Part shown: piece by piece, positions 1 to 64,000 of the stretch
Numbering within the stretch: position 1 is the first letter of the stretch
How the letters are laid out: each line of letters begins with the position of its first letter
Origin: Pseudomonas caspiana
GTDB taxonomy: Bacteria; Pseudomonadota; Gammaproteobacteria; Pseudomonadales; Pseudomonadaceae
Length of the DNA stretch: 64,000 bases
Reading direction: 5' to 3'
Assembly (NCBI RefSeq): GCF_002158995.1
Contig: NZ_LOHF01000001.1
Coordinates: forward strand, 438,437 to 502,436
Program-made: the position numbers and the translations under genes
Notes under the pieces: generated by a model
Told to the model about the DNA's origin: nothing
The model's input: the letters and a program-made list of their open reading frames with translations, nothing else
The model's database searches: none

Positions 1-300
1 TGCCTCGCGGTGCTCGTGAGCTCCTACGGAAAAGTGTTCCAAATTTAATAGTTGTACCGGGGTATCGATGACACCGCGCTGTCTCGCAAACATTGCGATC
101 TGTAGGAGCTGCCGAAGGCTGCGATCGCGGTGGATCAGGCAGGACGCCATCGCGGCTCGCGGTGCTAGTGCGCTCCATCATGGTTGATACTCAATGAAAT
201 GGAGCTTATCAACTACCTGAAAATAAACCGGGCTGATCCGCGACGTAAGCAAATTACATCAGCTGATCAACCCGAATTCAGATAAAGAGAGCGTGAAGCC
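1..300. other. Gene-free left edge with REP-like palindromic units
   Basis: No convincing gene is seen here. The stretch holds pieces of REP-type repeats common in Pseudomonas: a unit at about 101-130 beginning TGTAGGAGCTGCCGAAGG, and an inverted, diverged counterpart near 5-28 (read on the minus strand as GTAGGAGCTCACGAGC). The remainder, about 180-300, shows no ORF or clear promoter. It lies downstream of the minus-strand lipoprotein gene at 301-615. Confidence 0.5.
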
Positions 301-615
301 TTAATAAGGCGATTGCTTGACGGGCTCACCTTTTTTCGAGCACGAAGGCGGATTGGTCATACCCATGGTCAGGAGGTTGCCACCGTTAATAATGCAAACA
401 AATTCTTTCTTGTCGTTGGTTTTAAAGTTGGCGTACGTGTTAGTGCCATCGGTACGACGATTGACGAGGGTCAAATCTTCAGGCGCATAACCTAAAGCGC
501 CGGCTCCAATCGATTTGACCTTCTCATCATCCAGCACATTGGTTTTGCTGGCGATGACATTACAGCCTGCCAAACTTGAAACGACAAAAAGCGATAACGC
601 AATTTTTTTGAACAT
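301..615 (-). CDS. Small lipoprotein, IASKT family
   Basis: Predicted 104-residue lipoprotein of unknown function. The start at 615 is chosen because it gives a clean signal peptide (MFKKIALSLFVVSSLAGC) ending in an LAGC lipobox and has TGGAG about 9 nt upstream; an upstream in-frame start would add a poor leader. The mature protein begins CNVIASKT and contains two further cysteines. It is recognisably related to the lipoprotein at 42676-43053, which also has an IASKT motif just after the lipidated cysteine and a similar middle part, so the two are paralogues. A palindromic operator lies at 680-697, about 65 bp upstream, with a -10-like TATCGT between it and the gene. The role is unknown; being an envelope lipoprotein is well supported. 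Confidence 0.75.
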   Translation of the reverse strand: MFKKIALSLFVVSSLAGCNVIASKTNVLDDEKVKSIGAGALGYAPEDLTLVNRRTDGTNTYANFKTNDKKEFVCIINGGNLLTMGMTNPPSCSKKGEPVKQSPY

Positions 616-679
616 GCTGTTTAGTCTCCAGAGTGATTGCGATAAGACCAAACGATACCCGCTGCCATTTCCTTAAAAA

Positions 680-697
680 ATAGTACACATGTGCTAT
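680..697. promoter_or_regulatory. Palindromic operator, copy A
   Basis: ATAGTACACATGTGCTAT: two 8-bp half-sites (ATAGTACA and TGTGCTAT) separated by 2 bp. It lies about 65 bp upstream of the minus-strand lipoprotein start at 615. A -10-like hexamer (TATCGT on the minus strand, 657-652) follows after 22 bp, so the palindrome overlaps the -35 region. One of ten copies in the window. Confidence 0.75.
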
Positions 698-794
698 GGG
701 GGTAAAAGAATAAGGCGTGCGAAGTAGAAAGCCGGGGCCGTATGAAAGCAATACGATCGCGCCCGGCGCACTATCGGGTGTTATTTTATTAAAA

Positions 795-1169
795 TCAGCT
801 AGCGAGCCACGAGTCTACGACGTCTGCACCGTATTTGGCTTTCCACTCTTTGAGGGTGCGATGATTGCCGCCTTTCGTTTCAACAACCTCCCCCGTCTCG
901 GGGTTCTTGAACACCTTGATCACTCGCGCCCGGCGGGTTCTGCGCTCGGTGACAGGCTTGTCGGTCGTGAACCGGGGAGCAGCAGCGTGTGGATCAAGCA
1001 CGGCCACCACATTTTTCAGGCTGAAACCGTATTCAGCCAACAGGCTGCGCAACCTGGTTTCGAATTCGATCTCTTTCTTGAGCTCTGCATCGCCTTTCAG
1101 TGCATCCAGCTCTTTGAGCTGTTCAGCCAATTTTCTTTCCAGCAAACGAAACTCTGCAAGCTTGGACAT
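795..1169 (-). CDS. mvaT: H-NS-family nucleoid protein MvaT
   Basis: 124-residue DNA-binding nucleoid protein of the MvaT/MvaU family, the Pseudomonas functional counterpart of H-NS, which silences AT-rich and acquired DNA. The N-terminal half (residues 1-60) is a charged coiled coil for oligomerisation (starting MSKLAEFRLLERKLAEQL). The C-terminal domain contains the typical NPETGEVVETKGGNHRTLKEW stretch ending in WKAKYG. Length and motifs match the family. The gene is monocistronic, with no coupled neighbour. Pseudomonas genomes usually carry several paralogues, so whether this is MvaT proper or another member cannot be decided from sequence alone. Confidence 0.9.
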   Translation of the reverse strand: MSKLAEFRLLERKLAEQLKELDALKGDAELKKEIEFETRLRSLLAEYGFSLKNVVAVLDPHAAAPRFTTDKPVTERRTRRARVIKVFKNPETGEVVETKGGNHRTLKEWKAKYGADVVDSWLAS

Positions 1170-1275
1170 TTATAACTCCATCACGTATTGGAGGTTGGAT
1201 TGGGCGGGCAAACTGAGGAAGACCTGTTCGCTCGCGGAGACCATCGAGTGTTGTACTAACTGACTGTTTGAAACC

Positions 1276-1300
1276 AGCCAGTTTTTCTACTGGCTTTTTA
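1276..1300 (+). terminator. Possible rho-independent terminator hairpin
   Basis: An inverted repeat (GCCAGT ... ACTGGC) is followed by TTTTTA on the plus strand. The minus-strand gene ending at 1287 has its stop codon inside this hairpin. The U-tract is on the plus-strand side, where no gene is seen, so its biological direction is uncertain. Confidence 0.3.
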
Positions 1301-2447
1301 TACGGACGGCCCGTACCTGACTAAGCGTGCTGCTCTTACTGAACGAGAACGTCATCACAACAGAACTGGCATCAAGGTCCACCAGAGCCCTTCCCCGATT
1401 ATCCCGAACCACAAGCCTGTCGGGCAGATCCTCGACAATCACCCAGGTCCCGGACGGAGCGAACGCCTGGGTGAGAACTGTCTTACGAGTATTCAACGGA
1501 AAATATCGGGTGACCACATCACTGACATCGAGCTGTTCAAACCCGACGGGTTTACGCAAAGCGTAAATCTCGTCAAACATGGCACCAAGGTCAGCGGAAG
1601 TGCCCCATGGAAAGCCGGGCTCCTTCAGGCATTGTTCCAACCACTGCTCATCACCCTGTTCCGGATCATCGAGTTCGACGTCCAGTCGGGATAACGGTTT
1701 TTTATCAATCTGGTCATACATACGTTGCGTGTCTGCGTCCGGTACACCGGAGCTGGCGCTCCAGCCAGAACTGCCTTCAGCGCAATCCTTGATACCAGGT
1801 TTGCACGTCGCAATCAGCTTCGGCTTGCCGTCAATGATCTCTGCGACAGCACGAGTCTGATACAGCTCCCCGCTGGCCCAATCCTGGGAAAGGCTGCAAA
1901 CCCGGTTGTTATTCTGGTGAAAGCGAGTCCCGAAACAACCGTAAGCATAGGCGTCCGCTTGTGGTACAAATTCGCACGCTACATCGCTTCCGGCGAATCG
2001 GCCACCTGTAAATCCTGAATCAAATGTTTGCTGGTCAATGGCTTGTTGAACCAGTTCGGGTTTCGCTGATGGCTGACCGGACATCCGGCCCAGTTGCCGG
2101 GTACGCTCCTGAATAGCGTTCAGCACGATAGTGCTCTGCGCCTGTCGGGTGTATGGCTCACCTGTTCTCCCATCAATGCTGTCACGCAGCTCCCCCAGAT
2201 TCTGATCTCTTGCGGCAATCCAGCGACGCTGGCTCGCAATCAGCATGCTGCGAATCCCTGCATCATCGGTGCTCTTCAGGATCGCTGCATAGGCTGTACC
2301 CATTGCCGCGTCAGCAGTGACCAGTCGGGAGTCGGCACATATCAGATGTTCTATTTCGGCTGATGCCTTACCACAATCCACGGAGCGCGCCAGAACATAC
2401 TGAGAAGTAAAAGCCAGCAATAGAACTGCAACAACGGGGTACTTCAT
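1287..2447 (-). CDS. Exported protein with N-terminal LprI-like (DUF1311) domain
   Basis: 386-residue predicted periplasmic protein. The start at 2447 gives a signal peptide (MKYPVVAVLLLAFTSQYVLA) and has AAGGATC just upstream. Residues about 20-110 look like a DUF1311/LprI domain: cysteine pairs in VDCGKASAEIEHLIC and the family's WIAARDQN motif near the domain end. LprI of Mycobacterium is a lysozyme inhibitor; inhibition here is only inferred. The remaining ~270 residues, with several cysteines, are not recognised. It lies 71 bp downstream of the gene at 2519-2923 in the same direction, so both could be transcribed leftward from the operator at 3040-3057. Two more LprI-like genes occur at 25893 and 26423. 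Confidence 0.75.
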   Translation of the reverse strand: MKYPVVAVLLLAFTSQYVLARSVDCGKASAEIEHLICADSRLVTADAAMGTAYAAILKSTDDAGIRSMLIASQRRWIAARDQNLGELRDSIDGRTGEPYTRQAQSTIVLNAIQERTRQLGRMSGQPSAKPELVQQAIDQQTFDSGFTGGRFAGSDVACEFVPQADAYAYGCFGTRFHQNNNRVCSLSQDWASGELYQTRAVAEIIDGKPKLIATCKPGIKDCAEGSSGWSASSGVPDADTQRMYDQIDKKPLSRLDVELDDPEQGDEQWLEQCLKEPGFPWGTSADLGAMFDEIYALRKPVGFEQLDVSDVVTRYFPLNTRKTVLTQAFAPSGTWVIVEDLPDRLVVRDNRGRALVDLDASSVVMTFSFSKSSTLSQVRAVRIKSQ

Positions 2448-2518
2448 TAAGAGGATCCTTTGTAATCCTTGAATGCAATCCTTGAACCTGATGTTTCCCG
2501 CCACCCTGTTAATCGTGA

Positions 2519-2923
2519 TTACAGACAGCCCTCTTCCCGATAGTTACCGTCGATGTAAGCCAGCGTATCGCCCGGCCCGGGCTGCCAACGAACCCTGGCA
2601 GTCACCCTGCACGGTATCCATCCCTCACGGCGGACAGCACCGTAATAACCGGCACTTTCAAACCACGTGGGCTTGAAACCTTCCTTGTTGAGCTCGCGAA
2701 TGAAATCGCTGGCGGGCATACCCAAGGGAAAACGGGCGCGTAAGCGACTGTCGAACTCCGCAGAGGCACCATTCCAGGAGGTTGGTAATCCATCCGTTAA
2801 AAAAGATGGGGATCGCACTGTGTCCCACATCAGCACGATGCCGATTCCGATAGCGATGCCCGAACCGTACAGGACAGCATGTCGAAAAACCTTTCTAACA
2901 TTCAGCGCAAGTGCTAACTCCAT
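2519..2923 (-). CDS. Small membrane-anchored protein of unknown function
   Basis: 134-residue protein with one membrane segment (residues about 18-35, VLYGSGIAIGIGIVLMW) and a predicted periplasmic C-terminal domain containing two cysteines. The start at 2923 is preferred over one 15 bp upstream because AAGGGG sits 6 nt before it. I do not recognise the family. It is the first gene of a leftward pair with the LprI-like gene ending at 1287 and starts about 117 bp from the operator at 3040-3057, which it shares with the divergent gene at 3151. Confidence 0.6.
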   Translation of the reverse strand: MELALALNVRKVFRHAVLYGSGIAIGIGIVLMWDTVRSPSFLTDGLPTSWNGASAEFDSRLRARFPLGMPASDFIRELNKEGFKPTWFESAGYYGAVRREGWIPCRVTARVRWQPGPGDTLAYIDGNYREEGCL

Positions 2924-3039
2924 GGGCAACCCCTTCATGGATTCTGATAGTGCTCGCCTGTCATGACTGACGTTGAGTAGTCGGCCTCAAAAAGGTAGCC
3001 AGTGACGTCAATTAATTCATTCATGCCAAGCCGTTTTCA

Positions 3040-3057
3040 ATAGCACATGTGTGCTAT
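3040..3057. promoter_or_regulatory. Palindromic operator, copy B
   Basis: ATAGCACATGTGTGCTAT, an exact 8-2-8 palindrome between the divergent genes starting at 2923 (minus) and 3151 (plus). On the plus strand a -10-like TATAGC (3078-3083) starts 20 bp after it, which would place the palindrome centre near -41.5, a classical activator position. This is the clearest promoter geometry among the ten copies. Confidence 0.8.
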
Positions 3058-3150
3058 TTGTTCGTGCACGCCCTCGGTATAGCCTTTATCAATGCCCATC
3101 ATGCGCATCGCTGATCTGCGCTGATCTGTTAGTTATCTAAAGGATGTTTT

Positions 3151-5328
3151 ATGCACCATCGCTTGCTGACAACGCTGGCTCTTGCTGTAAGTGCAATCAC
3201 TGCTTTCCAGGCTCAGGCGAGTGATGATGACTCCTGCGCACCGACCTGGTCGGTCAACACAAATCAATTCAGCGTTTGCAGCAACTTCCCTTTTCTCAGC
3301 CCCAGCAATGACAGCACCGTCAACTTGCGCCTGTTATTGGCCGATTCCGGAAAGTTGCCGCTGACACCTGCGCCCCTGAGCAAAGATGACATCGCGGAAG
3401 GCTATGGTGAGGTACCGTTTGCCTACTATCGTCTTCAGCCTGCGTCAGACGCTGTGGAGCCGGATGTTCCCGAGAGCAAAAAAAGCCAGAGCCTCGATGC
3501 CTTGCTCACCAGCCTGGGAATCAAGCGCGAGCAGGCGGAGGTTGCCAGCTCGACTCTGATCGACGGTGAAGGCAGTCGCTGCCGGAGCAACAATGAGCAG
3601 ACCGCCGCAGGTTTTATTCAGGCGCTGGTCGACGCACCGGATTTATCCCCGGCTGAACGCTCGGCACTGGGCACCAGCCGTTTGCGTATGCTCGCAGCTT
3701 GCAGCTGGGAGCGAGAGCAATTTACCCGCATGTTGCCCGTTGATGTGCAGTCCGCTGCCGGCAAGTCCTTCACCACCTATCTGCAAGCGGCAGGGGATTT
3801 TTACAGCGGTCGCTTCCTTGAAGCCACCAATGGCTTCACGTCACTCGCGAATAATCCCAATACCTGGCTGAAAGACACGTCGCTGTACCTGATCGGCCGC
3901 AGCGAGTTGAATCTGGCTCAGGAGAAAGCCTTTGAGTACGGCGAGCTCAAGCCTGACCGGGTGGATAAAGCGGCTGCACAACGCGCTGAAGAGGCTTTCG
4001 AAAAATATCTTGAAACGCTCCCGTCGGGCTTGTATTCCGCCACCGCCAACGGATTGCTGCGCAGGGTCCATTGGCTGTTACAGGACACTGACAAGCTTGC
4101 CTCGGAGTACGAGGCCCTGTTCGCCGACATCGACAAAGGCGCTCAACCCGACAGCGCTGTCTACAATGCGCTGATTCGTGAGCTGGATCTGAAGCTGATC
4201 ACGCCTAATAAAGCGCCTGTCAGTTCGGCACTGATCACGGCGGTCAACGACCTGATGTGGATGCGCGTGGGGACATCGAACACGTTGACTGAACCCGCCC
4301 TGCTCCAGCAAAAGGACATTTTTGCTAAACAGCCTGCACTGTTCAGCTACCTGCAAGCGGCAGTCGCCTTCTATACCGAAAAAAATCCGAACCGCGCGCT
4401 GCAGCTGTTGCCTGCCGAGGTGCCCGACACGCTTGGCTATGTCGCGTTCAGCCAGCAAATGTTGCGTGGTCTGGCGCTTGAGGCCATCAAGGATGACAAG
4501 ACGGCACAGCAGCTCTGGCTGCAGTTGTTGAGCAAGGCCCAATTGCCTTTGCAGCAAGAACAACTGCAACTGGTGCTGGCCATGAACTATGAGCGCAATG
4601 GCCAGGTAGCTGACGCATTCCGCGCAGACTCACCGATCAAGAACGAGAAAGTGCGGTATATCCTGCTCGGCAAATCGGCCAACGCAGATCTGTTGCGACA
4701 ACAGGTTAGCCAAGGGATCAGCAAAACTGAACGTGACACCGCCCTCTTCCTGCTGCTCTACAAGCAATTGGTGCACGGTCAGTTTGCAGCGTTTGCCCAA
4801 GACCTGAAACAACTGCCTGATTCGCTACCTGATACCAGACTCAGTTACAGCCTGGGCTATCGATACGATCAAGGACAGTCGCTGGCACTGTTCAAATGGA
4901 ATGGTGAGAAAGCGGAGTCCGGTTACCGCTGTCCGAGTATTGCCGAGGCGGCAGCTGCGCTGGACAAGAACCCAGGCGACTCCCAAGGCCTGATTTGCAT
5001 GGGTGAGTTCATGCTGCGTAACCACCTGGACAACTCTCCATTAAATGAACAACTGACTGACGGTGTACTCGGGAGCGGGCCCTCTGGCTTCCCGGGGGCC
5101 GCGTTCGCAAGACATAGCGCTTACATAACGGTCAAAAACAATCCAAATGCCAGCCATACCGACGTCGCTTATGCGCTTTACCGCGGGATCAATTGCTATG
5201 CCCCGGCGGGTATCAATAGCTGTGGCGGAGAGGATGTTGAACCCAGCGTCCGAAAATACTGGTTCCAGAACCTAAAGAAAGAATTTGCCGATACTCGTTG
5301 GGCTAAATCCCAGCAGTATTACTGGTAA
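3151..5328 (+). CDS. Large exported helical-repeat (TPR-like) protein
   Basis: 725-residue predicted periplasmic or outer-membrane-associated protein. It has a signal peptide (residues 1-23, ending in AFQAQA) and a mostly alpha-helical body in which segments around residues 200-560 resemble tetratricopeptide repeats (for example YLQAAGDFYSGRFLEATNGF). The C-terminal part has scattered cysteines, suggesting disulfides. No catalytic motif is seen; a scaffold or peptidoglycan-associated role is a guess. The stop codon is directly followed by the ATG of the DUF3142 gene (TAAATG), so the two are tightly coupled, heading an apparent operon to 8771. Operator copy B lies 94 bp upstream. Confidence 0.7.
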   Translation: MHHRLLTTLALAVSAITAFQAQASDDDSCAPTWSVNTNQFSVCSNFPFLSPSNDSTVNLRLLLADSGKLPLTPAPLSKDDIAEGYGEVPFAYYRLQPASDAVEPDVPESKKSQSLDALLTSLGIKREQAEVASSTLIDGEGSRCRSNNEQTAAGFIQALVDAPDLSPAERSALGTSRLRMLAACSWEREQFTRMLPVDVQSAAGKSFTTYLQAAGDFYSGRFLEATNGFTSLANNPNTWLKDTSLYLIGRSELNLAQEKAFEYGELKPDRVDKAAAQRAEEAFEKYLETLPSGLYSATANGLLRRVHWLLQDTDKLASEYEALFADIDKGAQPDSAVYNALIRELDLKLITPNKAPVSSALITAVNDLMWMRVGTSNTLTEPALLQQKDIFAKQPALFSYLQAAVAFYTEKNPNRALQLLPAEVPDTLGYVAFSQQMLRGLALEAIKDDKTAQQLWLQLLSKAQLPLQQEQLQLVLAMNYERNGQVADAFRADSPIKNEKVRYILLGKSANADLLRQQVSQGISKTERDTALFLLLYKQLVHGQFAAFAQDLKQLPDSLPDTRLSYSLGYRYDQGQSLALFKWNGEKAESGYRCPSIAEAAAALDKNPGDSQGLICMGEFMLRNHLDNSPLNEQLTDGVLGSGPSGFPGAAFARHSAYITVKNNPNASHTDVAYALYRGINCYAPAGINSCGGEDVEPSVRKYWFQNLKKEFADTRWAKSQQYYW

Positions 5329-6045
5329 ATGCGGACGCTGTTCTGGCTGACGCTGGTCAGCGTGCTGCAGATTGCTTCAGCATCTGCAGCCGTTGATGCC
5401 GAAGACTACGACGCGTTCTGGCTTTGGGGAGGCGTGTCATCGCAAGAGGTGCTCGACAAGGCCAGGACGCTGTATGTGCTACAGGGACAAATCAGCAGTT
5501 CACGCAGCGAGCGCCACCGACGCGTAAATTTTGTCGCGCAGGGCATGGCAGTCTCCAGGCTGCCTCAAGAAGAGCTCTGGATTGTTTATCGTGCACATAC
5601 CCTGCGCTGGCCGGACGCTGTCTACACGCAGTTGCTCGGGCAGCTCAATCGATGGCAGCAGACCGGTAGCAACGTTGCAGGCATACAGATCGATTTTGAC
5701 GCCCGTACGCGACACCTCGACGAGTACGTGGAGTTCCTGCGCGATCTGCGTCAGCGCCTTCCGGAAAATTATCGGCTGAGCATCACCGGCCTGATGGACT
5801 GGAGCAGTAACGCCGACGCTTCGGTCATCGGCGAGCTAAAAGGCGTGATTGACGAAGTGGTGGTTCAAACCTATCAGGGCAGGTACAGCATTGCGGATTA
5901 CAAAGCCTATCTACCAGGCCTCAGTCGCTTGGGGCTGCCTTTCAAAGTGGGACTGATTCAGGGCGGCGAATGGAGCGCACCGGCTTATCTGGAGCGCAGT
6001 GAGGGATTTTTGGGGTATGTGGTGTTTCTGCAAAACCCTCGGTAA
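5329..6045 (+). CDS. DUF3142 family protein
   Basis: 238-residue exported protein (signal peptide about 1-20, ending in ASASA). The body matches what I know of DUF3142: an early FWLWGGV motif, a central IQIDFDARTRHLDEYVEFL segment with acidic residues on a predicted beta-strand end, and VVQTYQGR further on. This resembles a TIM-barrel, glycoside-hydrolase-like fold, so a carbohydrate or peptidoglycan substrate is conceivable but unproven. The start codon abuts the stop of the upstream TPR-like gene, so co-translation is likely. Confidence 0.7.
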   Translation: MRTLFWLTLVSVLQIASASAAVDAEDYDAFWLWGGVSSQEVLDKARTLYVLQGQISSSRSERHRRVNFVAQGMAVSRLPQEELWIVYRAHTLRWPDAVYTQLLGQLNRWQQTGSNVAGIQIDFDARTRHLDEYVEFLRDLRQRLPENYRLSITGLMDWSSNADASVIGELKGVIDEVVVQTYQGRYSIADYKAYLPGLSRLGLPFKVGLIQGGEWSAPAYLERSEGFLGYVVFLQNPR

Positions 6046-6083
6046 GCGCGTTCACATCATCAGACTCAGGAGCGCCACTTCGC

Positions 6084-6341
6084 ATGCAAAGCAATATCCA
6101 TCCATCCCTGAAGCCGCTCGCACTGGATTGTCGCGAGTGGATCGAGCGCGCCGAGCTTGATGGCAAATACGAGCGCTTCACGGCGGCTGTCCAGGACTAC
6201 ATAGATATCCCAGGGCCACTGCACGCCAAGACAGGACTGCATCTGGACAGCCTGGCTCATCACTACGATGTAGCAAGCTGTGACGCATTTCTTCGCGGCG
6301 ACAGGCCAATGCCCATACGCTTCAACGCGCAGCCTCATTGA
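6084..6341 (+). CDS. N-terminal part of a probably frameshifted helical protein
   Basis: 85-residue ORF starting 38 bp after the DUF3142 gene. It has no signal peptide and reads as soluble and alpha-helical. It stops abruptly at TGA 6339-6341, overlapping the TTG at which the next frame can start (6338). The following ORF continues in the same style (helical, charged, no leader), and an open reading in its frame extends upstream of 6338, so the two probably encode one ~295-residue protein broken by a one-base shift around 6295-6340. Family not recognised. Confidence 0.45.
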   Translation: MQSNIHPSLKPLALDCREWIERAELDGKYERFTAAVQDYIDIPGPLHAKTGLHLDSLAHHYDVASCDAFLRGDRPMPIRFNAQPH

Positions 6342-6976
6342 GGGCGCTGATGCTGCGTTGGGATGGTATGTACAGCCATATGCGTCAGGATCTGGGGAGC
6401 TGGCCAAGAGAGTTCAAATACGGCATGGCAGCTGCCAGTCCGGCGATGTTTTCATGGTGGGACCGCGCCGAGATCTGTGCCCGCGTGTTCATCGAAATGG
6501 CCGAGAAAGACCAGCGCATTAACACAATGCGTGAGATGCGCAGAATAAAGCGCGGTACCAGCGACGCTTTCCTGATTGGCCTGTTTTCCCAGGCATTCAA
6601 CATCGAAACGGATTTCATTGCGCCAAAGCCGCTCGTCCCTAGTTATCAGGCGCTATTGGAGCACTGGCAAAGCGAAGATGAAGCCACCTTCACCACCGTC
6701 ATGCAGGACGCGGCTGACTTTCATATCAGCCGGAGCAAGGAAAATACAGACCGGGAAAGGTATGAGTTTGACGCCACGCTGGATCGCTGCTTCCCGGCTG
6801 AGCTGCTTGCCGTCCAGGCCCTGCGCCGCCGCAATGGACTTCCTGAATTCAGCGTGGGCCACCTCCTGATCGACACGCCCTGGAGTTTGGTGCAGGAAAT
6901 GAAATCGGTGGAGCGCTATGCATTGGCCGATACCGTGGAAGCCAGATTGATTCAGGACTATCCGGAATTTCGTTGA
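6338..6976 (+). CDS. C-terminal part of the probably frameshifted helical protein
   Basis: 212-residue ORF; the first usable codons are TTG at 6338 and ATG at 6350. It has no signal peptide and is rich in helices, Trp, Arg and Glu (for example FSWWDRAEICARVFIEMAEK). It may be a separate coupled gene (4-bp TTGA overlap) or the rest of the ORF at 6084. The all-helical, cytosolic, highly charged character is like some immunity-type proteins, but I see no diagnostic motif and do not assign a function. It is the only clearly non-exported product in this operon. Confidence 0.5.
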   Translation: MRALMLRWDGMYSHMRQDLGSWPREFKYGMAAASPAMFSWWDRAEICARVFIEMAEKDQRINTMREMRRIKRGTSDAFLIGLFSQAFNIETDFIAPKPLVPSYQALLEHWQSEDEATFTTVMQDAADFHISRSKENTDRERYEFDATLDRCFPAELLAVQALRRRNGLPEFSVGHLLIDTPWSLVQEMKSVERYALADTVEARLIQDYPEFR

Positions 6977-7046
6977 CGTCATGTGCCACGAACGACGGGC
7001 CTGATCGGCAGGCACAGGCCATCTCAGAAGCAAAGGATCCAACTCA

Positions 7047-8771
7047 TTGACGATACTGACTGTTGCAAACGGCGCATCGAAACGCTGGAGAAATCACGTG
7101 GTGCGTTTGGCGTTCATTACTACTGCGTCAGCATTTCTGTGGCAGCCACTGAACACGTTTGCCGAGCAGACAGCGCCCGTTCCGCCCTATCCCGTTCAGA
7201 CTACGGATGATATTGAAAACCTGCTCAATCTTGATGAGCGCAAAATCATTCAGGAAGGCTTGATCTGGAGCACGGTCTATACCGGCCGGATCGATGGCAA
7301 CTTTGAAAAGGACACGCGTGACGCTATTGCGTTACTTCAGCAACAGTACCAACAACCCGAAACAGGTCGGCTGAGTACCAAAATGGCCGCGCGTCTTTAC
7401 CAGTTAGCCCAACACTCAAGAAACAAATTCGGCTGGGACAGTTTTACCGACTCTAAAACGGGCGTGATGCTGTCCTACCCGACCGCACTGCTTACGCCCT
7501 CTCCCGACCCGCGCACCGGAGCGATGGGGTTTGTATCGGACGACAAGAAAATATTGCTTCAGATGGTGAACCAGATTGGCGTTAAATTGGGCGCTATTGA
7601 CGCCCTTTATAAGCAAACGACTGAAAATTCAAAGTCGACCATCACCTACAGATTAAAGAACGAGAATATGTTCGTCAGCGCCGGAGAGCGTGGTGATCTC
7701 AAACACTACAGCCGTTACGAACAACGAGGGACTGAAATTCGTGGCTATGACCTGGTGTGGTTCCGCGAGCGTGATACGGAGATGCAAATTCTCTCCCCCT
7801 TGATTGCCAACAGTTTCGACCCATTCAGCACGCCCTCGACATACGACCCTTTTCTTAAACCTCGCGGGATAAAGTTTCCTCATTACCCCTACCTGAGTGA
7901 GCTCTCCAGGGAAATAAAAAAACAATCCGTCAGCAACAAGGCTTCATCCCTTGAGCGGCAAGCGCCGGTAAAAGCTACTGCCGATGGGCTTGGCCCGCGC
8001 TTTACCTATTTGTACGAGGAGCTCACGAGTGGCAAAGCTGTAGACGCCTATCGCGTGGCACGCAAGTCTGACTTGCTGAGAAGCAACGTCGCAATCGCCG
8101 CGCTGGATGGGATGTTCATGACGCAACATCCTCTGCGTTATATCGCCAGACCTTGTCGCGTGGATGCGGACTACGAGCCCGAGGAAGCCGCAGTTTTCCT
8201 GTGTTATGAGATGGTCGACTACCTTATTCGCGAGGCTAAATCTCTCTACGTCGATAAGGATCCGGCATTCCAGCTTCAATACATTAAAGCCAGGCTGCAG
8301 CTTATTCTTCTTCATGCGACAGGCCATGCGCTCATGGACCTCTTGAAACTGCCACCGCCTATGAACGTAGAAGAAGCTGTCGATCAACTGGTCGCCACCC
8401 TGATTCTGCTGGGTATGAAAAATGAGGACGATCCTGAAGAACTCACGCACATGCTGGCAATGAACGCGGCCGGGTTCAAAGCCGATCCATCAGTGCAACC
8501 GGCTTACACCCGCGACTATTTTTCCGACAAACACGCCTGGAATGAGGAGCGGTATTCCAACGTGCTGTGCATGATTTATGGCAGCAGCCCGAAGAAGTAC
8601 GCCTCGATTGTCGATCAGCAGTTGCTTCCGGAATCCAGAGCAGCAAGTTGCAGAGAAGATGCGCCGAAAAAATATGAAGCATGGGTAGGCTTCCTGTCGC
8701 CATACCTGGCACCGCGGTATCAGAAGAACAGCAGTTCAACTGATCGCCATGATGCGCAGACGCCGCAATGA
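7047..8771 (+). CDS. Peptidoglycan-binding / DUF4344-like metallopeptidase homologue with dead active site
   Basis: 574-residue exported protein. The TTG start at 7047 is supported by AGGA about 10 nt upstream and by alignment with the paralogue at 9530, which begins the same way. Domains: N-terminal leader (about 1-40), a PG_binding_1-like domain (about 60-115; LLNLDERKIIQEGLIW, then IDGNFEKDTRDAI), a middle domain, and a C-terminal DUF4344-like metallopeptidase domain (about 310-530). The zinc motif that should read HExxH is HATGH (around residue 420): the catalytic Glu codon is GCG. The paralogue keeps HETGH. This copy is therefore predicted to lack protease activity and may act as a binding or regulatory partner. 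It shares a rightward run with 3151-6976. Confidence 0.8.
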   Translation: MTILTVANGASKRWRNHVVRLAFITTASAFLWQPLNTFAEQTAPVPPYPVQTTDDIENLLNLDERKIIQEGLIWSTVYTGRIDGNFEKDTRDAIALLQQQYQQPETGRLSTKMAARLYQLAQHSRNKFGWDSFTDSKTGVMLSYPTALLTPSPDPRTGAMGFVSDDKKILLQMVNQIGVKLGAIDALYKQTTENSKSTITYRLKNENMFVSAGERGDLKHYSRYEQRGTEIRGYDLVWFRERDTEMQILSPLIANSFDPFSTPSTYDPFLKPRGIKFPHYPYLSELSREIKKQSVSNKASSLERQAPVKATADGLGPRFTYLYEELTSGKAVDAYRVARKSDLLRSNVAIAALDGMFMTQHPLRYIARPCRVDADYEPEEAAVFLCYEMVDYLIREAKSLYVDKDPAFQLQYIKARLQLILLHATGHALMDLLKLPPPMNVEEAVDQLVATLILLGMKNEDDPEELTHMLAMNAAGFKADPSVQPAYTRDYFSDKHAWNEERYSNVLCMIYGSSPKKYASIVDQQLLPESRAASCREDAPKKYEAWVGFLSPYLAPRYQKNSSSTDRHDAQTPQ

Positions 8772-8867
8772 GGTGTTGTTCCGATTGAGCATCTGGGAAT
8801 GTTCAGGGAACCGTTGACATAACGTTTGTTAATTTTAGTTGTTAGCACACTCACTCTCGCCGCACCT

Positions 8868-8885
8868 ATAGTACGGATGTGCTAT
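8868..8885. promoter_or_regulatory. Palindromic operator, copy C
   Basis: ATAGTACGGATGTGCTAT, one mismatch from symmetry in the inner half-site (TACG against TGTG). It lies 125 bp upstream of the gene at 9010. A weak -10-like TAAATT begins 21 bp downstream. A lone half-site (TAGCACA) occurs a little upstream, near 8843. Confidence 0.65.
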
Positions 8886-9009
8886 TGGAATTTTATAGTT
8901 TCCCCGTAAATTGCTAATAACCAACTTCTGCAACGTCTGCCGATGGTGTGACTCCGCAGCCGACATTAAAAGACGTCGACTGTGCAGCAATCAAGGATAA
9001 CTACGGAGT

Positions 9010-9474
9010 ATGGCGACTGCATCCGTCAGGACAACAACACCTCGTAAAGCCCTGGCAGGCTTGATGGTGCCACTTGTACTTCTGGCCCTGCCCGTTTGCG
9101 TGCATGCCAGCGGGCAACTGCCACCCAGTACGATCGAAGACCGCACGTTGCCCAGCGCTTCTGCCTGCCGTGCTTTCCTCGAGACGACGTGGCGAGCCGA
9201 TCAGCAGAAAGCCGATCCGCAGCCTTTACCCGGTGACGACGGATCGAGGCAGACGTTGATCTACTCCGACGGCGTGATCGCCATTGATGACAAACACCTG
9301 ACTTACGAAGTCGAGGAAGGCTGGCAATTCCGGCGGCTTATACGCGATATCAATCAGATACGGACTTCCTACAGTTATGAAAGGCGAAGTTACAGGTGCG
9401 ATGACGCCCACCTGACAGGCACGAGCATCAAGGGCTATGCAATCGAAGGCTATGAAGCACTACCTGACAACTGA
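9010..9474 (+). CDS. Small exported protein of unknown function
   Basis: 154-residue predicted periplasmic protein with a signal peptide (about 1-34; hydrophobic LMVPLVLLALPVCVHA) and two cysteines in the mature part that could form a disulfide. The family is not recognised. It precedes the active metallopeptidase gene by 55 bp (using the TTG start at 9530), so the two probably form an operon under the operator at 8868-8885. By position it may be a substrate, inhibitor or cofactor of that peptidase, which is inference only. Confidence 0.6.
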   Translation: MATASVRTTTPRKALAGLMVPLVLLALPVCVHASGQLPPSTIEDRTLPSASACRAFLETTWRADQQKADPQPLPGDDGSRQTLIYSDGVIAIDDKHLTYEVEEGWQFRRLIRDINQIRTSYSYERRSYRCDDAHLTGTSIKGYAIEGYEALPDN

Positions 9475-9529
9475 AATAAATGATGACGAACTTACTTTAT
9501 CTAGCGTGCGCACTTCAGGGGCTATTCCA

Positions 9530-11314
9530 TTGACGATAGGGACTGTAGCAACCCGCTCCTCGACGAGCTGGAAAAATCGCATGGTGCACGTGGCGTTCAT
9601 CACAGCTGTCGCAACCCTTGCCTGGCAGCCTGGAGGCGTGTTCGCGGGTGCTGCAGCCCCCGCAAACCCTTATGCCACCCAGAATGCCGACAACACAGAA
9701 GGCTCGCTCAACCTCGATGAACGAAAGCTGATTCAGGAAGGCTTGATCTGGGGCGGTTTTTACAACGGTTGGATCGATGGCCAGTTTGGCAAAGGCACAC
9801 GGGACGCCATTGCCACTGTTCAGCAGCAATACAAGCAACCTGGCACCGGGATGCTCAATGCCGATCTCGCGGTGCATCTGGGTGGTATGGCGCTGAATAA
9901 CCGTAAGAAGTACGGCTGGACGACGATCACCGAACCCAAATCCGGCGTGACGCTGGCCTACCCTTCACAGTTGCTCACAAGGACCACCAGCCCGGAACCG
10001 AACTTCGTCAATATTGATTCTGAAGATCGGAGTGTTTCGATCCAGCTATTACGTATCGATAACGTCAAACCCGACGCCATCGACACGCTGTACAACGACC
10101 TGACCGGCAACGGTAAATCCACCGTCGCTTACTCGTTCAGAAAAGGCAGTTTGTTCATCATCTCGGGTGATCGCGGCACCGGAAAATATTACAGCCGCTA
10201 TGAACAGCGTGGTGGCGAAGTCCGAGGTTATGATCTGGTCTGGAGCGGCAGTCGGGACGCAGAAATGCAGCCGATCTCGGTATTGATTTCAAACACCTTT
10301 GAACCCTTCGATCCCCCTCGCCAGACAAGAGAACCTGACTACTCCTACCTTGTCGGGCTGGCCCAGGCTGCCAATAACCAAGCCGGCGGCAACCCGCCTG
10401 CAAATAACGCAAATACGCCACCACCCGCACAGCAACCTGCTCAGCAACAACCTGTGCAACAACAGCCCGCACAGCAGCAACCTGCCGCACAGAATGCGCA
10501 AAAAACCGATGTCTCGGACGGCAAGGGCACACGTTTTTCCTATACCTATCAGGCTCCGCGTGATGCTCGACTGGAAGATGCCTACCGTTTCACGCGCAAG
10601 GCTGACTTGCTGGTCGGTAACGTAGAAATTGACGCCATGGACGGCATGTTCATGATGCCTCGCCCTCTGCACTATGTGGCCATGGAGTGCGGGATGGTGA
10701 ATGCGTTCTACAGCCCGAAAGACTCGGCAGTCTTCCTCTGCTATGAGATGGTCAACTACCTGCTGCGTCAGGCCGATGAACTGAATACGAGCAACGATCC
10801 TGATTTCCCCACTGATTACGTCAAATCCAACCTGCGTTTTATTCTGTTGCATGAAACCGGCCATGCATTTATCGACTTGCTGAACCTGCCCTCTACCGGC
10901 CGTGAAGAAGACGCAGTCGATCAAATGGCGGCGACCATGATTCTGTTCCACGTCAACCGTGATGAGACACCTGAACAGCTGACTCGCGTACTGGCAATGA
11001 CGGCTACCTGGTTCAAAAACAATGCATCACTGCAAAACGGCAACACGCACAATGACGCGTTCTCGGATGAGCACTCCTTGAATGAACAGCGTTATTACAA
11101 TCTGCTTTGCATGGTTTACGGCCGTAATCCTCAGGAGTATGCGTCGATTGTCGATCGAGGGCTGCTACCGAAATCGAGAGCTGCACGCTGCCCTCAGGAA
11201 ACCAGCAAAATCGTCTCGTCTTGGGCGCGGTTACTGCTGCCCCACTTTGCCCCGCGCTATCAGAAGGACGCCAACGATTCAATCAACCGCCAGGATTCTC
11301 AGAGTCGGCAGTGA
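9530..11314 (+). CDS. Peptidoglycan-binding DUF4344-like zinc metallopeptidase
   Basis: 594-residue exported protein, close paralogue of the gene at 7047. The TTG start at 9530 is preferred: CAGGGG lies 9 nt upstream and the product then aligns from its first residues with the other copy; an ATG at 9437 would overlap the previous gene. Domains: leader (about 1-45), PG_binding_1-like (about 60-120), middle domain, a Gln/Pro-rich linker (about 320-350, repeated QQPAQQQP) absent from the paralogue, and a C-terminal DUF4344-like domain. The zinc motif is intact: HETGHAFID (around residue 445), followed about 20 residues later by EEDAVDQ, a candidate for the third ligand. A cell-wall-anchored periplasmic protease is the likely role. 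Confidence 0.8.
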   Translation: MTIGTVATRSSTSWKNRMVHVAFITAVATLAWQPGGVFAGAAAPANPYATQNADNTEGSLNLDERKLIQEGLIWGGFYNGWIDGQFGKGTRDAIATVQQQYKQPGTGMLNADLAVHLGGMALNNRKKYGWTTITEPKSGVTLAYPSQLLTRTTSPEPNFVNIDSEDRSVSIQLLRIDNVKPDAIDTLYNDLTGNGKSTVAYSFRKGSLFIISGDRGTGKYYSRYEQRGGEVRGYDLVWSGSRDAEMQPISVLISNTFEPFDPPRQTREPDYSYLVGLAQAANNQAGGNPPANNANTPPPAQQPAQQQPVQQQPAQQQPAAQNAQKTDVSDGKGTRFSYTYQAPRDARLEDAYRFTRKADLLVGNVEIDAMDGMFMMPRPLHYVAMECGMVNAFYSPKDSAVFLCYEMVNYLLRQADELNTSNDPDFPTDYVKSNLRFILLHETGHAFIDLLNLPSTGREEDAVDQMAATMILFHVNRDETPEQLTRVLAMTATWFKNNASLQNGNTHNDAFSDEHSLNEQRYYNLLCMVYGRNPQEYASIVDRGLLPKSRAARCPQETSKIVSSWARLLLPHFAPRYQKDANDSINRQDSQSRQ

Positions 11315-11386
11315 GTCTTTTCAACTACAGATCCTGAGATCTCTTACCAGTGGAGATTCTATGCTTGTCCGCAAGCTGATTGACGA

Positions 11387-11478
11387 CGTGGGACCGGCTT
11401 TAGCCGGGAAAGCGGTGTTCCTACTGATGAAAATTCAGCGTCTGTCCCGGCCTCTTCCCGGCTAAAGCCGGTGCCACG
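11387..11478. repeat. REP doublet (two inverted units)
   Basis: Two inverted copies of a REP-type unit: 11387-11410 (CGTGGGACCGGCTTTAGCC...) and 11455-11478 (...GGCTAAAGCCGGTGCCACG), 44 bp apart. It lies between convergent genes ending at 11314 and 11593, the usual place for such elements, which can act as terminators or mRNA stabilisers. Confidence 0.75.
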
Positions 11479-11499
11479 TCATCATTGACTCCTGTGGGA

Positions 11500-11567
11500 T
11501 TCATTCGCGAAGGGGCCGGTACATTCGACGCACCTGCGTCGTCAGGAATACCGCCTTCCCGAATGAA
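11500..11567. repeat. Second REP-type inverted repeat
   Basis: Inverted arms TTCATTCGCGAAGG (near 11500-11514) and CCTTCCCGAATGAA (near 11554-11567) flank about 40 bp. This is a different sequence class from the doublet just upstream, and it abuts the 3' end of the Rieske gene. Confidence 0.6.
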
Positions 11568-11592
11568 TTCGGTCCTGCCGGATTGGGGCGCT

Positions 11593-12594
11593 TTACAGCG
11601 AAATATCAACAGTGCGCTCTTCAAAATCCAGCGGCTGCCCGTGCTCAAGCAAATGCCTGATGCCGGGCCCGAGCAAGTCCTGCGGGCCGTCCAGCGGCAT
11701 GACCGGATATTGCTGGAAGCGTCGCCTGTTGGCGCTGACCTGCTCCAGAATCTGTCGGTCCTGGCGCAAGATGACCTTGAACGCCTGCCGCAATACCGCA
11801 CGCTTCAACACGGCGGGAATTTTGCCCCGCGCCGTCGCCACTCGCGCGAAAACCCGCAACTGCCCGTCCGCACAGGGCGTCATCCAGGCGCTGACCAGCA
11901 GATTAAGGCGATCGTTGCCATCGCGGTACTCGATTTCCGAGAGCCCTGGCAGGCGAAAACGTCCCATGCTTTTGCCACGCTGCCCCTCGAACAATCGCGA
12001 GATAAGCCCGGACTGTTTGCCCTCTTCACTGTAAATCGCCTCGATACCGTCATCGAGCGGGCGAACCCGGGCCGTGATGTGTTGGCGCTGCTTGTCATGA
12101 CGGATCCAGCCCGCATGGACAAAATGGGTATGAAATCCGTCCAGGAAGTTTTCCGCTGCATCCTGCAATGAACACTGCACTTGATCGGTCATCCAGAACG
12201 TATCGAGTTTCTGTCCGTGCTCGGCCGGGGCAACGGGCAAATCAACCGGACGCTGGTCACTCAGGCAGACCCACACCAGACCATGGGCTTCGCAGCAGGC
12301 CAGGCTGCTCAGCAATGCTTTGCTGGAGGGGACGTGATCAGTGCCGGGGACTCGGGTGCACCGACCATCCCCTGCGAACCGCCAACCGTGATAAGGGCAT
12401 TCAATGTGTCCATCGCGCACCTTGCCCTGACTCAACGGCGCAAAACGATGCGGACAACGATCGGGTAATGCGGCCGCAAGTCCATCGTCGGCGCGGAACA
12501 GCACCAGAGGCATGTCGTGAACCTGACACGCCATCGGGGCATTTTTCAGTTCGTGGCTCAGTGCGACCGGCCACCATTGAGCAAGGCGATTCAC
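11593..12594 (-). CDS. Rieske non-heme iron oxygenase
   Basis: 333-residue soluble oxygenase, last gene of the seven-gene operon. The GTG at 12594 overlaps the stop of the upstream GNAT-like gene (GTGA) and fixes the start. The N-terminal Rieske domain has CPHRFAPLSQG and, 17 residues on, CPYHGW, the full Cys-His/Cys-His set for a 2Fe-2S cluster. The catalytic domain has NFLDGFHTHFVH, matching the Asn/Asp-His-His pattern for mononuclear iron. Such enzymes hydroxylate, demethylate or desaturate small molecules with electrons from a separate reductase, not encoded here. In context it is probably a late tailoring step on the product of this operon. Confidence 0.85.
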   Translation of the reverse strand: MNRLAQWWPVALSHELKNAPMACQVHDMPLVLFRADDGLAAALPDRCPHRFAPLSQGKVRDGHIECPYHGWRFAGDGRCTRVPGTDHVPSSKALLSSLACCEAHGLVWVCLSDQRPVDLPVAPAEHGQKLDTFWMTDQVQCSLQDAAENFLDGFHTHFVHAGWIRHDKQRQHITARVRPLDDGIEAIYSEEGKQSGLISRLFEGQRGKSMGRFRLPGLSEIEYRDGNDRLNLLVSAWMTPCADGQLRVFARVATARGKIPAVLKRAVLRQAFKVILRQDRQILEQVSANRRRFQQYPVMPLDGPQDLLGPGIRHLLEHGQPLDFEERTVDISL

Positions 12595-13730
12595 AGTTTG
12601 AGTGTTCTCATGAGGGGCACACCGATTCCATGCAGCAGAACACTGAGCAATCGCCATATCCAGCGACGCCCCCAAGACAAATGGGCGACCTTGATCAGGC
12701 TGTATTCGATCTGCGGCTGCCCCCCGCGCAAGCGCTTGAAGCCTGCGGCGCCGGAGCTGAAATTCAGTACCGTACGGCGCTCGGCGGCTTCGAGCAGGCA
12801 CAGACAGGTCAGTTGCCGGTACAAACCGGCCTTCTGTGGCAACGCGGTGTCGTATCCCACAATCGGAGTGCTGAGGGTCGAGTCATTGGCGAACCAGCCC
12901 AGCGCGCCATCGATACGGCCATCCGGGGTGCGCAGAACACGCATCTCCAGCCAGCCTTCTCGTTGACCACGCTGCATCCAGCGGGCGCTGTAATGCGGAT
13001 TGAGTCGGCAATACTTGTCCAGATACAGCAGGTTATAAAGCTGTTCCACCCGTAGAAAATCACTGTCGTTCAGGGCAGCACCCGGCACTACTTCATAGGG
13101 GCTGCGCCGCAACAATGTGCGGTCGAGCCGGGTGTTGTGATGCCGGAGAAACGGTGCATCCACCCCGCTCCGGCCGTCGAATACATACACCTGTCGACTG
13201 GGAATGCTCAGAAAGCCCAGCGCTCGCAAACGTTGTTTCAGCTCGCGGTTGCTGAACTCATTGATCGAGCGAAAACACAGCGCATGATCAGGAAATGTCC
13301 GCTGCAAAAAAGCACTGATCTGCGGCAGCTCACTCAGATCCCAGTCAGCGGGATACAGGTTGGTGGACAGCAGCCAGTTGTTGACCTGGACCAGCTTGTC
13401 GACTTTGGCCGAACTCAACAAAGCGTCGACGCCTCGGGTCAGCGCACTCAGCGGTCGGGTCAGCCACGGGCGGCCGAGGCGCTTGAGCTCTTCGCGGGCA
13501 TACCCGCTGTAGGCGGTACGGGGCGACACCACATAGCAGTTGTCTTCAGGGTCATGTCCGTCGTTGATGCTCACCGCAAGCTGCTGCGTGCCGGTATCCA
13601 GCAGCGCCATCCGCGTGCTGACATTGGCGATCAATCCTGCCTCGGCCCAACCACGGACGTATTGTCGGGCGGGACTGTCGTGGGGTGTCACCGGCTCCTG
13701 AAGGAGCTGCTGCTGGAACAGTAATTTCAT
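12591..13730 (-). CDS. GNAT/FemAB-like acyltransferase
   Basis: 379-residue cytosolic protein. The start is the ATG at 13730, which overlaps the ATP-grasp stop codon (ATGA); an upstream in-frame start would run inside that gene. The C-terminal half resembles GNAT-fold proteins of the FemAB/BioF2 type (GWLEMRVLRTPDGRIDGALGW, then LYRQLTCLCLLEA). The N-terminal 150 residues look like a second, degenerate copy of the same fold. No specific acyl donor can be read out. Next to an ATP-grasp ligase and an adenylating enzyme it may transfer an acyl or aminoacyl group. Confidence 0.6.
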   Translation of the reverse strand: MKLLFQQQLLQEPVTPHDSPARQYVRGWAEAGLIANVSTRMALLDTGTQQLAVSINDGHDPEDNCYVVSPRTAYSGYAREELKRLGRPWLTRPLSALTRGVDALLSSAKVDKLVQVNNWLLSTNLYPADWDLSELPQISAFLQRTFPDHALCFRSINEFSNRELKQRLRALGFLSIPSRQVYVFDGRSGVDAPFLRHHNTRLDRTLLRRSPYEVVPGAALNDSDFLRVEQLYNLLYLDKYCRLNPHYSARWMQRGQREGWLEMRVLRTPDGRIDGALGWFANDSTLSTPIVGYDTALPQKAGLYRQLTCLCLLEAAERRTVLNFSSGAAGFKRLRGGQPQIEYSLIKVAHLSWGRRWIWRLLSVLLHGIGVPLMRTLKL

Positions 13731-14881
13731 TGCGGCGGGTCCGCTAATGCCTGGCCGTTCCACTCGATGTCTGCGGTGGATGCGGCCAGCACCCCGCAGC
13801 GGCGAGAGGCAGCGCGACAGAGGATTTCCCCCAGGCTCAGCCATTGAGCCGCCAGCGGCAGCACATCACCTTGCTGAACGATCACGTCGCGGGCCATACG
13901 GTAATCACGCCAGAACGTCCTGCTCAACGCCCGTGAAGGCGCAGCCAGTAAAAGCATCGCCAGCGCGATCATTCGTGGTTCCTGGGTGGGTTCAAGCACG
14001 CTGCCGGATGCTTCGCCAAGGCTGCTCACCAGCGCCTGACGCTGGTTGTCGAACAGGTGCACGCCGCTGGTGGCCCGAGGGTTGCACTCCAGTACATGGA
14101 AACGGCCAGCGTGATCTTCGATAAAGTCAAAGCCGACTTGCCCTGTATAGCCAGTTTCATGGCCGAACTGTTCCAGGAATAACCGCACAGATTCCGGCCT
14201 CGCAGGAGTGAAATAGATTCCCGAACCCCGGCCTACCCGATAGCGCGGCTGGTAGACGCTATGAGCGCGCAACTGGCCCTCCACCAGGACGCTGAAGCTG
14301 CAAAACTCCCGCCCTTGAATAAACCGCTGCGCAACCCAGGGCGCCTCGATACTGGGCTGAACCTTGCTAACCAGACTCGCGTCGGGCCGGATCAGGGTCT
14401 GTGAAGCGAAACGCGAGTAAGCCGGTTTGAACACCCACTGCGCAGTCTCTGCACTTAGCGCCAACACGGACTGCTGATCCGTCAGCAGGCGGGTTTCCGG
14501 CGTCGATAATGTCCAGTCCTGAGTCATGGCCGCGAATTGCCCCTTGTGATGCAGTCGGTGCAACAGCGCAAAATCACTGGTCAGCACCCGACACAACGGC
14601 CTGAGGCGCTCCAGACCATGAGCCAGGTAGAACACTTCTTCGCAGGTTGGCAACAATAGGTCAATGCGTTGTGCCTTGATCACGCTGGCCAGCGCTTCGA
14701 TCCAGCCAGCCGGATCGAGTCGGGGCTCAGGTAAACGAACGAAGTGCTGCACTGAACGACTGAAACGGCTCAGCGGCTGCCCCAGCGAGTCGCCCACGCT
14801 CACGGTCCAGCCGGCCTCGCTGAAGGCCCTCGCCCACTCCAGACACGCCGGTGCACGAGCCCCCAGAATCAGTACGCGCAT
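13727..14881 (-). CDS. ATP-grasp ligase
   Basis: 384-residue ATP-grasp enzyme, a fold that activates a carboxylate as acyl phosphate and joins it to an amine or thiol. The N-terminal pre-ATP-grasp domain begins MRVLILGARAPACLEWARAF. The ATP site shows WVFKPAYSRFASQT (nucleotide-binding lysine) and AQRFIQGREFCSFSV. The metal site is GFDFIED ... FHVLECNPRATSG, with the conserved Glu and Asn. It overlaps the upstream adenylating-enzyme gene by 13 bp and the downstream gene by ATGA. It resembles the carbamoyl-phosphate-synthase-like subgroup. An amide-bond-forming role in a small-molecule pathway is inferred from context. Confidence 0.8.
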   Translation of the reverse strand: MRVLILGARAPACLEWARAFSEAGWTVSVGDSLGQPLSRFSRSVQHFVRLPEPRLDPAGWIEALASVIKAQRIDLLLPTCEEVFYLAHGLERLRPLCRVLTSDFALLHRLHHKGQFAAMTQDWTLSTPETRLLTDQQSVLALSAETAQWVFKPAYSRFASQTLIRPDASLVSKVQPSIEAPWVAQRFIQGREFCSFSVLVEGQLRAHSVYQPRYRVGRGSGIYFTPARPESVRLFLEQFGHETGYTGQVGFDFIEDHAGRFHVLECNPRATSGVHLFDNQRQALVSSLGEASGSVLEPTQEPRMIALAMLLLAAPSRALSRTFWRDYRMARDVIVQQGDVLPLAAQWLSLGEILCRAASRRCGVLAASTADIEWNGQALADPPQ

Positions 14882-16227
14882 GGTAGCCCCTCAGGCAATT
14901 GCAGGAGCTTCAGGCGTCGACGTTTGAAGTGCGGGGCCGGAGCTTGCCAGTGACCGAAGCTGAATGCTGGCGGACGTACGCCCTGTCCGGCACATAGGTG
15001 TTGAAGGCTTTCGCGAATTGCCTGGCACAGAGCGTCATGATCGCAGCGGGCCTGAACGTTGATCTGCCAGTTCAGGTTCGTCTGATGGATTTCATACTCC
15101 TGCAGCGTAGCGCCGTGCATCAGCAAGGTTCGGCGCACGACATCCGGATACAGCGCGCACAACTGGCGCCCCGCCACATCAGGCAGCCAGAGGATATCGT
15201 CGGCACGCCCTTCGATAGCGGCGATTGCCCGCTCGACCCGCCCGCAAGCGCAAGGCGCCTCGCTAACCCGCAACACGTCGTTGAGGCGATACCGCACGAT
15301 TATCTGCGTGCGACGGGAGAAGTCGGTAATGATGGGCTGGAAACGGGTGTGCCCGGCGTCGAGCCACTCCGGTTCAATGTGCAGATGGCTTTCATTGAGA
15401 TGCAAAGTCCCTTGCTCGCAGGTGTAGCCAAGAAAGCCTTCGCTGGCCTGATAAATCTGCTGCGGCATTACCCCGAAAGCTTTGAGAACGGCATCTGCAT
15501 CCGTGCTTTCAAGCACTTCGGCCACCGACAGAATATGCGTCGGACGGATCGACAAACGCTCGCTTAATGAGGCTTCAGCCAGCCCCCGCAACACCGTTGC
15601 CGGGGCTACAAGCACATCGGGGTTCTGCGCCTGCAGACGTTCAAGTGACGCTTCGAGCCCGAGTGTCAGGTCGTGAAACGCGAAGTCGATACGGCGACTG
15701 CTCAACGTGGTGTACAAACGGCTATTGGCCCGCAGGAAGAAAGCGATCCGCAAGGGCGCTTGCCAGAAGCACAGCAAACGCGGAAGGAAGCGGCCCGGCA
15801 AGGTCCGCGCCAACAGAATCCCGGCCCAACGCTGACGCTCCAGGGTGCTGACCAGAAACACACCTTGATTACCGGATGTGCCGCTTGAAAGCCCCACGGT
15901 TATATCGCCCAGCGTAGGGCTGAAATCGCGGGATTCTTCTGCTTGCCGCGCGACGGGCAAGACCTGATCCAGACCAAGACCGCGAGTGTTGAACGCCGCA
16001 AAGTCGCTCATCATTGTCGCTTTGTCCATCAGCGGAAAGTCCGCCAGACGAGTGAAGTGATGGTCTTTGAAGCGCTCGGCTGTCGGCACCACGTTTTTCA
16101 GAAAAAACTTCAGCTGTTGAGCCTGCCACGCTTCCAGTTGCTCTCTGCGAGTGAAGCGCAAGCGATAGCGACTGTTGAGAAAACTCAGCGCGCTGCGCAG
16201 CTTGCCGATCAAGCGTTCATTGCTCAT
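14869..16227 (-). CDS. PaaK / F390-synthetase-like adenylate-forming enzyme
   Basis: 452-residue member of the ANL adenylating superfamily. Motifs in order: SSGTSGNQG (phosphate loop), YQASEGFLG (A5-like), IVRYRLNDVLRV (A7-like), a CACGR cysteine motif typical of PaaK/coenzyme F390 synthetase relatives, and GRADDILWL (A8-like). The C-terminal Lys-rich KRRRLKLLQL could contain the catalytic lysine. It would activate a carboxylic acid as acyl-AMP. The start overlaps the upstream metallo-hydrolase gene by 11 bp. The operon has no obvious carrier protein, so transfer to CoA or directly to an amine is more likely. Confidence 0.8.
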   Translation of the reverse strand: MSNERLIGKLRSALSFLNSRYRLRFTRREQLEAWQAQQLKFFLKNVVPTAERFKDHHFTRLADFPLMDKATMMSDFAAFNTRGLGLDQVLPVARQAEESRDFSPTLGDITVGLSSGTSGNQGVFLVSTLERQRWAGILLARTLPGRFLPRLLCFWQAPLRIAFFLRANSRLYTTLSSRRIDFAFHDLTLGLEASLERLQAQNPDVLVAPATVLRGLAEASLSERLSIRPTHILSVAEVLESTDADAVLKAFGVMPQQIYQASEGFLGYTCEQGTLHLNESHLHIEPEWLDAGHTRFQPIITDFSRRTQIIVRYRLNDVLRVSEAPCACGRVERAIAAIEGRADDILWLPDVAGRQLCALYPDVVRRTLLMHGATLQEYEIHQTNLNWQINVQARCDHDALCQAIRESLQHLCAGQGVRPPAFSFGHWQAPAPHFKRRRLKLLQLPEGLPCAY

Positions 16228-17071
16228 TGCTGAACGCCTCCCAGGCGTGCGTGCAGTGCGAAGGTAACACCGCCACGGCAGGTTCTCGACGGATCAGCGT
16301 GCCGAGGCTGGCATAGGTCTTTTTGTACTGTCTGGCATCGTGACCGGCAAACCACAATGCAGGCGCCGCAGGCAGTCGCTCTGCGCGGCAAGCGGGCACC
16401 GACCAGCAGGCATCGGCCACCAGAAATACCGGACGCCCTTGAGCATCAGGAATGAACAACCCCAGTTGGCCACGGCTGTGTCCCGGCAGCGGCACGCCGA
16501 TCAGACTGCCGTCGCCAAACAGGTCCAGGCCTTGGGTGAACGGGGCCATCCATTCAGGCAAGGTCGCCGGCCTGCAATGATCAGCCAGGATCAGTCGGCT
16601 GGCGAAATCGTCCGGCAGCAAGCCCGGCAAATGGCCGCCAAGGGTCGCCCGCCAGCGCGAGTCCCGCAGGCTTTCAATGTGCTGACGGTCAGCATCAAGC
16701 GCAATGAATGAAGCCTGATTGAAATCCCGCAACCCGGCGATATGATCGCCGTGAAAATGCGAAATGATCACTGTGCGGATATCCTCAGGCTGAATGCCGA
16801 AGTCATTCAGTTGAGCGATCAACTGCTCCTGTATCGGCAATTGCACCGGCACTGCGGTGCGGTACAAACGCTCTGGCAAGGTTTGGGTGGCATTGAAAAA
16901 GTGTTCGGCGTAACCCGTGTCGTACAGGATCCAGCCGGCGTCGGGATGGCGAATCAGGCCGCACAGTGACGGAAACCGCGTCGGCGCCCAGCGGGCGCTG
17001 CGATCAGCCATGCACGCCAGGTGTCGGCACCAACCGGCGCGCAATACGTTGAGGCTGACTGTGCGGCTCAC
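16217..17071 (-). CDS. Metallo-beta-lactamase-fold hydrolase
   Basis: 284-residue MBL-fold enzyme. The GTG at 17071 overlaps the upstream stop codon (GTGA) and is the best start. Metal ligands: SHFHGDHIAG (HxHxDH), PGHSRGQLG (third His), VADA (bridging Asp) and PSHCTHAW near the end (last His). The overall pattern is like the AiiA lactonase/glyoxalase II branch, so a lactone or thioester is a plausible substrate. In the operon it may release or edit a thioester intermediate made by the ketosynthase. No signal peptide. Confidence 0.8.
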   Translation of the reverse strand: MSRTVSLNVLRAGWCRHLACMADRSARWAPTRFPSLCGLIRHPDAGWILYDTGYAEHFFNATQTLPERLYRTAVPVQLPIQEQLIAQLNDFGIQPEDIRTVIISHFHGDHIAGLRDFNQASFIALDADRQHIESLRDSRWRATLGGHLPGLLPDDFASRLILADHCRPATLPEWMAPFTQGLDLFGDGSLIGVPLPGHSRGQLGLFIPDAQGRPVFLVADACWSVPACRAERLPAAPALWFAGHDARQYKKTYASLGTLIRREPAVAVLPSHCTHAWEAFSNEQ

Positions 17072-18075
17072 GGTTTTATGCCCTGTTGCGCAAGCCACCA
17101 CTGGGCGTGCTGGCGGATGCCCTGCTCCTGAGTGATCACTGTGCGGTAACCCAGCTCGTTACGTATCGCGTCCAGGTTCAGGGTCTGGCTGAATGCAAGC
17201 ACTCCGGCGCCATATCGAGTCAGTAAAGGTTCGCCGCTGTGACGCAGTCGAGCGCTGGTTTCAAACGCTAGCGCCACGGCGTCCACCAACCGCCATGGCA
17301 GGCGTCGGGTGCGCAGAGTGAGGTGAAATTGCTCGGCGATTTGATGCAACAAATCCTCAAAAGCCAGGGGCGTACCGTTGCTCACGTTGTAAGTGCAGAC
17401 GGGGCGCGGCAACGGTTGATTAAGGCTCAGCTCCACGGCGTGGACCAGGTTGTCGATGCAGGTCAGGTCCAGTCGGGCCCTGCCACCGCGCATCAGGGGT
17501 ATGTGCCCGCGCTGCATGACACGCAACAGCCGTGGCAACAACGTACCGTCCCATGGGCCGAATACCGCACGCGGACGCAAAATCACCGCCTCGGCAAGAC
17601 CCGCCTCCTGAACCTTCATTTCGGCCAGCGCTTTGGTGCGTGCGTACTCGTTGACGGGCATTGGCAAAGGTTCGCTTTCATGGATATCGAGTCGATCACG
17701 AAAGGCAAAGTACAGGCTGGGTGTCGAAAGGTGCACAAGGCGCTTGACCTGATTGATGCGACAGGCGTTCAGCACTTCTTCGGTGGCCGTCAGATTGGCC
17801 TGGGCAAACGCGTCTGTCGTTCCCCAGGGCGAGGACAACGCTGCGCAATGGACAACCGCCGTGCAGCCCCGCGCGGCCTCGATCAGTTTGTTCGCCCCGG
17901 CTGAAGAACCATGCTCAAGGGCAAGCCACTCGATGGCACCCGGGCTGTGCCGAATGACATCGGCCGCCGCTGTCGCATTGCGTCCGCTGAACAGCACTTC
18001 ACAGCCTTGGGAGGCAAGTCGCCAGACGATATGGCGACCAATGAAACCAGTGCCGCCGGTCACCAGAATTTTCAT
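17068..18075 (-). CDS. NAD(P)-dependent extended SDR (epimerase/3-beta-HSD-like)
   Basis: 335-residue extended short-chain dehydrogenase. The Rossmann motif GGTGFIG lies at residues 7-13; the catalytic region has STPSLYFAF and NEYARTKALAE (YxxxK with A and R between). The start at 18075 overlaps the stop of the ketosynthase gene (TGATG). It resembles 3-beta-hydroxysteroid dehydrogenase and OleD-type 2-alkyl-3-ketoacid reductases, which act after a FabH-like condensing enzyme. That makes reduction of the 3-oxo product of the upstream enzyme the most attractive reading, though unproven. Confidence 0.8.
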   Translation of the reverse strand: MKILVTGGTGFIGRHIVWRLASQGCEVLFSGRNATAAADVIRHSPGAIEWLALEHGSSAGANKLIEAARGCTAVVHCAALSSPWGTTDAFAQANLTATEEVLNACRINQVKRLVHLSTPSLYFAFRDRLDIHESEPLPMPVNEYARTKALAEMKVQEAGLAEAVILRPRAVFGPWDGTLLPRLLRVMQRGHIPLMRGGRARLDLTCIDNLVHAVELSLNQPLPRPVCTYNVSNGTPLAFEDLLHQIAEQFHLTLRTRRLPWRLVDAVALAFETSARLRHSGEPLLTRYGAGVLAFSQTLNLDAIRNELGYRTVITQEQGIRQHAQWWLAQQGIKP

Positions 18076-19091
18076 CAATACTCCAGGATCATGCCGCCGA
18101 TCGATAATCCTGCACCGGTACCGATCAACATCAGGATCTGCCCGCGCTGAATGCGCTGGTCACGAATCGCTATATCCAGCGCTGTCGGCAGCGAGGCAGC
18201 CACCTGATTGCCGTGATGAGCAAAAATGTCGATGACTTTCTCCGGGGCAAAACCCAGGCGCCTGGCCGCATGCTGCATCGCTTGCTGGCTGGCTTGATGA
18301 GGGATTACCCAGTCGATCTGGTCTTGAGTCAGCCCGGCCTGATCCAGCAGATCATTCATCAATGTGGGCAAGTGCTTCGCGGCAAGACGGAATACGCCTT
18401 TGCCCTGCATGGAAAAACTGGTCAAAGGTTCGAACGGGATATCGATACGCCGAGGATGAAAGCGCGACCCACCGGCCGGGATCTGGCATAAATGAGCGCC
18501 CTCGGCAAACGTCTTCAGGTTCGAAGCGATAATCTTCGCCCCGCCTTCGCTCGCGCACAGAACGACAGCCGCTGCGCCGTCGCCGAATATGCCGCTGACT
18601 TCCACATGCTGCCAATCCAGTCCACAGGACGCGATGTCGGAACAGACCAGAAGAATACGCCGGTAGCGACCGGCGACGAGGGGCCATGACAAGGTGTCAA
18701 TGGCGGCAATAAACCCCAGGCAACTGGCATTGATGTCCATGGCCGGGATGCCGGAGTGACCCATGCCTAATTCACGTTGCAACAACGCGGCGTTGCACGG
18801 CATGCCCTGATCCATAGTGCCACTGGCACAGGCGATCAAGTCGATCTGGTCCAGCTCGAGACCGGCCGCCGCCAGGGCATTTCGCGCGGCGGTCGCGCCC
18901 AGGCTCGCGGCTGTTTCGGAGCTGGACGCGACATGCCGCTGAACAACCCCACTGATCTGCTCGACGCTCCCCGCCGCCAGGCCAAGCTCACGATCAAGGG
19001 CGATACTGGTGACTATTCTGTCCGGCAGCGCATGCCCGGAACCGATGATGGTCACAGGCCGTGGAGGCAAAGCCAGCGGTGAAGTCTGCAT
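18075..19091 (-). CDS. 3-oxoacyl-ACP synthase III-like ketosynthase (FabH family)
   Basis: 338-residue thiolase-fold condensing enzyme. The Cys-His-Asn triad is intact: DINASCLGF (Cys ~115), WVIPHQAS (His) and HHGNQVAAS (Asn). It would condense an acyl-CoA or acyl-ACP starter with a malonyl or beta-keto unit. It is the first gene of a leftward seven-gene operon in which every junction overlaps. Operator copy D lies 65 bp upstream with a minus-strand -10-like TATAAA at 19133-19128. Since it heads a cluster with tailoring enzymes it is more likely to make a special metabolite than to initiate bulk fatty-acid synthesis. Confidence 0.85.
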   Translation of the reverse strand: MQTSPLALPPRPVTIIGSGHALPDRIVTSIALDRELGLAAGSVEQISGVVQRHVASSSETAASLGATAARNALAAAGLELDQIDLIACASGTMDQGMPCNAALLQRELGMGHSGIPAMDINASCLGFIAAIDTLSWPLVAGRYRRILLVCSDIASCGLDWQHVEVSGIFGDGAAAVVLCASEGGAKIIASNLKTFAEGAHLCQIPAGGSRFHPRRIDIPFEPLTSFSMQGKGVFRLAAKHLPTLMNDLLDQAGLTQDQIDWVIPHQASQQAMQHAARRLGFAPEKVIDIFAHHGNQVAASLPTALDIAIRDQRIQRGQILMLIGTGAGLSIGGMILEY

Positions 19092-19156
19092 TCAAATTCC
19101 GTTTAGAGAAAAACATTGTACTGACACTTTATACGGGCTGGTTACCGCAGGACGGT

Positions 19157-19174
19157 ATAGTACATGTGTACTAT
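19157..19174. promoter_or_regulatory. Palindromic operator, copy D
   Basis: ATAGTACATGTGTACTAT, a perfect 8-2-8 palindrome between the biosynthetic operon (minus, first gene starts 19091) and the DUF2339 gene (plus, 19351). The minus-strand -10-like TATAAA (19133-19128) starts 23 bp away. Confidence 0.8.
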
Positions 19175-19350
19175 TTTTTAAGCGCCTGAAACACTTTAAG
19201 TTATTGAAAATAAGTGCACATTTCAAACTTTGGGCTTATTCATATCTTTCAGGCGACGCTGGCAGATTTGTTGACGGTTCCACCCCGCACTGACGCTCAA
19301 TAGTGAGCGATCGAGGCGTCCCTGCTCCTTACTAAAAAGGAAGTTATTGA

Positions 19351-22182
19351 GTGTTATCTCTTCTTCTGGAAATAGGTCTGGGGATAGCCGATGTTCTCAT
19401 TGATAATCCGGTATATATCTGGGTCATTGGCGCCCCCCTGCTATTGCTTGCCTTCGGCGTCTGGCTCAACCGGCGTGTAACAACCCTGCGCCTGGAGTCG
19501 GTACGGCAAAGCCAACAGCTGGCGCAAGCGCAGCAGCAGATAGGGAGTCTGCAAGCGCGTATCTCGCTGCTGGAATCGATGCCGACACAGTCAACAGACT
19601 CGACGGCGCAAACTGCCGCGTCCGCACCGCTTCCTGACAATACGTCCACCTCTATCAGCCCAATGCCCGAGACGGAACTTGTCTGGGAGCTTCCGGCGCA
19701 AACTTCGGACGAACTCGCCAAACCCGCCGCGTCGTCCGCTACCGGCCAACCGACTGTCCGACCTGCGCCGTCAAAACCTGCCATGCCGAACGTTGTAAAC
19801 GCCGCGCTTCAAGCTGCGCAGAACTGGCTATTGGGTGGTAACACTGTGCTTCGCATGGGGGCTGTGGTGCTGTTTTTGGGCCTCGCGTTTCTGTTGCGAT
19901 ATGCCACCGAAGGCGTCGTGGTCCCGATTGAAACCCGTTACGCCGGCGTTGCTGGCAGCGCAATCGCGTTACTCGGGCTGGGCTGGTGGTTGCGCCGCCG
20001 CAAACCAGCCTTCGCGCTGATGATGCAAGGCACCGGCGTTGGCGTGCTGTACCTGACAGTGAGCGGCGCCATTCGCGTGCACGAGTTGCTGGACCCGACG
20101 TTGGGCTTCGCACTATTGATTGTCGTCATGCTGTTCTCCGCCATGCTCGCCATCACCCAGAACTCGCTGGCACTGGCCTGTGCGGCAACACTGGGCGGTT
20201 TTGCCGCACCGATTCTGTCCTCCACAGGCCAGGGCAGTCATATCACGCTGTTCAGCTACTTCGCTTTGCTCAATGTCGGGGTTTTTGCCATCGCCTGGTT
20301 CAAGACCTGGCGTCTGCTGAACCTGATCGGTTTTTTCGGCACGTTCGGGATTGGCATCGCATGGGGGCTGCGCTCGTACACACCGGATCTGTTCTGGAGC
20401 GTTGAACCGTTCCTGATTCTGTTCTTCCTGATGTATCTGGCCATCGGCCTGCTGTTTGCCCGACGCAAGTTGCAGGAACTCAGCGACGCCCCCACGGACG
20501 CCAGCCGCGAAGCGATGCTGCAATGGTCCCGACGCCAGGGTGACTACGTTGATGGCACGCTACTGTTTGGCACCCCGCTCGTGGGCTTCGGTCTGCAATA
20601 TTCACTGACAGCCGATCTCGAATTCGGCGCGGCGTTCAGCGCTCTGGCATTGGGCATGCTTTACATGGGGATAGCCCGCCTGCTTTCGGGCCGGGCACCA
20701 GGGCGTGCCTTGTTGCTGGTAGAAACCTGCCTCGCACTCGGCATTGTGTTTGCGACCTTCGCTATTCCGCTAGGGCTGGGCGCGAAATGGACCACCAGCG
20801 CCTGGGCCATCGAAGGTGCAGCGATTTTCTGGCTGGGCATGCGCCAGCAACGACTGCTGGCCCGCGGCTTTGGTGTGTTGTTGCAAATAGCTGCCGGTCT
20901 TGCATTCATCGGCGAGATGACTACCTGGTACTTCCCCTCTACAAAAGGAGGGGATTTCTGGACGCCAATGATCATTGCCCTTGCCGGTTTATTCAGCGCC
21001 CTGCAGATCCACCGCATCAAAACCTTGCGATACATGAACGAGAAAGCACTTTCAGCGATATTGCTGGGCTGGGGTGGTGCATGGTGGGGGATGTCTTTAC
21101 TCATCGCGCACATGCATCTGTTGCCTCACTTCCTGCTGGCGTCATTGTTACTGCTGTCGATCGCGATCAGCGTTGGTCTGTGGACGTGGCTGGCGACACA
21201 TTGGCGTTGGCCAGGTCTGGCTGCGCTATGCCTGGCGCTGATACCGGCTGGCTGGTTCATGTTGCTCATATGCATGGGCGACTATCGGCACCTGTTCGCC
21301 AACTGGGCATGGGTAGGTTGGACCGCAATGCTGATCGTCCACATGTTCTCACTGCATCGCCTGGCTGACTTGCTGCCACGCAGAATACTGGCGGGAGCCC
21401 ACATTCTGGGTGTCTGGTTATACATTGTGCTGCTCAGCCTGGAGCTGTCTTACGGCGCATACATTCTGGTCAACTCCAATGCCGCTTACAGTGCATGGAG
21501 TTCTCTCGCAGGCTCACTGATACCCAGCTTTTACCTGATTGCCATGGCCGCGAACCGACGCTGGCCATGGCCGGTTGACGCGTACCCTAAGGCTTATCGT
21601 GTTTGGGCCGCCGTACCTGTCGTTCTGTGGTTGCTAGGGTGGTTCTGGTTGATGAACTACTACAGCTACGTCGACGCCGACCCTCTGCCCTATGTGCCAG
21701 TACTCAACCCTTTGGAACTGGGCCTGTTGTTCGCCCTGCTGGGAATCGTGAACTGGATCCGCAATAACCTGTCGCAGCTCGGCATTGAGGCTCTGCAAGC
21801 CAAGCGGCTGGCGATCATCGTAGGTGGCGCCTCGTTGTTCGCGCTGATCACTGGCATGGTGTTCCGCAGCCCCATCGATCCCTCGCTGCTGCAGGCGGCA
21901 CTTTCGATCGTCTGGACCCTGACGGCACTGGCCTTGATGATCGGCGGCCATCTTCGCAGGCAGCGTGAAGTATGGATTACCGGTGCAGTGCTGATCGGGG
22001 TCGTGGTTGCCAAGCTGTTCCTGGTAGAGCTGAGCGACCGGGGCGGCATGGCCCGTGTCATCTCCTTCATCGGGGTCGGCATCCTGCTATTGGTGGTGGG
22101 TTACTTCGCGCCTCTTCCGCCCAAAAAAAACACGACGCAAAAAGCTGATCCATTTGCCGGCAAGCCGGACCCGTCGCTATGA
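19351..22182 (+). CDS. DUF2339 polytopic membrane protein
   Basis: 943-residue inner-membrane protein. The GTG start at 19351 has AAAAGGAAG upstream. An N-terminal membrane segment (about 1-35) is followed by a coiled-coil and Pro/Ser/Thr-rich linker (about 45-150), then more than twenty hydrophobic segments to residue ~920, the layout of DUF2339 proteins. NWLLGGNTVLRMGAVVLFLG at the start of the membrane block is characteristic. Function is unknown in the family. The last codon overlaps the DUF3999 start by ATGA; DUF2339 and DUF3999 commonly occur as neighbours, suggesting a complex of membrane and periplasmic parts. It is divergent from the biosynthetic operon across operator copy D. Confidence 0.8.
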   Translation: MLSLLLEIGLGIADVLIDNPVYIWVIGAPLLLLAFGVWLNRRVTTLRLESVRQSQQLAQAQQQIGSLQARISLLESMPTQSTDSTAQTAASAPLPDNTSTSISPMPETELVWELPAQTSDELAKPAASSATGQPTVRPAPSKPAMPNVVNAALQAAQNWLLGGNTVLRMGAVVLFLGLAFLLRYATEGVVVPIETRYAGVAGSAIALLGLGWWLRRRKPAFALMMQGTGVGVLYLTVSGAIRVHELLDPTLGFALLIVVMLFSAMLAITQNSLALACAATLGGFAAPILSSTGQGSHITLFSYFALLNVGVFAIAWFKTWRLLNLIGFFGTFGIGIAWGLRSYTPDLFWSVEPFLILFFLMYLAIGLLFARRKLQELSDAPTDASREAMLQWSRRQGDYVDGTLLFGTPLVGFGLQYSLTADLEFGAAFSALALGMLYMGIARLLSGRAPGRALLLVETCLALGIVFATFAIPLGLGAKWTTSAWAIEGAAIFWLGMRQQRLLARGFGVLLQIAAGLAFIGEMTTWYFPSTKGGDFWTPMIIALAGLFSALQIHRIKTLRYMNEKALSAILLGWGGAWWGMSLLIAHMHLLPHFLLASLLLLSIAISVGLWTWLATHWRWPGLAALCLALIPAGWFMLLICMGDYRHLFANWAWVGWTAMLIVHMFSLHRLADLLPRRILAGAHILGVWLYIVLLSLELSYGAYILVNSNAAYSAWSSLAGSLIPSFYLIAMAANRRWPWPVDAYPKAYRVWAAVPVVLWLLGWFWLMNYYSYVDADPLPYVPVLNPLELGLLFALLGIVNWIRNNLSQLGIEALQAKRLAIIVGGASLFALITGMVFRSPIDPSLLQAALSIVWTLTALALMIGGHLRRQREVWITGAVLIGVVVAKLFLVELSDRGGMARVISFIGVGILLLVVGYFAPLPPKKNTTQKADPFAGKPDPSL

Positions 22183-23948
22183 GGAGCACACTATTGAGTT
22201 ATAAGCAGCTGTTCCGGCTGGCCCTGTGCGGTGTCGCATTGCTGGGTTCTACACTTGCCAGCGCCGATGACACCCAGGCGGATTTCGCGAGCCAGACGCC
22301 CTTGAAACTAAGCGGTAACGGCCCGTGGTATCGCATTGAACTGCCCATGAATGTGCAGCTCAATTCGCGCCAGCGGGATCTTGGCGATTTGCGCATTTTC
22401 AACGCCCAGGGTCAGGCTCAGGCATATGCCATCGCCCACAATCCGGTTCAGGCGGAGCAATCGCAAACGCCGACGAACGTGAAATGGTTCCCTCTTTACA
22501 ACAGAGCCAACGAACTCGACAGAGCGCCCAGGATCAAGGTTGAGCGCAGCGCCAGCGGTACACTTGTGGAGGTTGAGCCTCAGGATGGCGCTGCCGCCGA
22601 TGAGCAAGTCTTGCGTGGCTGGCTTTTGGACATGAGCGCAATCAACCAGCCGCTGCAAAAACTGATTCTCGACTGGGACAGTGCTCAAGACGGCTTTCAG
22701 CGTTTCAGCATCGAAGCCAGCGATGATTTGCAGAACTGGAGTCCATGGGGCGCGAGCCAGGTAGCGCGTCTGTCATTCGACGATCAAACGGTCGAACAGC
22801 GCGAAGTCACCCTGCCCGGTCGCACCGCACGTTATCTGCGGCTGCTATGGAGCTCGACCCCCAACGCGCCGATGCTGACCTCAGCACAAATTCTGACAGT
22901 CAACAATGATACCCCCGCGTTGCCGCTTGCCTGGTCGGAGCCAGTGACTGGAAGCGTCGAAAAACCAGGCAGCTATATCTGGCAATTGCCGACTGGCCTG
23001 CCCGTCGAGCGCGTGAAAGTCGACATGGCCCAGGCCAACAGCATCGCCCCCGGCCGCGTGTACGGTCGAACCGACAGCAAGGCACCCTGGCAAGCGATCG
23101 GCAATGGTCTGCTTTACCGGCTGACGCAAGACGGCAAGGAAGTAGTCCAGAATGAAGTCGAGACCCACGGCACCATCGTGCGTCAGGTGAAACTTGAACT
23201 CGATGAGCGCGGTGGCGGGTTAGGCGCTTCGTCGCCGACCTTGCGCTTCGCACTGCGTGCGCCTCAGGTGGTCTTCCTCGCCCGTGGCGACGGCCCGTTT
23301 ACCCTGGCCATTGGTAACCCCGCAGCAAAACCCGCCAACCTGCCCCTTGCAACGCTGATCCCGGACTACAGCGCGCAGAAGATGAGCAGCCTGGGCACCG
23401 CCGTGGCCGAGAACACACAGATCAAGCTGATACCCATGTCGCCGGACGACGCATCAGGCCTGAACTGGAAACGTATCGGACTCTTGTCGGTACTGGCTCT
23501 GGGCGTGATGTTACTTGGCTGGATGGCGTTGAGTACGCTGCGTGCCTCGCCGTCAACGTCGGGCGCAAACGCAGCAAGCGACAAGCCTCCAGAACCTCCT
23601 CTGGTATTCCGCAAAGGACCACCAGGGAAGAGGGAGTGGGAAGCGCTAGACGGATTCTATCGAGCGCGTTTTGAGGGCGCGCGCGTCGGCCAATGCGTGT
23701 ACCTCGACGTCGATGGCAAACCAGAGGAATCGGTTTTTGTCTGGTCAGAAAGGATTCATGAAAACGGGGTCCCAGTCTGCATATGGAAACTCGACGCAAC
23801 TCCAGCGTTTGGTGAAGTAAAGGTCGGCCAACACACATATGGCTCTATATTTCTCGCTTTGGCCGAGGCCACAGAGGCGCCGCAAAGTGTATCGATCATT
23901 TATGAGCCTGGTATAAGAAACACTGTGCTGGATCGCTATGGGCCGTAA
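22179..23948 (+). CDS. DUF3999 protein with C-terminal cytoplasmic extension
   Basis: 589-residue protein. It has a signal peptide (about 1-29, ending in STLASA), a large beta-rich periplasmic region typical of DUF3999 (about 30-425), and a single transmembrane segment (about 431-453). DUF3999 proteins usually end soon after this segment; here about 135 more residues follow, with a compact segment (WEALDGFYRARFEGARVGQC onward) that reads as a separate small domain, predicted cytoplasmic. It is coupled to DUF2339 by an ATGA overlap. Function unknown. Confidence 0.75.
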   Translation: MRSTLLSYKQLFRLALCGVALLGSTLASADDTQADFASQTPLKLSGNGPWYRIELPMNVQLNSRQRDLGDLRIFNAQGQAQAYAIAHNPVQAEQSQTPTNVKWFPLYNRANELDRAPRIKVERSASGTLVEVEPQDGAAADEQVLRGWLLDMSAINQPLQKLILDWDSAQDGFQRFSIEASDDLQNWSPWGASQVARLSFDDQTVEQREVTLPGRTARYLRLLWSSTPNAPMLTSAQILTVNNDTPALPLAWSEPVTGSVEKPGSYIWQLPTGLPVERVKVDMAQANSIAPGRVYGRTDSKAPWQAIGNGLLYRLTQDGKEVVQNEVETHGTIVRQVKLELDERGGGLGASSPTLRFALRAPQVVFLARGDGPFTLAIGNPAAKPANLPLATLIPDYSAQKMSSLGTAVAENTQIKLIPMSPDDASGLNWKRIGLLSVLALGVMLLGWMALSTLRASPSTSGANAASDKPPEPPLVFRKGPPGKREWEALDGFYRARFEGARVGQCVYLDVDGKPEESVFVWSERIHENGVPVCIWKLDATPAFGEVKVGQHTYGSIFLALAEATEAPQSVSIIYEPGIRNTVLDRYGP

Positions 23949-24198
23949 TTCGTAACCCGGTCTACCCGGCAAATCAATGCAATCATTTGCTCGTGATATT
24001 CAGTATGGCGAGCAAACGAACCCAACCCGATAAACATTGCGAATGCCGTTAATCAATGGACTGAAGTTCCTGACAACTTCGTTTCGCCAGCTGTTTCATA
24101 ACGCTGGAAATCCAGATGTATCAGAATCTTCACGGCCTTGTGGTGTTTCGCTTTTATACCGTGGTCGTCGAACGGCCTGGCACTGAGGAGTCATCACT

Positions 24199-24999
24199 AT
24201 GGCACCGTTGGACATTATAAAATCGTCGTTTGGCCTGTTATGGAAAAATGCGGGGAGCATCGCCGTTTTATGCCTGCCATTGCTGGTATTGGAGATGTGC
24301 GTAAAAAATATTATCAGAAGCCAATTGGGGATCGAGAGTCCATGGGTCTGGGACGCTCTGGTCAACCCGATCATTACCCCGTTCTACGCCGCAGTGGTGA
24401 TCCTCACGCTCGAAGCACGCAGCCGGGAGGAGCGATTGACCAAAGCAGAGGTGCTGTCCATCGCCCTGCGCCGCTGGCCTCATCTGGTGGTACTTTCAGT
24501 GCTTGCCGAGTTGCTCTACCTACTCCGCGACCTTCCGTTCATGGGGAAGGAAGAATGGCAACGACTTATGTTCCATACCGTCGACTACGTGCCCGCACAA
24601 TTCTGGGAAACAGTTGAATTTTTGATGTTCCCCTTCGTATTCTGGCTCACGATCAAACTGATACTCAGCCAGTGTCTGGTTATGTTAAGAGGCCTTAACA
24701 GCGTCGGCGCTATACGTGAAAGTTTCCGCATGACGAAAGGGCAAGGCTGGAAAATTCTGGGTTGCATCTTGTGGATCCACATTCCGTACATGCTGATCAC
24801 CCACAGTATCGCGTTGATGTCACCCGACCTCTATATCCGTTTTATGCAGGACATTCTCGTCGCCCCCGAGCATGGAGTTACGACAAGTATGATTATCTTA
24901 TGGAGTCAGGCCTTTATCTGGAAAATTCTGATGGTGGTCGTGTCATATCGCCTGTTTACTGTCATCGCGGGCACTCAAACAAGAATGCCTTATCGGTAG
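24199..24999 (+). CDS. Polytopic membrane protein (YciC-like)
   Basis: 266-residue integral membrane protein with about five to six hydrophobic segments (for example IAVLCLPLLVLEMCV, LMFPFVFWLTIKLIL, CILWIHIPYMLITHSI). The sequence between segments (ALRRWPHLVVLSVLAELLYLL; SFRMTKGQGWKILG) is reminiscent of YciC/UPF0259-type or glycerophosphodiesterase membrane domains, but this is a weak resemblance. It has its own upstream gap of 250 bp and no operator palindrome. Function unknown. Confidence 0.65.
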   Translation: MAPLDIIKSSFGLLWKNAGSIAVLCLPLLVLEMCVKNIIRSQLGIESPWVWDALVNPIITPFYAAVVILTLEARSREERLTKAEVLSIALRRWPHLVVLSVLAELLYLLRDLPFMGKEEWQRLMFHTVDYVPAQFWETVEFLMFPFVFWLTIKLILSQCLVMLRGLNSVGAIRESFRMTKGQGWKILGCILWIHIPYMLITHSIALMSPDLYIRFMQDILVAPEHGVTTSMIILWSQAFIWKILMVVVSYRLFTVIAGTQTRMPYR

Positions 25000-25092
25000 A
25001 CTGAAACATTGGCCGGATTACCCGTTCACGGGGCAATGTCCGCCACGCTGGCGCTAACTTTTCGCCCTCTTTATAAAATGGACGACAGCTCA

Positions 25093-25830
25093 ATGCATAA
25101 ACTTGCCGTTTTGCCACTGCTATTCTTCCCGTTGTTTGCATCGGCCGACTGCACCAATGAAATCCAGGGCTGGGCCAAGACGCTGCGTCCGGATTTGACG
25201 CTCGACACCGAACATGCGGTGTGCAAAATCAATCCCGGCGACTCCAGCCAGATTCTGGCCGCCCTGCCTTTTGCCGAGAATGTTGCCGAGGATGGCCAGG
25301 GCGACTATGGCTTGGGGGTGATAGTCGCAAGCGCAACCACCGGCAAAATCATTGCCAGGCACTATCAAGCGGGGGCGATCAGTTCAGACGCCATCTATTT
25401 TTACGGGCTGGAGCTGGATACTGCTCGCTATCAGTTATCACCGAAGCTGCGAGCATTTGGTGTGCGAGTGAACTATGGGGGCTCATCGCGCCCCAACCCG
25501 TTCGAAAGTAAAGTCCTGACGCTGTACGCCGCGCTCCCGGGCGATCAATTACGCCCGCTGATGAGCGGGCTGGAAGTCAGCAGAAGCAACGGTGAATGGG
25601 ACACTCGATGCGCGGGCGAGTTTTCCGATACACAGCGCACAATCTCCATCTCGGACAAAAGCTCGAATGGTCTCGCGGCCCTAGAAATCGAGCAAAAAGT
25701 CATCGGCACCCAAAACCGGCCCAATGGCGAAGAGTGCGAAAGAATTCCGGCCAAGCCAGTGGTTACCCGCTTTACGCTGGAATATGACGGTGGCCAGTAT
25801 CCAGTGCCGAAAGAGCTGTCTTCTCTTTGA
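25093..25830 (+). CDS. Exported protein of unknown function
   Basis: 245-residue predicted periplasmic protein. The ATG at 25093 gives a clean signal peptide (MHKLAVLPLLFFPLFASA); the ORF is open for 84 bp upstream but without a leader. The mature part carries cysteines at the N-terminus and two near the C-terminal third (DTRCAGEF, EECERIP), probably paired. The family is not recognised. It follows the membrane protein at 24199 by 93 bp and may be cotranscribed. Confidence 0.6.
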   Translation: MHKLAVLPLLFFPLFASADCTNEIQGWAKTLRPDLTLDTEHAVCKINPGDSSQILAALPFAENVAEDGQGDYGLGVIVASATTGKIIARHYQAGAISSDAIYFYGLELDTARYQLSPKLRAFGVRVNYGGSSRPNPFESKVLTLYAALPGDQLRPLMSGLEVSRSNGEWDTRCAGEFSDTQRTISISDKSSNGLAALEIEQKVIGTQNRPNGEECERIPAKPVVTRFTLEYDGGQYPVPKELSSL

Positions 25831-25892
25831 TGAATAGCGGCCCCAGATATGGGGCCCCTAGCGCCGGTCGAGCCGCCACCGAGGCGTTCAAA

Positions 25893-26282
25893 TCACTCGC
25901 CAGTCTCGGCAAACCATTTGAGTTCCTCTGTCCTGTCGACGGTCATGGTCAACATGCAACCCGCGCCATTGATCTGATCCATGGTGCCGCCTGAAAAGTG
26001 ATAATACATAAAGCAATTAGCGTCTCTGTATTTCACCCATAACCGTTGAGCATCACGCAGTTGCGTTTTTTGCGCGTCTTCAAGGGCGCCCATCGCAGCT
26101 TTGTAAGACTCATTGAGGCGGGCGTTCTGCAACGCCAGTTCCTTGTTGTTGCAGTCGTTCATGTTGACGGTAATACCTTCAGCCTTCTCTATGCAGGCAT
26201 CATATTGCGCAGAATATTTGTCCTGCGCAGAGGCATGCAAGGAGAATACAACCGCGCACAATACCGCCAGGCATCGCATCAT
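25893..26282 (-). CDS. LprI-like (DUF1311) exported protein
   Basis: 129-residue periplasmic protein. The ATG at 26282 is preferred over a TTG at 26300. Signal peptide about 1-20 (ending in HASA). The DUF1311 pattern is clear: CIEKAEG ... MNDCNNKELALQNARLNESY, LRDAQRLWVKYRDANC and a last GCMLTMTVDRTEEL. Related proteins include the mycobacterial lysozyme inhibitor LprI, so protection against lysozyme-type muramidases is the best guess. It diverges from another LprI-like gene (26423) across operator copy E, about 66 bp upstream of its start. Confidence 0.8.
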   Translation of the reverse strand: MMRCLAVLCAVVFSLHASAQDKYSAQYDACIEKAEGITVNMNDCNNKELALQNARLNESYKAAMGALEDAQKTQLRDAQRLWVKYRDANCFMYYHFSGGTMDQINGAGCMLTMTVDRTEELKWFAETGE

Positions 26283-26347
26283 GATTTGAATCCGGTTCAA
26301 TAATGGGGTTCAGAGATCAAGCATTCCCCAGCCACCAGAGCTTTTCA

Positions 26348-26365
26348 ATAGTACAGGTGTAGTAT
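26348..26365. promoter_or_regulatory. Palindromic operator, copy E
   Basis: ATAGTACAGGTGTAGTAT; the right half has one mismatch (TGTAGTAT instead of TGTACTAT). It lies between two divergent LprI-like genes, 58 bp from the plus-strand start and about 66 bp from the minus-strand start. Confidence 0.7.
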
Positions 26366-26422
26366 TCATCTTTCGTCGGAGCCCACTCTATTGTGTCGAT
26401 CACTATTGAAAGAGGCTGACAG

Positions 26423-26824
26423 ATGAAAAAACGGATTAGCCTGCTCGTCACCAGCGCCCTTCTCCTTGCCGTGACCTGTCACGCGAATGCCGGAGCCGAA
26501 GATATTCCGCCCGGCTATTCCGACTTCGGGTTTGCCGAGCGTTGCGACGATGAGAGTGCAAAGTTGACCACGCTTGAAGATATCGCGTGTTCAAGCGAAA
26601 GCCTTCGGGCGCAGGACAACAAAATGTTGTCGCTGGTTGAAGATGTAAGGGCAGAAACCAAAGGGGTCGATGGTGAGACCGGCAAGGCACTGGATCCCAT
26701 GGGCGCACAACAGAAAGAGTGGCGTAATGCCTTGGCCCGCGCGTGTAACGATGCCGCCTGCCTCTCGGTGGCTTACGCTGCACGCATCGCGGCTATCCAC
26801 AAAGAATGGTCGGAGGCACTGTGA
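26423..26824 (+). CDS. LprI-like (DUF1311) exported protein
   Basis: 133-residue protein with a signal peptide (MKKRISLLVTSALLLAVTCHANA) and a diverged DUF1311/LprI domain: LEDIACSSESLRAQDNKML, then QQKEWRNALARACNDAACLSVAYAARI. The cysteine spacing fits the family although it is less typical than the neighbour at 25893. The stop overlaps the next start (TGATG), so it is co-translated with the gene at 26824. Operator copy E is 58 bp upstream. A lysozyme-inhibitor role is inferred from the family only. Confidence 0.7.
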   Translation: MKKRISLLVTSALLLAVTCHANAGAEDIPPGYSDFGFAERCDDESAKLTTLEDIACSSESLRAQDNKMLSLVEDVRAETKGVDGETGKALDPMGAQQKEWRNALARACNDAACLSVAYAARIAAIHKEWSEAL

Positions 26825-27303
26825 TGAATATGCTTACTTACCGGCGCACCCGTGGAGCCGTTCTGCTGGCTATGTCGATGATCTCGGCCGCTACGCTGTA
26901 CAGCGCGTCCTCACTTGCCGCCAATACTCAACTGCCTGCGCAGGCAAGCGTGGCAGCGTGCCCGGCTCAGGATTTCGATGGTTTCCTGAAGCGCTTCGCC
27001 AATGACATTGAGGTGCAGAAAGCGTTTGTCAGTACGCCGTTGCAGAGCGAGTACATCGATCCTGAGGCACAACCGGAACCTCGTCCTGTCTCTGAACTAC
27101 TGGACAAATCCCAACTGCAGTTTCCGCTGATGCCCAGTGATCAGCAGCAGCGTGATCAGGGGTTGACGCTTGCAAAGCGGCTCAAGGGGCCGGATCAGGC
27201 GGTGATCAAGCTGGCCAAAGCCGACACGGGCTATCAGCTCTCATTGTTCTTCAAGCGAGAAGCATGCTGGATGCTATATCGCATTCAGGACGAGTCGCTG
27301 TAA
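26824..27303 (+). CDS. Exported protein co-translated with LprI-like protein
   Basis: 159-residue periplasmic protein. The ATG at 26824 shares one base with the upstream stop codon. Signal peptide about 1-33 (ending in SSLAA). The mature domain has two cysteines, one early (AACPAQDFDGFLKRFAND) and one late (REACWMLYRIQD), which may pair. The QDFDGFLKRFANDIEVQ motif followed by a C-terminal Cys-Trp segment is seen in several small exported proteobacterial proteins, but I cannot name the family. Likely functional partner of the LprI-like protein. Confidence 0.65.
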   Translation: MNMLTYRRTRGAVLLAMSMISAATLYSASSLAANTQLPAQASVAACPAQDFDGFLKRFANDIEVQKAFVSTPLQSEYIDPEAQPEPRPVSELLDKSQLQFPLMPSDQQQRDQGLTLAKRLKGPDQAVIKLAKADTGYQLSLFFKREACWMLYRIQDESL

Positions 27304-27612
27304 TCCATATTCACTGCCGGGCTATAGAAAATTATCCCTATCGCCCTATTCAAGTTTGCATCAGTGTAAAAGCGCATAGTACATCCGTACTATTGCGCAA
27401 CTGACGAGATGAAACTTAACTTGACAGTCATAAACAAACGAATTGTTTCGTTTGATCAGCGGTGCATTGATACAAACATAATGGCGTCCTCTATGCAGAT
27501 ATTGACCGTGGAGTTAAGTACCGGCCACACATGACTTTCACCTAGAGGAAATGGCCAACCGTATGAATTCAGTAAACGCATGCGACTCACCTTCAATATA
27601 CGGTAGGCCCTG
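27304..27612. other. Intergenic region with operator copy F
   Basis: About 309 bp without a convincing gene between the exported-protein gene ending at 27303 and the small ORF at 27613. It holds operator copy F at 27376-27393 and is locally AT-rich after it. No terminator with a U-tract is obvious. Confidence 0.5.
27376..27393. promoter_or_regulatory. Palindromic operator, copy F
   Basis: ATAGTACATCCGTACTAT, one mismatch from symmetry at the inner base of the right half. The nearest downstream gene on the plus strand is the small Cys/His protein at 27613 (220 bp away). A good -10 is not obvious, so a transcript of something too small to recognise is also possible. Confidence 0.65.
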
Positions 27613-27831
27613 ATGACCATACCTTATCTCCCTCTTCAGGCATGGAACAAGCACTGGAAGCTCAGGGGCGAGTCGGTGTACTGCCAGCATTGTGGTTATT
27701 CACAACATCTGATCGATCCTCACCCGTTCAAACATGCCCCCCACTGCCCGCACTCTTCATTGCTTTATCAATCACCCGGACGTGAGTTAGGTCAAATCAT
27801 TGAGCAGAAGATTAAAGCGGGGTTGTTCTGA
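27613..27831 (+). CDS. Small Cys/His-rich cytosolic protein
   Basis: 72-residue protein without a signal peptide. A CQHC pair (residues ~24-27) and a later HAPHCPH cluster (about 41-47) could bind zinc. AGG lies just upstream of the ATG. Composition and motif look like a real small Pseudomonas protein rather than a random ORF, but I cannot name a family. It ends just before a REP pair. The only palindromic operator nearby is copy F. Confidence 0.55.
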   Translation: MTIPYLPLQAWNKHWKLRGESVYCQHCGYSQHLIDPHPFKHAPHCPHSSLLYQSPGRELGQIIEQKIKAGLF

Positions 27832-27880
27832 ATAACGGCAGGCCTGAAGATCACGGTGTCCATCGCAGCAAACATAACGT

Positions 27881-27968
27881 GTTGGAGCGAGGCTAGCCCG
27901 CGAAGAACGAGAATGCGGTACGTCTGACCTACCGAATCGACTGAATCGCGTGCAAGCCTCGCACCTAC
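27881..27968. repeat. REP-type inverted pair
   Basis: Inverted units GTTGGAGCGAGGCTAGCCCG (from 27881) and, on the opposite strand, GTAGGTGCGAGGCTTGCACG (27968 leftward). They lie between the 3' ends of genes at 27831 and 28051, a typical REP location. Confidence 0.7.
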
Positions 27969-28050
27969 AGCACGTATTCCATATCAGATAGAAGTGGAGC
28001 GCCACCCCGGTCGCTCCAACAGGACATATCCTTATGCGCCCAGCCGTCTC

Positions 28051-29031
28051 TCAGGGCAAGGTTCTGGGACTTGCGCGAACGCCCGGACTCGCCTCCTGCG
28101 GTTTGTCTGTCCACGTCAGAAGTTTTGACAGGGTTCCATAAGGCGCAGCAAAGCGTTGGCAAGACGCCTCATCGGTCGCATCAGAGAGTCTCGCTGACTG
28201 GGTTGCGCCCGTACGCAGCGCTCTCAACCATTCCTTGGCACGGCGCTTGTCCTGATCAGCCAAAGCGTACCGGCTATAGTTCAGTTGCGCGTGAGCATTG
28301 CGAGTAATGGTGTCAGCGTCAGCCTGATCCAACACCCGACATAACTGACCGATCATGACCAATCGCTCGAGCCGTACGGTGTTCATGGCCTCGCCCTGCC
28401 ACTTTTTCCACGAGAGCAATCGCGGTATATCGGCCGGCATTGTTCCGCCTGAGGCGACTGCACTCTGGATGTACCTCATTTCCGGATCTGTTGCGTACCA
28501 GGCAAACCACTCGCTTTCAGTACGGGGCAGCCATTTGTCCCAGTGGGTAAACAACTTGTCAGCCTCGGCACTGTCACCACCCACAGGCGTGCACACAACG
28601 GTGCCCGGTTGCGAAGGACGACACTTCCAGGAGGCATCGTTGAGCGCCCGCTCGCTCACAACACTGACAATGCGGGCGGTATTCGCGTCTTTGCCGACAA
28701 TGCCTACCAATAATCGTGGCGGCTTTGACTGATCAGCCTGGTTGTCTGGTTTATATTCGCAGACAGTCGTGATGGGCGATAACTTCATGTCGGCGGGCCC
28801 GCAAGGCGGCTCATCCAGCTCGGTCACATCGAACCAGAGCTCCATAAAATCGCGCATTTTGGACGATGTCCAAGCGAGATCCTCTGAGCGGAAATCCTCC
28901 AGCGCTGCCATGGGATCAATAGGCTGCTCTACAGGCGTCAGCGCCATGGCCGGAGCAAGTGCGCCGCTTAGCCATAGAGTCAAGACACACGCTGTTCTGC
29001 GTCGTGCAGTACCGGGGACGCCCGCAAACAT
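28051..29031 (-). CDS. Exported protein of unknown function
   Basis: 326-residue predicted periplasmic protein. The ATG at 29031 is supported by GGGAG 8 nt upstream; a start 27 bp further up lacks this. Signal peptide about 1-31 (ACVLTLWLSGALAPAMA). The mature part has a DUF-like N-terminal alpha/beta region with cysteine pairs (EPPCGPADM, TTVCEYKP, WKCRPSQPGTVVC) and a helical C-terminal half. No catalytic motif is recognised. It is the last gene of the leftward group 31220-28051. Confidence 0.6.
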   Translation of the reverse strand: MFAGVPGTARRRTACVLTLWLSGALAPAMALTPVEQPIDPMAALEDFRSEDLAWTSSKMRDFMELWFDVTELDEPPCGPADMKLSPITTVCEYKPDNQADQSKPPRLLVGIVGKDANTARIVSVVSERALNDASWKCRPSQPGTVVCTPVGGDSAEADKLFTHWDKWLPRTESEWFAWYATDPEMRYIQSAVASGGTMPADIPRLLSWKKWQGEAMNTVRLERLVMIGQLCRVLDQADADTITRNAHAQLNYSRYALADQDKRRAKEWLRALRTGATQSARLSDATDEASCQRFAAPYGTLSKLLTWTDKPQEASPGVRASPRTLP

Positions 29032-29113
29032 AGTTGATCTCCCACTGTTATCGCTCAAAGGGTTTTGGTTAAGCCTTCGGCAAGTTGATGGCGTGCGGAA
29101 CCCTATTCACACC

Positions 29114-29608
29114 CTAATACTTGTGGAATATAGGGTCCGAGCACCCGGAATACCTGACCTTGCACTCGCTCTCGCTATGCTTGTCGCAATTGCTCTTCGC
29201 TAATTTAATAGCTATTTTTTCTGTCTCAGCGGCTTGGAAATAAGTACCTGCCGACTGCGAGGAGGCAAATGCGGCACATTGGTTGCGATAGGTCAGATGC
29301 ACCTCACAATCCGTCGCACCGCCCAAAGCGCATTGATAAATTGCCGCAGCGCGGGCATCGTCTTCAGATAATTTATTGGCTGAAGTCCCCGCTTCTCCCA
29401 AGGCGCGAGAAGTAGCAATCGCCCCCCATGTTTTTATCCACTCGCCTGTTGGCCTCGCCGCTGAATTGTTTTGACCGCCGCCCTGCGGATCATCCGGAAG
29501 ACATTGCATACTGCCCGCCTGTGCACCCATCGGGCAGCGGGTCTGTGCATGTGCGTTAACGCAGGACAATGAAAGTGTCAGAAGAATCAACGCTAGATGA
29601 TTTTTCAT
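29114..29608 (-). CDS. DUF4189 family exported protein
   Basis: 164-residue secreted or periplasmic protein. Signal peptide about 1-21 (ending in NAHA), then the hallmark QTRCPMGAQAGSMQCLPDDP, GEWIKTWGAIA, repeated A...C...G...C blocks and YRNQCAA, ending SGCSDPIFHKY. The start at 29608 places the leader correctly; longer in-frame starts do not. DUF4189 proteins are small disulfide-rich proteins of unknown role. A second intact copy is at 41339 and a decayed one at 44326. It is in a leftward group with the DUF192 and lipoprotein genes. Confidence 0.75.
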   Translation of the reverse strand: MKNHLALILLTLSLSCVNAHAQTRCPMGAQAGSMQCLPDDPQGGGQNNSAARPTGEWIKTWGAIATSRALGEAGTSANKLSEDDARAAAIYQCALGGATDCEVHLTYRNQCAAFASSQSAGTYFQAAETEKIAIKLAKSNCDKHSESECKVRYSGCSDPIFHKY

Positions 29609-29646
29609 CGAAGGCCCCATGGCTAAGGAGTTCAAAAGACCGCATG

Positions 29647-30126
29647 TCATTCGCGCTGACTCCTGGCCCGGCACTCTATGTTTTCAAGTCTTGAACCCAC
29701 CGCAATCCCCTTCCGCTCGAGCTGCCCCTGCATGACCTCGAGAGCATATTTGGCAGGCTGCTCAGACAAGTGATAGTCCGCAGAATCCGGCTCCATATCC
29801 TCCATCTTGAACACCCTCCCATCTTCGCTGATGTAAGCGATGGACAAAGGCACCCACGTGTTGCGCATCCAGAATGAAAGCGTTCCAGCTGACTCGTACG
29901 CAAACAGCATTCCGGGCCCCACATCGTCCAGATAGGACAGCCCTTTTGATTGCTGCGGCCAGGTACGCGCGACCGGTACGTTCAGGAGTTTGATGTTCCC
30001 GGTGAATGTCAGGTCGCATAACTCTGTTACTTCAGCGGCAGCGACCAGCGGTATGTTTGAAACCCATACCAGCAACAAACCAGTCACGCCCCTGAGCGCT
30101 ACAGCTTTCAAAGCGTTCACAGTCAT
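29647..30126 (-). CDS. DUF192 exported protein
   Basis: 159-residue protein with a signal peptide (about 1-31, ending in AAA) and one DUF192 domain: LLNVPVARTWPQQSKGLSYL, FAYESAGTLSFWMRNTWVPL, FKMEDMEPDS and a final YALEVMQGQ. The FWMRNTWVPL motif is diagnostic. The biochemical function of DUF192 is unknown. The ATG at 30126 lies 6 bp after the upstream lipoprotein stop, so the two are cotranscribed. Confidence 0.8.
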   Translation of the reverse strand: MTVNALKAVALRGVTGLLLVWVSNIPLVAAAEVTELCDLTFTGNIKLLNVPVARTWPQQSKGLSYLDDVGPGMLFAYESAGTLSFWMRNTWVPLSIAYISEDGRVFKMEDMEPDSADYHLSEQPAKYALEVMQGQLERKGIAVGSRLENIECRARSQRE

Positions 30127-30132
30127 CAAAGG

Positions 30133-30525
30133 TCACGGCTTCGGCAGATATATTATCTGGACCGGCGTGTTGTATTTTGTGTAAGACCCTGAGGGTTCAA
30201 CGTTCGGTTTCAGCCCCGGATACCACGCTCTGAACTGTGTGTCCGACAGCCATTCAAGTTGCAACTGTTCGACTGGCAATCCGGGCGGTCTTGCCTTGAA
30301 CCCTGTAAAGGACTGCACATCCGAATGGCAGTCTTCCGATACGCCCGCCTCAAGGATGTTGACCTCCAGTTGCTCGCCCCAGGTAATGGATCCGGTTTCA
30401 GGACAGCTTCGAACCTGAGCGTGGTATTTGCCACTGGGCGAAGGAAGGTCATAAACGATTTTGTCGGGCCCGCAGGCTGCCAGCAGGACAGATGATGCGA
30501 GTAGAAGCAGAGCAAACTTCTTCAC
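30133..30525 (-). CDS. Small lipoprotein
   Basis: 130-residue lipoprotein starting at GTG 30525, with signal peptide MKKFALLLLASSVLLAAC and an LAAC lipobox. The mature part begins CGPDKIVYDLPSPSGKYHAQV and is predicted beta-rich, with two further cysteines. The family is not recognised. It is immediately upstream of the DUF192 gene (6-bp gap) and 170 bp downstream of another lipoprotein gene in the same direction. Confidence 0.7.
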   Translation of the reverse strand: MKKFALLLLASSVLLAACGPDKIVYDLPSPSGKYHAQVRSCPETGSITWGEQLEVNILEAGVSEDCHSDVQSFTGFKARPPGLPVEQLQLEWLSDTQFRAWYPGLKPNVEPSGSYTKYNTPVQIIYLPKP

Positions 30526-30695
30526 AGCAATATTCCAGATTGAATCACTTTCACCTGCCTCCGCCAGTAAATGTCCCGACGCATTATCTTGTGTCGACGG
30601 AGCTCGCTTCCGAAAATGAGGTTTTTTCTTTGATCGATCAACCGCTCACCCAACTTTGGGTAGGCGCGCCACATCACATGCAATATTGGCGATGA

Positions 30696-31220
30696 TTACT
30701 CAGCCAGCTTACACAGGACACAATCTTTCGTAAGTTCACCACTTCCAAAAAAAGCGTCCATAAAACCACAGTCTTCCACCTCATAATCCACTACGATGTC
30801 TTGAGGGTCAGCGATGACCTTGACATAGCAATATTCCGTCCACGTATTCTGTTGGTATTGATCGGTAATTTGAAGATATCCTGCGCTCCGGTCATGAGTA
30901 GACCCCATGTATTTATTTTCCGAAAAAGTACCCTTATATCGGCTCCAGAAATAAGAAGTGTTCTCCGGATTTTTACGGTCAGGTTCTACAGTTTTAGGCT
31001 CACCCATCAGAGGTGCAAGTTTTGCAATGGCCTCATTGACATCTTTACCCTTTACATCCTTTACACTACTCAGCTCTTGACTCGGGATCGAAGTACACCC
31101 CACTAACAAAGACAGCAAAACGGCGACCAGTGCATGTTTTATTGCGCCGTTTTTGACAACGCCAGCCGGAGCGAAGCAGGCGGTCGACGGCTCAGCCATT
31201 TCATTATTTATGCTAGTCAT
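30696..31220 (-). CDS. Lipoprotein, KGKDVNEA family
   Basis: 174-residue lipoprotein; the lipobox LLVGC follows an unusually long N-region (about 37 residues before the Cys from the ATG at 31220; another ATG at 31199 would shorten it). After the lipid-anchored Cys comes VKDVKGKDVNEAIAKLAPLMG, shared with the lipoprotein at 41868 (LKGKDVNEA), so the two are paralogues. The C-terminal half has YCYVKVIADPQ and several cysteines. Operator copy G is 83 bp upstream with a good -10-like TATGAT. First gene of the leftward group ending at 28051. Confidence 0.7.
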   Translation of the reverse strand: MTSINNEMAEPSTACFAPAGVVKNGAIKHALVAVLLSLLVGCTSIPSQELSSVKDVKGKDVNEAIAKLAPLMGEPKTVEPDRKNPENTSYFWSRYKGTFSENKYMGSTHDRSAGYLQITDQYQQNTWTEYCYVKVIADPQDIVVDYEVEDCGFMDAFFGSGELTKDCVLCKLAE

Positions 31221-31302
31221 ACACTGTCTCAGTCAAGTTTCATGATGGCGACGATGCGCAAGTGTTCTCAAAAAATCATATCCAACGGGTTTAAGTTTTT
31301 CG

Positions 31303-31320
31303 ATAGTACAGGTGTACTAT
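31303..31320. promoter_or_regulatory. Palindromic operator, copy G
   Basis: ATAGTACAGGTGTACTAT, half-sites perfectly matched. Upstream of the minus-strand lipoprotein gene (start 31220). The minus-strand hexamer TATGAT (31280-31275) begins 22 bp from the palindrome. Confidence 0.8.
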
Positions 31321-31398
31321 CGGCTTCTTCGTTGGGACGACGAACCGTAATCAGTGTGGGATAGTTTATGTGGCCGTTGCCGGTCATTTAGCGGGGGG

Positions 31399-33018
31399 CT
31401 ACTCCAGCAAAAGACGCCGGGCGAGCCCTTCGATATACGCTTCATCCTGGCCGTTGGGATGCGCCTCGAACGCCAAGTGCAGGTACTCGTGCGTCAGGTC
31501 GAGACGGTCTTGAAGCGACAGCACGCCACGTACGTAGATCCGGTTGCGTTCGCGATCGACATGGGGATTACCGAAGGCCACCCGGCATACCGCAAACGTG
31601 CTGACTTCGTTGTAACCCACCTCCCCTTCGAGCCTTTGACGCCATACCCGGCGCTGTTTTTGCAGCCACTCCTGAGCGTCGGGCAATGCTGTGCAGGACG
31701 CGACCGGATTGTCCCAGCGACCAAGACTTGCGCGAGGATAGGCGTGCGACAGGATGGCGTCGTAACGCTGACCTGCATTGGCTTGTTCTACCGCTTGCTG
31801 CCAGGACAATTTATCGGCATCCGGTTGCGTCAAGTGATAGGTGACATTCGTGCCCACCAGGATCAGGTCGCTGGTCCATGCGGTTATGCCGCGTGATTCG
31901 GCATTCGCCGGGCGCGGCGCTACTCGCTGTCGGTTGCTGCTGTCATCGATGCTCAGACATTCACCCGTGCGGCTGGCGTTTTGCAGCAGATAAGTGCGAA
32001 TCGCGACGGCCAGCGCCTTGGCTGCTTCGGCGGGTTCTGCTTTGGCCTCGCGTTGCAGCACGCGCGCGACGTACTCTTCGCGGTCGAGCCGGGCGACCAG
32101 CTTGTCCTTCACCAGAAAGAGTTCGCCGTCGCTGTGGATGTCCAGTTGATTGCCATTCAAAAACTCGACGCGGTAGTCGCCCAGCAAGGGGCCTGACTCA
32201 ACGGCGCGGCCCGCCTTGAGCACATGCCCGATCGGGTAACGTGAAAACAGGTCGACTTCCACGCAACGTCCCGGCTCGGCGGGCCAGCCTGCGGGCAGGA
32301 CTGACGCCAGGGCCTCGCTGTAATTGCGCAAGACTGTCTGACTGGTGCCGCGTCCCTGCGCCCATACCGGTGTGCCATCCACGGTCCAGCCGGCAAAACC
32401 ACCCTCCCGTTGCGCAGCAGCTTCGTCTGCGAACCAGCTCCAGGTTTTGATCCGCAGAAGACCACCCAGCGCGCCAACGACATTGCTGTCTGCCGCGCCC
32501 AGAACCACATCAAGCAGCACCCGTCGTGCCTGATCCTGTGCTGGAAGCGTGCCGAGCGTTTCAAGCAATTGCGCTACGGGGACTTGGGTCTGCGGCTGCA
32601 GTGAGGAAGTGCTGAGCAGCCATTGCGGTGCTTTGCGCTCTAGCCAATAGGCCCGCCAGTCAGCCTCGGAGATGCCGAGTCGCTGAGGCTCAAAATACAA
32701 GCCACAGGATTTCACCAATGCCTGGTCGCGGCCAATGCTGCCACCGGCCGTGCAGCAATAAACCTCTTCTTTGGACTGCCCTCGGCACTCATAGGCGGAC
32801 TCGGTGGCGCCGGTGTCCACCAGCCAGGCGTAGACAAACAACTTCCACAGACTGCCCAGTGGGGAATGTAAATCCTCGGGCAGCGGAGCTCGCGAAACAA
32901 GCCCGGTACGGTTGAGGGACAACAGCTCGCCCTTCAACGCGACCTGAACCTGATCCTCCTGTGCTGGGGCCAGCGCTGGAAGTAACAACAGCACCAGCCA
33001 GAACCAGCGTGAACGCAC
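31399..33018 (-). CDS. yfaQ: DUF2300 protein YfaQ/MagF-like, with transpeptidase-like and SpoIID-like regions
   Basis: 539-residue exported protein, last gene of the alpha-2-macroglobulin operon. The GTG at 33018, 1 bp after the yfaS stop, gives the signal peptide (WFWLVLLLLPALAPA). Residues about 40-230 resemble a degenerate penicillin-binding or beta-lactamase fold, with GSLWKLFVYAW as an SxxK-like motif and a later KTWSWF. Residues about 290-430 resemble SpoIID: EYVARVLQREAKAEPAEA followed by KALAVAIRTYLL, retaining the Glu used by SpoIID lytic transglycosylases. Both regions point to peptidoglycan contact; activity is inferred. E. coli yfaQ and P. aeruginosa magF occupy the same position. 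Confidence 0.75.
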   Translation of the reverse strand: MRSRWFWLVLLLLPALAPAQEDQVQVALKGELLSLNRTGLVSRAPLPEDLHSPLGSLWKLFVYAWLVDTGATESAYECRGQSKEEVYCCTAGGSIGRDQALVKSCGLYFEPQRLGISEADWRAYWLERKAPQWLLSTSSLQPQTQVPVAQLLETLGTLPAQDQARRVLLDVVLGAADSNVVGALGGLLRIKTWSWFADEAAAQREGGFAGWTVDGTPVWAQGRGTSQTVLRNYSEALASVLPAGWPAEPGRCVEVDLFSRYPIGHVLKAGRAVESGPLLGDYRVEFLNGNQLDIHSDGELFLVKDKLVARLDREEYVARVLQREAKAEPAEAAKALAVAIRTYLLQNASRTGECLSIDDSSNRQRVAPRPANAESRGITAWTSDLILVGTNVTYHLTQPDADKLSWQQAVEQANAGQRYDAILSHAYPRASLGRWDNPVASCTALPDAQEWLQKQRRVWRQRLEGEVGYNEVSTFAVCRVAFGNPHVDRERNRIYVRGVLSLQDRLDLTHEYLHLAFEAHPNGQDEAYIEGLARRLLLE

Positions 33019-33019
33019 G

Positions 33020-36000
33020 TCAGTTGACCTTGATCTGGCCGTATGCAGGTTTCTGCTCAAGGGCCTGATGCTGCGGTGCGTAGACTTGGGTGAAGCGCAC
33101 TGGCGGCAGATTGAACTGGCCTTTTTGCGAGAAACGCACCAGATGCCGCATGCGCAACTCACCGCTCAAGGCATCCACCGGAATTGCGTAGCCCAGCTGG
33201 CCCGGCTCGAAGCGCGCTTTCTCAAGCGCCGCCGCTTCCGTGCCCGCCTTGCCCTGGAGTTTGATACCCCAGGTCGTTTGCTCGATATCAGCGCCGGGCG
33301 GCAATGGCACTTCGATCATGCCGTAGCGCAGTGGCTTGGCAGCCTTACTGGTGATGATGACTTCATCCAGATAGAGGCTGTCACTGAACAGTGGTTTACC
33401 GTCGACGGCTTCGAGAGTGAACGTGAACGCTTCAGTGCCCGGTACAAGACGGGAAAGACGGCGAGTGACGGTCACTGGCATTGACTCCGCTACAGGCTGT
33501 CGGGTCTGGTAGCTGAGCAACGCACGTAGCGGGCGCTCCTGGGCTCCGGCCAATGACAACGATGCAGGTACTGGATTGGCTCCCTCCCATGTCCAGTACA
33601 TTTCACCGCTGACACCGTAGCGCTTCTTCCAGCCTTCGCCTGGCGCCAGCGCGATGGTCGGCGACGCCTGCTCGATACTGCGCTGCAGCCAGCTCAGCGC
33701 CAAGGCACGCTCAAGGGTTGATTGCTGCGGCAGTAGACGCTCCAGCAACGCACGCGCACGTCCTTGATCAAAACCTTTCACCGACAGATTCAAGGCTTCG
33801 GCGAATGGCTCGGAGCTGACATCCAGTCGCTGCTGGGCACCCGGCAACTGACGACTGAACGCCTCCGGCATGACCACCTTGTTCTGTCTGGCCAGCGAAG
33901 CCGTGATGACCCGCGCGGCTGCGAGGCCTAAAGCAGAGTCCGGGGCGTTCATGACGATGCTGCCCTCATCCATGTCCATCACCTTGGCCTGCACGCCCTC
34001 GCCGGCTTTCGCCAAGTCATCCATCAAGCCACCGAGCAACGTATTGACCGGCAATTGCATTTGTCTGGCAAAGGAGAGGATCAGTGCACGTTGCAACAGC
34101 GGCGTTTTCCCGGCCTGCTTCGCATAGACAGCCAGCACACGCTGCCAATGGTCTGGCGGCAGCGATAACTCCAGCGCCTTGCTCGCGTGCCAGTCAGCGT
34201 AGTAGGCGTAAGCCGTGAGGAACGCGTCCGGCTCACCGCCATGACCCCACCAGGTAAAACTCGCCGAAGGCCCTGCCAGATGCACCAGCCGTAAACGGCT
34301 GTTTTGCATGATCAGGCGCAAGCGGTCTCTGATTTGCGGATCAGATGACAGCATCGGATACGCCATGCCCAGTGGCAGCAAACGGCTGGCTGTCTGCTCG
34401 ACACCGCCATAGGGGTAGCTCAGCAGATCATCCAGTGCCGAGCGAAACAACGCTTGCGGGCTGTCATCCAGGCGCAGTCGAACGGCGGTCGCGTCGGCTG
34501 GCAAGGTCAGCGGCGTATCGCCACTGACCGCGTCCAGACTCTGGCTCTGCGTGACCTGCCAGCCCTCACCGGTGGAAGCCAGGCTCACAGCCAGTGCGTC
34601 AGCGACTTTACCGTCCTGGACCAGCTCGGCCTTCCACTCGCCACTCGCCAGCGGGAATGCAGGCAATGCGATGTAGTTGATGCCTTTGTTCAGGGTCACC
34701 GGTATGCGTTGCTCGGCTCCAGCGTAGTGGGTCACAAGTTCTGACTTGACCGGCTGGTCGGCCTGGCTGAACGCGAACACGCCGAGCTCCGGTTTATCTC
34801 CGGCACGGAACCGGGTTGGCCCGCTCCATTTCAGGTACAACGGTTTTTCTGAACGCACGAACTGCTTTTTCTGACCAACCTGTCCTGTTTGATCGATGGC
34901 CCGGGCAGTGATGCGCCAGCGAGTCAGCGAGTCCGGCATTTTGAAGGTGAAGCGCACTTTACCGTTGGCATCGGTCACCAGTTCAGGCTCCCACGCGGCG
35001 GTATCGACGTCTTCACGACGTGGCCGCTCCAGCACTTTTACGCTGCGATCACTGCGATTGGCTTTGCCCGGAGCTGACGGGCTGCCAGGCAACGCGACGT
35101 CGTAGCTGATGAAGGACAAACTGGCACTGGTGCGCACGTTGTTGCGGCGCGGGTGGTGGAAGAACTGGTCGATGGCAGGCGCAATTTCCGGCTGCAGCGC
35201 ATAGATCATTTCGTCCACCACGCTGACCGTCAGGTGCGCGGGAATCGGTTTGCCTGCGAACTGAGTCGTCAGGTCCACCGACACGATGTCGCCCGGTCGA
35301 TAAGCATCTTTGTCGGTGGCAATCGCCACGTCGATCTGCGGTGCAACGACCTTGATCCCGGCGTTCTGGAAGCTGTACTGCCCGCCTTTGGTGTACAGCA
35401 CCGAGAAGGTCAGGTTCGGTGCGAAATTGTCCTTCACGGCAATGCGTGCGCGGTACTGGGTGTCGTTGAGTTTTTCCAGCTTCAACCAGTCGCCACCCTT
35501 GGACAGCAACGCCGTGGCTTCGACCTTGTCCCGCTCCAGAGACAGCAAGGCATCGCTGACGGGCTCAGGGAAGGTGATCAGCGCCGAGGCTTCGTCGCCG
35601 ACTGTGTACTCGGATTTGTCGAAAATGACTTCGACGGTACCCGCTACCGCCTTGACGCCGGCACCCGTTACCGAGTGCCCCGTGGCACCCAGCAAATGAC
35701 CGTTTTCATCCATCAACGTCAGGTTGTAAGTGCCCGGTTGCTGAAAGGTCACACCGAAACCCTGGTCCGCCGCGACGAGCTTGTCGCCGCCACTGGTCTG
35801 GTCCTCCAGACGCACCCATTTATAGCTGGCAGGCGTGGAGGCTTTGCTTTGCTCGCTGCCGCCTTCACTGGAATAGCTGAAGGCAACTTTCTCACCGACG
35901 GCACTGAACCGTTGCGGGGCTTTAATGCGGAAGCTGGCGGCGCCTCGGTCAATCAGGATTTCTTTCGTGGTCCTGACACGATACGCCGCACCGTCACTGG

Positions 36001-37594
36001 CAAACACAGTGAGCATGTAACGACTGGGTCTGAAGGCAGGTGGCAGGTCGATTGTCGCGTTGCCTTTCGCGTCAGTGGTGAGTTCGGCGCTTTTCAATTC
36101 CATCGGGAATTGCCCGAGGTATTGCAGTTCATTGTCCACGGTCGACAGCTGCTGAGCGCGTAGGCTCAAGGTCAGTTTTGCATTCGCCACCGGTTTGCCG
36201 TCCGGATAGAGCAAGGTCAGGTTGCCTTTCACCGGCTCGTTGATGCTGTAGTCCTGCTTGGCCAGGTTCAGGGAAATCTCAAAGTGCGGCTTGATGTACT
36301 CTGCCACGCGAAATGCGCTGCTGTAGGCCTGATCCCTGTAGCTGAAACGCACTTCGTAGCCACCCGCGACTGCATTATCCGGAAGCTGGAAACGGCCTTG
36401 AGCGCCCGCCTTCGAATCGAGCTTCAGGGCCAGTGACTGCAGCGCCGTACCGGTTGCATCCAAGATGGTCACATCAACGTCGGCAGCGACGGGCGCAACG
36501 GAATCGCGAGCATTTTTGAACTCACGGCCAACGATCTTCAGCGATACCCAATCGCCGGGGCGATATAACGGCCGGTCAGTGAATGCGAAGAGTTTGGTGT
36601 CGTAGATCTCGCTGTCGTAATAGAAATTCTCCGCGACGAAAACACCGCCTTCCTGGTCTTCACCTATCACGAATGAACGTTCGGGGCTGACGTGTTTCAG
36701 CCTGAGCAAACCCTGCGCGTCAGTCGCGCCGCTGCTCATGACGCCCAGGCCGTCGGTCCAGAGCACGTTGACCTTGTCGGCCGGGTTGCCTTCGTTTTTG
36801 CGGGCGGCCCACACGAGAAGCTCATCACCGGCAACCTTGCTCACTGCAACGGTATTAGAAACGAACACCATGGTCGTGGCGCGGTACTTGCCGATCAGCG
36901 CCTCCACGAGATACAGGCCGGGCTTCAACTTGCCCAGAGGGATGTAGACGTTACCGGGCACGACTTTGATGAACTTGCTTGACGAGCCGTTCAGGTCAAC
37001 CCCAGCCGGCGGCTGGATTGGTTTTGCCTCCCAGATCGGGTAGCGGAACTGACTGACCACCGGCAAACCGGGTATCAGTGCAAACTGCGCTTGCGCCTCA
37101 TAAGGTGTAGGCGCAGACATCGCGTTACCCATCTTCAGTTCAGGCACTTCTTCTGTGACCTGCTTGCGGGACTCATAGGAAAACGCCCGCTGCATGACGC
37201 GCCGGGACTGGCGATACCAGCTGTCCCAGAGATACGAGAGGGTGTTGGACAGCCCTTCACCCCTGAACTGCCCCTCACTGACTACGCGATGCAGATTTTT
37301 CTGGCGCTTGAGGAAGTCCATGGGTTTGTCGATGCGATACACACGGATATCCGCGCCGCCGTAAGGCTGCATGCGGAACCGGCGATAATCACGGCCCGGG
37401 GCCTCAAGACGTACCGCGGCCTGCTCATCGCTGGAAAAGCTGCTGTCCGCCAGCAGGAAAAAGCTTTCTCCCGGCACTGCGCTATAGCCGCTTGGCTCGA
37501 CGCTGTCATCGGCGTTGACGCTGGAAAGAGGCAGCAAAAGAGCCAGCGACAATGAAATCAGAGAGCAAATACGCGGCATGCGGGCACCGATCAT
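33020..37594 (-). CDS. yfaS: Bacterial alpha-2-macroglobulin (YfaS/MagD-like)
   Basis: 1524-residue periplasmic alpha-2-macroglobulin homologue, a protease-trapping family. The ATG at 37594 overlaps the YfaT stop (ATGA) and precedes signal peptide [21 protein letters not shown]. Seen in order: MG domains with [16 protein letters not shown] (~340), a second block near residue 770 ([15 protein letters not shown]), a putative bait region (~850-880; [11 protein letters not shown]), the A2M family motif (~890-960; [12 protein letters not shown]) and the TED-like domain ([17 protein letters not shown]). The thioester cysteine of the usual CxEQ motif is absent (GVEQ), as reported for P. aeruginosa MagD, so trapping would be non-covalent. 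Confidence 0.9.
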
Positions 37595-38229
37595 TGGGAG
37601 AGAAAGTTGAGTCGATAGACGCCGATAAAATTCGGGTTGGCAGCGTCGGGTATCCATCGGGTGTCCTTCCATGTCATGAGTTGCTGCAGGCTTGCCGAGC
37701 GCATGCCGTTGTCAGTGGGTGTCGTGGTGCCGGTGTGATAGGCGATGTAGCGGCCCATCCAGATCATCAGGTGCTGATCGTCGCCCTGATCGAAAAACAT
37801 CAGGTCGCCCGGTCGGGCCTGAGCCATGTCGCGTCCGACCAGATGACTGTTGAACTGAATCAGTTTGATCGCATTCACATAGGGCCCGGTTTTCCCGTCG
37901 CCCTGCTGCCACTGCTGTGCGAGTCCTCGCTGAGCGTCGCTCAGTTGCATCTCGGGCGGCAGGTATCGGTTGGACAAACCATTGCTGCGCAGCCACTTAT
38001 CGTCATGAACCTTCAGCGCTTCATTACTGGCAAAGCGCACCAGACCAGCGCAATCCTGCTGATACCAGCGCGGGCTGGGGCCCTGGGCCAATTGCTCTTG
38101 AGCAATCCTTACAAACCAGGCACGGAATACCTGAGATTGCTGCGCGTCGAGCGCTGGCACCGCACTGGCAAACGCAGGGCCGCCGAGCAGTATCGCCAAC
38201 AGCGCAAGGCCCCGACCCAGAGCAATCAC
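37591..38229 (-). CDS. yfaT: DUF1175 protein YfaT/MagE-like, NlpC/P60-like
   Basis: 212-residue exported protein. The GTG at 38229 overlaps the YfaA-like stop (GTGA) and begins the signal peptide ([19 protein letters not shown]). The pattern DCAGLVRFA (candidate catalytic Cys, residue ~60), PGDLMFFD and HLMIWMG (candidate His) matches NlpC/P60 cysteine peptidase order, which usually cleaves peptidoglycan stem peptides. DUF1175 is placed in this group by resemblance only. The stop overlaps the start of the alpha-2-macroglobulin gene. It may process cell wall or the macroglobulin's partners. Confidence 0.75.
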
Positions 38230-40001
38230 AGCGGCTTCCACTCCAGTGGCATCCACTGCCACAGGCCATCGGGTTCAGCGCCTTTTGGCAATGTCAGCGC
38301 GTACTTGCCGTAACCACCGAGCCTCTTCAGTTTCGGGATCAGATGAGTCTGCGCGGCGTTGTAAAAAACCGGCTCCATGTCCTTGGGCAAACTGCCCAGG
38401 GTTTCCTGCTGCAGGAGTTGCGCAATGGCCCCAGGGTTGAAATAGACCGGAACCAGTTGATCGCCTGGAAGCACGTCAGCCAGCGGCGGGAAACGTTTGT
38501 CGAGGGTGCCGACAGCTTTGTCCACGAGCTGATCATCAAGGGAAAACAGTAATGTCGAACCGTGACGCGCCAGGCTGACCTTCATGAACGCATTGCCGCT
38601 GACAGCGTCAGGATTTTCCGCGTCTCTGGCCAGATACGGACCAAAACGGGTGCTGACTTGTCGCTGCCATTGATGGCTGTCGCCCTGCTGCTTCTCGACC
38701 ACCGGGAACACATGACCTTCGGTGTTTGCTTCGTAGGCGCCGACCATGGAACCGAACAGCTTGCCCAGATCGCCGTCAAGGCTGGCGCTGTTTTTGTCGG
38801 TCAGATTGGCCACCAGCAACGGCGTGTACAACCGTGAATCGGCGTACCAGCAAAGACCCGCTGCATCAGAGATGTACGCAGTGAGCGCTTGGGCAACCGG
38901 CTCCTCTGCGCCGAGCTTCACCAGCAATGGCTTTTGTTGCGCGGCCGCAAGGGGCAGGGCCACACACGCGCTGGCCCCTATGGGCATCGCTTGCCAGATC
39001 GGTTTGAAATCAAAACCTGGCTGATTTTCGGTTTCGTTCATCGCCAGAAAGCTGTGCCAGCCCTTCTCGTCCATTTCAAAACGCAGACCGGCGAAGTTCG
39101 GAATGAAGCGCTGATACCCCATGGCCAGAACACTGGCATTGATCGACAGACGTTGCTTCACCTGCGGCGCGCGCGGCTGCAAACCGAATGCTTCGGTAAA
39201 CAGTTTTTCGCCACTGAGTAATGCAGCGAGGGCTTCGGGCGAAATGCTGCCGGACTCCAGAGCAGACTGTTCGGCTGCCTGCCCCTGAGGCTGACCCACG
39301 CTGGACGGCGCTTGTCCATACAGAGTCCAATCGCGCCCCGCAATCTTGTTGGGGTTTGACACCACCACCAGCTTGTCGCCATAGGAGGCGAACGCCAGCG
39401 ACTTGCTGGCGTTGTAATTCAGAAGATAAAGCGGCACTTCATCGGAGCCGATCTTCACGACACCAATTTCGCTCAATTGCGGGTCATAGAGCACTTTGAG
39501 TAGTTGCTCCAGCATCTTGGCCATGCCGCCACGATCCATGACCATGAGAAAGTCTTTGAGTCGCCCGTCCTTGCCACGCCACAGTGCGATGTCCGCAGGC
39601 TGATCAAGGAGTTGTTCAATCAGGGTGTCCTGTAATGTCAGGTCGTACTCGTAAATGATTCTGCGCAGGCTGCCGATCAACCCGAGGCGGTCAGCATGGG
39701 TTTCGTAATAGAAAACGAAATCTTCGGTCAGTGTGTCCTTGAGGAACGGCACCGCCAGCAGATCCTTGGGCAACTGGCTCAAGGACGTGGTTTCCAGCAG
39801 GCCATCCGGACGGCTCAAACGCAGTCTGTCGCTGGCAATTTCGGCCATTGGCGCCTTGGGTTTGTGCATGAACCAGCCCATTGCACCGGCCACACCGGCG
39901 ACCACACACAGCCCGCCCAACAGCAACGGCCAACGTCGGGCAGGTTTAACGACGGGCGTGCCGGTTGGCTCGGAAGTCGCTGAAGTCGAGTTATCGCTCA
40001 T
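38226..40001 (-). CDS. yfaA: DUF2138 membrane-anchored protein YfaA/MagC-like
   Basis: 591-residue protein with a short cytoplasmic N-terminus, one membrane anchor (about 24-43, [18 protein letters not shown]) and a large periplasmic region. Recognisable DUF2138 features are the early [20 protein letters not shown] and the aromatic-rich [20 protein letters not shown]. The ATG at 40001 is preferred to a start 15 bp upstream. Family role unknown; in P. aeruginosa the operon products form an inner-membrane complex around MagD. It overlaps yfaT by GTGA and follows yfaP by 36 bp. Confidence 0.75.
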
Positions 40002-40037
40002 GTTCACAAAACCCAATTCATCCGTGGGAGGGGATGA

Positions 40038-40871
40038 TCAATAGTTGAATGTCTTGACCAAGAGCAGGTCACCAATGCCCCGCAAAGGCACGATGAATGT
40101 CTCGCGTTTTTCATTGACAGTGTTTTCGTTGAGCACCAGGTTTATCTGCGAAGTAATCACTTCTTTTTCGTTACTGGCTTCATTGAAGTTATAACCGCCG
40201 CCACTGCTGTAGTTACCCCAGTAATTCACGTAAATCAGATAGGTGCCCTGCAGCGGCGCAGTCATGGTGAACATTTCGGGGCCAGGTCCATCCACACTGT
40301 CGGTATCCAGACCGCCGCCGTTGGTCAGCACTGGATGGGCGAAGAACGCGTGTTGGCCGTCGGGTGTAACGATGTGCAGATCGAGCTCCGCTTTTGGATC
40401 ATCCCATCCCAGCACGACACGAATACGTGCTGGCGTGCGCTGGTTGTTGGCTTCGTAAAACTGCACGCGTTTGAGGGATTTGCCTTCGGCGCTGCGCACC
40501 TCGACACTGTTGGAGCCCGCACCAAAGGCGTATGGCCGGGCAAAGCGCCCCTGCTCATCCGTATAGAGGTTCAACGGGTTGCCATTGACCGCGAGAACGT
40601 TGGGGCCGCGTTGTTTGCCAAGGGCCTTGATCTGGCCCTCGATCATGGTGCGACTGCGCTGTCCGCCGCGGTCGATGGGAGGTGTGGGATACGCGACTCG
40701 TGGGGCTTCACTTCGATCCAGAAGGCCGTTGTAACGCCAGCCGCCCACAGGTTCTGAAAGTGCTGACGAAGGCTCGGCCAGAACCGCCGTTGCCGAGCTA
40801 AACGTGATTGCCAGCGCCATCAAACAACACGTTGGCGCGCCTCCAAACAGCTTGTCACTGGTCCAGCGCAT
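40038..40871 (-). CDS. yfaP: DUF2135 exported protein YfaP/MagA-like
   Basis: 277-residue exported protein, first gene of the macroglobulin operon. The ATG at 40871 gives signal peptide LMALAITFSSATAVLA. The DUF2135 domain is clear in the second half: IRVVLGWDDPKAELDLHIVT, HAFFAHP, GPEMFTMTAPLQGTYLIYVNYWG. This looks like a beta-sandwich, with acidic residues that may bind metal. It lies 178 bp downstream of operator copy H. The role within the complex is not known. Confidence 0.8.
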   Translation of the reverse strand: MRWTSDKLFGGAPTCCLMALAITFSSATAVLAEPSSALSEPVGGWRYNGLLDRSEAPRVAYPTPPIDRGGQRSRTMIEGQIKALGKQRGPNVLAVNGNPLNLYTDEQGRFARPYAFGAGSNSVEVRSAEGKSLKRVQFYEANNQRTPARIRVVLGWDDPKAELDLHIVTPDGQHAFFAHPVLTNGGGLDTDSVDGPGPEMFTMTAPLQGTYLIYVNYWGNYSSGGGYNFNEASNEKEVITSQINLVLNENTVNEKRETFIVPLRGIGDLLLVKTFNY

Positions 40872-41338
40872 GAAGGCACCCTGTTTATTATGGGAATTAA
40901 ACGCTAAGTCCATACCGCGCAACGTCAGCTCTGCTGAGCAGTGGGGCACGGGAATGTCGAATAGAACTTGTTGGTGCTCGCACGTTCATGACCAGAAGTC
41001 GCAGGAGCAATTGCCAGGCATTATTCTTGGAGGCCAGTCCGGCTTTCAATAGCACACATGTACTATGTTTTATCGGTCTGAGTCACTTCACGATATGCCC
41101 GTGCACCTGGCTCAATAGAGCAATGACCATTAGCGCTATTAGCAAGGCGGCTTTGATTGCCAGGCTCACGTTATCGCGCTGTCGACTGCGTCATTGCACA
41201 GATAAATACCCGGCTCAGGAAAACCTGACAACCTGCGCGATTTCGTTAACAGAGTGCTCGCCCCCGTATTCGGGAAGTTCTAAGTGCCAGCAACCTGGGC
41301 TGACTGCTTCCAATACATCGCCACTCGAGGTTTGTTAA
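40872..41338. other. Divergent intergenic region with operator copy H
   Basis: 467 bp separating the macroglobulin operon (minus) from the DUF4189 gene (plus). Besides operator copy H (41049-41066) I see no gene; small ORFs here have no ribosome-binding site or recognisable product. Confidence 0.5.
41049..41066. promoter_or_regulatory. Palindromic operator, copy H
   Basis: ATAGCACACATGTACTAT between yfaP (minus, start 40871) and the DUF4189 gene (plus, start 41339). On the minus strand an AT-rich GAATAAT stretch lies about 22 bp away; the plus-strand side has ATATGC at a greater distance. Confidence 0.75.
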
Positions 41339-41830
41339 ATGCTCCGCTCTTTCTCGTATCTATTCCTGCTTGGCTCGATTATTTCTGCCACCGCCGTGGG
41401 CCAAACGCGATGCCCAATCGGAGTCCAGGCGGGAAACATCCAATGCATACCGGATGATCCTCAGGCAGAAGTGAACGCCGCTCCCAGGCCAACAGGTGAA
41501 TGGATCAAAACCTGGGGGGCGATCGCCAGTTCGGAAAACGGTGATATCGGCAGCAGTACCGGGAAATTTTCAAAAAAAGACGCCGAAGCTGAAGCAATAA
41601 AGATCTGTGCGGACTTTGGGAATTCGGACTGCAAGGTCAACATGACATATAAAAATCAATGTGTGGCCGTGGTTCAGGCTGCGAAAGGTCGTACAGGCGG
41701 GAAGATCATCACCGCTGAAACTGCGGACATTGCAAAACGAACTGCACTGCGAAAATGCCAAGATGACTCCGGGGCGCAATGTTTCGTCAGGGGCACCGAT
41801 TGCACCGAGCCGTTCTTCAGGAAGTTCTGA
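41339..41830 (+). CDS. DUF4189 family exported protein, second copy
   Basis: 163-residue exported protein, paralogue of the gene at 29114. Signal peptide about 1-20, then QTRCPIGVQAGNIQCIPDDP, GEWIKTWGAIA, CADFGNSDCKVNMTYKNQC and a final GTDCTEPFFRKF. All positions expected for paired cysteines are present. GAGG lies 9 nt before the ATG. It ends 38 bp from the 3' end of the convergent KGKDVNEA lipoprotein gene. Operator copy H lies 273 bp upstream. Confidence 0.75.
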   Translation: MLRSFSYLFLLGSIISATAVGQTRCPIGVQAGNIQCIPDDPQAEVNAAPRPTGEWIKTWGAIASSENGDIGSSTGKFSKKDAEAEAIKICADFGNSDCKVNMTYKNQCVAVVQAAKGRTGGKIITAETADIAKRTALRKCQDDSGAQCFVRGTDCTEPFFRKF

Positions 41831-41867
41831 CGCGTCGCTTATTTACTGCTGACAGTTGAGACCTGTT

Positions 41868-42308
41868 TCAACTACCGAAATACCAACTCTTCGACATCCG
41901 TGTGCATCCCGAACCCACCGCCTTCGCTTCTCTGATGATATTTCGAGTGTCGACCTGGAGATTGACCGTGCAGTAGTGATTCACGCGTTTATAGGCGTAG
42001 GTGTGCACAATGACGGGCCGACCTGAGTCGACATCCTGGTACGAACCTGTTTGCTCCGGCACATCTTCGTAATAAGCCAGCGCTTCCCATTGGTATAACC
42101 CCCCGCCACTGCCCGGAATGGAGTCGGCAATGATGCTGGGCACAGGTGTTGGCTCATACACGGGATTGCCCATGGTTGAGAACAGAAACCCTTTTGCTTC
42201 ATTGACGTCTTTGCCTTTGAGCTGGTTTATCATTTCGTGTTCGGGATGAAGGCTAACGCAACCCGAAACGGACATAAACATCAGCGCCATTACTGTCATC
42301 TTGAACAT
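41868..42308 (-). CDS. Lipoprotein, KGKDVNEA family, second copy
   Basis: 146-residue lipoprotein with signal peptide MFKMTVMALMFMSVSGC (VSGC lipobox). The mature part contains QLKGKDVNEAKGFLFSTMGNP, matching the paralogue at 30696, and VNHYCTVNLQVDTRNII, matching its YCYVKVIADPQDIV segment. These conserved segments define the family; its function is unknown. It is divergent from the lipoprotein at 42676 across operator copy I, about 150 bp upstream. Confidence 0.7.
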   Translation of the reverse strand: MFKMTVMALMFMSVSGCVSLHPEHEMINQLKGKDVNEAKGFLFSTMGNPVYEPTPVPSIIADSIPGSGGGLYQWEALAYYEDVPEQTGSYQDVDSGRPVIVHTYAYKRVNHYCTVNLQVDTRNIIREAKAVGSGCTRMSKSWYFGS

Positions 42309-42675
42309 TATTTCAATCCAGGCCTTAGAAAAAATTCAGCACACAGAGACTAGTCAGTGATTCGCTCAATCATCGGGAGTCATGCAGGATGCATACAACT
42401 TAATGCGGCAGCCTGATGTTCTTTTGAGCATGGTCACCTATAAGACCAGAGCCCCTCAATAGCACATGTGTACTATTGCCCACGTCACTGAGCCGACGTT
42501 AACGTCAACGCCAGTCAGTCGCCACCGATGCGGCCGCTGACTCAACTATTTCTGAACAGGCCTCGCAATGCGTCCCACACAAGCGGTGTTGGTTAATTGC
42601 ACATTTAGCAAAATATTTACCTGCCGAGCACGATGCCTTGCATAAACTTTCTCACTAATAAACAGGCGTAATATC
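42309..42675. other. Divergent intergenic region with operator copy I
   Basis: 367 bp between the divergent lipoprotein genes. It contains operator copy I and no credible gene. Between about 42530 and 42660 there is no recognisable signal other than AT-rich sequence before the start at 42676. Confidence 0.5.
42459..42476. promoter_or_regulatory. Palindromic operator, copy I
   Basis: ATAGCACATGTGTACTAT between lipoprotein genes starting at 42308 (minus) and 42676 (plus). A weak plus-strand TTAACG lies 22 bp after it. Confidence 0.75.
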
Positions 42676-43053
42676 ATGATCCCCAATGGAACTCTGGCTC
42701 GGGCGCTCAGCACAGTTACCGCGGTACTTTTATTACAAGGCTGCGGAATGATCGCGTCGAAAACGGTCAGCGATAGCGGCCTGCAGGAAAAGGCAGCCGT
42801 CACACTTAATACCACGCCTGAGAAAGTGCGAATTTTTGACAAGCGCGCCGAGATCGATTCTGTGAAATTTAAAGCACAGACAAACAAGGGGGTTTACAAC
42901 TGCTACTACACAACTCTCGTCGCCCTTGATTCGGACACGCTGTGTTCTGGCCCTGTCGAGGGTTCTGCACAGCAGACCGGCAACCAAGCTCCGGCACCGG
43001 CCTCCGCACCCGCAAACTGTAATGCATTGTTGAAAGCTGCCGGACGTTGCTGA
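42676..43053 (+). CDS. Small lipoprotein, IASKT family, second copy
   Basis: 125-residue lipoprotein: signal peptide ending VLLLQGC, then GMIASKT immediately after the lipidated Cys as in the protein at 301-615. The middle (PEKVRIFDKRAEIDSVKFKA) aligns with the paralogue's PEDLTLVNRRTDGTNTYANF. A Pro/Ala-rich C-terminal tail (PAPASAPANC) is specific to this copy. The gene at 43055 begins 1 bp after its stop, so they form a pair downstream of operator copy I. Confidence 0.7.
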   Translation: MIPNGTLARALSTVTAVLLLQGCGMIASKTVSDSGLQEKAAVTLNTTPEKVRIFDKRAEIDSVKFKAQTNKGVYNCYYTTLVALDSDTLCSGPVEGSAQQTGNQAPAPASAPANCNALLKAAGRC

Positions 43054-43054
43054 A

Positions 43055-44176
43055 ATGAGTACGCTATCGACTCACGCCCTTTTGCTGTTCAGCGCCAGTA
43101 TATGTGGCGTAGCGCTGAGCGGCTGCGTACCGGCGACATCGTCGCCCTACGCTGGTTACTCGCCGTACGGCACTACTCAGGCAGTTCCAGCGCAGCCTGC
43201 CTCCAGGTTTGCTCAAAATAACGCAAAAGATGAAATGCTTGCGCAGTTCAAAAGCGCAGGCGAAGCGATCGTTGTCGTACCCAGCCCAAGCCTGGATAGC
43301 CTGCACACTGACTTTCAGAACAGTGACTCGATCGCCAATTTCCTGAGGATGCGCTCGGGCACCACCGAGTGGACGAATACTTCGCGTCCCTCTTCTACAT
43401 TCAAGGTGGGGTACGACACCAAAAATCGCGGCGACGAGAACGACCCTAAACACGCTTACTTCCAGGTGGTTTTCGGGCGGACGATGTACATGATTTATCT
43501 GGTCGATCCTGGCCATTACTCGATTAGCGGTGTGAGCTACAACTTGCCACGAACGCGTGGTTTCGAAACCCCCGGTGGACGTAATATCAGCCCATCGTCC
43601 CTAGGCCATGCGATGCTCAAATCCTTCACGATAGATGAGTTCGAGCACGGCAAAAAATGGCAGGACGCAACCTACCGCAATGAGACAGTTCAGGAGGATT
43701 ACTGCACCTCAAGGCGCGTGGTCAACAATGAATGCACCAGTTGGGGGAAGTCATCCTATGACGTCAAGCAACAGACCTCCGAGGCTGGCTGGGTACCCAG
43801 CATTCAGCAGAACACCCTTGAAGCCCGCTCGGTAAAGGTCGAGCTGAACAAGGAGTTTGCCGCCTTTGATATCGCTGCTGGCGAAGTCATTCTGATCGAC
43901 GGTTTCTTCGCAGAACCACCCGCCGCAACGTTCAAGGACAAAAGCTGCAAGCAGGCGGATCAGGAGCAGATGCGCTGCGAGCTTAAACAAGTCTCCCTGG
44001 TACAAATGCTTGGGGAACTAGAAGAGGTCAGGAAAGCCGACAACCCTGCGGATTGGGGCATGCCTAAACTGGCGCAAACGCTGAAAGCGCTTACTTATCG
44101 CCCAATCCAGATTAAGGCACGTGAAGTCCAGGGCGATTCGGCGTGGGGCCCGACGTACGCTTTGAAGGCCGAGTAG
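43055..44176 (+). CDS. Large lipoprotein of unknown function
   Basis: 373-residue lipoprotein: signal peptide with ALSGC lipobox (residues ~20-24), then a short Ser/Pro/Tyr-rich segment (SSPYAGYSPYGTTQAVP) typical of a surface linker, then a folded domain from about 70. Features include FQVVFGRTMYMIYLVDPGHYSI (beta-rich core), cysteines at DYCTSRRVVNNEC and later KSCKQADQEQMRC, suggesting disulfides. No family recognised. It is cotranscribed with the IASKT lipoprotein. Confidence 0.65.
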   Translation: MSTLSTHALLLFSASICGVALSGCVPATSSPYAGYSPYGTTQAVPAQPASRFAQNNAKDEMLAQFKSAGEAIVVVPSPSLDSLHTDFQNSDSIANFLRMRSGTTEWTNTSRPSSTFKVGYDTKNRGDENDPKHAYFQVVFGRTMYMIYLVDPGHYSISGVSYNLPRTRGFETPGGRNISPSSLGHAMLKSFTIDEFEHGKKWQDATYRNETVQEDYCTSRRVVNNECTSWGKSSYDVKQQTSEAGWVPSIQQNTLEARSVKVELNKEFAAFDIAAGEVILIDGFFAEPPAATFKDKSCKQADQEQMRCELKQVSLVQMLGELEEVRKADNPADWGMPKLAQTLKALTYRPIQIKAREVQGDSAWGPTYALKAE

Positions 44177-44325
44177 AGATGCGACATTAAGCGCCGTCAC
44201 AGGCTCAACTGACGTGACGATGTTGGTTCGATCGTGACAATTGAACGCGATAGTTCGAATGGCGTTATCACCGCACCTTTTCTTGCGACCTGCACTTCGA
44301 TAGGTGTCAAAGACCGGGATAAGAG

Positions 44326-44713
44326 ATGAAAAGATCGCGCCTCTCGCCTGCTCGTCATTTTTGATAATAAGTATGCAGGTCGTAGCACAGACCCGCTGCC
44401 CGATGGGCGCTATTGCGGGATCAGATGCGGAGGGCGAGTCGGGCGGTGCCGTCGGCAAGTTTTATGAACGCGAGGCGCGAGATCAGCGATGCGTCTATGC
44501 GCCAAAGGCGAAGCGAAAGATTGCAAAGTAGATTTTGTATTCTTCAATCAATGTGCCGCCAGGATTTCGTCAAAAACAATCAGCTATATCTAGGGGGCGG
44601 AAAGCGTGGAGATTGCAATTGATCTAGCAACGAAAGACTGCGAGATGAATGGGGGCGCCCCATGCAGCGTTATTTATTCAGCTTGTACTGACCCGGTTTT
44701 CAGAAAATATTAG
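44326..44713 (+). pseudogene. Decayed DUF4189 gene
   Basis: A third DUF4189 copy, broken. From an ATG at 44326 the leader changes frame (MKRSRLSP, then LACSSFLIISMQVVA), followed by QTRCPMGAIAGS, a lost middle, and after another shift GKFYEREARDQA, DCKVDFVFFNQCAA, an in-frame stop near 44592, and a recognisable end EIAIDLATKDCEMNG, SACTDPVFRKY with stop at 44711-44713. At least two frameshifts and one stop are needed to explain it. It is closest in layout to the copy at 41339, suggesting local duplication. The remaining 44714-44983 shows nothing recognisable. Confidence 0.75.
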
Positions 44714-44983
44714 TCGACACCCGGGCAAGCTGTTCTATGCTCAGAGACTGTTGCACTCGGAATTAAGGGCCCGGCCTTGCCGAATATACCCCGCGCCACA
44801 GCCTCCCAGGCAACCTAGTCCCCTCCCGTCCCCTTCCCAGGGAAACCGCACACAAATTTTCGTTTGAAAAGTTCCCTTACCAGTGCAACTTTGCGACGAA
44901 ACCATACTCTGACTGCGTATCACTTTTGATACAGATCATGTCCTCGTATGTATGATGCTCCCTTGGATTACGGAGACAGACGA

Positions 44984-45607
44984 ATGTCGTGCAGAATTAT
45001 CGTGGCTGACGACCACCCGCTGTTTCGTGAAGGTATGTTTCGGACCATCGAGCGACTGCTGCCCGGGTCGATCATTGAGCAAGCCAGCAATCTCGATGAA
45101 GTGCTGGCATTGGCTCGGTCCGGCGCGGAAGTTGATACGTTGTTTCTGGATCTGCATTTCCCCGGTTTGAGTTCGATGCAGGCCATCGCCGAACTCCGCG
45201 CGGAATTTAAACGCACGTCAATCATAGTGGTGTCCATGGTCGATGATCTGGAGACCATCTCCCTCGTCATGGCGCATGGCGCGGACGGGTTTATCGGCAA
45301 GAACATCGATCCCCAGGAAATTGCCGAGTCCATCCTTGCTATTCGTGAAGGTGAGATTGTCGTCAAATACAAACCCGGCGGCTCGATCCTTAACGATGCA
45401 GACGTGAAGATTCTCAGTCACCTGACAGCTCGCCAGAAGCAGGTACTGAGTCTGGTGGCCTCTGGAAAAACCAACAAGGAAATCGCCAAGGAACTGGGTG
45501 TCTCACCCTTTACCGTGCGCATCCATGTATCCAGTCTGCTCAAGGTACTGGGTGTTCCCACACGCTCAGCCGCGGCAGCTCAGTTTTCCAGCCTGGTCGT
45601 CAAGTAA
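44984..45607 (+). CDS. LuxR/NarL-type response regulator
   Basis: 207-residue two-component response regulator. The ATG at 44984 (GGAG upstream) starts MSCRIIVADDHP; the ORF is open further upstream without a site. The receiver domain (1-120) has the acidic DD pair, LFLDLHFPG with the phospho-acceptor Asp and FIGKN with the conserved Lys. The C-terminal HTH (about 140-205) is a LuxR type: LTARQKQVLSLVASGKTNKEIAKELGVSPFTVRIHVSSL. It lies 184 bp before a hybrid kinase gene in the same direction. It has no palindromic operator of its own but sits inside the zone where those operators occur. Confidence 0.85.
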   Translation: MSCRIIVADDHPLFREGMFRTIERLLPGSIIEQASNLDEVLALARSGAEVDTLFLDLHFPGLSSMQAIAELRAEFKRTSIIVVSMVDDLETISLVMAHGADGFIGKNIDPQEIAESILAIREGEIVVKYKPGGSILNDADVKILSHLTARQKQVLSLVASGKTNKEIAKELGVSPFTVRIHVSSLLKVLGVPTRSAAAAQFSSLVVK

Positions 45608-45791
45608 CGCAGGGCTGACGCCATGTCGGTCTTAACGTTTCAGACGACCAATGCCCCGTCTTGTTTATGCAAGGGCAATTAAAAACATACGGACCTCCCC
45701 TTCAGCGGAGGACAGAAGAGTCCGGTGTTATAACCGTATTATTTGATCCGGCCTGGCAATCTTTCGGCTAATTCCAGGATAAGGCGCAACG

Positions 45792-47450
45792 ATGTCAATG
45801 ATATCGATACTCACCAAATGCAAAGACCTGGAGATGATTCAGGCTCTATTGCGCATGGCGGTGATTGCCACTTCCGCGTTATACACGCTCATCGCCTATG
45901 CAATGGACGATATGACGGATACGCGGATGTGGGTGATTCTCGCTTATTGCTTCGCCTTCGGTATCGTTAACACGGGGCTGATCATACGCATCGCGCAAAA
46001 ACCTGGCGCTTCAACTCCGCGGAGGATGTTTGCTCTGGTAGTGGACAATATGGCCGGGATTGTCACGATTACCGTCGGGGGCGAAGCGATGCTGCCTGTA
46101 TATTCGGTGATGTTGAGCATGACGGTAGGCTACGGCATGCGCTACGGGCGTACGTACCTGCTGCTGGCCACCGGATTTGCCCTGGCCTCCCTGGCGCTGA
46201 TCATCCAGCTCACACCTTTCCTGCAGCAGCACCCCGCCGTCGCGGTGATGATGATTCTGACGATGCTGGTGCTGCCGTTATTCGTTTATTTCCTGCTCTC
46301 GCGTCTGCATATCGCGCTTGAGGAAACCCAGGCCGCGAATGAAGCCAAATCGCGCTTCCTGGCACAGGCCAGTCATGACCTGCGTCAGCCGATTCACTCC
46401 ATCAGCTTGTTCACCGCCTGCCTGCGTGACGGGCAATTGGGCAATGATGAGCGGCGACTGGTCGACAATATTGACCGGGCCTTGAGCGCCGTTGAGCAAC
46501 TCTTCCGCTCGTTGCTGGATATCTACACCCTCAATCAGGGCGATATGAAGCCACATCTGGAAACCATTGATGTCGATGCGCTACTGAGCAATCTGGTAAG
46601 TCAGAACAGTGAAGGCGCCAACTGGGCAGGGGTTGAAGTCCGGCTGCGGCCGTGCCGCCAACATGTACGATGTGACGCCGCGCTATTGCGCACTCTGGTG
46701 CAGAATCTGCTTTCAAACGCTTTCAAATATGCGCCAGACAAACCTGTGCTGATTGGCTGCCGACAGCGTAACGGCAAGCTGAGCATTGGCGTTTATGACC
46801 TGGGCCGCGGGATATCGGAGGAACACCTGCCGCACTTGTGCAATGAGTTTTATCGGGTTCGCGAGAAACGCGATCAAGACATCGAGGGCGTTGGCCTGGG
46901 ATTGAGCATTGTCAGCCGTATAGCCCGGCTACTGAAACTTCAGCTCAGCATCAAGTCACGCCCGGACCGCGGCACAGCCGTTATCATTAATGGTCTGCCC
47001 ATCGTGCCCGCCAATGTAGTGGCTCCAGCGCCTGATATCGACTGGAACAAACGCTTGCTCGGGGGCTTGCGTGTGCTGCTGATCGAAGATAATCACAACG
47101 TTCTGCAGGCGACCGCGATGTTGCTGCGAAAATGGGGCTGCGATGTGCAGACAGCCTCAGCAATCCCTCAAACCCGTGTGGATTGCGACCTTGTCGTCAC
47201 CGACTTCGATCTTGATCGCACCGCGACCGGCGCCGACAGCATCGCTTATCTGCGCGAACTGCACGGCCGCCGGATACCCGCCATCGTGATTACCGGTCAT
47301 GAGTTACAGCATGTCCAGCAGTCACTCAATGATCCGGATATCCCGATACTGTCCAAGCCGGTGCGTCCCGCTGAACTTCGCTCTTTACTGCTGAGCTTCA
47401 AAATGAACCAGATACAAGACGTGGGTTTCGCGACGCCTGCATTGAGTTAA
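45792..47450 (+). CDS. Hybrid sensor histidine kinase with membrane sensor
   Basis: 552-residue kinase. The N-terminal half (about 20-175) has six or so transmembrane segments with no large periplasmic loop, an intramembrane-type sensor. Then the dimerisation H-box ASHDLRQPIHS (His ~197), the ATPase core (LLSNAFKYAPD N-box; DLGRGIS; GVGLGLSIV) and a C-terminal receiver domain (about 420-535; RVLLIEDNHN, VVTDFDLD with the likely phospho-Asp, LSKPVRP). It is very likely partnered with the response regulator just upstream, with the receiver acting as relay or brake. The signal is unknown. Confidence 0.85.
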   Translation: MSMISILTKCKDLEMIQALLRMAVIATSALYTLIAYAMDDMTDTRMWVILAYCFAFGIVNTGLIIRIAQKPGASTPRRMFALVVDNMAGIVTITVGGEAMLPVYSVMLSMTVGYGMRYGRTYLLLATGFALASLALIIQLTPFLQQHPAVAVMMILTMLVLPLFVYFLLSRLHIALEETQAANEAKSRFLAQASHDLRQPIHSISLFTACLRDGQLGNDERRLVDNIDRALSAVEQLFRSLLDIYTLNQGDMKPHLETIDVDALLSNLVSQNSEGANWAGVEVRLRPCRQHVRCDAALLRTLVQNLLSNAFKYAPDKPVLIGCRQRNGKLSIGVYDLGRGISEEHLPHLCNEFYRVREKRDQDIEGVGLGLSIVSRIARLLKLQLSIKSRPDRGTAVIINGLPIVPANVVAPAPDIDWNKRLLGGLRVLLIEDNHNVLQATAMLLRKWGCDVQTASAIPQTRVDCDLVVTDFDLDRTATGADSIAYLRELHGRRIPAIVITGHELQHVQQSLNDPDIPILSKPVRPAELRSLLLSFKMNQIQDVGFATPALS

Positions 47451-47531
47451 TGCATCGCGGTGTCACGCCGCAAATATCCGCTCGGTAACGCAGTGGCGGG
47501 TATGACTCATGGGGCCCACGGGTAAAACCGA

Positions 47532-47687
47532 TCAGCACTTTCGTGAGACGTCGTAATTACCAGCGCCATACGCTGAATTCATCACACCGTTCAACATGAC
47601 TTCAAGTTCGGCGGCATTCCGTTGCGAGGAATTATTGTCTGACTTGTTCTGAGCCGCCGCGCCCGCAGCCATGCGGGGCAGCGTCAT
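47532..47687 (-). CDS. Possible small exported protein (doubtful)
   Basis: 51 codons reading MTLPRMAAGAAAQNKSDNNS and onward to SAYGAGNYDVSRKC. The composition is coding-like with a weak leader, but there is no clear ribosome-binding site and the true start may be a non-ATG codon upstream. It may be a remnant. Confidence 0.2.
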   Translation of the reverse strand: MTLPRMAAGAAAQNKSDNNSSQRNAAELEVMLNGVMNSAYGAGNYDVSRKC

Positions 47688-47884
47688 GCACGCTGCTGAC
47701 ACGTTCAAAAGCAGCCGCCGAGACTTTCAGTTTCCCGCCCAGGAAAGAACGCCCCCTCCAGTAGTGTTTACTGTGAACTTCAAACCTGTTGTCAATCAAG
47801 ATTCCTAAGACGGTGCAAACTTGTAACGGCGATGACTGCCACCGACTAATGAGATGAACCTAACACTTCCCGCAAAAGGCAAAC

Positions 47885-47902
47885 ATAGTACAGGTGTACT
47901 AT
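47885..47902. promoter_or_regulatory. Palindromic operator, copy J
   Basis: ATAGTACAGGTGTACTAT, perfect half-sites. Upstream on the plus strand of a short ORF (48073) and the permease pair (48237). A weak -10-like TACTTT starts about 21 bp downstream. Confidence 0.75.
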
Positions 47903-48072
47903 TTCAAATATCGGCCATTGAATTACTTTATGCATTCAGAAAACTTCCAAGTGAAAGAGCATGGCAACGTCCCCTTTAACTGCGGGACACCGCAGCACTG
48001 TGATTGCCATAAGCACAGTTTGCACGAGCCTGGGCCGAGCAGACTTCCGTATTCTCAAGACATGGACATCCA

Positions 48073-48240
48073 ATGCTTATTGATACCACCCGCGAACGGG
48101 CACCTGTCGCGACAGACCCGGCCAATGGAGCGGCTCTACCATTAAAGCCGTCGCATCCGCACAGCATCTTTCATTACATCAGTGAGGTGTATGCCGCTGG
48201 CAATCATCAACCTGATCTCGTCCAGGAGTGCGCAGCATGA
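48073..48240 (+). pseudogene. Short leaderless copy of the small protein at 49976, coupled to permease gene
   Basis: A 55-codon ORF whose central part (ERAPVATDPANGAALPLKP, then SIFHYISEVYAAGN) aligns with the small exported protein at 49976 (GPAPIARDTATGAALTLKP, SIMYYISTVDGNGD). DNA just before the start is also alike (TTCTCAAG...GCAATG against CCAATG). About 20 leader codons are missing, so it is probably a truncated duplicate. Its stop overlaps the permease start by ATGA, so it may still be translated as a leader ORF that couples permease synthesis. Confidence 0.55.
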
Positions 48241-49097
48241 TCAGGTTGTTGAGCCTTCGTCTTCTGCAGGCCTTGATGGTCATATTGCTGGTCGCGGCAC
48301 TGACTTTTTTGTCGATAATTGCTCAGAGCAATGCAAGTTTGCCGCCTGATCAGTCAGTCATGTTGCTTTATTTCGGCCGGATAGGTGAACTGCTGACCTT
48401 TGAGCTCGGCAATTCGTTGGTCTCGGGTAAACCCGTCCTGGATACGGTTATCCATGGCTTGGGTCGTTCAATTCCCCTGGCCATCGGTGCATTGATACTT
48501 TCCCTGTTGATCGGGATACCGCTAGGGATCACTGCGGGCTTGCGTGCGGGTGGATGGGTGGATCGCGCACTGCTGATCATGTCCACAGCGATACGCGCAA
48601 TTCCGCAATTTGTCCTTGGCGCCATTCTTATATTGATCTTCGCAGTAGCGCTGGCTGTACTTCCACCTCACGGGCACACCACATTCGCTCACTCGATCCT
48701 TCCAACTGTCACCCTCGCTTTAGGTTTGGCAGCGGTGTCTTCAAGCGTCGTGCGAGATGCCACATTAGCCGTTACTTCAGCGCCCCATTACGCGTCCGGA
48801 CGACTTGAAGGACTCAGCGCCTTCTCAATATTCCGGCAGCACGGCTGGCGCGACATAAGGGGCCCCTTGATGACCGGGCTCAGCGCCCAACTCGTGTATC
48901 TGATGGAGGGCATCATTGTCGTCGAGACGGTTTTTGCCTGGCCTGGCATCGGCCTGGAACTGGTGCGCGCAATTGTCGATCGCGACTCACGAATGATGCA
49001 GGGCACCGCATTGGCTATCGGGCTGATGTTCGTGCTCCTCAAAACCATTGTTGACCTGGCAAACCACTCCATCGATTCTCGCCGGAGAAACTCATGA
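48237..49097 (+). CDS. ABC transporter permease, DppB/OppB type
   Basis: 286-residue inner-membrane permease of the peptide/nickel family. The ATG at 48237 has AGGAG 8 nt upstream and overlaps the preceding short ORF. About six membrane segments; DppB-type features are an N-terminal membrane segment, ELGNSLVSGKPVLDTVIHGL, and the family coupling region near LVYLMEGIIVVETVFAWPGIG. The protein is about 50 residues shorter than typical DppB in the first periplasmic loop. No ATPase or binding-protein gene is adjacent, so partners must be elsewhere. It overlaps the next permease by ATGA. Confidence 0.8.
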   Translation: MIRLLSLRLLQALMVILLVAALTFLSIIAQSNASLPPDQSVMLLYFGRIGELLTFELGNSLVSGKPVLDTVIHGLGRSIPLAIGALILSLLIGIPLGITAGLRAGGWVDRALLIMSTAIRAIPQFVLGAILILIFAVALAVLPPHGHTTFAHSILPTVTLALGLAAVSSSVVRDATLAVTSAPHYASGRLEGLSAFSIFRQHGWRDIRGPLMTGLSAQLVYLMEGIIVVETVFAWPGIGLELVRAIVDRDSRMMQGTALAIGLMFVLLKTIVDLANHSIDSRRRNS

Positions 49098-49915
49098 ACC
49101 ACGAAGCCGCTATTCAGAACCACTCTCCAGCCATGCATGCCCTGCCCCGCATCATCGGATTCTCCCTTCTCGCATCGCTGATACTGTTTGCCGTGCTGGT
49201 GCCTTTGATCTGGGGCTTGGACAGTGGGGAACAGGACCGCGCAGCGCTCCTGTCAGGTCCCACCCATGGACATCCTCTGGGCACAGACGAACTGGGGCGC
49301 GACATGCTTGCGCGGTTGGCCGCCGCTGTAGGCCTGTCACTCGGGTTTGCGGCATTTAGTGTCATCACCGCTGCAATACCCGGAATACTGCTGGGCATGC
49401 TTGCCGGCTGGACAGGCGGTGTTATTGATAAATGTTTCAGCCTGTTATCCGAGGTGTTTCTCGTCCTGCCCGGATTACTGTTGGTGTTACTGATTGTCGC
49501 GATGTCGCCGGGAAATCTTCTGGCGATATACGGTGCTGTCGTACTGGTGTTATGGACTGAATACTTCCGCATGACACGCGCGCTTACACGCACAGTGCTG
49601 GCTTCGCCTGATGTTTCAGACAGCCGCCTGCAGGGGCGCGGTCCACTCTACGTGATTCGCCGACATGTATGGCCTGAACTGTCATCAAGACTCCTGAGCA
49701 CCTCCGCGCTTGGTGCTGCCTCAGCCATCCTGGTTTTAGCAACACTGGCCTATCTGGGCGCAGGAGTGAATCCGCCGACCGCTGAACCTGGACTCATGAT
49801 CACGCAGCTGATGCCGTATTACTCCGCCGCACCTTTGAGCTTCGCACTGCCAATAGTCGTGATCTTCCTGACTGTATTTTCACTGTTGATGATTGGCAGC
49901 AGACGCAGGCCATGA
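49094..49915 (+). CDS. ABC transporter permease, DppC/OppC type
   Basis: 273-residue partner permease. Early GPTHGHPLGTDELGRDML is the hallmark of the DppC/OppC family. About six membrane segments follow; the cytoplasmic EAA-type loop is around DVSDSRLQGRGPLYVIRRHV, where the usual AA-x-G pattern is weak. It starts inside the last codon of the DppB-like gene (ATGA), so they form a heterodimer. The substrate is unknown, probably a peptide, opine or metal chelate. Confidence 0.8.
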   Translation: MNHEAAIQNHSPAMHALPRIIGFSLLASLILFAVLVPLIWGLDSGEQDRAALLSGPTHGHPLGTDELGRDMLARLAAAVGLSLGFAAFSVITAAIPGILLGMLAGWTGGVIDKCFSLLSEVFLVLPGLLLVLLIVAMSPGNLLAIYGAVVLVLWTEYFRMTRALTRTVLASPDVSDSRLQGRGPLYVIRRHVWPELSSRLLSTSALGAASAILVLATLAYLGAGVNPPTAEPGLMITQLMPYYSAAPLSFALPIVVIFLTVFSLLMIGSRRRP

Positions 49916-49975
49916 CCCTCTGTTGAAAAGACATGCTTTTGAAACCGGTACGCGTTCTCAAGCCAAGGGCATGCA

Positions 49976-50278
49976 ATGTTCACTAAAATCATTTCTCTGA
50001 TTCTCGCTCTGGCAGCGCTTGCGGCAGGGCCGGCGGCATTGGCACATAACGACAGCGCCGCACCCGCCGGGCCTGCGCCCATCGCGAGGGATACTGCCAC
50101 GGGAGCGGCGCTAACGTTAAAACCGCCGCGCCCGGACAGCATCATGTATTACATCAGCACGGTTGACGGCAACGGCGACTTGTCATACCCCGACGATCAA
50201 CGGCAGCCATTCCATTTGCCGACACGACCGGCAAGCTCACTTATTACCTTGAGCGCGCTGATAGCCGCCGCTTGCTGA
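49976..50278 (+). CDS. Small exported protein
   Basis: 100-residue protein with a strong signal peptide (about 1-23; ISLILALAALAAGPAALA) and an acidic/proline mature part (APIARDTATGAALTLKP, IMYYISTVDGNGDLSYPD). A truncated relative lies on the other side of the permease pair at 48073. The family is not known to me. It follows the DppC-like gene by 60 bp and could be cotranscribed. The C-terminal hydrophobic stretch (ASSLITLSALIAAAC) is odd for a secreted protein and may signal a frameshift near the end. Confidence 0.5.
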   Translation: MFTKIISLILALAALAAGPAALAHNDSAAPAGPAPIARDTATGAALTLKPPRPDSIMYYISTVDGNGDLSYPDDQRQPFHLPTRPASSLITLSALIAAAC

Positions 50279-50525
50279 GCACTTTCAGTTAACGAGGGTG
50301 CTAGCCAATGACGGGTAGCAGCCTGTGGATGTAGGCAGCAAGGCGTGATCTCCATACCCCGGCCTCCTGTCAGCGTGAGGTCAGGCGTTCATACCTCCAC
50401 TTTTTGATATCCCGTCAGTTCCATTCGCGGTATTTACGTGTCACCTGTACCGGCTAATACGAATCCCGTTTAGGTTGAACCTCTGTTGCTTAGAGGACTC
50501 CCAAACCTAAATCCAGGAGAATCGT

Positions 50526-51587
50526 ATGACCCAGACAGCTTTGGTTGTGGGCGCCAGCGGCATCGTTGGCAGCGCCATCACGCAGTTACTGATCGACAAC
50601 AACTGGCAGGTCGCCGCGTTGTCGAGGCACCCCTCGCAAGCGCAAGGCGTCATCCCTGTCGCGGCAGACCTTCAGGATCCTGCTTCGCTGGAACATGCGC
50701 TGGCGGATTTGAAACCTACTCACGTGTTCATTACCACATGGTCACGGCAAGCCACGGAAGCCGAGAACATTCGCGTTAATGCCGCCATGGTACGCAACGT
50801 ACTCGCCGCCATTCGCCCGGCCGGGAGCGTTGAGCACGTAGCATTGGTTACCGGGCTGAAACACTACCTCGGCCCATTCGAAGCGTATGGTAAAGGTAGC
50901 CTTCCGCAAACACCGTTCCGCGAGGAACAGGGTCGGCTGAATGTCGAAAATTTCTATTATGCCCAAGAAGACGAACTCTTCGCCGCGGCTGAGAGGGACG
51001 GCTTCACCTGGAGCGTCCATCGTCCGCACACCGTCACCGGGGTTGCCGTAGGCAACGCGATGAACATGGCAACCACGCTCGCCGTCTATGCCTCGATTTG
51101 CAAAAAAACCAATCGCCCTTTTGTGTTTCCTGGATCAAGGGTGCAGTGGGACAGCCTCACCGATATGACGGATGCGCGACAGTTGGCGAAACAACAACTG
51201 TGGGCGGCCACCACGCCAGCTGCAGCCAACCAGGCATTCAACATCACTAATGGCGATGTGTTTCGCTGGAAATGGATGTGGAGTCGGATCGCCGAATACT
51301 TCGACTTGCCCGCTGCCGACTATCCCGCTTCACTTTCTCCCCTTGAGGAGCAAATGGCTGACGACCAGGCCGTATGGACGCAAATAGTCGCGGAGCATGG
51401 CCTGAAAGAATCCGATATTGGTCGCCTGATATCCCCGTGGCATACCGATGCAGACCTCGGTCGACCCATCGAAGTCGTAACGGATATGTCGAAAAGCCGT
51501 GCAATGGGCTTCACTGCGTACCAAGCAAGTGACCAAGCATTTTTCGATGTATTCGACAAATTACGGGAGATGCGCTTGATACCCTAG
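50526..51587 (+). CDS. PRISE-type SDR oxidoreductase
   Basis: 353-residue NAD(P)H-dependent reductase of the PRISE group (progesterone 5-beta-reductase/iridoid synthase-like), which reduce enones. Motifs: GASGIVGSA (Rossmann), TGLKHYLGPFE (catalytic Lys), VENFYYAQED (catalytic Tyr) and SVHRPHTVTG. GGAG occurs 10 nt before the ATG. It stands alone, with about 250 bp upstream and 450 bp downstream without genes. Substrate unknown. Confidence 0.8.
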   Translation: MTQTALVVGASGIVGSAITQLLIDNNWQVAALSRHPSQAQGVIPVAADLQDPASLEHALADLKPTHVFITTWSRQATEAENIRVNAAMVRNVLAAIRPAGSVEHVALVTGLKHYLGPFEAYGKGSLPQTPFREEQGRLNVENFYYAQEDELFAAAERDGFTWSVHRPHTVTGVAVGNAMNMATTLAVYASICKKTNRPFVFPGSRVQWDSLTDMTDARQLAKQQLWAATTPAAANQAFNITNGDVFRWKWMWSRIAEYFDLPAADYPASLSPLEEQMADDQAVWTQIVAEHGLKESDIGRLISPWHTDADLGRPIEVVTDMSKSRAMGFTAYQASDQAFFDVFDKLREMRLIP

Positions 51588-52040
51588 GTCGTTCAAAACC
51601 ATATGCTCATGGCGCGCAGCGTTTCTCCGGTGATGTCTGAACGCGTAAAGGTCTTTGAATGCTTAAAGCAACTCGAACAGCCATGCTAAGGGGCGCAAAG
51701 TGCGCCAAGGCCGCCGTGGTATAGCGCGGTGTGACTGCCTTACGGGGGATGGTTTCCAACACACGCAGACAAGCTCACCGGGGTGGGCTTGCTTGTCGGG
51801 GACAATTTGAAAAAATTGTCCCGCTATGGATCCCTGAACCTTCAATAAGCAGGTTCATCGCCGAACACTTCCCTGAAAGAGCGTGCATTGTTGCCCAACG
51901 CAGCGCGGTTCAAGGTCGGCTTACTTTGTGGGCGCCGCGCGGGTGTAGGATTCCGAGGCAGATAGTCGAAGATGCGGCTGCCGACTTTGCTCGATTGCCT
52001 GCAAGGGCAGCGTTATAGCGACGTGCACTGCAAGCACTGG
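51588..52040. other. Intergenic region with a perfect hairpin
   Basis: About 450 bp without a credible gene between the SDR and the HD-domain gene (convergent). The one distinct feature is a perfect 10-bp inverted repeat with a GAAA loop at 51799-51822. An ORF of about 95 codons covers much of it but shows no recognisable product. Confidence 0.5.
51799..51822. repeat. Perfect stem-loop with GAAA tetraloop
   Basis: GGGACAATTT, GAAA, AAATTGTCCC: a 10-bp perfect stem with a GNRA-type loop. It is not followed by a T-tract on either strand, so it is not a typical terminator. It could be an RNA structure or a protein-binding palindrome. Confidence 0.55.
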
Positions 52041-52622
52041 TCATTCTAGTGCGTACTCTTCACCTATGACCTCCGGATCAAAAGGCTTACGGCCGAAAAT
52101 ATTCCGCAACATCGGAGCAAAATGGCTCAGCTCAGGTGTTGGATAGTCTGGATCGAAAGACGATTGATCCCAGCGTTCGCAAAAGTCTATGCAGCTTTGA
52201 TAGTAAGGATGAGTCTTATAACGGTCACGCTCGTTTCTGTCCCCCCCCGTGTGCGCATAATAGAAGTTCTGAAACAGTCCGTGGTGATGCAGCACCCAAG
52301 TCACCTCGTTTCGCACGTAAGGCCTGATAATCGATGCCGCAAATTGCGAGTGGTTATAAGGTGCCAGGCTATCGCCCAAATCGTGGATGAGCGCGCCAAC
52401 AATCATTTCTTCGTCTGCACCATCGGCCTCGGCTCGCGCAGCTGCTTGTAGGGCATGTTCAAGCCGGTTGACCTTGTATCCGCTAAGCGTGTGTGCAGAT
52501 GCTTCGAGAGCTTCCAGAATGCGTTCTGGAAGATGTTGGTTGTAATCCTGCTCCAGACGCTCAAGGAAGTGATACTCCTCTGCGGTACCTGCTTTCATCT
52601 CGATGAAGGCAACCTGATCCAT
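52041..52622 (-). CDS. HD-domain oxygenase, TmpB/PhnZ-like
   Basis: 193-residue HD-fold protein. The ATG at 52622 has GGAG about 8 nt upstream. Ligands for a diiron site: EHALQ (His), IHDLGD (His-Asp), YNHSQFAA (His), VLHHHG (His) and ERWDQSSFD (Asp). The order, the size (~190 residues) and the DYPTPELSHFAPML tail fit PhnZ/TmpB mixed-valent diiron oxygenases, which cleave hydroxylated phosphonates. It lies 11 bp after the TmpA-like gene, the same pairing as in known trimethylaminoethylphosphonate degraders, where TmpB releases glycine betaine and phosphate. A plain phosphohydrolase is the alternative. Confidence 0.65.
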   Translation of the reverse strand: MDQVAFIEMKAGTAEEYHFLERLEQDYNQHLPERILEALEASAHTLSGYKVNRLEHALQAAARAEADGADEEMIVGALIHDLGDSLAPYNHSQFAASIIRPYVRNEVTWVLHHHGLFQNFYYAHTGGDRNERDRYKTHPYYQSCIDFCERWDQSSFDPDYPTPELSHFAPMLRNIFGRKPFDPEVIGEEYALE

Positions 52623-52632
52623 TTCCATTCTC

Positions 52633-53745
52633 CTAAACACGGCCAAGGGACTTGAGGGCGCTGGCAAATCGCTCGCGTGGGCCATCAAGATCAATGTAGC
52701 AACCCTGAAGGTGGCGATGACCTTCACTGGGGTCATAGGCTGTACGCCCGTGAAGCACGCGGCTGTTGTCGAAGAGCATCAGTTCGCCCTCCTCCAGTTT
52801 GAAACGGATTTCATTGCCCGGATCCGTGAACAATTCGCCTAGCCGTTTTCGTGCCTGATGGAACCGCCTCAACGTGTTCACGGCCAGCAACGGCAGCCCA
52901 TCCAGCCTTGGGCTGTAATGCACACCCAACGTCCGCCCCTGCCGATCAATGTTGATGATCGGACGGTGTGTCACCAGTTCGGTACCCTTGTCGACGAAGC
53001 GATATTTGACCGGAACCGAGCACAGCAGCTCATAGCCTTCGGGATCTTCCTGCGCCAGCTTGCTGACAACATGGACGCTGTCCACCAAAGTCGAAAGTCC
53101 GCCGCTGGTTTCGTTGATCAGACAATGCAATAGCTGAATGCCTGGTACCGGATCGCGATAGGGGTTGTCGGTATGTGGGCCTAGATGGATCGAGCGATAG
53201 GCCAGATCGTTGCCATCCGGACGTGAATAAACCTCGAAGTATCGGCCGAAATTGGTTTCCTTCACGTAACCGAATTTGTTGCCTACGACGAGTACGCTCT
53301 CAGGATCACAGGGCACATCGTGCAGGATGATAAAGCCGAACCGCAGGTAAGCATCCAGCGCGTCAAGAAGCGCGCTCGGATCATCCATTTCGCGCCAGTC
53401 CGCTCGAACACTCGCCAGGCTCAGATCACCTGCCCAGCCTTCAGACACCGGGAAGCTCGACTGTTCGGTGGCATCCTTGAACAAGGCCGTGGCCTGATAC
53501 CGGGCATGGTGCCCATCGCTAAAGCCCAACCACACATCTTCACCGCTGGTCTCCAGCAATCTGACTGTGATCAGCGGGTCGATTGCGTGGGAGTCGAACA
53601 ATCGTTGCTGGGTCAACGCCTCCAGTTGCGTAGGGTCGGGGCTGCGTTCGCGCAACCAAAGTGCGGGCATCTCGAATGTTGCTGATGCCGTGCGCAGATA
53701 AATGCTCTCGCTCGTTTCACTCAGATGAAAAGTCAGATCGCTCAT
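52633..53745 (-). CDS. Fe(II)/2-oxoglutarate oxygenase, TmpA/BBOX-like
   Basis: 370-residue TauD/gamma-butyrobetaine-hydroxylase-type oxygenase. The ATG at 53745 starts the GBBH-like N-terminal domain; the longer ORF adds a poor leader. Catalytic motif HTDNPYRDP (HxD), distal VLHGRTAYDP (His and Arg for 2-oxoglutarate). The N-terminal domain keeps ALWLRERSPD but lacks the cysteine cluster seen in the neighbouring GBBH. Followed at 11 bp by the HD oxygenase, it is best read as TmpA, hydroxylating 2-(trimethylamino)ethylphosphonate. A second carnitine-pathway hydroxylase is the alternative. Confidence 0.7.
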   Translation of the reverse strand: MSDLTFHLSETSESIYLRTASATFEMPALWLRERSPDPTQLEALTQQRLFDSHAIDPLITVRLLETSGEDVWLGFSDGHHARYQATALFKDATEQSSFPVSEGWAGDLSLASVRADWREMDDPSALLDALDAYLRFGFIILHDVPCDPESVLVVGNKFGYVKETNFGRYFEVYSRPDGNDLAYRSIHLGPHTDNPYRDPVPGIQLLHCLINETSGGLSTLVDSVHVVSKLAQEDPEGYELLCSVPVKYRFVDKGTELVTHRPIINIDRQGRTLGVHYSPRLDGLPLLAVNTLRRFHQARKRLGELFTDPGNEIRFKLEEGELMLFDNSRVLHGRTAYDPSEGHRHLQGCYIDLDGPRERFASALKSLGRV

Positions 53746-53777
53746 CAAGGCACCCAATCCCAAGGGAAGAATATTGG

Positions 53778-54980
53778 TCAACGGCTGGCGCGGTGAGTGC
53801 GCTGTAACACCAGGATTCGCGACAGCAACTCGTCGCGATCCATGTAGCAACCGCGCAGATGCCGTAGTCCGCTGGACTGGTCGAACGCTTGGCGCGCATG
53901 CATCGTACGCCGGTTATCGAAGCACCACATCTCACCGGCATTCAGGCGTTTGCGAACAATGAACTCCGGCTGGCGGGCCATTGCGCTGAATTTTCGATAC
54001 GCTTGGTAGAACGCAGGCATGTCTCGCTCGGCGACGTCAAATGGAGCACGCAGCCAGTTAGCCAGGCGAATTTCGCTAACCTCACTGCGCGCGTTGAGGC
54101 CAATGATCGGAGCCAGACTGCGGTAATCGCTCTGCGGGGCTTTGTTACGGAAGCTTACCGGGGTCTGTGTCAGCAGTTCGAAATCCGCTGGATGCTCAAG
54201 CCGCAGGTGGTTGGCAATAGCAAAGCCATCGACAAAGGTGCTGTCACCTCCTGTGGCGTCGTTCACCAGGCAGTGCAGAAACTGAAGCCCCGGCTGCAAC
54301 TCACGAGTGGGCAAGTCAGTGTGATGCGGCAGCTCCAGCGCAGTGTAAGCGTTGCTGTTGACTGCCTCGACCTTGGTCCTTACCTCAAAGACCACACCGA
54401 AGTTGCTTTCGCGAATGAAAGAAATCCGTCGTGCTACGTGCTCCATGGTTTCTTCGCTGGTGGGCATGTTGATCATCCGAGTCAGCCCTATATCCCGGGC
54501 AGCGAGGAGCCAGTCAAGGAGTGCCTGATCGTCGGCCATGACCGAGGAATAATCGAACGTAGGAATTTCCAGGTCAGCCTGCCATATTTGCACCGTACGC
54601 TCGGCGCTCAAGCGTTCCTGACGGGATTTTTGGTCGTAGCCATGGGCTCGTAGCCAACCTGCACCGAACAGGCTCTGGTGCCCGTCAGACCAACGAATAG
54701 CGAGCTCGCTTTGCCCTATCACTGTAGCGTCGACGACAGATAGATCGACAGGTGTATCAGCGATCTCGAAGACCTGTTCGCGCGTTACCGGATGCACGCA
54801 TGCCGGACACGAACAGTTATCGCGCAGCCAATCGAAGTGGAACAGATTCTTGCGGCCATCATCCCACTGGACGGTCACGTTGCCAGACTCCAGATGACAG
54901 CTCTGAATCTGGCGGTTCGTGGCGAAGCTGCGCCAATCAGCTGCGAATTCCTCAACGGTTTGTTTCTGAACTGCGCTCAT
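53778..54980 (-). CDS. Gamma-butyrobetaine hydroxylase
   Basis: 400-residue Fe(II)/2-oxoglutarate dioxygenase that would turn gamma-butyrobetaine into L-carnitine. The ATG at 54980 follows GGAG by about 6 nt. The N-terminal GBBH domain has the zinc site LRDNCSCPACVHP; the catalytic domain has HHTDLPTREL (HxD) and RRTMHARQAF (distal His and Arg). Length and both domains match Pseudomonas GBBH. It sits just downstream of the carnitine genes cdhCAB, to which its product would feed, and 32 bp before the TmpA-like gene. Confidence 0.85.
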   Translation of the reverse strand: MSAVQKQTVEEFAADWRSFATNRQIQSCHLESGNVTVQWDDGRKNLFHFDWLRDNCSCPACVHPVTREQVFEIADTPVDLSVVDATVIGQSELAIRWSDGHQSLFGAGWLRAHGYDQKSRQERLSAERTVQIWQADLEIPTFDYSSVMADDQALLDWLLAARDIGLTRMINMPTSEETMEHVARRISFIRESNFGVVFEVRTKVEAVNSNAYTALELPHHTDLPTRELQPGLQFLHCLVNDATGGDSTFVDGFAIANHLRLEHPADFELLTQTPVSFRNKAPQSDYRSLAPIIGLNARSEVSEIRLANWLRAPFDVAERDMPAFYQAYRKFSAMARQPEFIVRKRLNAGEMWCFDNRRTMHARQAFDQSSGLRHLRGCYMDRDELLSRILVLQRTHRASR

Positions 54981-55010
54981 GATCATCTCCAAGAAAGATA
55001 ACTGCCGGGG

Positions 55011-55496
55011 TCAGGCTGGCAGCGCAATGCAGCGCCCCACAAACTGCGGGGTATTGCGCATGCCATGCTCGGCAGCAAGGGTGGATACCTGCAATTGAAC
55101 TGCGGGGTTGAAAGGCGCTGATTTCGGGCCGCTCATATCGACGTTCAGCCACATCTGCTCAGCGACAGCAGCAGCGTCTTTCGATCCCCGCCTATGCATG
55201 CTGAAGTACAGTTGCAGGCGTTTTTTGTCAGCGTTGAGTAGCTGCCAACGAACCTCCACTTCATCCCCACACTTGAGCTCATGCAGATAGTTCAAATGGC
55301 ACTCCAGGGTGAACATCGAATGCCCCGAGCGCTCACGACCTGTAGCGTCGAGACCCAGCCAATCGAGTAACGCGTCACCTGCAAAACTGAAGATCAACAG
55401 GTAGTAAGCGTCTCGCAGGTGACTGTTATAGTCCGTCCACTCAGCAAGTACCTGTCCTGACCAGAGGATTTCCGGGGCCTGTCGTACGTTGCTCAT
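55011..55496 (-). CDS. cdhB: Betainyl-CoA thioesterase CdhB-like (hotdog fold)
   Basis: 161-residue hotdog-fold thioesterase. The ATG at 55496 lies 5 bp after the cdhA stop; the long ORF upstream runs back into cdhA. Motif WTDYNSHLRDAYYLLIF has the Asp/Asn-His character of 4-hydroxybenzoyl-CoA-thioesterase relatives. In P. aeruginosa cdhB lies beside cdhA and the enzyme hydrolyses betainyl-CoA, formed when dehydrocarnitine is cleaved by CdhC, to glycine betaine. Position and size match. Confidence 0.8.
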   Translation of the reverse strand: MSNVRQAPEILWSGQVLAEWTDYNSHLRDAYYLLIFSFAGDALLDWLGLDATGRERSGHSMFTLECHLNYLHELKCGDEVEVRWQLLNADKKRLQLYFSMHRRGSKDAAAVAEQMWLNVDMSGPKSAPFNPAVQLQVSTLAAEHGMRNTPQFVGRCIALPA

Positions 55497-55501
55497 CGCA
55501 C

Positions 55502-56455
55502 TTAATCCTCGATTCCGTGGCGCGCTTTGGCCTGCGCAATGGTTTGCTGAATGGCCTGGAGGCAATCATCCCGATAACGCTCAAGCGCCTCGATGCTGCG
55601 GCCCGCTAACTGCTCCTCCGAACCGGTAACGATGCTATCCAACAACGCATCGGTGAGTTCCGGGGCCTGGAGATACGTCCACGGCAGCTTCAAAGCCGGG
55701 CCAAACTGGCGCATGAAATGGCGCATGCCCTCCTTTCCTCCAGCCAGTGAAAAGGTCATGAACGAGCCCATGAACGCCCAGCGCAATCCGCAGCCGAAAC
55801 GGACGGCATCATCAATTTCAGAGGGTGTCGCCACGCCGTCATTGATCATGTGCAGGGCTTCGCGCCACATGGACTCCATCAATCGGTCCGCGATAAAGCC
55901 CGGCACTTCATGACGCACGCGCAATGGATGCATGCCCAGAGTGCGATACACCTCCGTTGCGCGATCAAGACTTTCAGGCGAGGTGTTCACGCCTCCCACG
56001 ATCTCAACCAGCGGCAACAGATAGACCGGGTTGAACGGGTGAGCGACCAGGCAACGCTCTGGTATAGACGCGTCGGCAAAAAACTCAGATGGCAGCAACC
56101 CTGAGGTGGATGACGCAATGAGCGCATCTGTCGGGGCTGCGCGAGAGATTCTGGCGTGCAGGTCGATCTTCAACACAAGATTCTCAGGCGCGCTTTCTTG
56201 AACCAGCTCGGCCTGTGCGACACATTGCTCAACCGTGTCCGCCATGTGGAGGTTCGCTATCGCCTCTTCAAAGCTTAGGGTCGTATACGGCATCGTTGCC
56301 CAAGCGTTAGTAACGCGCTGAATAATTTGCGCTGGCGCATCCGCGGACGGATCCCAAGCGGTCACACTTAAACCGTTGGCCAGAAAACGCGCGACCCAGC
56401 CACTGCCTATAACACCCGCGCCGATGACGGCGACGTGTTTGACTGTCGAATGCAT
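55502..56455 (-). CDS. cdhA: L-carnitine dehydrogenase
   Basis: 317-residue 3-hydroxyacyl-CoA-dehydrogenase-fold enzyme that oxidises L-carnitine to 3-dehydrocarnitine with [12 protein letters not shown] (residues 12-20) is the NAD site; [29 protein letters not shown] (catalytic His and Asn region) and [16 protein letters not shown] follow. It is 28 bp downstream of cdhC, in the same order as P. aeruginosa. The ATG at 56455 is the natural start. Confidence 0.9.
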
Positions 56456-56483
56456 GATGCGGCCCTATGTGTGGGTGAATGAT

Positions 56484-57362
56484 TCAGACGAGATTCAGCG
56501 TCTTGCGCGCTTCTGTCGGCGTCTGAGGCGTGGCTCCCATTCGGGCGATCAGCTCAACGACTCGCTCGACCAATGAGCCGTTGCTCGCATAGACGCCTTT
56601 GTCGAGCCAAAGGTTGTCTTCCAGACCAACTCGGACATGCCCGCCCAGCAACATTGACTGAGCGGCCATTGGCATCTGCATGCGCCCGATGCCAAACGCA
56701 GACCACTGCACGCCCAATGGCAAATTGTCGACCATCGCTTTCATCGTTCCGGTGTCGGCGGGCGCTCCCCAGGGAATACCCAGGCAAAGCTGAAACATCG
56801 GGTCAATCAACAGACCTTCACGCAGCATCTGTTTGGCGAAACTCAGGTGGCCTGTGTCGAAGATTTCAAGTTCTGCCTTCACACCCAGTTCGGTGATTTT
56901 TTTCGCCCCCGCACGAAGTTGCGGAGGTGTCGCTACGTAGATGGTGTCGCCATCACCAAAGTTGAGCGTTCCACAGTCCAGAGTGCAGATGTCCGGAAGC
57001 AGCTCCTGCACATGCACCAGTCGCTCCAGTGGCCCCACCAGATCAGTGCCGGCACCAAAGTTCATGGGTGATTCATCTTGGCCAATTTCCAGGTCGCCCC
57101 CCATACCCGCTGTAAGGTTGACGATGACGTCTACCCCACTGCCGCGAATCAGCTCCATAACTTCGCGGTACAGGGCAGGGTCACGACTGGGCTTTCCCGT
57201 TTCGGGATCCCTGACATGGCAATGCACGATACTGGCGCCAGCATTAGCCGCTTCAATCGCCGCCTGTGCGATCTGTTTTGGCGTCACTGGGATAGCCGGG
57301 TGTTTGCCCGCGGTGTCGCCCGCGCCAGTCAGAGCGCATGTCACGATGACGTTTCTGTTCAT
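56484..57362 (-). CDS. cdhC: Dehydrocarnitine cleavage enzyme (BKACE family)
   Basis: 292-residue zinc enzyme of the beta-keto acid cleavage family (DUF849), which splits 3-dehydrocarnitine with acetyl-CoA into betainyl-CoA and acetoacetate. The ATG at 57362 begins [16 protein letters not shown], the family N-terminus. Metal site [18 protein letters not shown] (HxH); later [10 protein letters not shown] and [13 protein letters not shown]. First gene of the leftward carnitine operon, divergent from cdhR. Confidence 0.85.
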
Positions 57363-57610
57363 GATCTCAACTATCCCTTCTCTCAACTGCGAATGGCCCG
57401 TGTTCCGCGCCAGAGCAGTGCAGTCTGTCAAGGCGCCGTAACGGGGCGGTCTTCAAATATGCCGTCAGCCATAGAGAGCTAAGTTACGCAAGGCCCACGT
57501 CCACAAACCGTAACTTAGCGCCGAGGATGGCGACTTTTGCGACATGCTTCAGGGTGTTTGGCTGAGGGCTTGCATACATGAAATGAAGTCCGTGCATGGA
57601 GGTGCTTGAG

Positions 57611-58573
57611 GTGTCGAGGTTATTCACTTTTTTGTTGATCCCCGGTTTCTCGATGATGGACTTCGCCGCCGTCGCCGAACCCTTGCGCTCGGCCAACCGG
57701 ATGGGTGGGGATTTGTACCGGTGGCGAACGATTAGCCAGGACGGCATGCCCGTGCCAGCCAGCAACGGGATGTCCATCGCGGTGGACGGACAGTTGTTGG
57801 AACTCGGCCCACAAGACACATTGATCCTGGTCGCCGCCTATGACCCGCTGGCCCTCATCAATACCGCGTTGGTGCAATGGCTGCGTCGACAGGACAAAGC
57901 GGGCGCGACGCTGGGTGGAATCGACACGGGTGCGTTCGTTCTTGCACACGCAGGCCTAATGAAAGGCTGCAGAATGACCGTTCATTGGGAGGCGATAGAC
58001 TCATTCATCGAGAGCTACCCCGGGTTGCACGTCAGCCACGAGTTGTACGAAATCGATGAGCGACGGCTGACATCGGCCGGGGGAACCTCGTCAATGGATT
58101 TGATGCTGGAGCTGATCGCTCAGGCTCATGGTTCTGAACTCGCCCTCAAGGTTTCAGAGCAGTTCGTCCATGGGCCCATTCGTGCCAGACAAGCACTGCA
58201 GCGGCTGGAAGCGCCGAAGCGTTACAACTTCAACAATCGTAAGATTCACGCGGTGATCGAGCGCATCGAACAGAATCTGGATAAAGACATGGACGTCGAC
58301 GAACTCGCCCGTGGCGTCTGTGTGACGCGACGACACCTGGAAAGGTTGTTCAGGGCAACGTTGCAGGTTTCCCCTGCCGAGTTCCGTCAACGCCTTCGAC
58401 TGGAGAAGGCCAGGCAACTGCTTCAGCAGAGTGATCTCTCGATTTTGCAAATAAGCGTCGCCTGCGGTTATGAATCACCCTCCTATTTCGCCCGATGCTA
58501 CAAAGAAAAATTCAGCTGCACGCCCCGTCAAGATCGCGCTGTGATGACGGGAAAATGGGCGACGCCAGCGTGA
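57611..58573 (+). CDS. cdhR: AraC-type regulator CdhR-like (GlxA subgroup)
   Basis: About 320-residue activator with an N-terminal DJ-1/PfpI-like domain (LFTFLLIPGFSMMDFAAV; GIDTGAFVLAHAGLM where a catalytic cysteine would lie) and a C-terminal AraC HTH domain (DVDELARGVCVTRRHLERLF; ILQISVACGYESPSYFARCYKE). This architecture is shared by CdhR and GbdR of P. aeruginosa. GTG 57611 has GGAGG 8 nt upstream; ATG 57596 is the alternative. Divergent from cdhC by about 250 bp; it should activate the operon in response to carnitine. Confidence 0.8.
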   Translation: MSRLFTFLLIPGFSMMDFAAVAEPLRSANRMGGDLYRWRTISQDGMPVPASNGMSIAVDGQLLELGPQDTLILVAAYDPLALINTALVQWLRRQDKAGATLGGIDTGAFVLAHAGLMKGCRMTVHWEAIDSFIESYPGLHVSHELYEIDERRLTSAGGTSSMDLMLELIAQAHGSELALKVSEQFVHGPIRARQALQRLEAPKRYNFNNRKIHAVIERIEQNLDKDMDVDELARGVCVTRRHLERLFRATLQVSPAEFRQRLRLEKARQLLQQSDLSILQISVACGYESPSYFARCYKEKFSCTPRQDRAVMTGKWATPA

Positions 58574-58817
58574 TTGATAGCCGCTCGCGACGTAGACGCG
58601 ATTAAGCAGGGACTCATTGCGAGAAAGCCTGCCAATGTTTTTCGGAATCTGATTGGCGATGCCCCTGTTGGAGGCCGACGACGCCGGCCGCAGGGTTTCA
58701 GCAAACCACCATTTCAGCGCTCCCGCCCTCCCTTAGTAAAATAATGTCACCAGTGGATCAGAATGACGAAGAATGTACCCCAGATCAGTCAGGTCTGGTT
58801 TATCAACGCAATACGGG

Positions 58818-59576
58818 TCATGAGCAGTACTCGGCACGTTGATGTTCGATCAATTTGAGCGCGGCTTGCCATCCCGTGAGGATGTAACGCCTCCCTTCCT
58901 CGTCGTCGGTGAATTGACCCGCGGTCAAAAGGCAAACTTCCTCTGAGGGGAAAACAAGCTTGCTGCCACCGGCCAACGCCTGGATTTGCGCCTGACAGGC
59001 GCGCTCAAGAAAATGGATCTCATGAAACGCTTCGGCCACGTTTCGGCCCGCCGCAAGCAGACCGTGGTTACGCAGGATCATCGCACGATGCGGGCCCAGA
59101 TCCGCGACAAGCCGCTCGCGCTCGCTCAGGCACAGCGCCACACCTTCGTAAGTGTGATAACCCAGTTTTCCGTAAAACTTGAGTGCATGCTGGGAGATGG
59201 GGAGCAAACCTTGCTCCTGAGCGGAGACAGCGATCCCTGCAGCCGTATGGGTGTGGATGACGCAATGAACGTCCGGGCGGGCCATATGAATTGCGGAGTG
59301 AATGGTGAACCCAGCCGCATTTACATAGACATCCTCCCGGCTGGATTCGATCCTGTTGCCGTCATAGTCGATCAGCACCAGATCGCTGGCTGTCATGTGG
59401 TCAAACAAAACGCCGTATCGATTTATGAGAAATCGATTTTCTGCGCCTGGGACGCGAAGACTGATATGCGTGTCGATCAAATCCGTCATGCGAAAGTGGG
59501 CAATCAGACGATAGAGTGCCGCTAGCTCACAACGCGCGCTCCACTCCTGGTCGGAAACGTCTCTTCGAGAAAGCAT
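58818..59576 (-). CDS. Class II aldolase/adducin-domain protein
   Basis: 252-residue protein with zinc ligands HTHTAAG (around residue 110) and ILRNHGLLAAG. AAGGAG precedes the ATG by 5 nt. The fold is shared by fuculose-phosphate aldolase and by adducin-like proteins of unknown activity. It lies between caiX and the 3' end of cdhR, 113 bp after caiX in the same direction. A link to carnitine catabolism is only positional. Confidence 0.8.
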   Translation of the reverse strand: MLSRRDVSDQEWSARCELAALYRLIAHFRMTDLIDTHISLRVPGAENRFLINRYGVLFDHMTASDLVLIDYDGNRIESSREDVYVNAAGFTIHSAIHMARPDVHCVIHTHTAAGIAVSAQEQGLLPISQHALKFYGKLGYHTYEGVALCLSERERLVADLGPHRAMILRNHGLLAAGRNVAEAFHEIHFLERACQAQIQALAGGSKLVFPSEEVCLLTAGQFTDDEEGRRYILTGWQAALKLIEHQRAEYCS

Positions 59577-59689
59577 GGGGACTCCTTGGACATTCGCGAT
59601 GGGTGCGGGATTGGTTCAGGAAGGGGCTAGATTCGACGCGGAATCACTCCTTCGCCCAAAGTCAGCGGGCATGCTCGGTCACAGATATC

Positions 59690-60628
59690 TCAGTTGGCTG
59701 CGATTGCCGCAGCATTACCGTTGTACTGAGTTACTCCCGCGAGCCACTCCTTGACCAGACCTGGATTGGAATCGAGAAAGTCCCGGGCAACTTTCATTGG
59801 ATCTTCCCGGTTCAGAATGCGCCCCATCATCTTCGCCTCTTGTGCACTGTTGAATTTCAGGTTACTGAGCAAACGAGCAGCATTCGGGCATTGCTGGGCA
59901 TAGTCGCCCCGCACCACAGTCCACACCGTTGCCTTACCCTCATCAGCCCCCATCATCCCGTCGCTTCCGGTGAGATAGGTCAGGTTGAATTGAATGTTCA
60001 TCGGGTGCGGTTTCCAGCCAACGAGTACGATGGCTTCCTTGCGATTTTCTGCGCGAGCCACAGCCGACAGCATGCCCGCCTCACTGGACTCAACGAGCTT
60101 GAAACCATCCAGATCAAAGCGCTTGGCATCAATGGCGGCTTGTAGCCTGCGATTGATATCAGTCCCCGGGTCTATGCCGTAGATTTTACCGCCCAGCTCC
60201 TTCTTGAATTTGTGGATATCCTGGAACGTACGAAGCCCCTTTTCGGCCAACCAGGTGGGCACCGCAAGCGTCATCTGGCCGTCTGCCAAACTGGGCTCGT
60301 CAAAAACCTTCACTTGAGCTTTGGAACGGAAAGGCTCGATGATCGAGTCGGCGGAAGGGCTCCAGTAACCCAGAAACGCATCCAGACGGTTATCGCGCAT
60401 TGCGCCAAAGATGATTGGCTGCGATGCAGAACTATCGGTCGTCTTGTAGCCTAAATCCTCAAAAAGAGTCCGCGCCACCGCAGTGGTAGCCGCCAGATCA
60501 GTCCACGCCATCATGCCAAAACGCACGGTTTCACATGAGGCTGCTTCGGCTGCAGTAGCGCCATTAGATGTTAGCGAAAGCGCAAATCCAGCCAGCAAAA
60601 ATTTGAAAGTATGCTTGCCGCGTTTCAT
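59690..60628 (-). CDS. caiX: Betaine/carnitine-type ABC substrate-binding protein (CaiX-like)
   Basis: 312-residue periplasmic binding protein. Signal peptide about 1-26, then CETVRFGMMAWTDLAATTAVA typical of the choline/betaine/carnitine OpuAC family; later LDAFLGYWSPSAD and VGWKPHPMNIQFNLTYL carry the aromatic residues that usually cage the quaternary amine. GGAG precedes the ATG. No permease or ATPase is adjacent; in P. aeruginosa CaiX also works with the separately encoded CbcWV permease/ATPase. Its place next to cdhR supports carnitine as ligand. Confidence 0.8.
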   Translation of the reverse strand: MKRGKHTFKFLLAGFALSLTSNGATAAEAASCETVRFGMMAWTDLAATTAVARTLFEDLGYKTTDSSASQPIIFGAMRDNRLDAFLGYWSPSADSIIEPFRSKAQVKVFDEPSLADGQMTLAVPTWLAEKGLRTFQDIHKFKKELGGKIYGIDPGTDINRRLQAAIDAKRFDLDGFKLVESSEAGMLSAVARAENRKEAIVLVGWKPHPMNIQFNLTYLTGSDGMMGADEGKATVWTVVRGDYAQQCPNAARLLSNLKFNSAQEAKMMGRILNREDPMKVARDFLDSNPGLVKEWLAGVTQYNGNAAAIAAN

Positions 60629-61180
60629 GAGTCATTTCTCCGACCAAGACTAAACGGAGACAGAAATTAAGAGCCAAGATGTGCAGGTTCTGTTTTTTCA
60701 AGCTCAGTGGAAGCTCGAGCCGCTCTGTTGGCGACAGGTCTACATTACGAAGCGAAGAAAGAGAAAAACCCTAAAAGCGCGGCTCAAACTCAGATTTTTG
60801 CGACATTCAAGAATTTGGACGAATAGGCCAATGGGGTGAGCATCAGTATCCCCTTGCGACTGGCCATGAAATTGACAGAGTCGTCCTCGTGGTCGGCAGC
60901 GGTGTGAGGAATTACAACGTCCGTGAGCGTATGGGTGTTCGCTGCATAATTAACTCTTGCGGGCGCTGCGCAGAACGCTCGACTGGGCTTACCCGGATCA
61001 ACAGCGTTGGGGAGCAGTTGGTCGCACAGAAACCTCGTTACCGCAACGTAATCGATCTTTAAAAACGTGCTGTTTCTACTTGGCTCGGGCACGATTGTCT
61101 CTACCCGCTATCGAAGTGATCAAGCGGATTGCCGGTGGGCAGCAATCCGCTACGACTCGATGCAGTTGCTTTGCTACAGG
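60629..61180. other. Intergenic region, no recognised gene
   Basis: About 550 bp between caiX and the chemoreceptor gene. A minus-strand ORF (60790-61092) is open but shows no familiar motif, ribosome-binding site or leader. The caiX promoter is probably near 60650-60780; no clear hexamers were identified. Confidence 0.45.
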
Positions 61181-62536
61181 CTAACCGACCCAACTGACGG
61201 CGGTTTTGGGAATCACTTCTGACTCGTCGAGCTTGGAGGCGAACATACTCACCGCTTCTACGGCGTCGCTGGTTCCGCTGCGAATCTGCAGGATCACTGA
61301 GCCAGCCTGATCCGCCAGGCTAACGCCGCGTTTTGCTCCCTCCTGTGTGGCGTTCATGCTGGCGACTGCATCACGGGTTTCAGAAAGGATCTTGCCGATC
61401 ATTTCAGCGATTTCCGCAGTCGAGCGGCTGGTACGTCCCGCCAGTTGCCGTACTTCGTCGGCCACTACCGCAAAGCCTCGGCCCTGATCGCCCGCTCGTG
61501 CCGCTTCGATAGCGGCGTTAAGGGCCAGCAGGTTGGTCTGATCAGCGATCCCGCGAATAGTATTGACGATGGCCGTGATCTGTTCGGAACGTTGACCCAG
61601 TTGACCGACAAGCCGGGCCGACGCGCCGATGTTATCGGCAATCTGGCGCATCTCCAGCGCGGTTTCCTGAATGACCTGAGCACCCTGTTCGGCAACTTTT
61701 TCGGTTTCCGCAGAAATATGGTACGCCCGGGAAGCACCGCGTGAGTCCTCTTCGAAGCGCTCGATGCGCTCGGTAATATCACTGGCGAATTTGATGACCT
61801 TGACCAATTTACCGTCAGCGTCATAGACCGGGTTATAGGTCGCTTCCAGCCAGACTATCCGTCCGTTCTTTCCGATACGTTTGAACTGGCCACCAAAAAA
61901 CTCACCTGCGTTCAATCGACGCCAGAAGTCGCTGTATTCGCTGCTATTGACCAGGCTCGGCTCGCAAAACAGGCGGTGGTGCTTACCCTTGAGGTCGTTC
62001 AGGGTGTAGCCCATGGTGTGCAGAAAATTATCGTTGGCCGAGACAATGTTGCCGGCGAGATCAAACTCAATAACCGCCATTGCGCGATCCAGTGCGGCCA
62101 GTTTGCCCTGCGTCAGCGCTTCCTGGGTGACTTTTGCAGTCACGTCCAGCGCATATTTGACGATCCTCAGCACTTGGCCACGCTCGTCGATCACCGGGTT
62201 GTAACTGGCTTCAAGCCAGACATTCTGCCCCGACGCGTTGATTCTCTGGAATGTGCCCGAGACGAACTTGCCGGCCCGCAGTTGCGCCCAGAACTGGCTG
62301 TAATCAGCGCTGCGAGTCAACGCAGGGGGGCAAAAGTCCCGATGCGATTTGTTGAGTAATTGCTCGGCGCGATAGCCCATTGCGGTGAGAAAGTTGTCGT
62401 TGGCCCGAAGTACTTTACCGTCCAGGCTAAACTCGACTACCGCCATGGAGCGGCCCAGTGCTTCAATCAATCCCTTATAACCCACGACTTCGGCCGTCCT
62501 GGCCGTCAGTTCATCTTTGAGCGATTTATTGAACAT
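61181..62536 (-). CDS. Soluble PAS-PAS methyl-accepting chemotaxis protein (BdlA-like)
   Basis: 451-residue cytoplasmic chemoreceptor without membrane segments. The ATG at 62536 has GAGGGT 7 nt upstream. Two PAS domains (about 30-135 and 150-260) with repeated [11 protein letters not shown] / [11 protein letters not shown] and [14 protein letters not shown] / [14 protein letters not shown] cores; then the signalling hairpin [41 protein letters not shown]. Layout and length resemble P. aeruginosa BdlA (biofilm dispersal) and Aer2-like energy sensors. PAS ligand not readable. Confidence 0.85.
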
Positions 62537-62719
62537 GGACCGACCCTCAGTGCTACCGCAAACGGATACATCTTCATCAGGTATCGGCGGACAATCCGGC
62601 AACTGAATTGCGCCCACATAATTATGTTTTGACGTCAATAAACGGATTGCTGGGAGCAGAGAAGCCTACGCCGCTTCGGGTGACCAGCGTGACTTCATTC
62701 CTTTGAGCCAGCGAGGTCC

Positions 62720-63385
62720 TTATCGGAGGGTTCTGTATATCTCGGAAACCACCTGCATCGTTGCGTCTTCGATGGCCCCTTCATTGCGGCATAAAAACCA
62801 GCCGTTATCTGAAACTGCTTGTTCGAACGCTTCGGTGCAGGTGACCTGTTCTTCCAGCGTATGGATCACAGTACTGCTCAGTCCGCGCCGTCGTGCTGCT
62901 GCCCTCGCCCAGGAAATATCCGGAGCGGTGACAACCCCTACATGCAGGTCCGGCACTCGCACGTTTCGATCAATGTTCAACTGCAGAATGTCTGCAAACG
63001 GGATTTGCCGGCGAAACGCGGCATCGGACGGGTACCACCGATCGATCAGGATGATGCTGCCTAGAGGCTGTGTAGCCAGCACGTGTCGAGATATCCAGGT
63101 ACGGCTATCAGCAAGGCGCTCACAAACCTCCAGCTCCAGATCCCAGGAGGGATTTCTGACGAGCCTGTTAACGAGCGTCATGGTTTCACGCCTGAAGGGA
63201 TCGCTTTTTTTCTCGCAAATCCGGATCACCTTTTTGTTATCTGCCCTCAGTACTTTCGTCACGGCTTCCAACAGTGTGGTTTTACCGGCTCCTTTGGGGC
63301 CATCCAGAGAAACAAACAGCGGACGATTCCTTCTTTCACACAACGATTGATAGTGTGACCACTTTAACCTTGTTCGGGTAATCAT
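62720..63385 (-). CDS. Thymidylate-kinase-like P-loop protein
   Basis: 221-residue nucleoside-monophosphate-kinase-fold protein. The P-loop is GPKGAGKTTL (about residues 30-39), with IILIDRWYPSDAAFRR as the DR(Y/W) substrate motif of thymidylate kinases. The start at 63385 is chosen over one 36 bp upstream that adds a poor leader. The housekeeping tmk is usually elsewhere next to holB, so this is probably a diverged paralogue; the substrate may not be dTMP. Flanked by chemoreceptor genes on the same strand. Confidence 0.7.
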   Translation of the reverse strand: MITRTRLKWSHYQSLCERRNRPLFVSLDGPKGAGKTTLLEAVTKVLRADNKKVIRICEKKSDPFRRETMTLVNRLVRNPSWDLELEVCERLADSRTWISRHVLATQPLGSIILIDRWYPSDAAFRRQIPFADILQLNIDRNVRVPDLHVGVVTAPDISWARAAARRRGLSSTVIHTLEEQVTCTEAFEQAVSDNGWFLCRNEGAIEDATMQVVSEIYRTLR

Positions 63386-63448
63386 CGCGACTGAGGCCGG
63401 ATGACCACTGCCCCGCTCCACTCAGCCACAGCTAAAGGCAAACCAGCT

Positions 63449-63472
63449 AAAGCCCCGTTTGTACGGGGCTTC
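63449..63472 (-). terminator. Rho-independent terminator-like hairpin
   Basis: AGCCCCGT and ACGGGGCT (63451-63458 and 63463-63470) form a GC-rich stem; on the minus strand it is followed by TTTAG. It lies just past the 3' end of the chemoreceptor gene at 63488, in the right orientation. The T-tract is short. Confidence 0.5.
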
Positions 63473-63487
63473 ATGAGCATCGCCACC

Positions 63488-64000
63488 CTAAAGGCGGAAA
63501 CGATCCACTGATTGAGAAAGCTGACCTGCAAGCGCTGACAGTTGATCAGTGGTACTGGCTGTCTCACCAATCACACGGCTATTGCCTGCCGACATGCTGG
63601 CGATCATCTCCACCTGGTGAGCGATTTCGTTGCTGGCCAGACTTTGTTCGCCAATGGTCCGGGTGATGTCGTTGACCAGTTGAGTGGTGCTTAGCGTCGC
63701 CTCAAGAATCTCGCTAATAGCCTGCTCAACCTCGGCGGTGACGGCCATGCCTTTGTCGACCTGAGCAACACCCGCCTCCATGCTGGTTACAGCTTCGCGA
63801 GTGCTTTGCTGGATGCGTGCAACCATACTGGCAATTTCCTGCGTGGAAGCGCTGGTACGTCCGGCGAGGCTTCGCACTTCATCGGCAACCACCGCAAAAC
63901 CTCGGCCCTGCTCACCGGCACGGGCCGCTTCAATGGCGGCGTTGAGCGCCAACAGGTTGGTCTGGTCAGCGATGCCCTTGATCACCTGAATGATGGTGAA
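63488..64000 (-). CDS. Methyl-accepting chemotaxis protein, 3' part (cut by window edge)
   Basis: The last 170 residues of a chemoreceptor; the reading frame runs off the right end of the window. It begins in the signalling tip ([20 protein letters not shown]) and continues through [20 protein letters not shown] to the C-terminal methylation helix, ending [11 protein letters not shown]. The sensor part is outside. It is typical of Pseudomonas receptors without a C-terminal pentapeptide. Confidence 0.85.

Follow-up and report, generated by a model that had tools for sequence, protein, structure and literature searches.

A conserved seven-gene operon in Pseudomonas caspiana with a KS-SDR-MBL-ANL core and an exchangeable tail: a possible route to aminoacylated lipids

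Introduction

Several described systems share part of the enzyme set of the operon considered here. The OleABCD and OleACD clusters likewise group a thiolase-fold condensing enzyme with an OleD-like SDR and an adenylating enzyme, and the PQS pathway (pqsABCDE), which makes an alkylquinolone, combines an adenylate-forming (ANL) enzyme, a FabH-like ketosynthase (KS) and an MBL thioesterase. MxnB and CorB, the ketosynthases of myxopyronin and corallopyronin biosynthesis, are the nearest solved relatives of the operon KS. The double-GNAT fold of FemX, MprF and Sbb17 extends over most of the predicted model of the operon GNAT, and the ornithine-lipid pathway offers a comparable aminolipid logic, with OlsE as the nearest relative of a hydroxylase from an alternative tail of the gene set.

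The operon also departs from each of these systems. Compared with the Ole clusters, its KS is of the FabH type and lacks the OleA glutamate, its ANL is of the PaaK/F390 type rather than OleC, and an MBL enzyme stands in for OleB, with a ligase, a double GNAT and a Rieske enzyme in addition. Unlike the PQS pathway, it has a single KS, an SDR, other tails and no sign of an aromatic ring. No modular PKS was seen at the operon, for which two-chain joining in the manner of MxnB/CorB is a proposal, the GNAT matches no solved chain significantly in sequence, and the alternative-tail hydroxylase falls far below the OlsE cut-off, the core enzymes being different from those of the ornithine-lipid pathway.

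The operon lies in Pseudomonas caspiana (GCF_002158995.1, contig NZ_LOHF01000001.1, 438,437-502,436, forward strand) in a stretch of 64,000 nt, the whole of which was analysed and is called the window. The original prediction had assigned the genes to an unknown small molecule, and no description of the operon was found in the open-access literature searched, a scope outside which most subscription papers fall. Transposon mutants in a "coenzyme F390 synthetase", possibly of the family of the operon ANL, appear in a table for a kiwifruit pathogen (PMC9823363, in excerpt) and in a list for P. aeruginosa ATCC 27853 (PMC5467263, in excerpt), while an F390-synthetase-like gene in a D. psychrophila fatty-acid cluster belongs to a different gene set (PMC2649909, in excerpt).

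Results

Seven overlapping genes are conserved as a unit

Seven minus-strand ORFs occupy positions 11593-19091 of the window (Table 1) and, as had been predicted, overlap at all six boundaries, by 1, 4, 11, 13, 4 and 4 nt with the most plausible starts. Longer overlaps of the operon genes result from over-long ORF starts; the starts preferred for the MBL, GNAT and Rieske genes are those given in the table. No reductase for the Rieske enzyme is encoded in the operon. The flanking DUF2339/DUF3999 genes and DUF4344 metallopeptidases were considered as operon parts and set aside because their families look unrelated. A Pfam scan of 14 flanking ORFs in the window gave no match to carrier-protein, NRPS or PKS families, in agreement with the predicted absence of such genes. 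Upstream of the operon, a palindrome (ATAGTAC-N4-GTACTAT, 19157-19174) recurs at a similar distance in P. viridiflava (locus L039), was absent from the other 17 upstream regions compared and is a possible operator.

Table 1. Features of the operon and its upstream region (window coordinates)
Feature	Position	Strand	Length and start	Place or remark
KS: FabH-clade beta-ketoacyl synthase III	18075..19091	-	338 aa, ATG	core gene 1
SDR: extended NAD(P)-dependent reductase, OleD/3beta-HSD kind	17068..18075	-	335 aa, ATG	core gene 2
MBL-fold hydrolase, lactonase/thioesterase-like	16217..17071	-	284 aa, GTG; ORF to 17101	core gene 3
ANL: F390-synthetase-related/PaaK-type adenylate-forming enzyme	14869..16227	-	452 aa, ATG	core gene 4
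ATP-grasp carboxylate-amine ligase-like protein	13727..14881	-	384 aa, ATG	tail gene 1
Double-GNAT (FemX/MprF-like) transferase	12591..13730	-	379 aa, ATG; ORF to 13844	tail gene 2
Rieske non-haem iron oxygenase, DdmC/VanA kind	11593..12594	-	333 aa, GTG; ORF to 12801	tail gene 3
Upstream region shared with divergent DUF2339 gene	19092..19350			holds palindrome

A search of other genomes for the seven-gene order, which the original prediction had proposed, found it kept in many species, within Pseudomonas and beyond. Across 20 gene comparisons between the window and three species, Ka/Ks ranged from 0.075 to 0.19, with some Ks values (>1.2) near saturation; by this measure, purifying selection on each of the seven genes is confirmed. 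The recurrence of the same order in many species, together with these ratios, argues that the operon is not a chance arrangement. In a Pseudomonas sample, the window-type ANL and strong ATP-grasp matches occur in the same 13 genomes, and none of the five Pseudomonas genomes with the other ANL type gave a strong ATP-grasp match. These shared genomes and the completeness of the core described below speak against the genes not being co-conserved.

Catalytic residues are conserved in six of the enzymes

Six of the seven fold families stand as originally named (Pfam, NCBIfam), whereas for the "GNAT-like" protein a FemX/MprF-like double GNAT is the better description. The active sites of the KS, MBL, ATP-grasp and Rieske proteins do appear intact. 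In these four, the SDR and the ANL, catalytic residues are conserved in alignments of 25-63 rows each (with the window protein among them; L134-L137, L079, L037 and over-long ORFs excluded, and for the ANL also L071-L074).

The KS matches PF08545/PF08541 and passes the cut-off of the PRK09352 subfamily (250.8 bits, cut-off 249), but not those of PRK07204 (395.5 bits, cut-off 402) and TIGR00747 fabH (235.1 bits, cut-off 292.1). Its Cys-His-Asn triad is present, with C124 and H265 in 59/59 rows and N295 in 58/59. At the place of the OleA-type glutamate (Glu117, then Pro), the window KS and its eight aligned relatives have Met, Leu or Ile, whereas Glu-Pro occupies the aligned column in both OleA references, which were identified by their neighbouring OleD genes (641.8 and 641.3 bits, above the OleD cut-off) rather than by a curated OleA model. 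According to the excerpted text of PMC7064751, only two OleA proteins are without the glutamate, which is essential in X. campestris OleA.

The best NCBIfam model of the SDR is OleD, at a score (180.7 bits) far below the cut-off of 580, and S118, Y145 and K149 are conserved in 61/61 rows. For the MBL protein, which matches PF00753, AHL lactonases come closest among both models and chains, at scores under the curated cut-offs (AttM model, 70 bits against 390; the other lactonase models score lower and are likewise below cut-off). Its HxHxDH motif and complete dinuclear metal ligands (H115, H117, D119, H120, H208, D230 and H282) are kept in 60/60 rows. The ANL exceeds the cut-off of TIGR02304, the F390 synthetase-related protein (402.9 bits, cut-off 251.9), has no Pfam family at E <= 0.01 and matches PaaK 4r1l weakly; E263, D317 and the C-terminal K435 are present in 63/63 rows and the P-loop positions in 61-63 of 63.

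A four-gene core is joined to an exchangeable tail

The seven genes consist of a four-gene core (KS-SDR-MBL-ANL) and an exchangeable tail, a modularity that is new here. All four core genes (for KS, OleD-like SDR, metallo-hydrolase and F390/PaaK-type adenylating enzyme) were found in 37 of 43 related loci, and likewise in each of the 12 regions examined around ANL matches (L122-L133). Most related loci carry either the ATP-grasp/"GNAT"/Rieske tail or a tail of PAP2, fatty-acid hydroxylase and fatty-acid desaturase, and ATP-grasp and PAP2 occur together in no mapped locus. The latter tail is found in E. coli, Ralstonia and others; in E. coli this form is present in 672 of 5426 complete genomes (~12%, about 1 in 8), Nissle 1917 among them. 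Its hydroxylase is nearest to OlsE (66.6 bits, cut-off 475). Among non-pathogenic Pseudomonas, P. protegens and P. chlororaphis carry the ATP-grasp form. L131-L133 lack the double GNAT and the Firmicutes loci the Rieske gene, which leaves the chemistry of the tail variable, and Deinococcus (L086) has the ATP-grasp/GNAT pair without the core.

Pairwise distances of the four core proteins correlate at 0.951-0.961 over 51 rows and drop to 0.41-0.55 for distant pairs alone. For the core-distance tree, 15 of the 72 ANL rows (near-duplicate, partial or distant) were set aside beforehand and seven were left out for want of a clean core ORF (L034, L054, L066, L069, L084, L087 and L132), several of which have the gene by tblastn; L075 has no clean ANL ORF. 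The tail is evident in 14 of the 15 rows labelled as carrying the type of E. coli Nissle 1917, the exception being L128, where no tail gene was found. An enoyl-CoA hydratase gene adjoins the core in L059. For four upstream genes in L041 and L050, Pfam gave nothing informative.

Two tail proteins may attach amino acids

The ATP-grasp protein passes the cut-off of PRK06849 (NF005315; 431.9 bits, cut-off 406) and keeps K113, K152, E265 and N267 in 40/40 rows. Against solved structures its sequence gave no match at E <= 0.01 alone and one weak match as a profile. In a Foldseek search with the predicted model (pLDDT 90.4), PylC, PurK and L-amino acid ligases fill the top rows, and its nearest kinds are PylC, PurK/GAR-synthetase types and amino-acid ligases.

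For gene 6, Acetyltransf_6 is the only Pfam match (19.5 bits, cut-off 22), there is no NCBIfam family, and the profile returned ten solved chains, all at E 0.22 or worse, so that the link to FemX/MprF comes without a sequence match. In the predicted model (pLDDT 87, but <50 for residues 1-36 of the long ORF), a double-GNAT fold spans nearly the whole protein (model residues 34-403) and is nearest to the aminoacyl-tRNA-dependent transferases: the best VIA match is Sbb17 (Z 17.1, rmsd 3.6 A, 261 aligned), followed by FemX (Z 16.0/15.6) and MprF (Z 15.3). A plain acetyl-CoA N-acetyltransferase was rejected for this gene since the tandem acetyltransferases VipF and MAB_4324 rank behind these matches (Z 13.8-14.5, rmsd 7.3-8.7); the first Foldseek row is 3frm, a GNAT protein without assigned function. 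Given this fold, the operon may encode two amino-acid-attaching enzymes, the ATP-grasp protein and the double GNAT. The latter may use aminoacyl-tRNA, of which the fold is no proof, or possibly acetyl-CoA.

The Rieske protein matches PF00355 and PF19112 VanA_C, and its nearest chains are dicamba O-demethylase, first, and SxtT. Its cluster motif (CxH...CxxH) is kept in 25/25 rows and its iron-ligand motif (DxxHxxxxH) in 24-25/25.

Discussion

Combining what is observed directly (gene content, overlaps, intact active-site residues, conservation and modularity) with the predicted folds of two tail proteins, we infer a pathway in which core and tail act as one biosynthetic unit making an aminoacylated beta-hydroxyacyl lipid, or lipo-amino acid. 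This is our best explanation, held tentatively and at somewhat short of even chances. The KS would lengthen a starter, fatty-acyl or of another acyl kind, by a malonyl unit that the host fatty acid pool supplies, and the MBL hydrolase would release the chain from the resulting beta-ketoacyl thioester. The OleD-like SDR would then convert the beta-keto group to a hydroxyl and the ANL would turn the acid into an acyl-AMP. In the tail, the ATP-grasp enzyme would attach an amino compound through an amide bond, and the double GNAT would transfer an amino acid from aminoacyl-tRNA to either the hydroxyl or the amine. Hydroxylation or desaturation would fall to the Rieske enzyme, with a reductase encoded elsewhere. 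In other hosts, the same core product would be finished by the lipid-phosphatase, fatty-acid hydroxylase and desaturase genes.

A single biosynthetic unit is suggested by the overlapping genes, conserved order, core completeness, distance correlations and shared 13 Pseudomonas genomes, and the explanation also leans on the lack of a carrier protein among the 14 flanking ORFs. A lipid product is suggested by the alternative tail, with its PAP2, desaturase and OlsE-related hydroxylase, and aminoacylation by the nearest relatives of the GNAT and ATP-grasp proteins. Weighing against the explanation are the lower distance correlations among distant pairs, the variable tail, the core-free pair in Deinococcus (L086) and, as regards aminoacyl-tRNA use, the tandem acetyltransferases and the first Foldseek row. 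The original series of condensation, reduction, activation, joining to an amine and oxidation fits the enzyme families and comes close to this reading, but missed the core/tail split, the double-GNAT fold and the wide spread.

The more usual substrates of PaaK-type enzymes are aromatic acids, and on this ground the starter would rather be something other than a lipid. In a PQS-like route, the ANL would activate an aromatic acid, the KS would add a malonyl unit and the MBL protein would be the PqsE-like thioesterase, with hydroxylation of the ring left to the Rieske enzyme. The relation of the ANL to PaaK, the match of the KS to the PQS enzyme 3h76 (104 bits) and the demethylases and hydroxylases nearest the Rieske protein fit this route, which we nonetheless consider unlikely because the fatty-acid hydroxylase/desaturase/PAP2 tail suits an alkyl chain and the KS is nearer to FabH and MxnB/CorB than to PQS enzymes.

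KS, SDR and ANL could also replace OleA, OleD and OleC one-to-one, the core closing a beta-lactone from the beta-hydroxy acid and the tail then attaching amino acids, as in lipstatin-like compounds. OleD is, after all, the best model of the SDR, and oleACD clusters without oleB yield beta-lactones (PMC7064751, in excerpt). This is decidedly unlikely given the residues at the glutamate position, the low OleD score, an MBL enzyme in the OleB place and an ANL of the TIGR02304/PaaK type. PF00501, presumably the family of OleC-type adenylating enzymes, was not matched by the ANL. A true Ole pathway, already made unlikely by the missing glutamate, was rejected on the glutamate, OleC type and OleD score together.

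Among solved structures, the KS is closest to 4v2p (208 bits; we take this ketosynthase to be MxnB) and CorB (4yuc, 200 bits). Both would fit a KS that joins two acyl thioesters head to head, as for alpha-pyrone antibiotics, with the other enzymes trimming the product. MxnB and CorB also belong to the FabH clade and likewise lack the glutamate (PMC4578411, in excerpt). Such joining is very unlikely here: the KAS III chain 4ryb follows closely (197.6 bits), so this ranking does not separate FabH-like from MxnB-like action, and no polyketide line lies beside the KS among the 14 flanking ORFs (Pfam). A degradative or detoxifying operon is highly improbable: catabolism often involves MBL lactonases, PaaK-type ligases and Rieske oxygenases, but the FabH-type KS, the ATP-grasp ligase and the FemX/MprF-like transferase are enzymes of synthesis, and the operon lacks beta-oxidation genes (though a hydratase gene adjoins the core in L059).

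Returning to the aminoacylated lipid, the cross-phylum KS-SDR-MBL-ANL core may make bacterial lipids or lipid signals of a class not yet described, with an ATP-grasp enzyme plus an aminoacyl-tRNA-dependent transferase, or a membrane hydroxylase/desaturase/PAP2 set, as interchangeable finishing modules; we regard this as possible but on balance doubtful. If true, one product family would link plant-associated Pseudomonas, Firmicutes, Ralstonia and human-associated E. coli, and would lie outside the NRPS/PKS-centred picture of secondary metabolism. The core in the probiotic E. coli Nissle 1917 would offer a tractable entry to the product.

The operon and its surroundings

The operon consists of seven ORFs of the families named in the original prediction (Pfam, NCBIfam), and all six gene boundaries overlap, as had also been proposed, by 1, 4, 11, 13, 4 and 4 nt, with start codons chosen so that each overlaps the stop of the preceding gene. 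GC content is 60.2% in the operon and 55.4% in the remainder of the window; the host genome comprises 6.1 Mb in 49 contigs. The catalytic residues, read as intact in the original prediction for KS (the ketosynthase), MBL, ATP-grasp and Rieske, were kept over 25-63 rows per protein, the window among the rows, with the ANL (adenylating enzyme) C-terminal lysine in 63/63 rows and its P-loop in 61-63 of 63. Given this conservation and Ka/Ks values of 0.075-0.19 (20 gene comparisons, three species), all seven genes look maintained. We also noted a palindrome, ATAGTAC-N4-GTACTAT, 66-83 nt ahead of the KS start, a possible regulator site; among 19 upstream regions compared, it was found in one other, that of P. 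viridiflava (L039). Two putative metallopeptidases lie near each other and adjoin the operon.

Coordinates of the operon, neighboring features and related loci
Feature	Position	Strand	Remarks
Seven-gene operon	window 11593-19091	minus	seven ORFs fill the interval
Palindrome	window 19157-19174		upstream of KS
DUF4344 metallopeptidase, putative	window 7047-8771		peptidoglycan-binding domain
DUF4344 metallopeptidase, putative	window 9437-11314		peptidoglycan-binding domain
Alpha-2-macroglobulin-like protein near a DUF2138 protein	window 33020-40016	minus	macroglobulin-like ORF of 1550 aa
Seven-gene sister operon, E. coli ABU 83972	L085:8372-15253		core, PAP2, OlsE-like hydroxylase, desaturase
ATP-grasp/GNAT pair, Deinococcus	L086:8995-11243		pair of the operon's kind

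A conserved core with exchangeable tails

A scan of genome contigs with ANL gave 43 related loci, 37 of which carry the complete core of KS, SDR, MBL and ANL; the other six lack KS (L066), MBL (L069) or all three ANL partners (L071-L074, ANL identity 34-36%). Matches to the ATP-grasp, GNAT and Rieske tail genes were detected in 23/37 full-core loci (Rieske partial in L040 and in L037, the latter at a contig end), and PAP2, a sterol-desaturase-type hydroxylase and an acyl-CoA desaturase in 8/37. The remaining full-core loci have ATP-grasp and GNAT (1/37), ATP-grasp alone (2/37, the match in L054 spanning just part of the protein), the hydroxylase alone (1/37), a sulfotransferase (1/37) or none of the tail genes (1/37). 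Core, ATP-grasp and PAP2 were not found together in any locus mapped. Signs of tail or core decay, besides the partial Rieske match of L040 and the split one of L077, were seen in Dactylopiibacterium L054, where GNAT and Rieske were not found, and in L037, where KS is in two pieces. The Deinococcus pair occurs without the KS core, and ATP-grasp and GNAT may therefore be a module of their own.

TIGR02304 scored above cut-off in 7 of 398 genomes of the phylum, the window's genome counted in, and in 18 of 298 sampled Pseudomonas genomes, 13 at 369-403 bits (the window's ANL type) and five at 582-603 bits (another type). Among 296 genomes searched, strong ATP-grasp matches (401-452 bits; 11 exceeding the cut-off of 406 and two just under) fell in exactly those 13, and 16 further genomes had weak matches only (<=39 bits). 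No ATP-grasp match at E <= 0.001 was found in the five genomes with the other ANL type, and the regions from three of them (L122-L124) bear the PAP2/hydroxylase/desaturase tail. The observation in the original prediction holds, and the genes are co-conserved, the opposite of what it had named as a refutation.

ANL matches were present in 61 plasmid records, 20 of them among the matches listed and 10 examined. In annotated plasmid records, core, ATP-grasp and GNAT occur in Paraburkholderia L077 (Rieske match in two pieces, unannotated) and Paenibacillus L083, and core with ATP-grasp in Pontibacillus L080; those of Shinella (L082), Roseateles (L087) and Rhizobium (L088) have core, GNAT, Rieske and a divergent ATP-grasp. 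Pseudomonas megaplasmids of ~0.9 Mb (L081, L084, L089, L090) hold scattered core, ANL or ATP-grasp homologues, with L089 and L090 on one plasmid and ATP-grasp ~0.5 Mb away from the core. In three Rhodobacterales cores, L075 and the plasmid-borne Ketogulonicigenium L078 and Paracoccus L092, a divergent sulfotransferase and a TetR regulator take the place of the tails described above, and the product there may be sulfated.

The E. coli ABU 83972 sister operon sits between narI and two tRNA-Tyr genes. This 6.9-kb stretch has matches in 672/5426 complete E. coli genomes, an uneven RefSeq sample of the species, and in 671 of these the match spans 80% or more of it. The hits include LF82, NRG 857C and ABU 83972, as well as Nissle 1917, which was matched with the ANL gene as query. 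We found no described function for it. A 386-kb E. coli KE48 "plasmid" record (L079) has the sister operon together with nar genes and galU, as would be expected of a chromosome, and may be a misassigned chromosome piece.

In an unrooted tree built on the four core proteins in concatenation (51 rows), the 15 rows labelled PAP2-tail type, including the tail-less L128, all fell together on the same side of a single branch (SH-aLRT 100), whereas the ATP-grasp type was scattered over Bacillota and several proteobacterial groups, requiring four changes. This suggests that the ATP-grasp tail is the older, with deep placements unsure owing to long branches.

Enzymes and probable product

The nearest solved structures to KS, a KAS III family member, are 4v2p (208 bits), CorB (200 bits) and the KAS III 4ryb (197.6 bits). 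SDR is an extended SDR, the MBL-fold protein has AHL lactonases as nearest relatives, and ANL is F390-synthetase-related (TIGR02304, 402.9 bits, cut-off 251.9). For the third tail gene, a Rieske oxygenase, the nearest proteins are dicamba demethylase and SxtT. ATP-grasp matched PRK06849 (431.9 bits, cut-off 406), while the GNAT match of the second tail gene falls short of its cut-off.

AlphaFold2 models of these last two proteins, built from the window sequence plus relatives, had pLDDT values of 90.4 and 87.0, respectively. By its predicted fold the first is an ATP-grasp enzyme, nearest to PylC, PurK and L-amino acid ligases in Foldseek and to 2pn1, GAR synthetases and PurK in VIA (Z 23-26), with biotin carboxylases closely after. 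The second model comprises two GNAT domains; Foldseek placed 3frm (a GNAT of no known function) and L-PGS first, and for residues 34-403 VIA ranked Sbb17 best (Z 17.1, rmsd 3.6, 261 aligned), followed by FemX (Z 16.0 and 15.6), MprF (Z 15.3) and FemA (Z 14.6). With tandem acetyltransferases, VipF for instance, Z went as high as 14.5, but at rmsd 7.7.

We favor a lipid-type product, since the alternative tail consists of a fatty-acid hydroxylase, a desaturase and PAP2 and the double GNAT most resembles enzymes whose aminoacyl acceptors are lipids, peptides or an antibiotic core. Its synthesis would run from extension through release, reduction, adenylation and aminoacylation to oxygenation. Chief among the alternatives are an Ole-like beta-lactone route and a PQS-like aromatic route. 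As to the former, OleD is the best model for the window SDR, yet its score of 180 bits lies far under the OleD cut-off and is exceeded by that of a further SDR in this genome (233 bits), so the resemblance is at superfamily level. In addition, the glutamate reported as essential for OleA condensation and present in all but two aligned OleA enzymes (PMC7064751) is Met, Leu or Ile in the window KS and eight relatives, unlike in the two OleA sequences aligned with them (neighbors of OleD genes passing the OleD cut-off). MxnB and CorB, placed in the FabH clade, likewise lack it, with Val at this position (PMC4578411).

No description of this gene set was found in our searches of open-access literature, so we regard the set as provisionally undescribed. 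The single enzyme families are already known; the interest lies in their combination, in its modularity and in its reach into E. coli.
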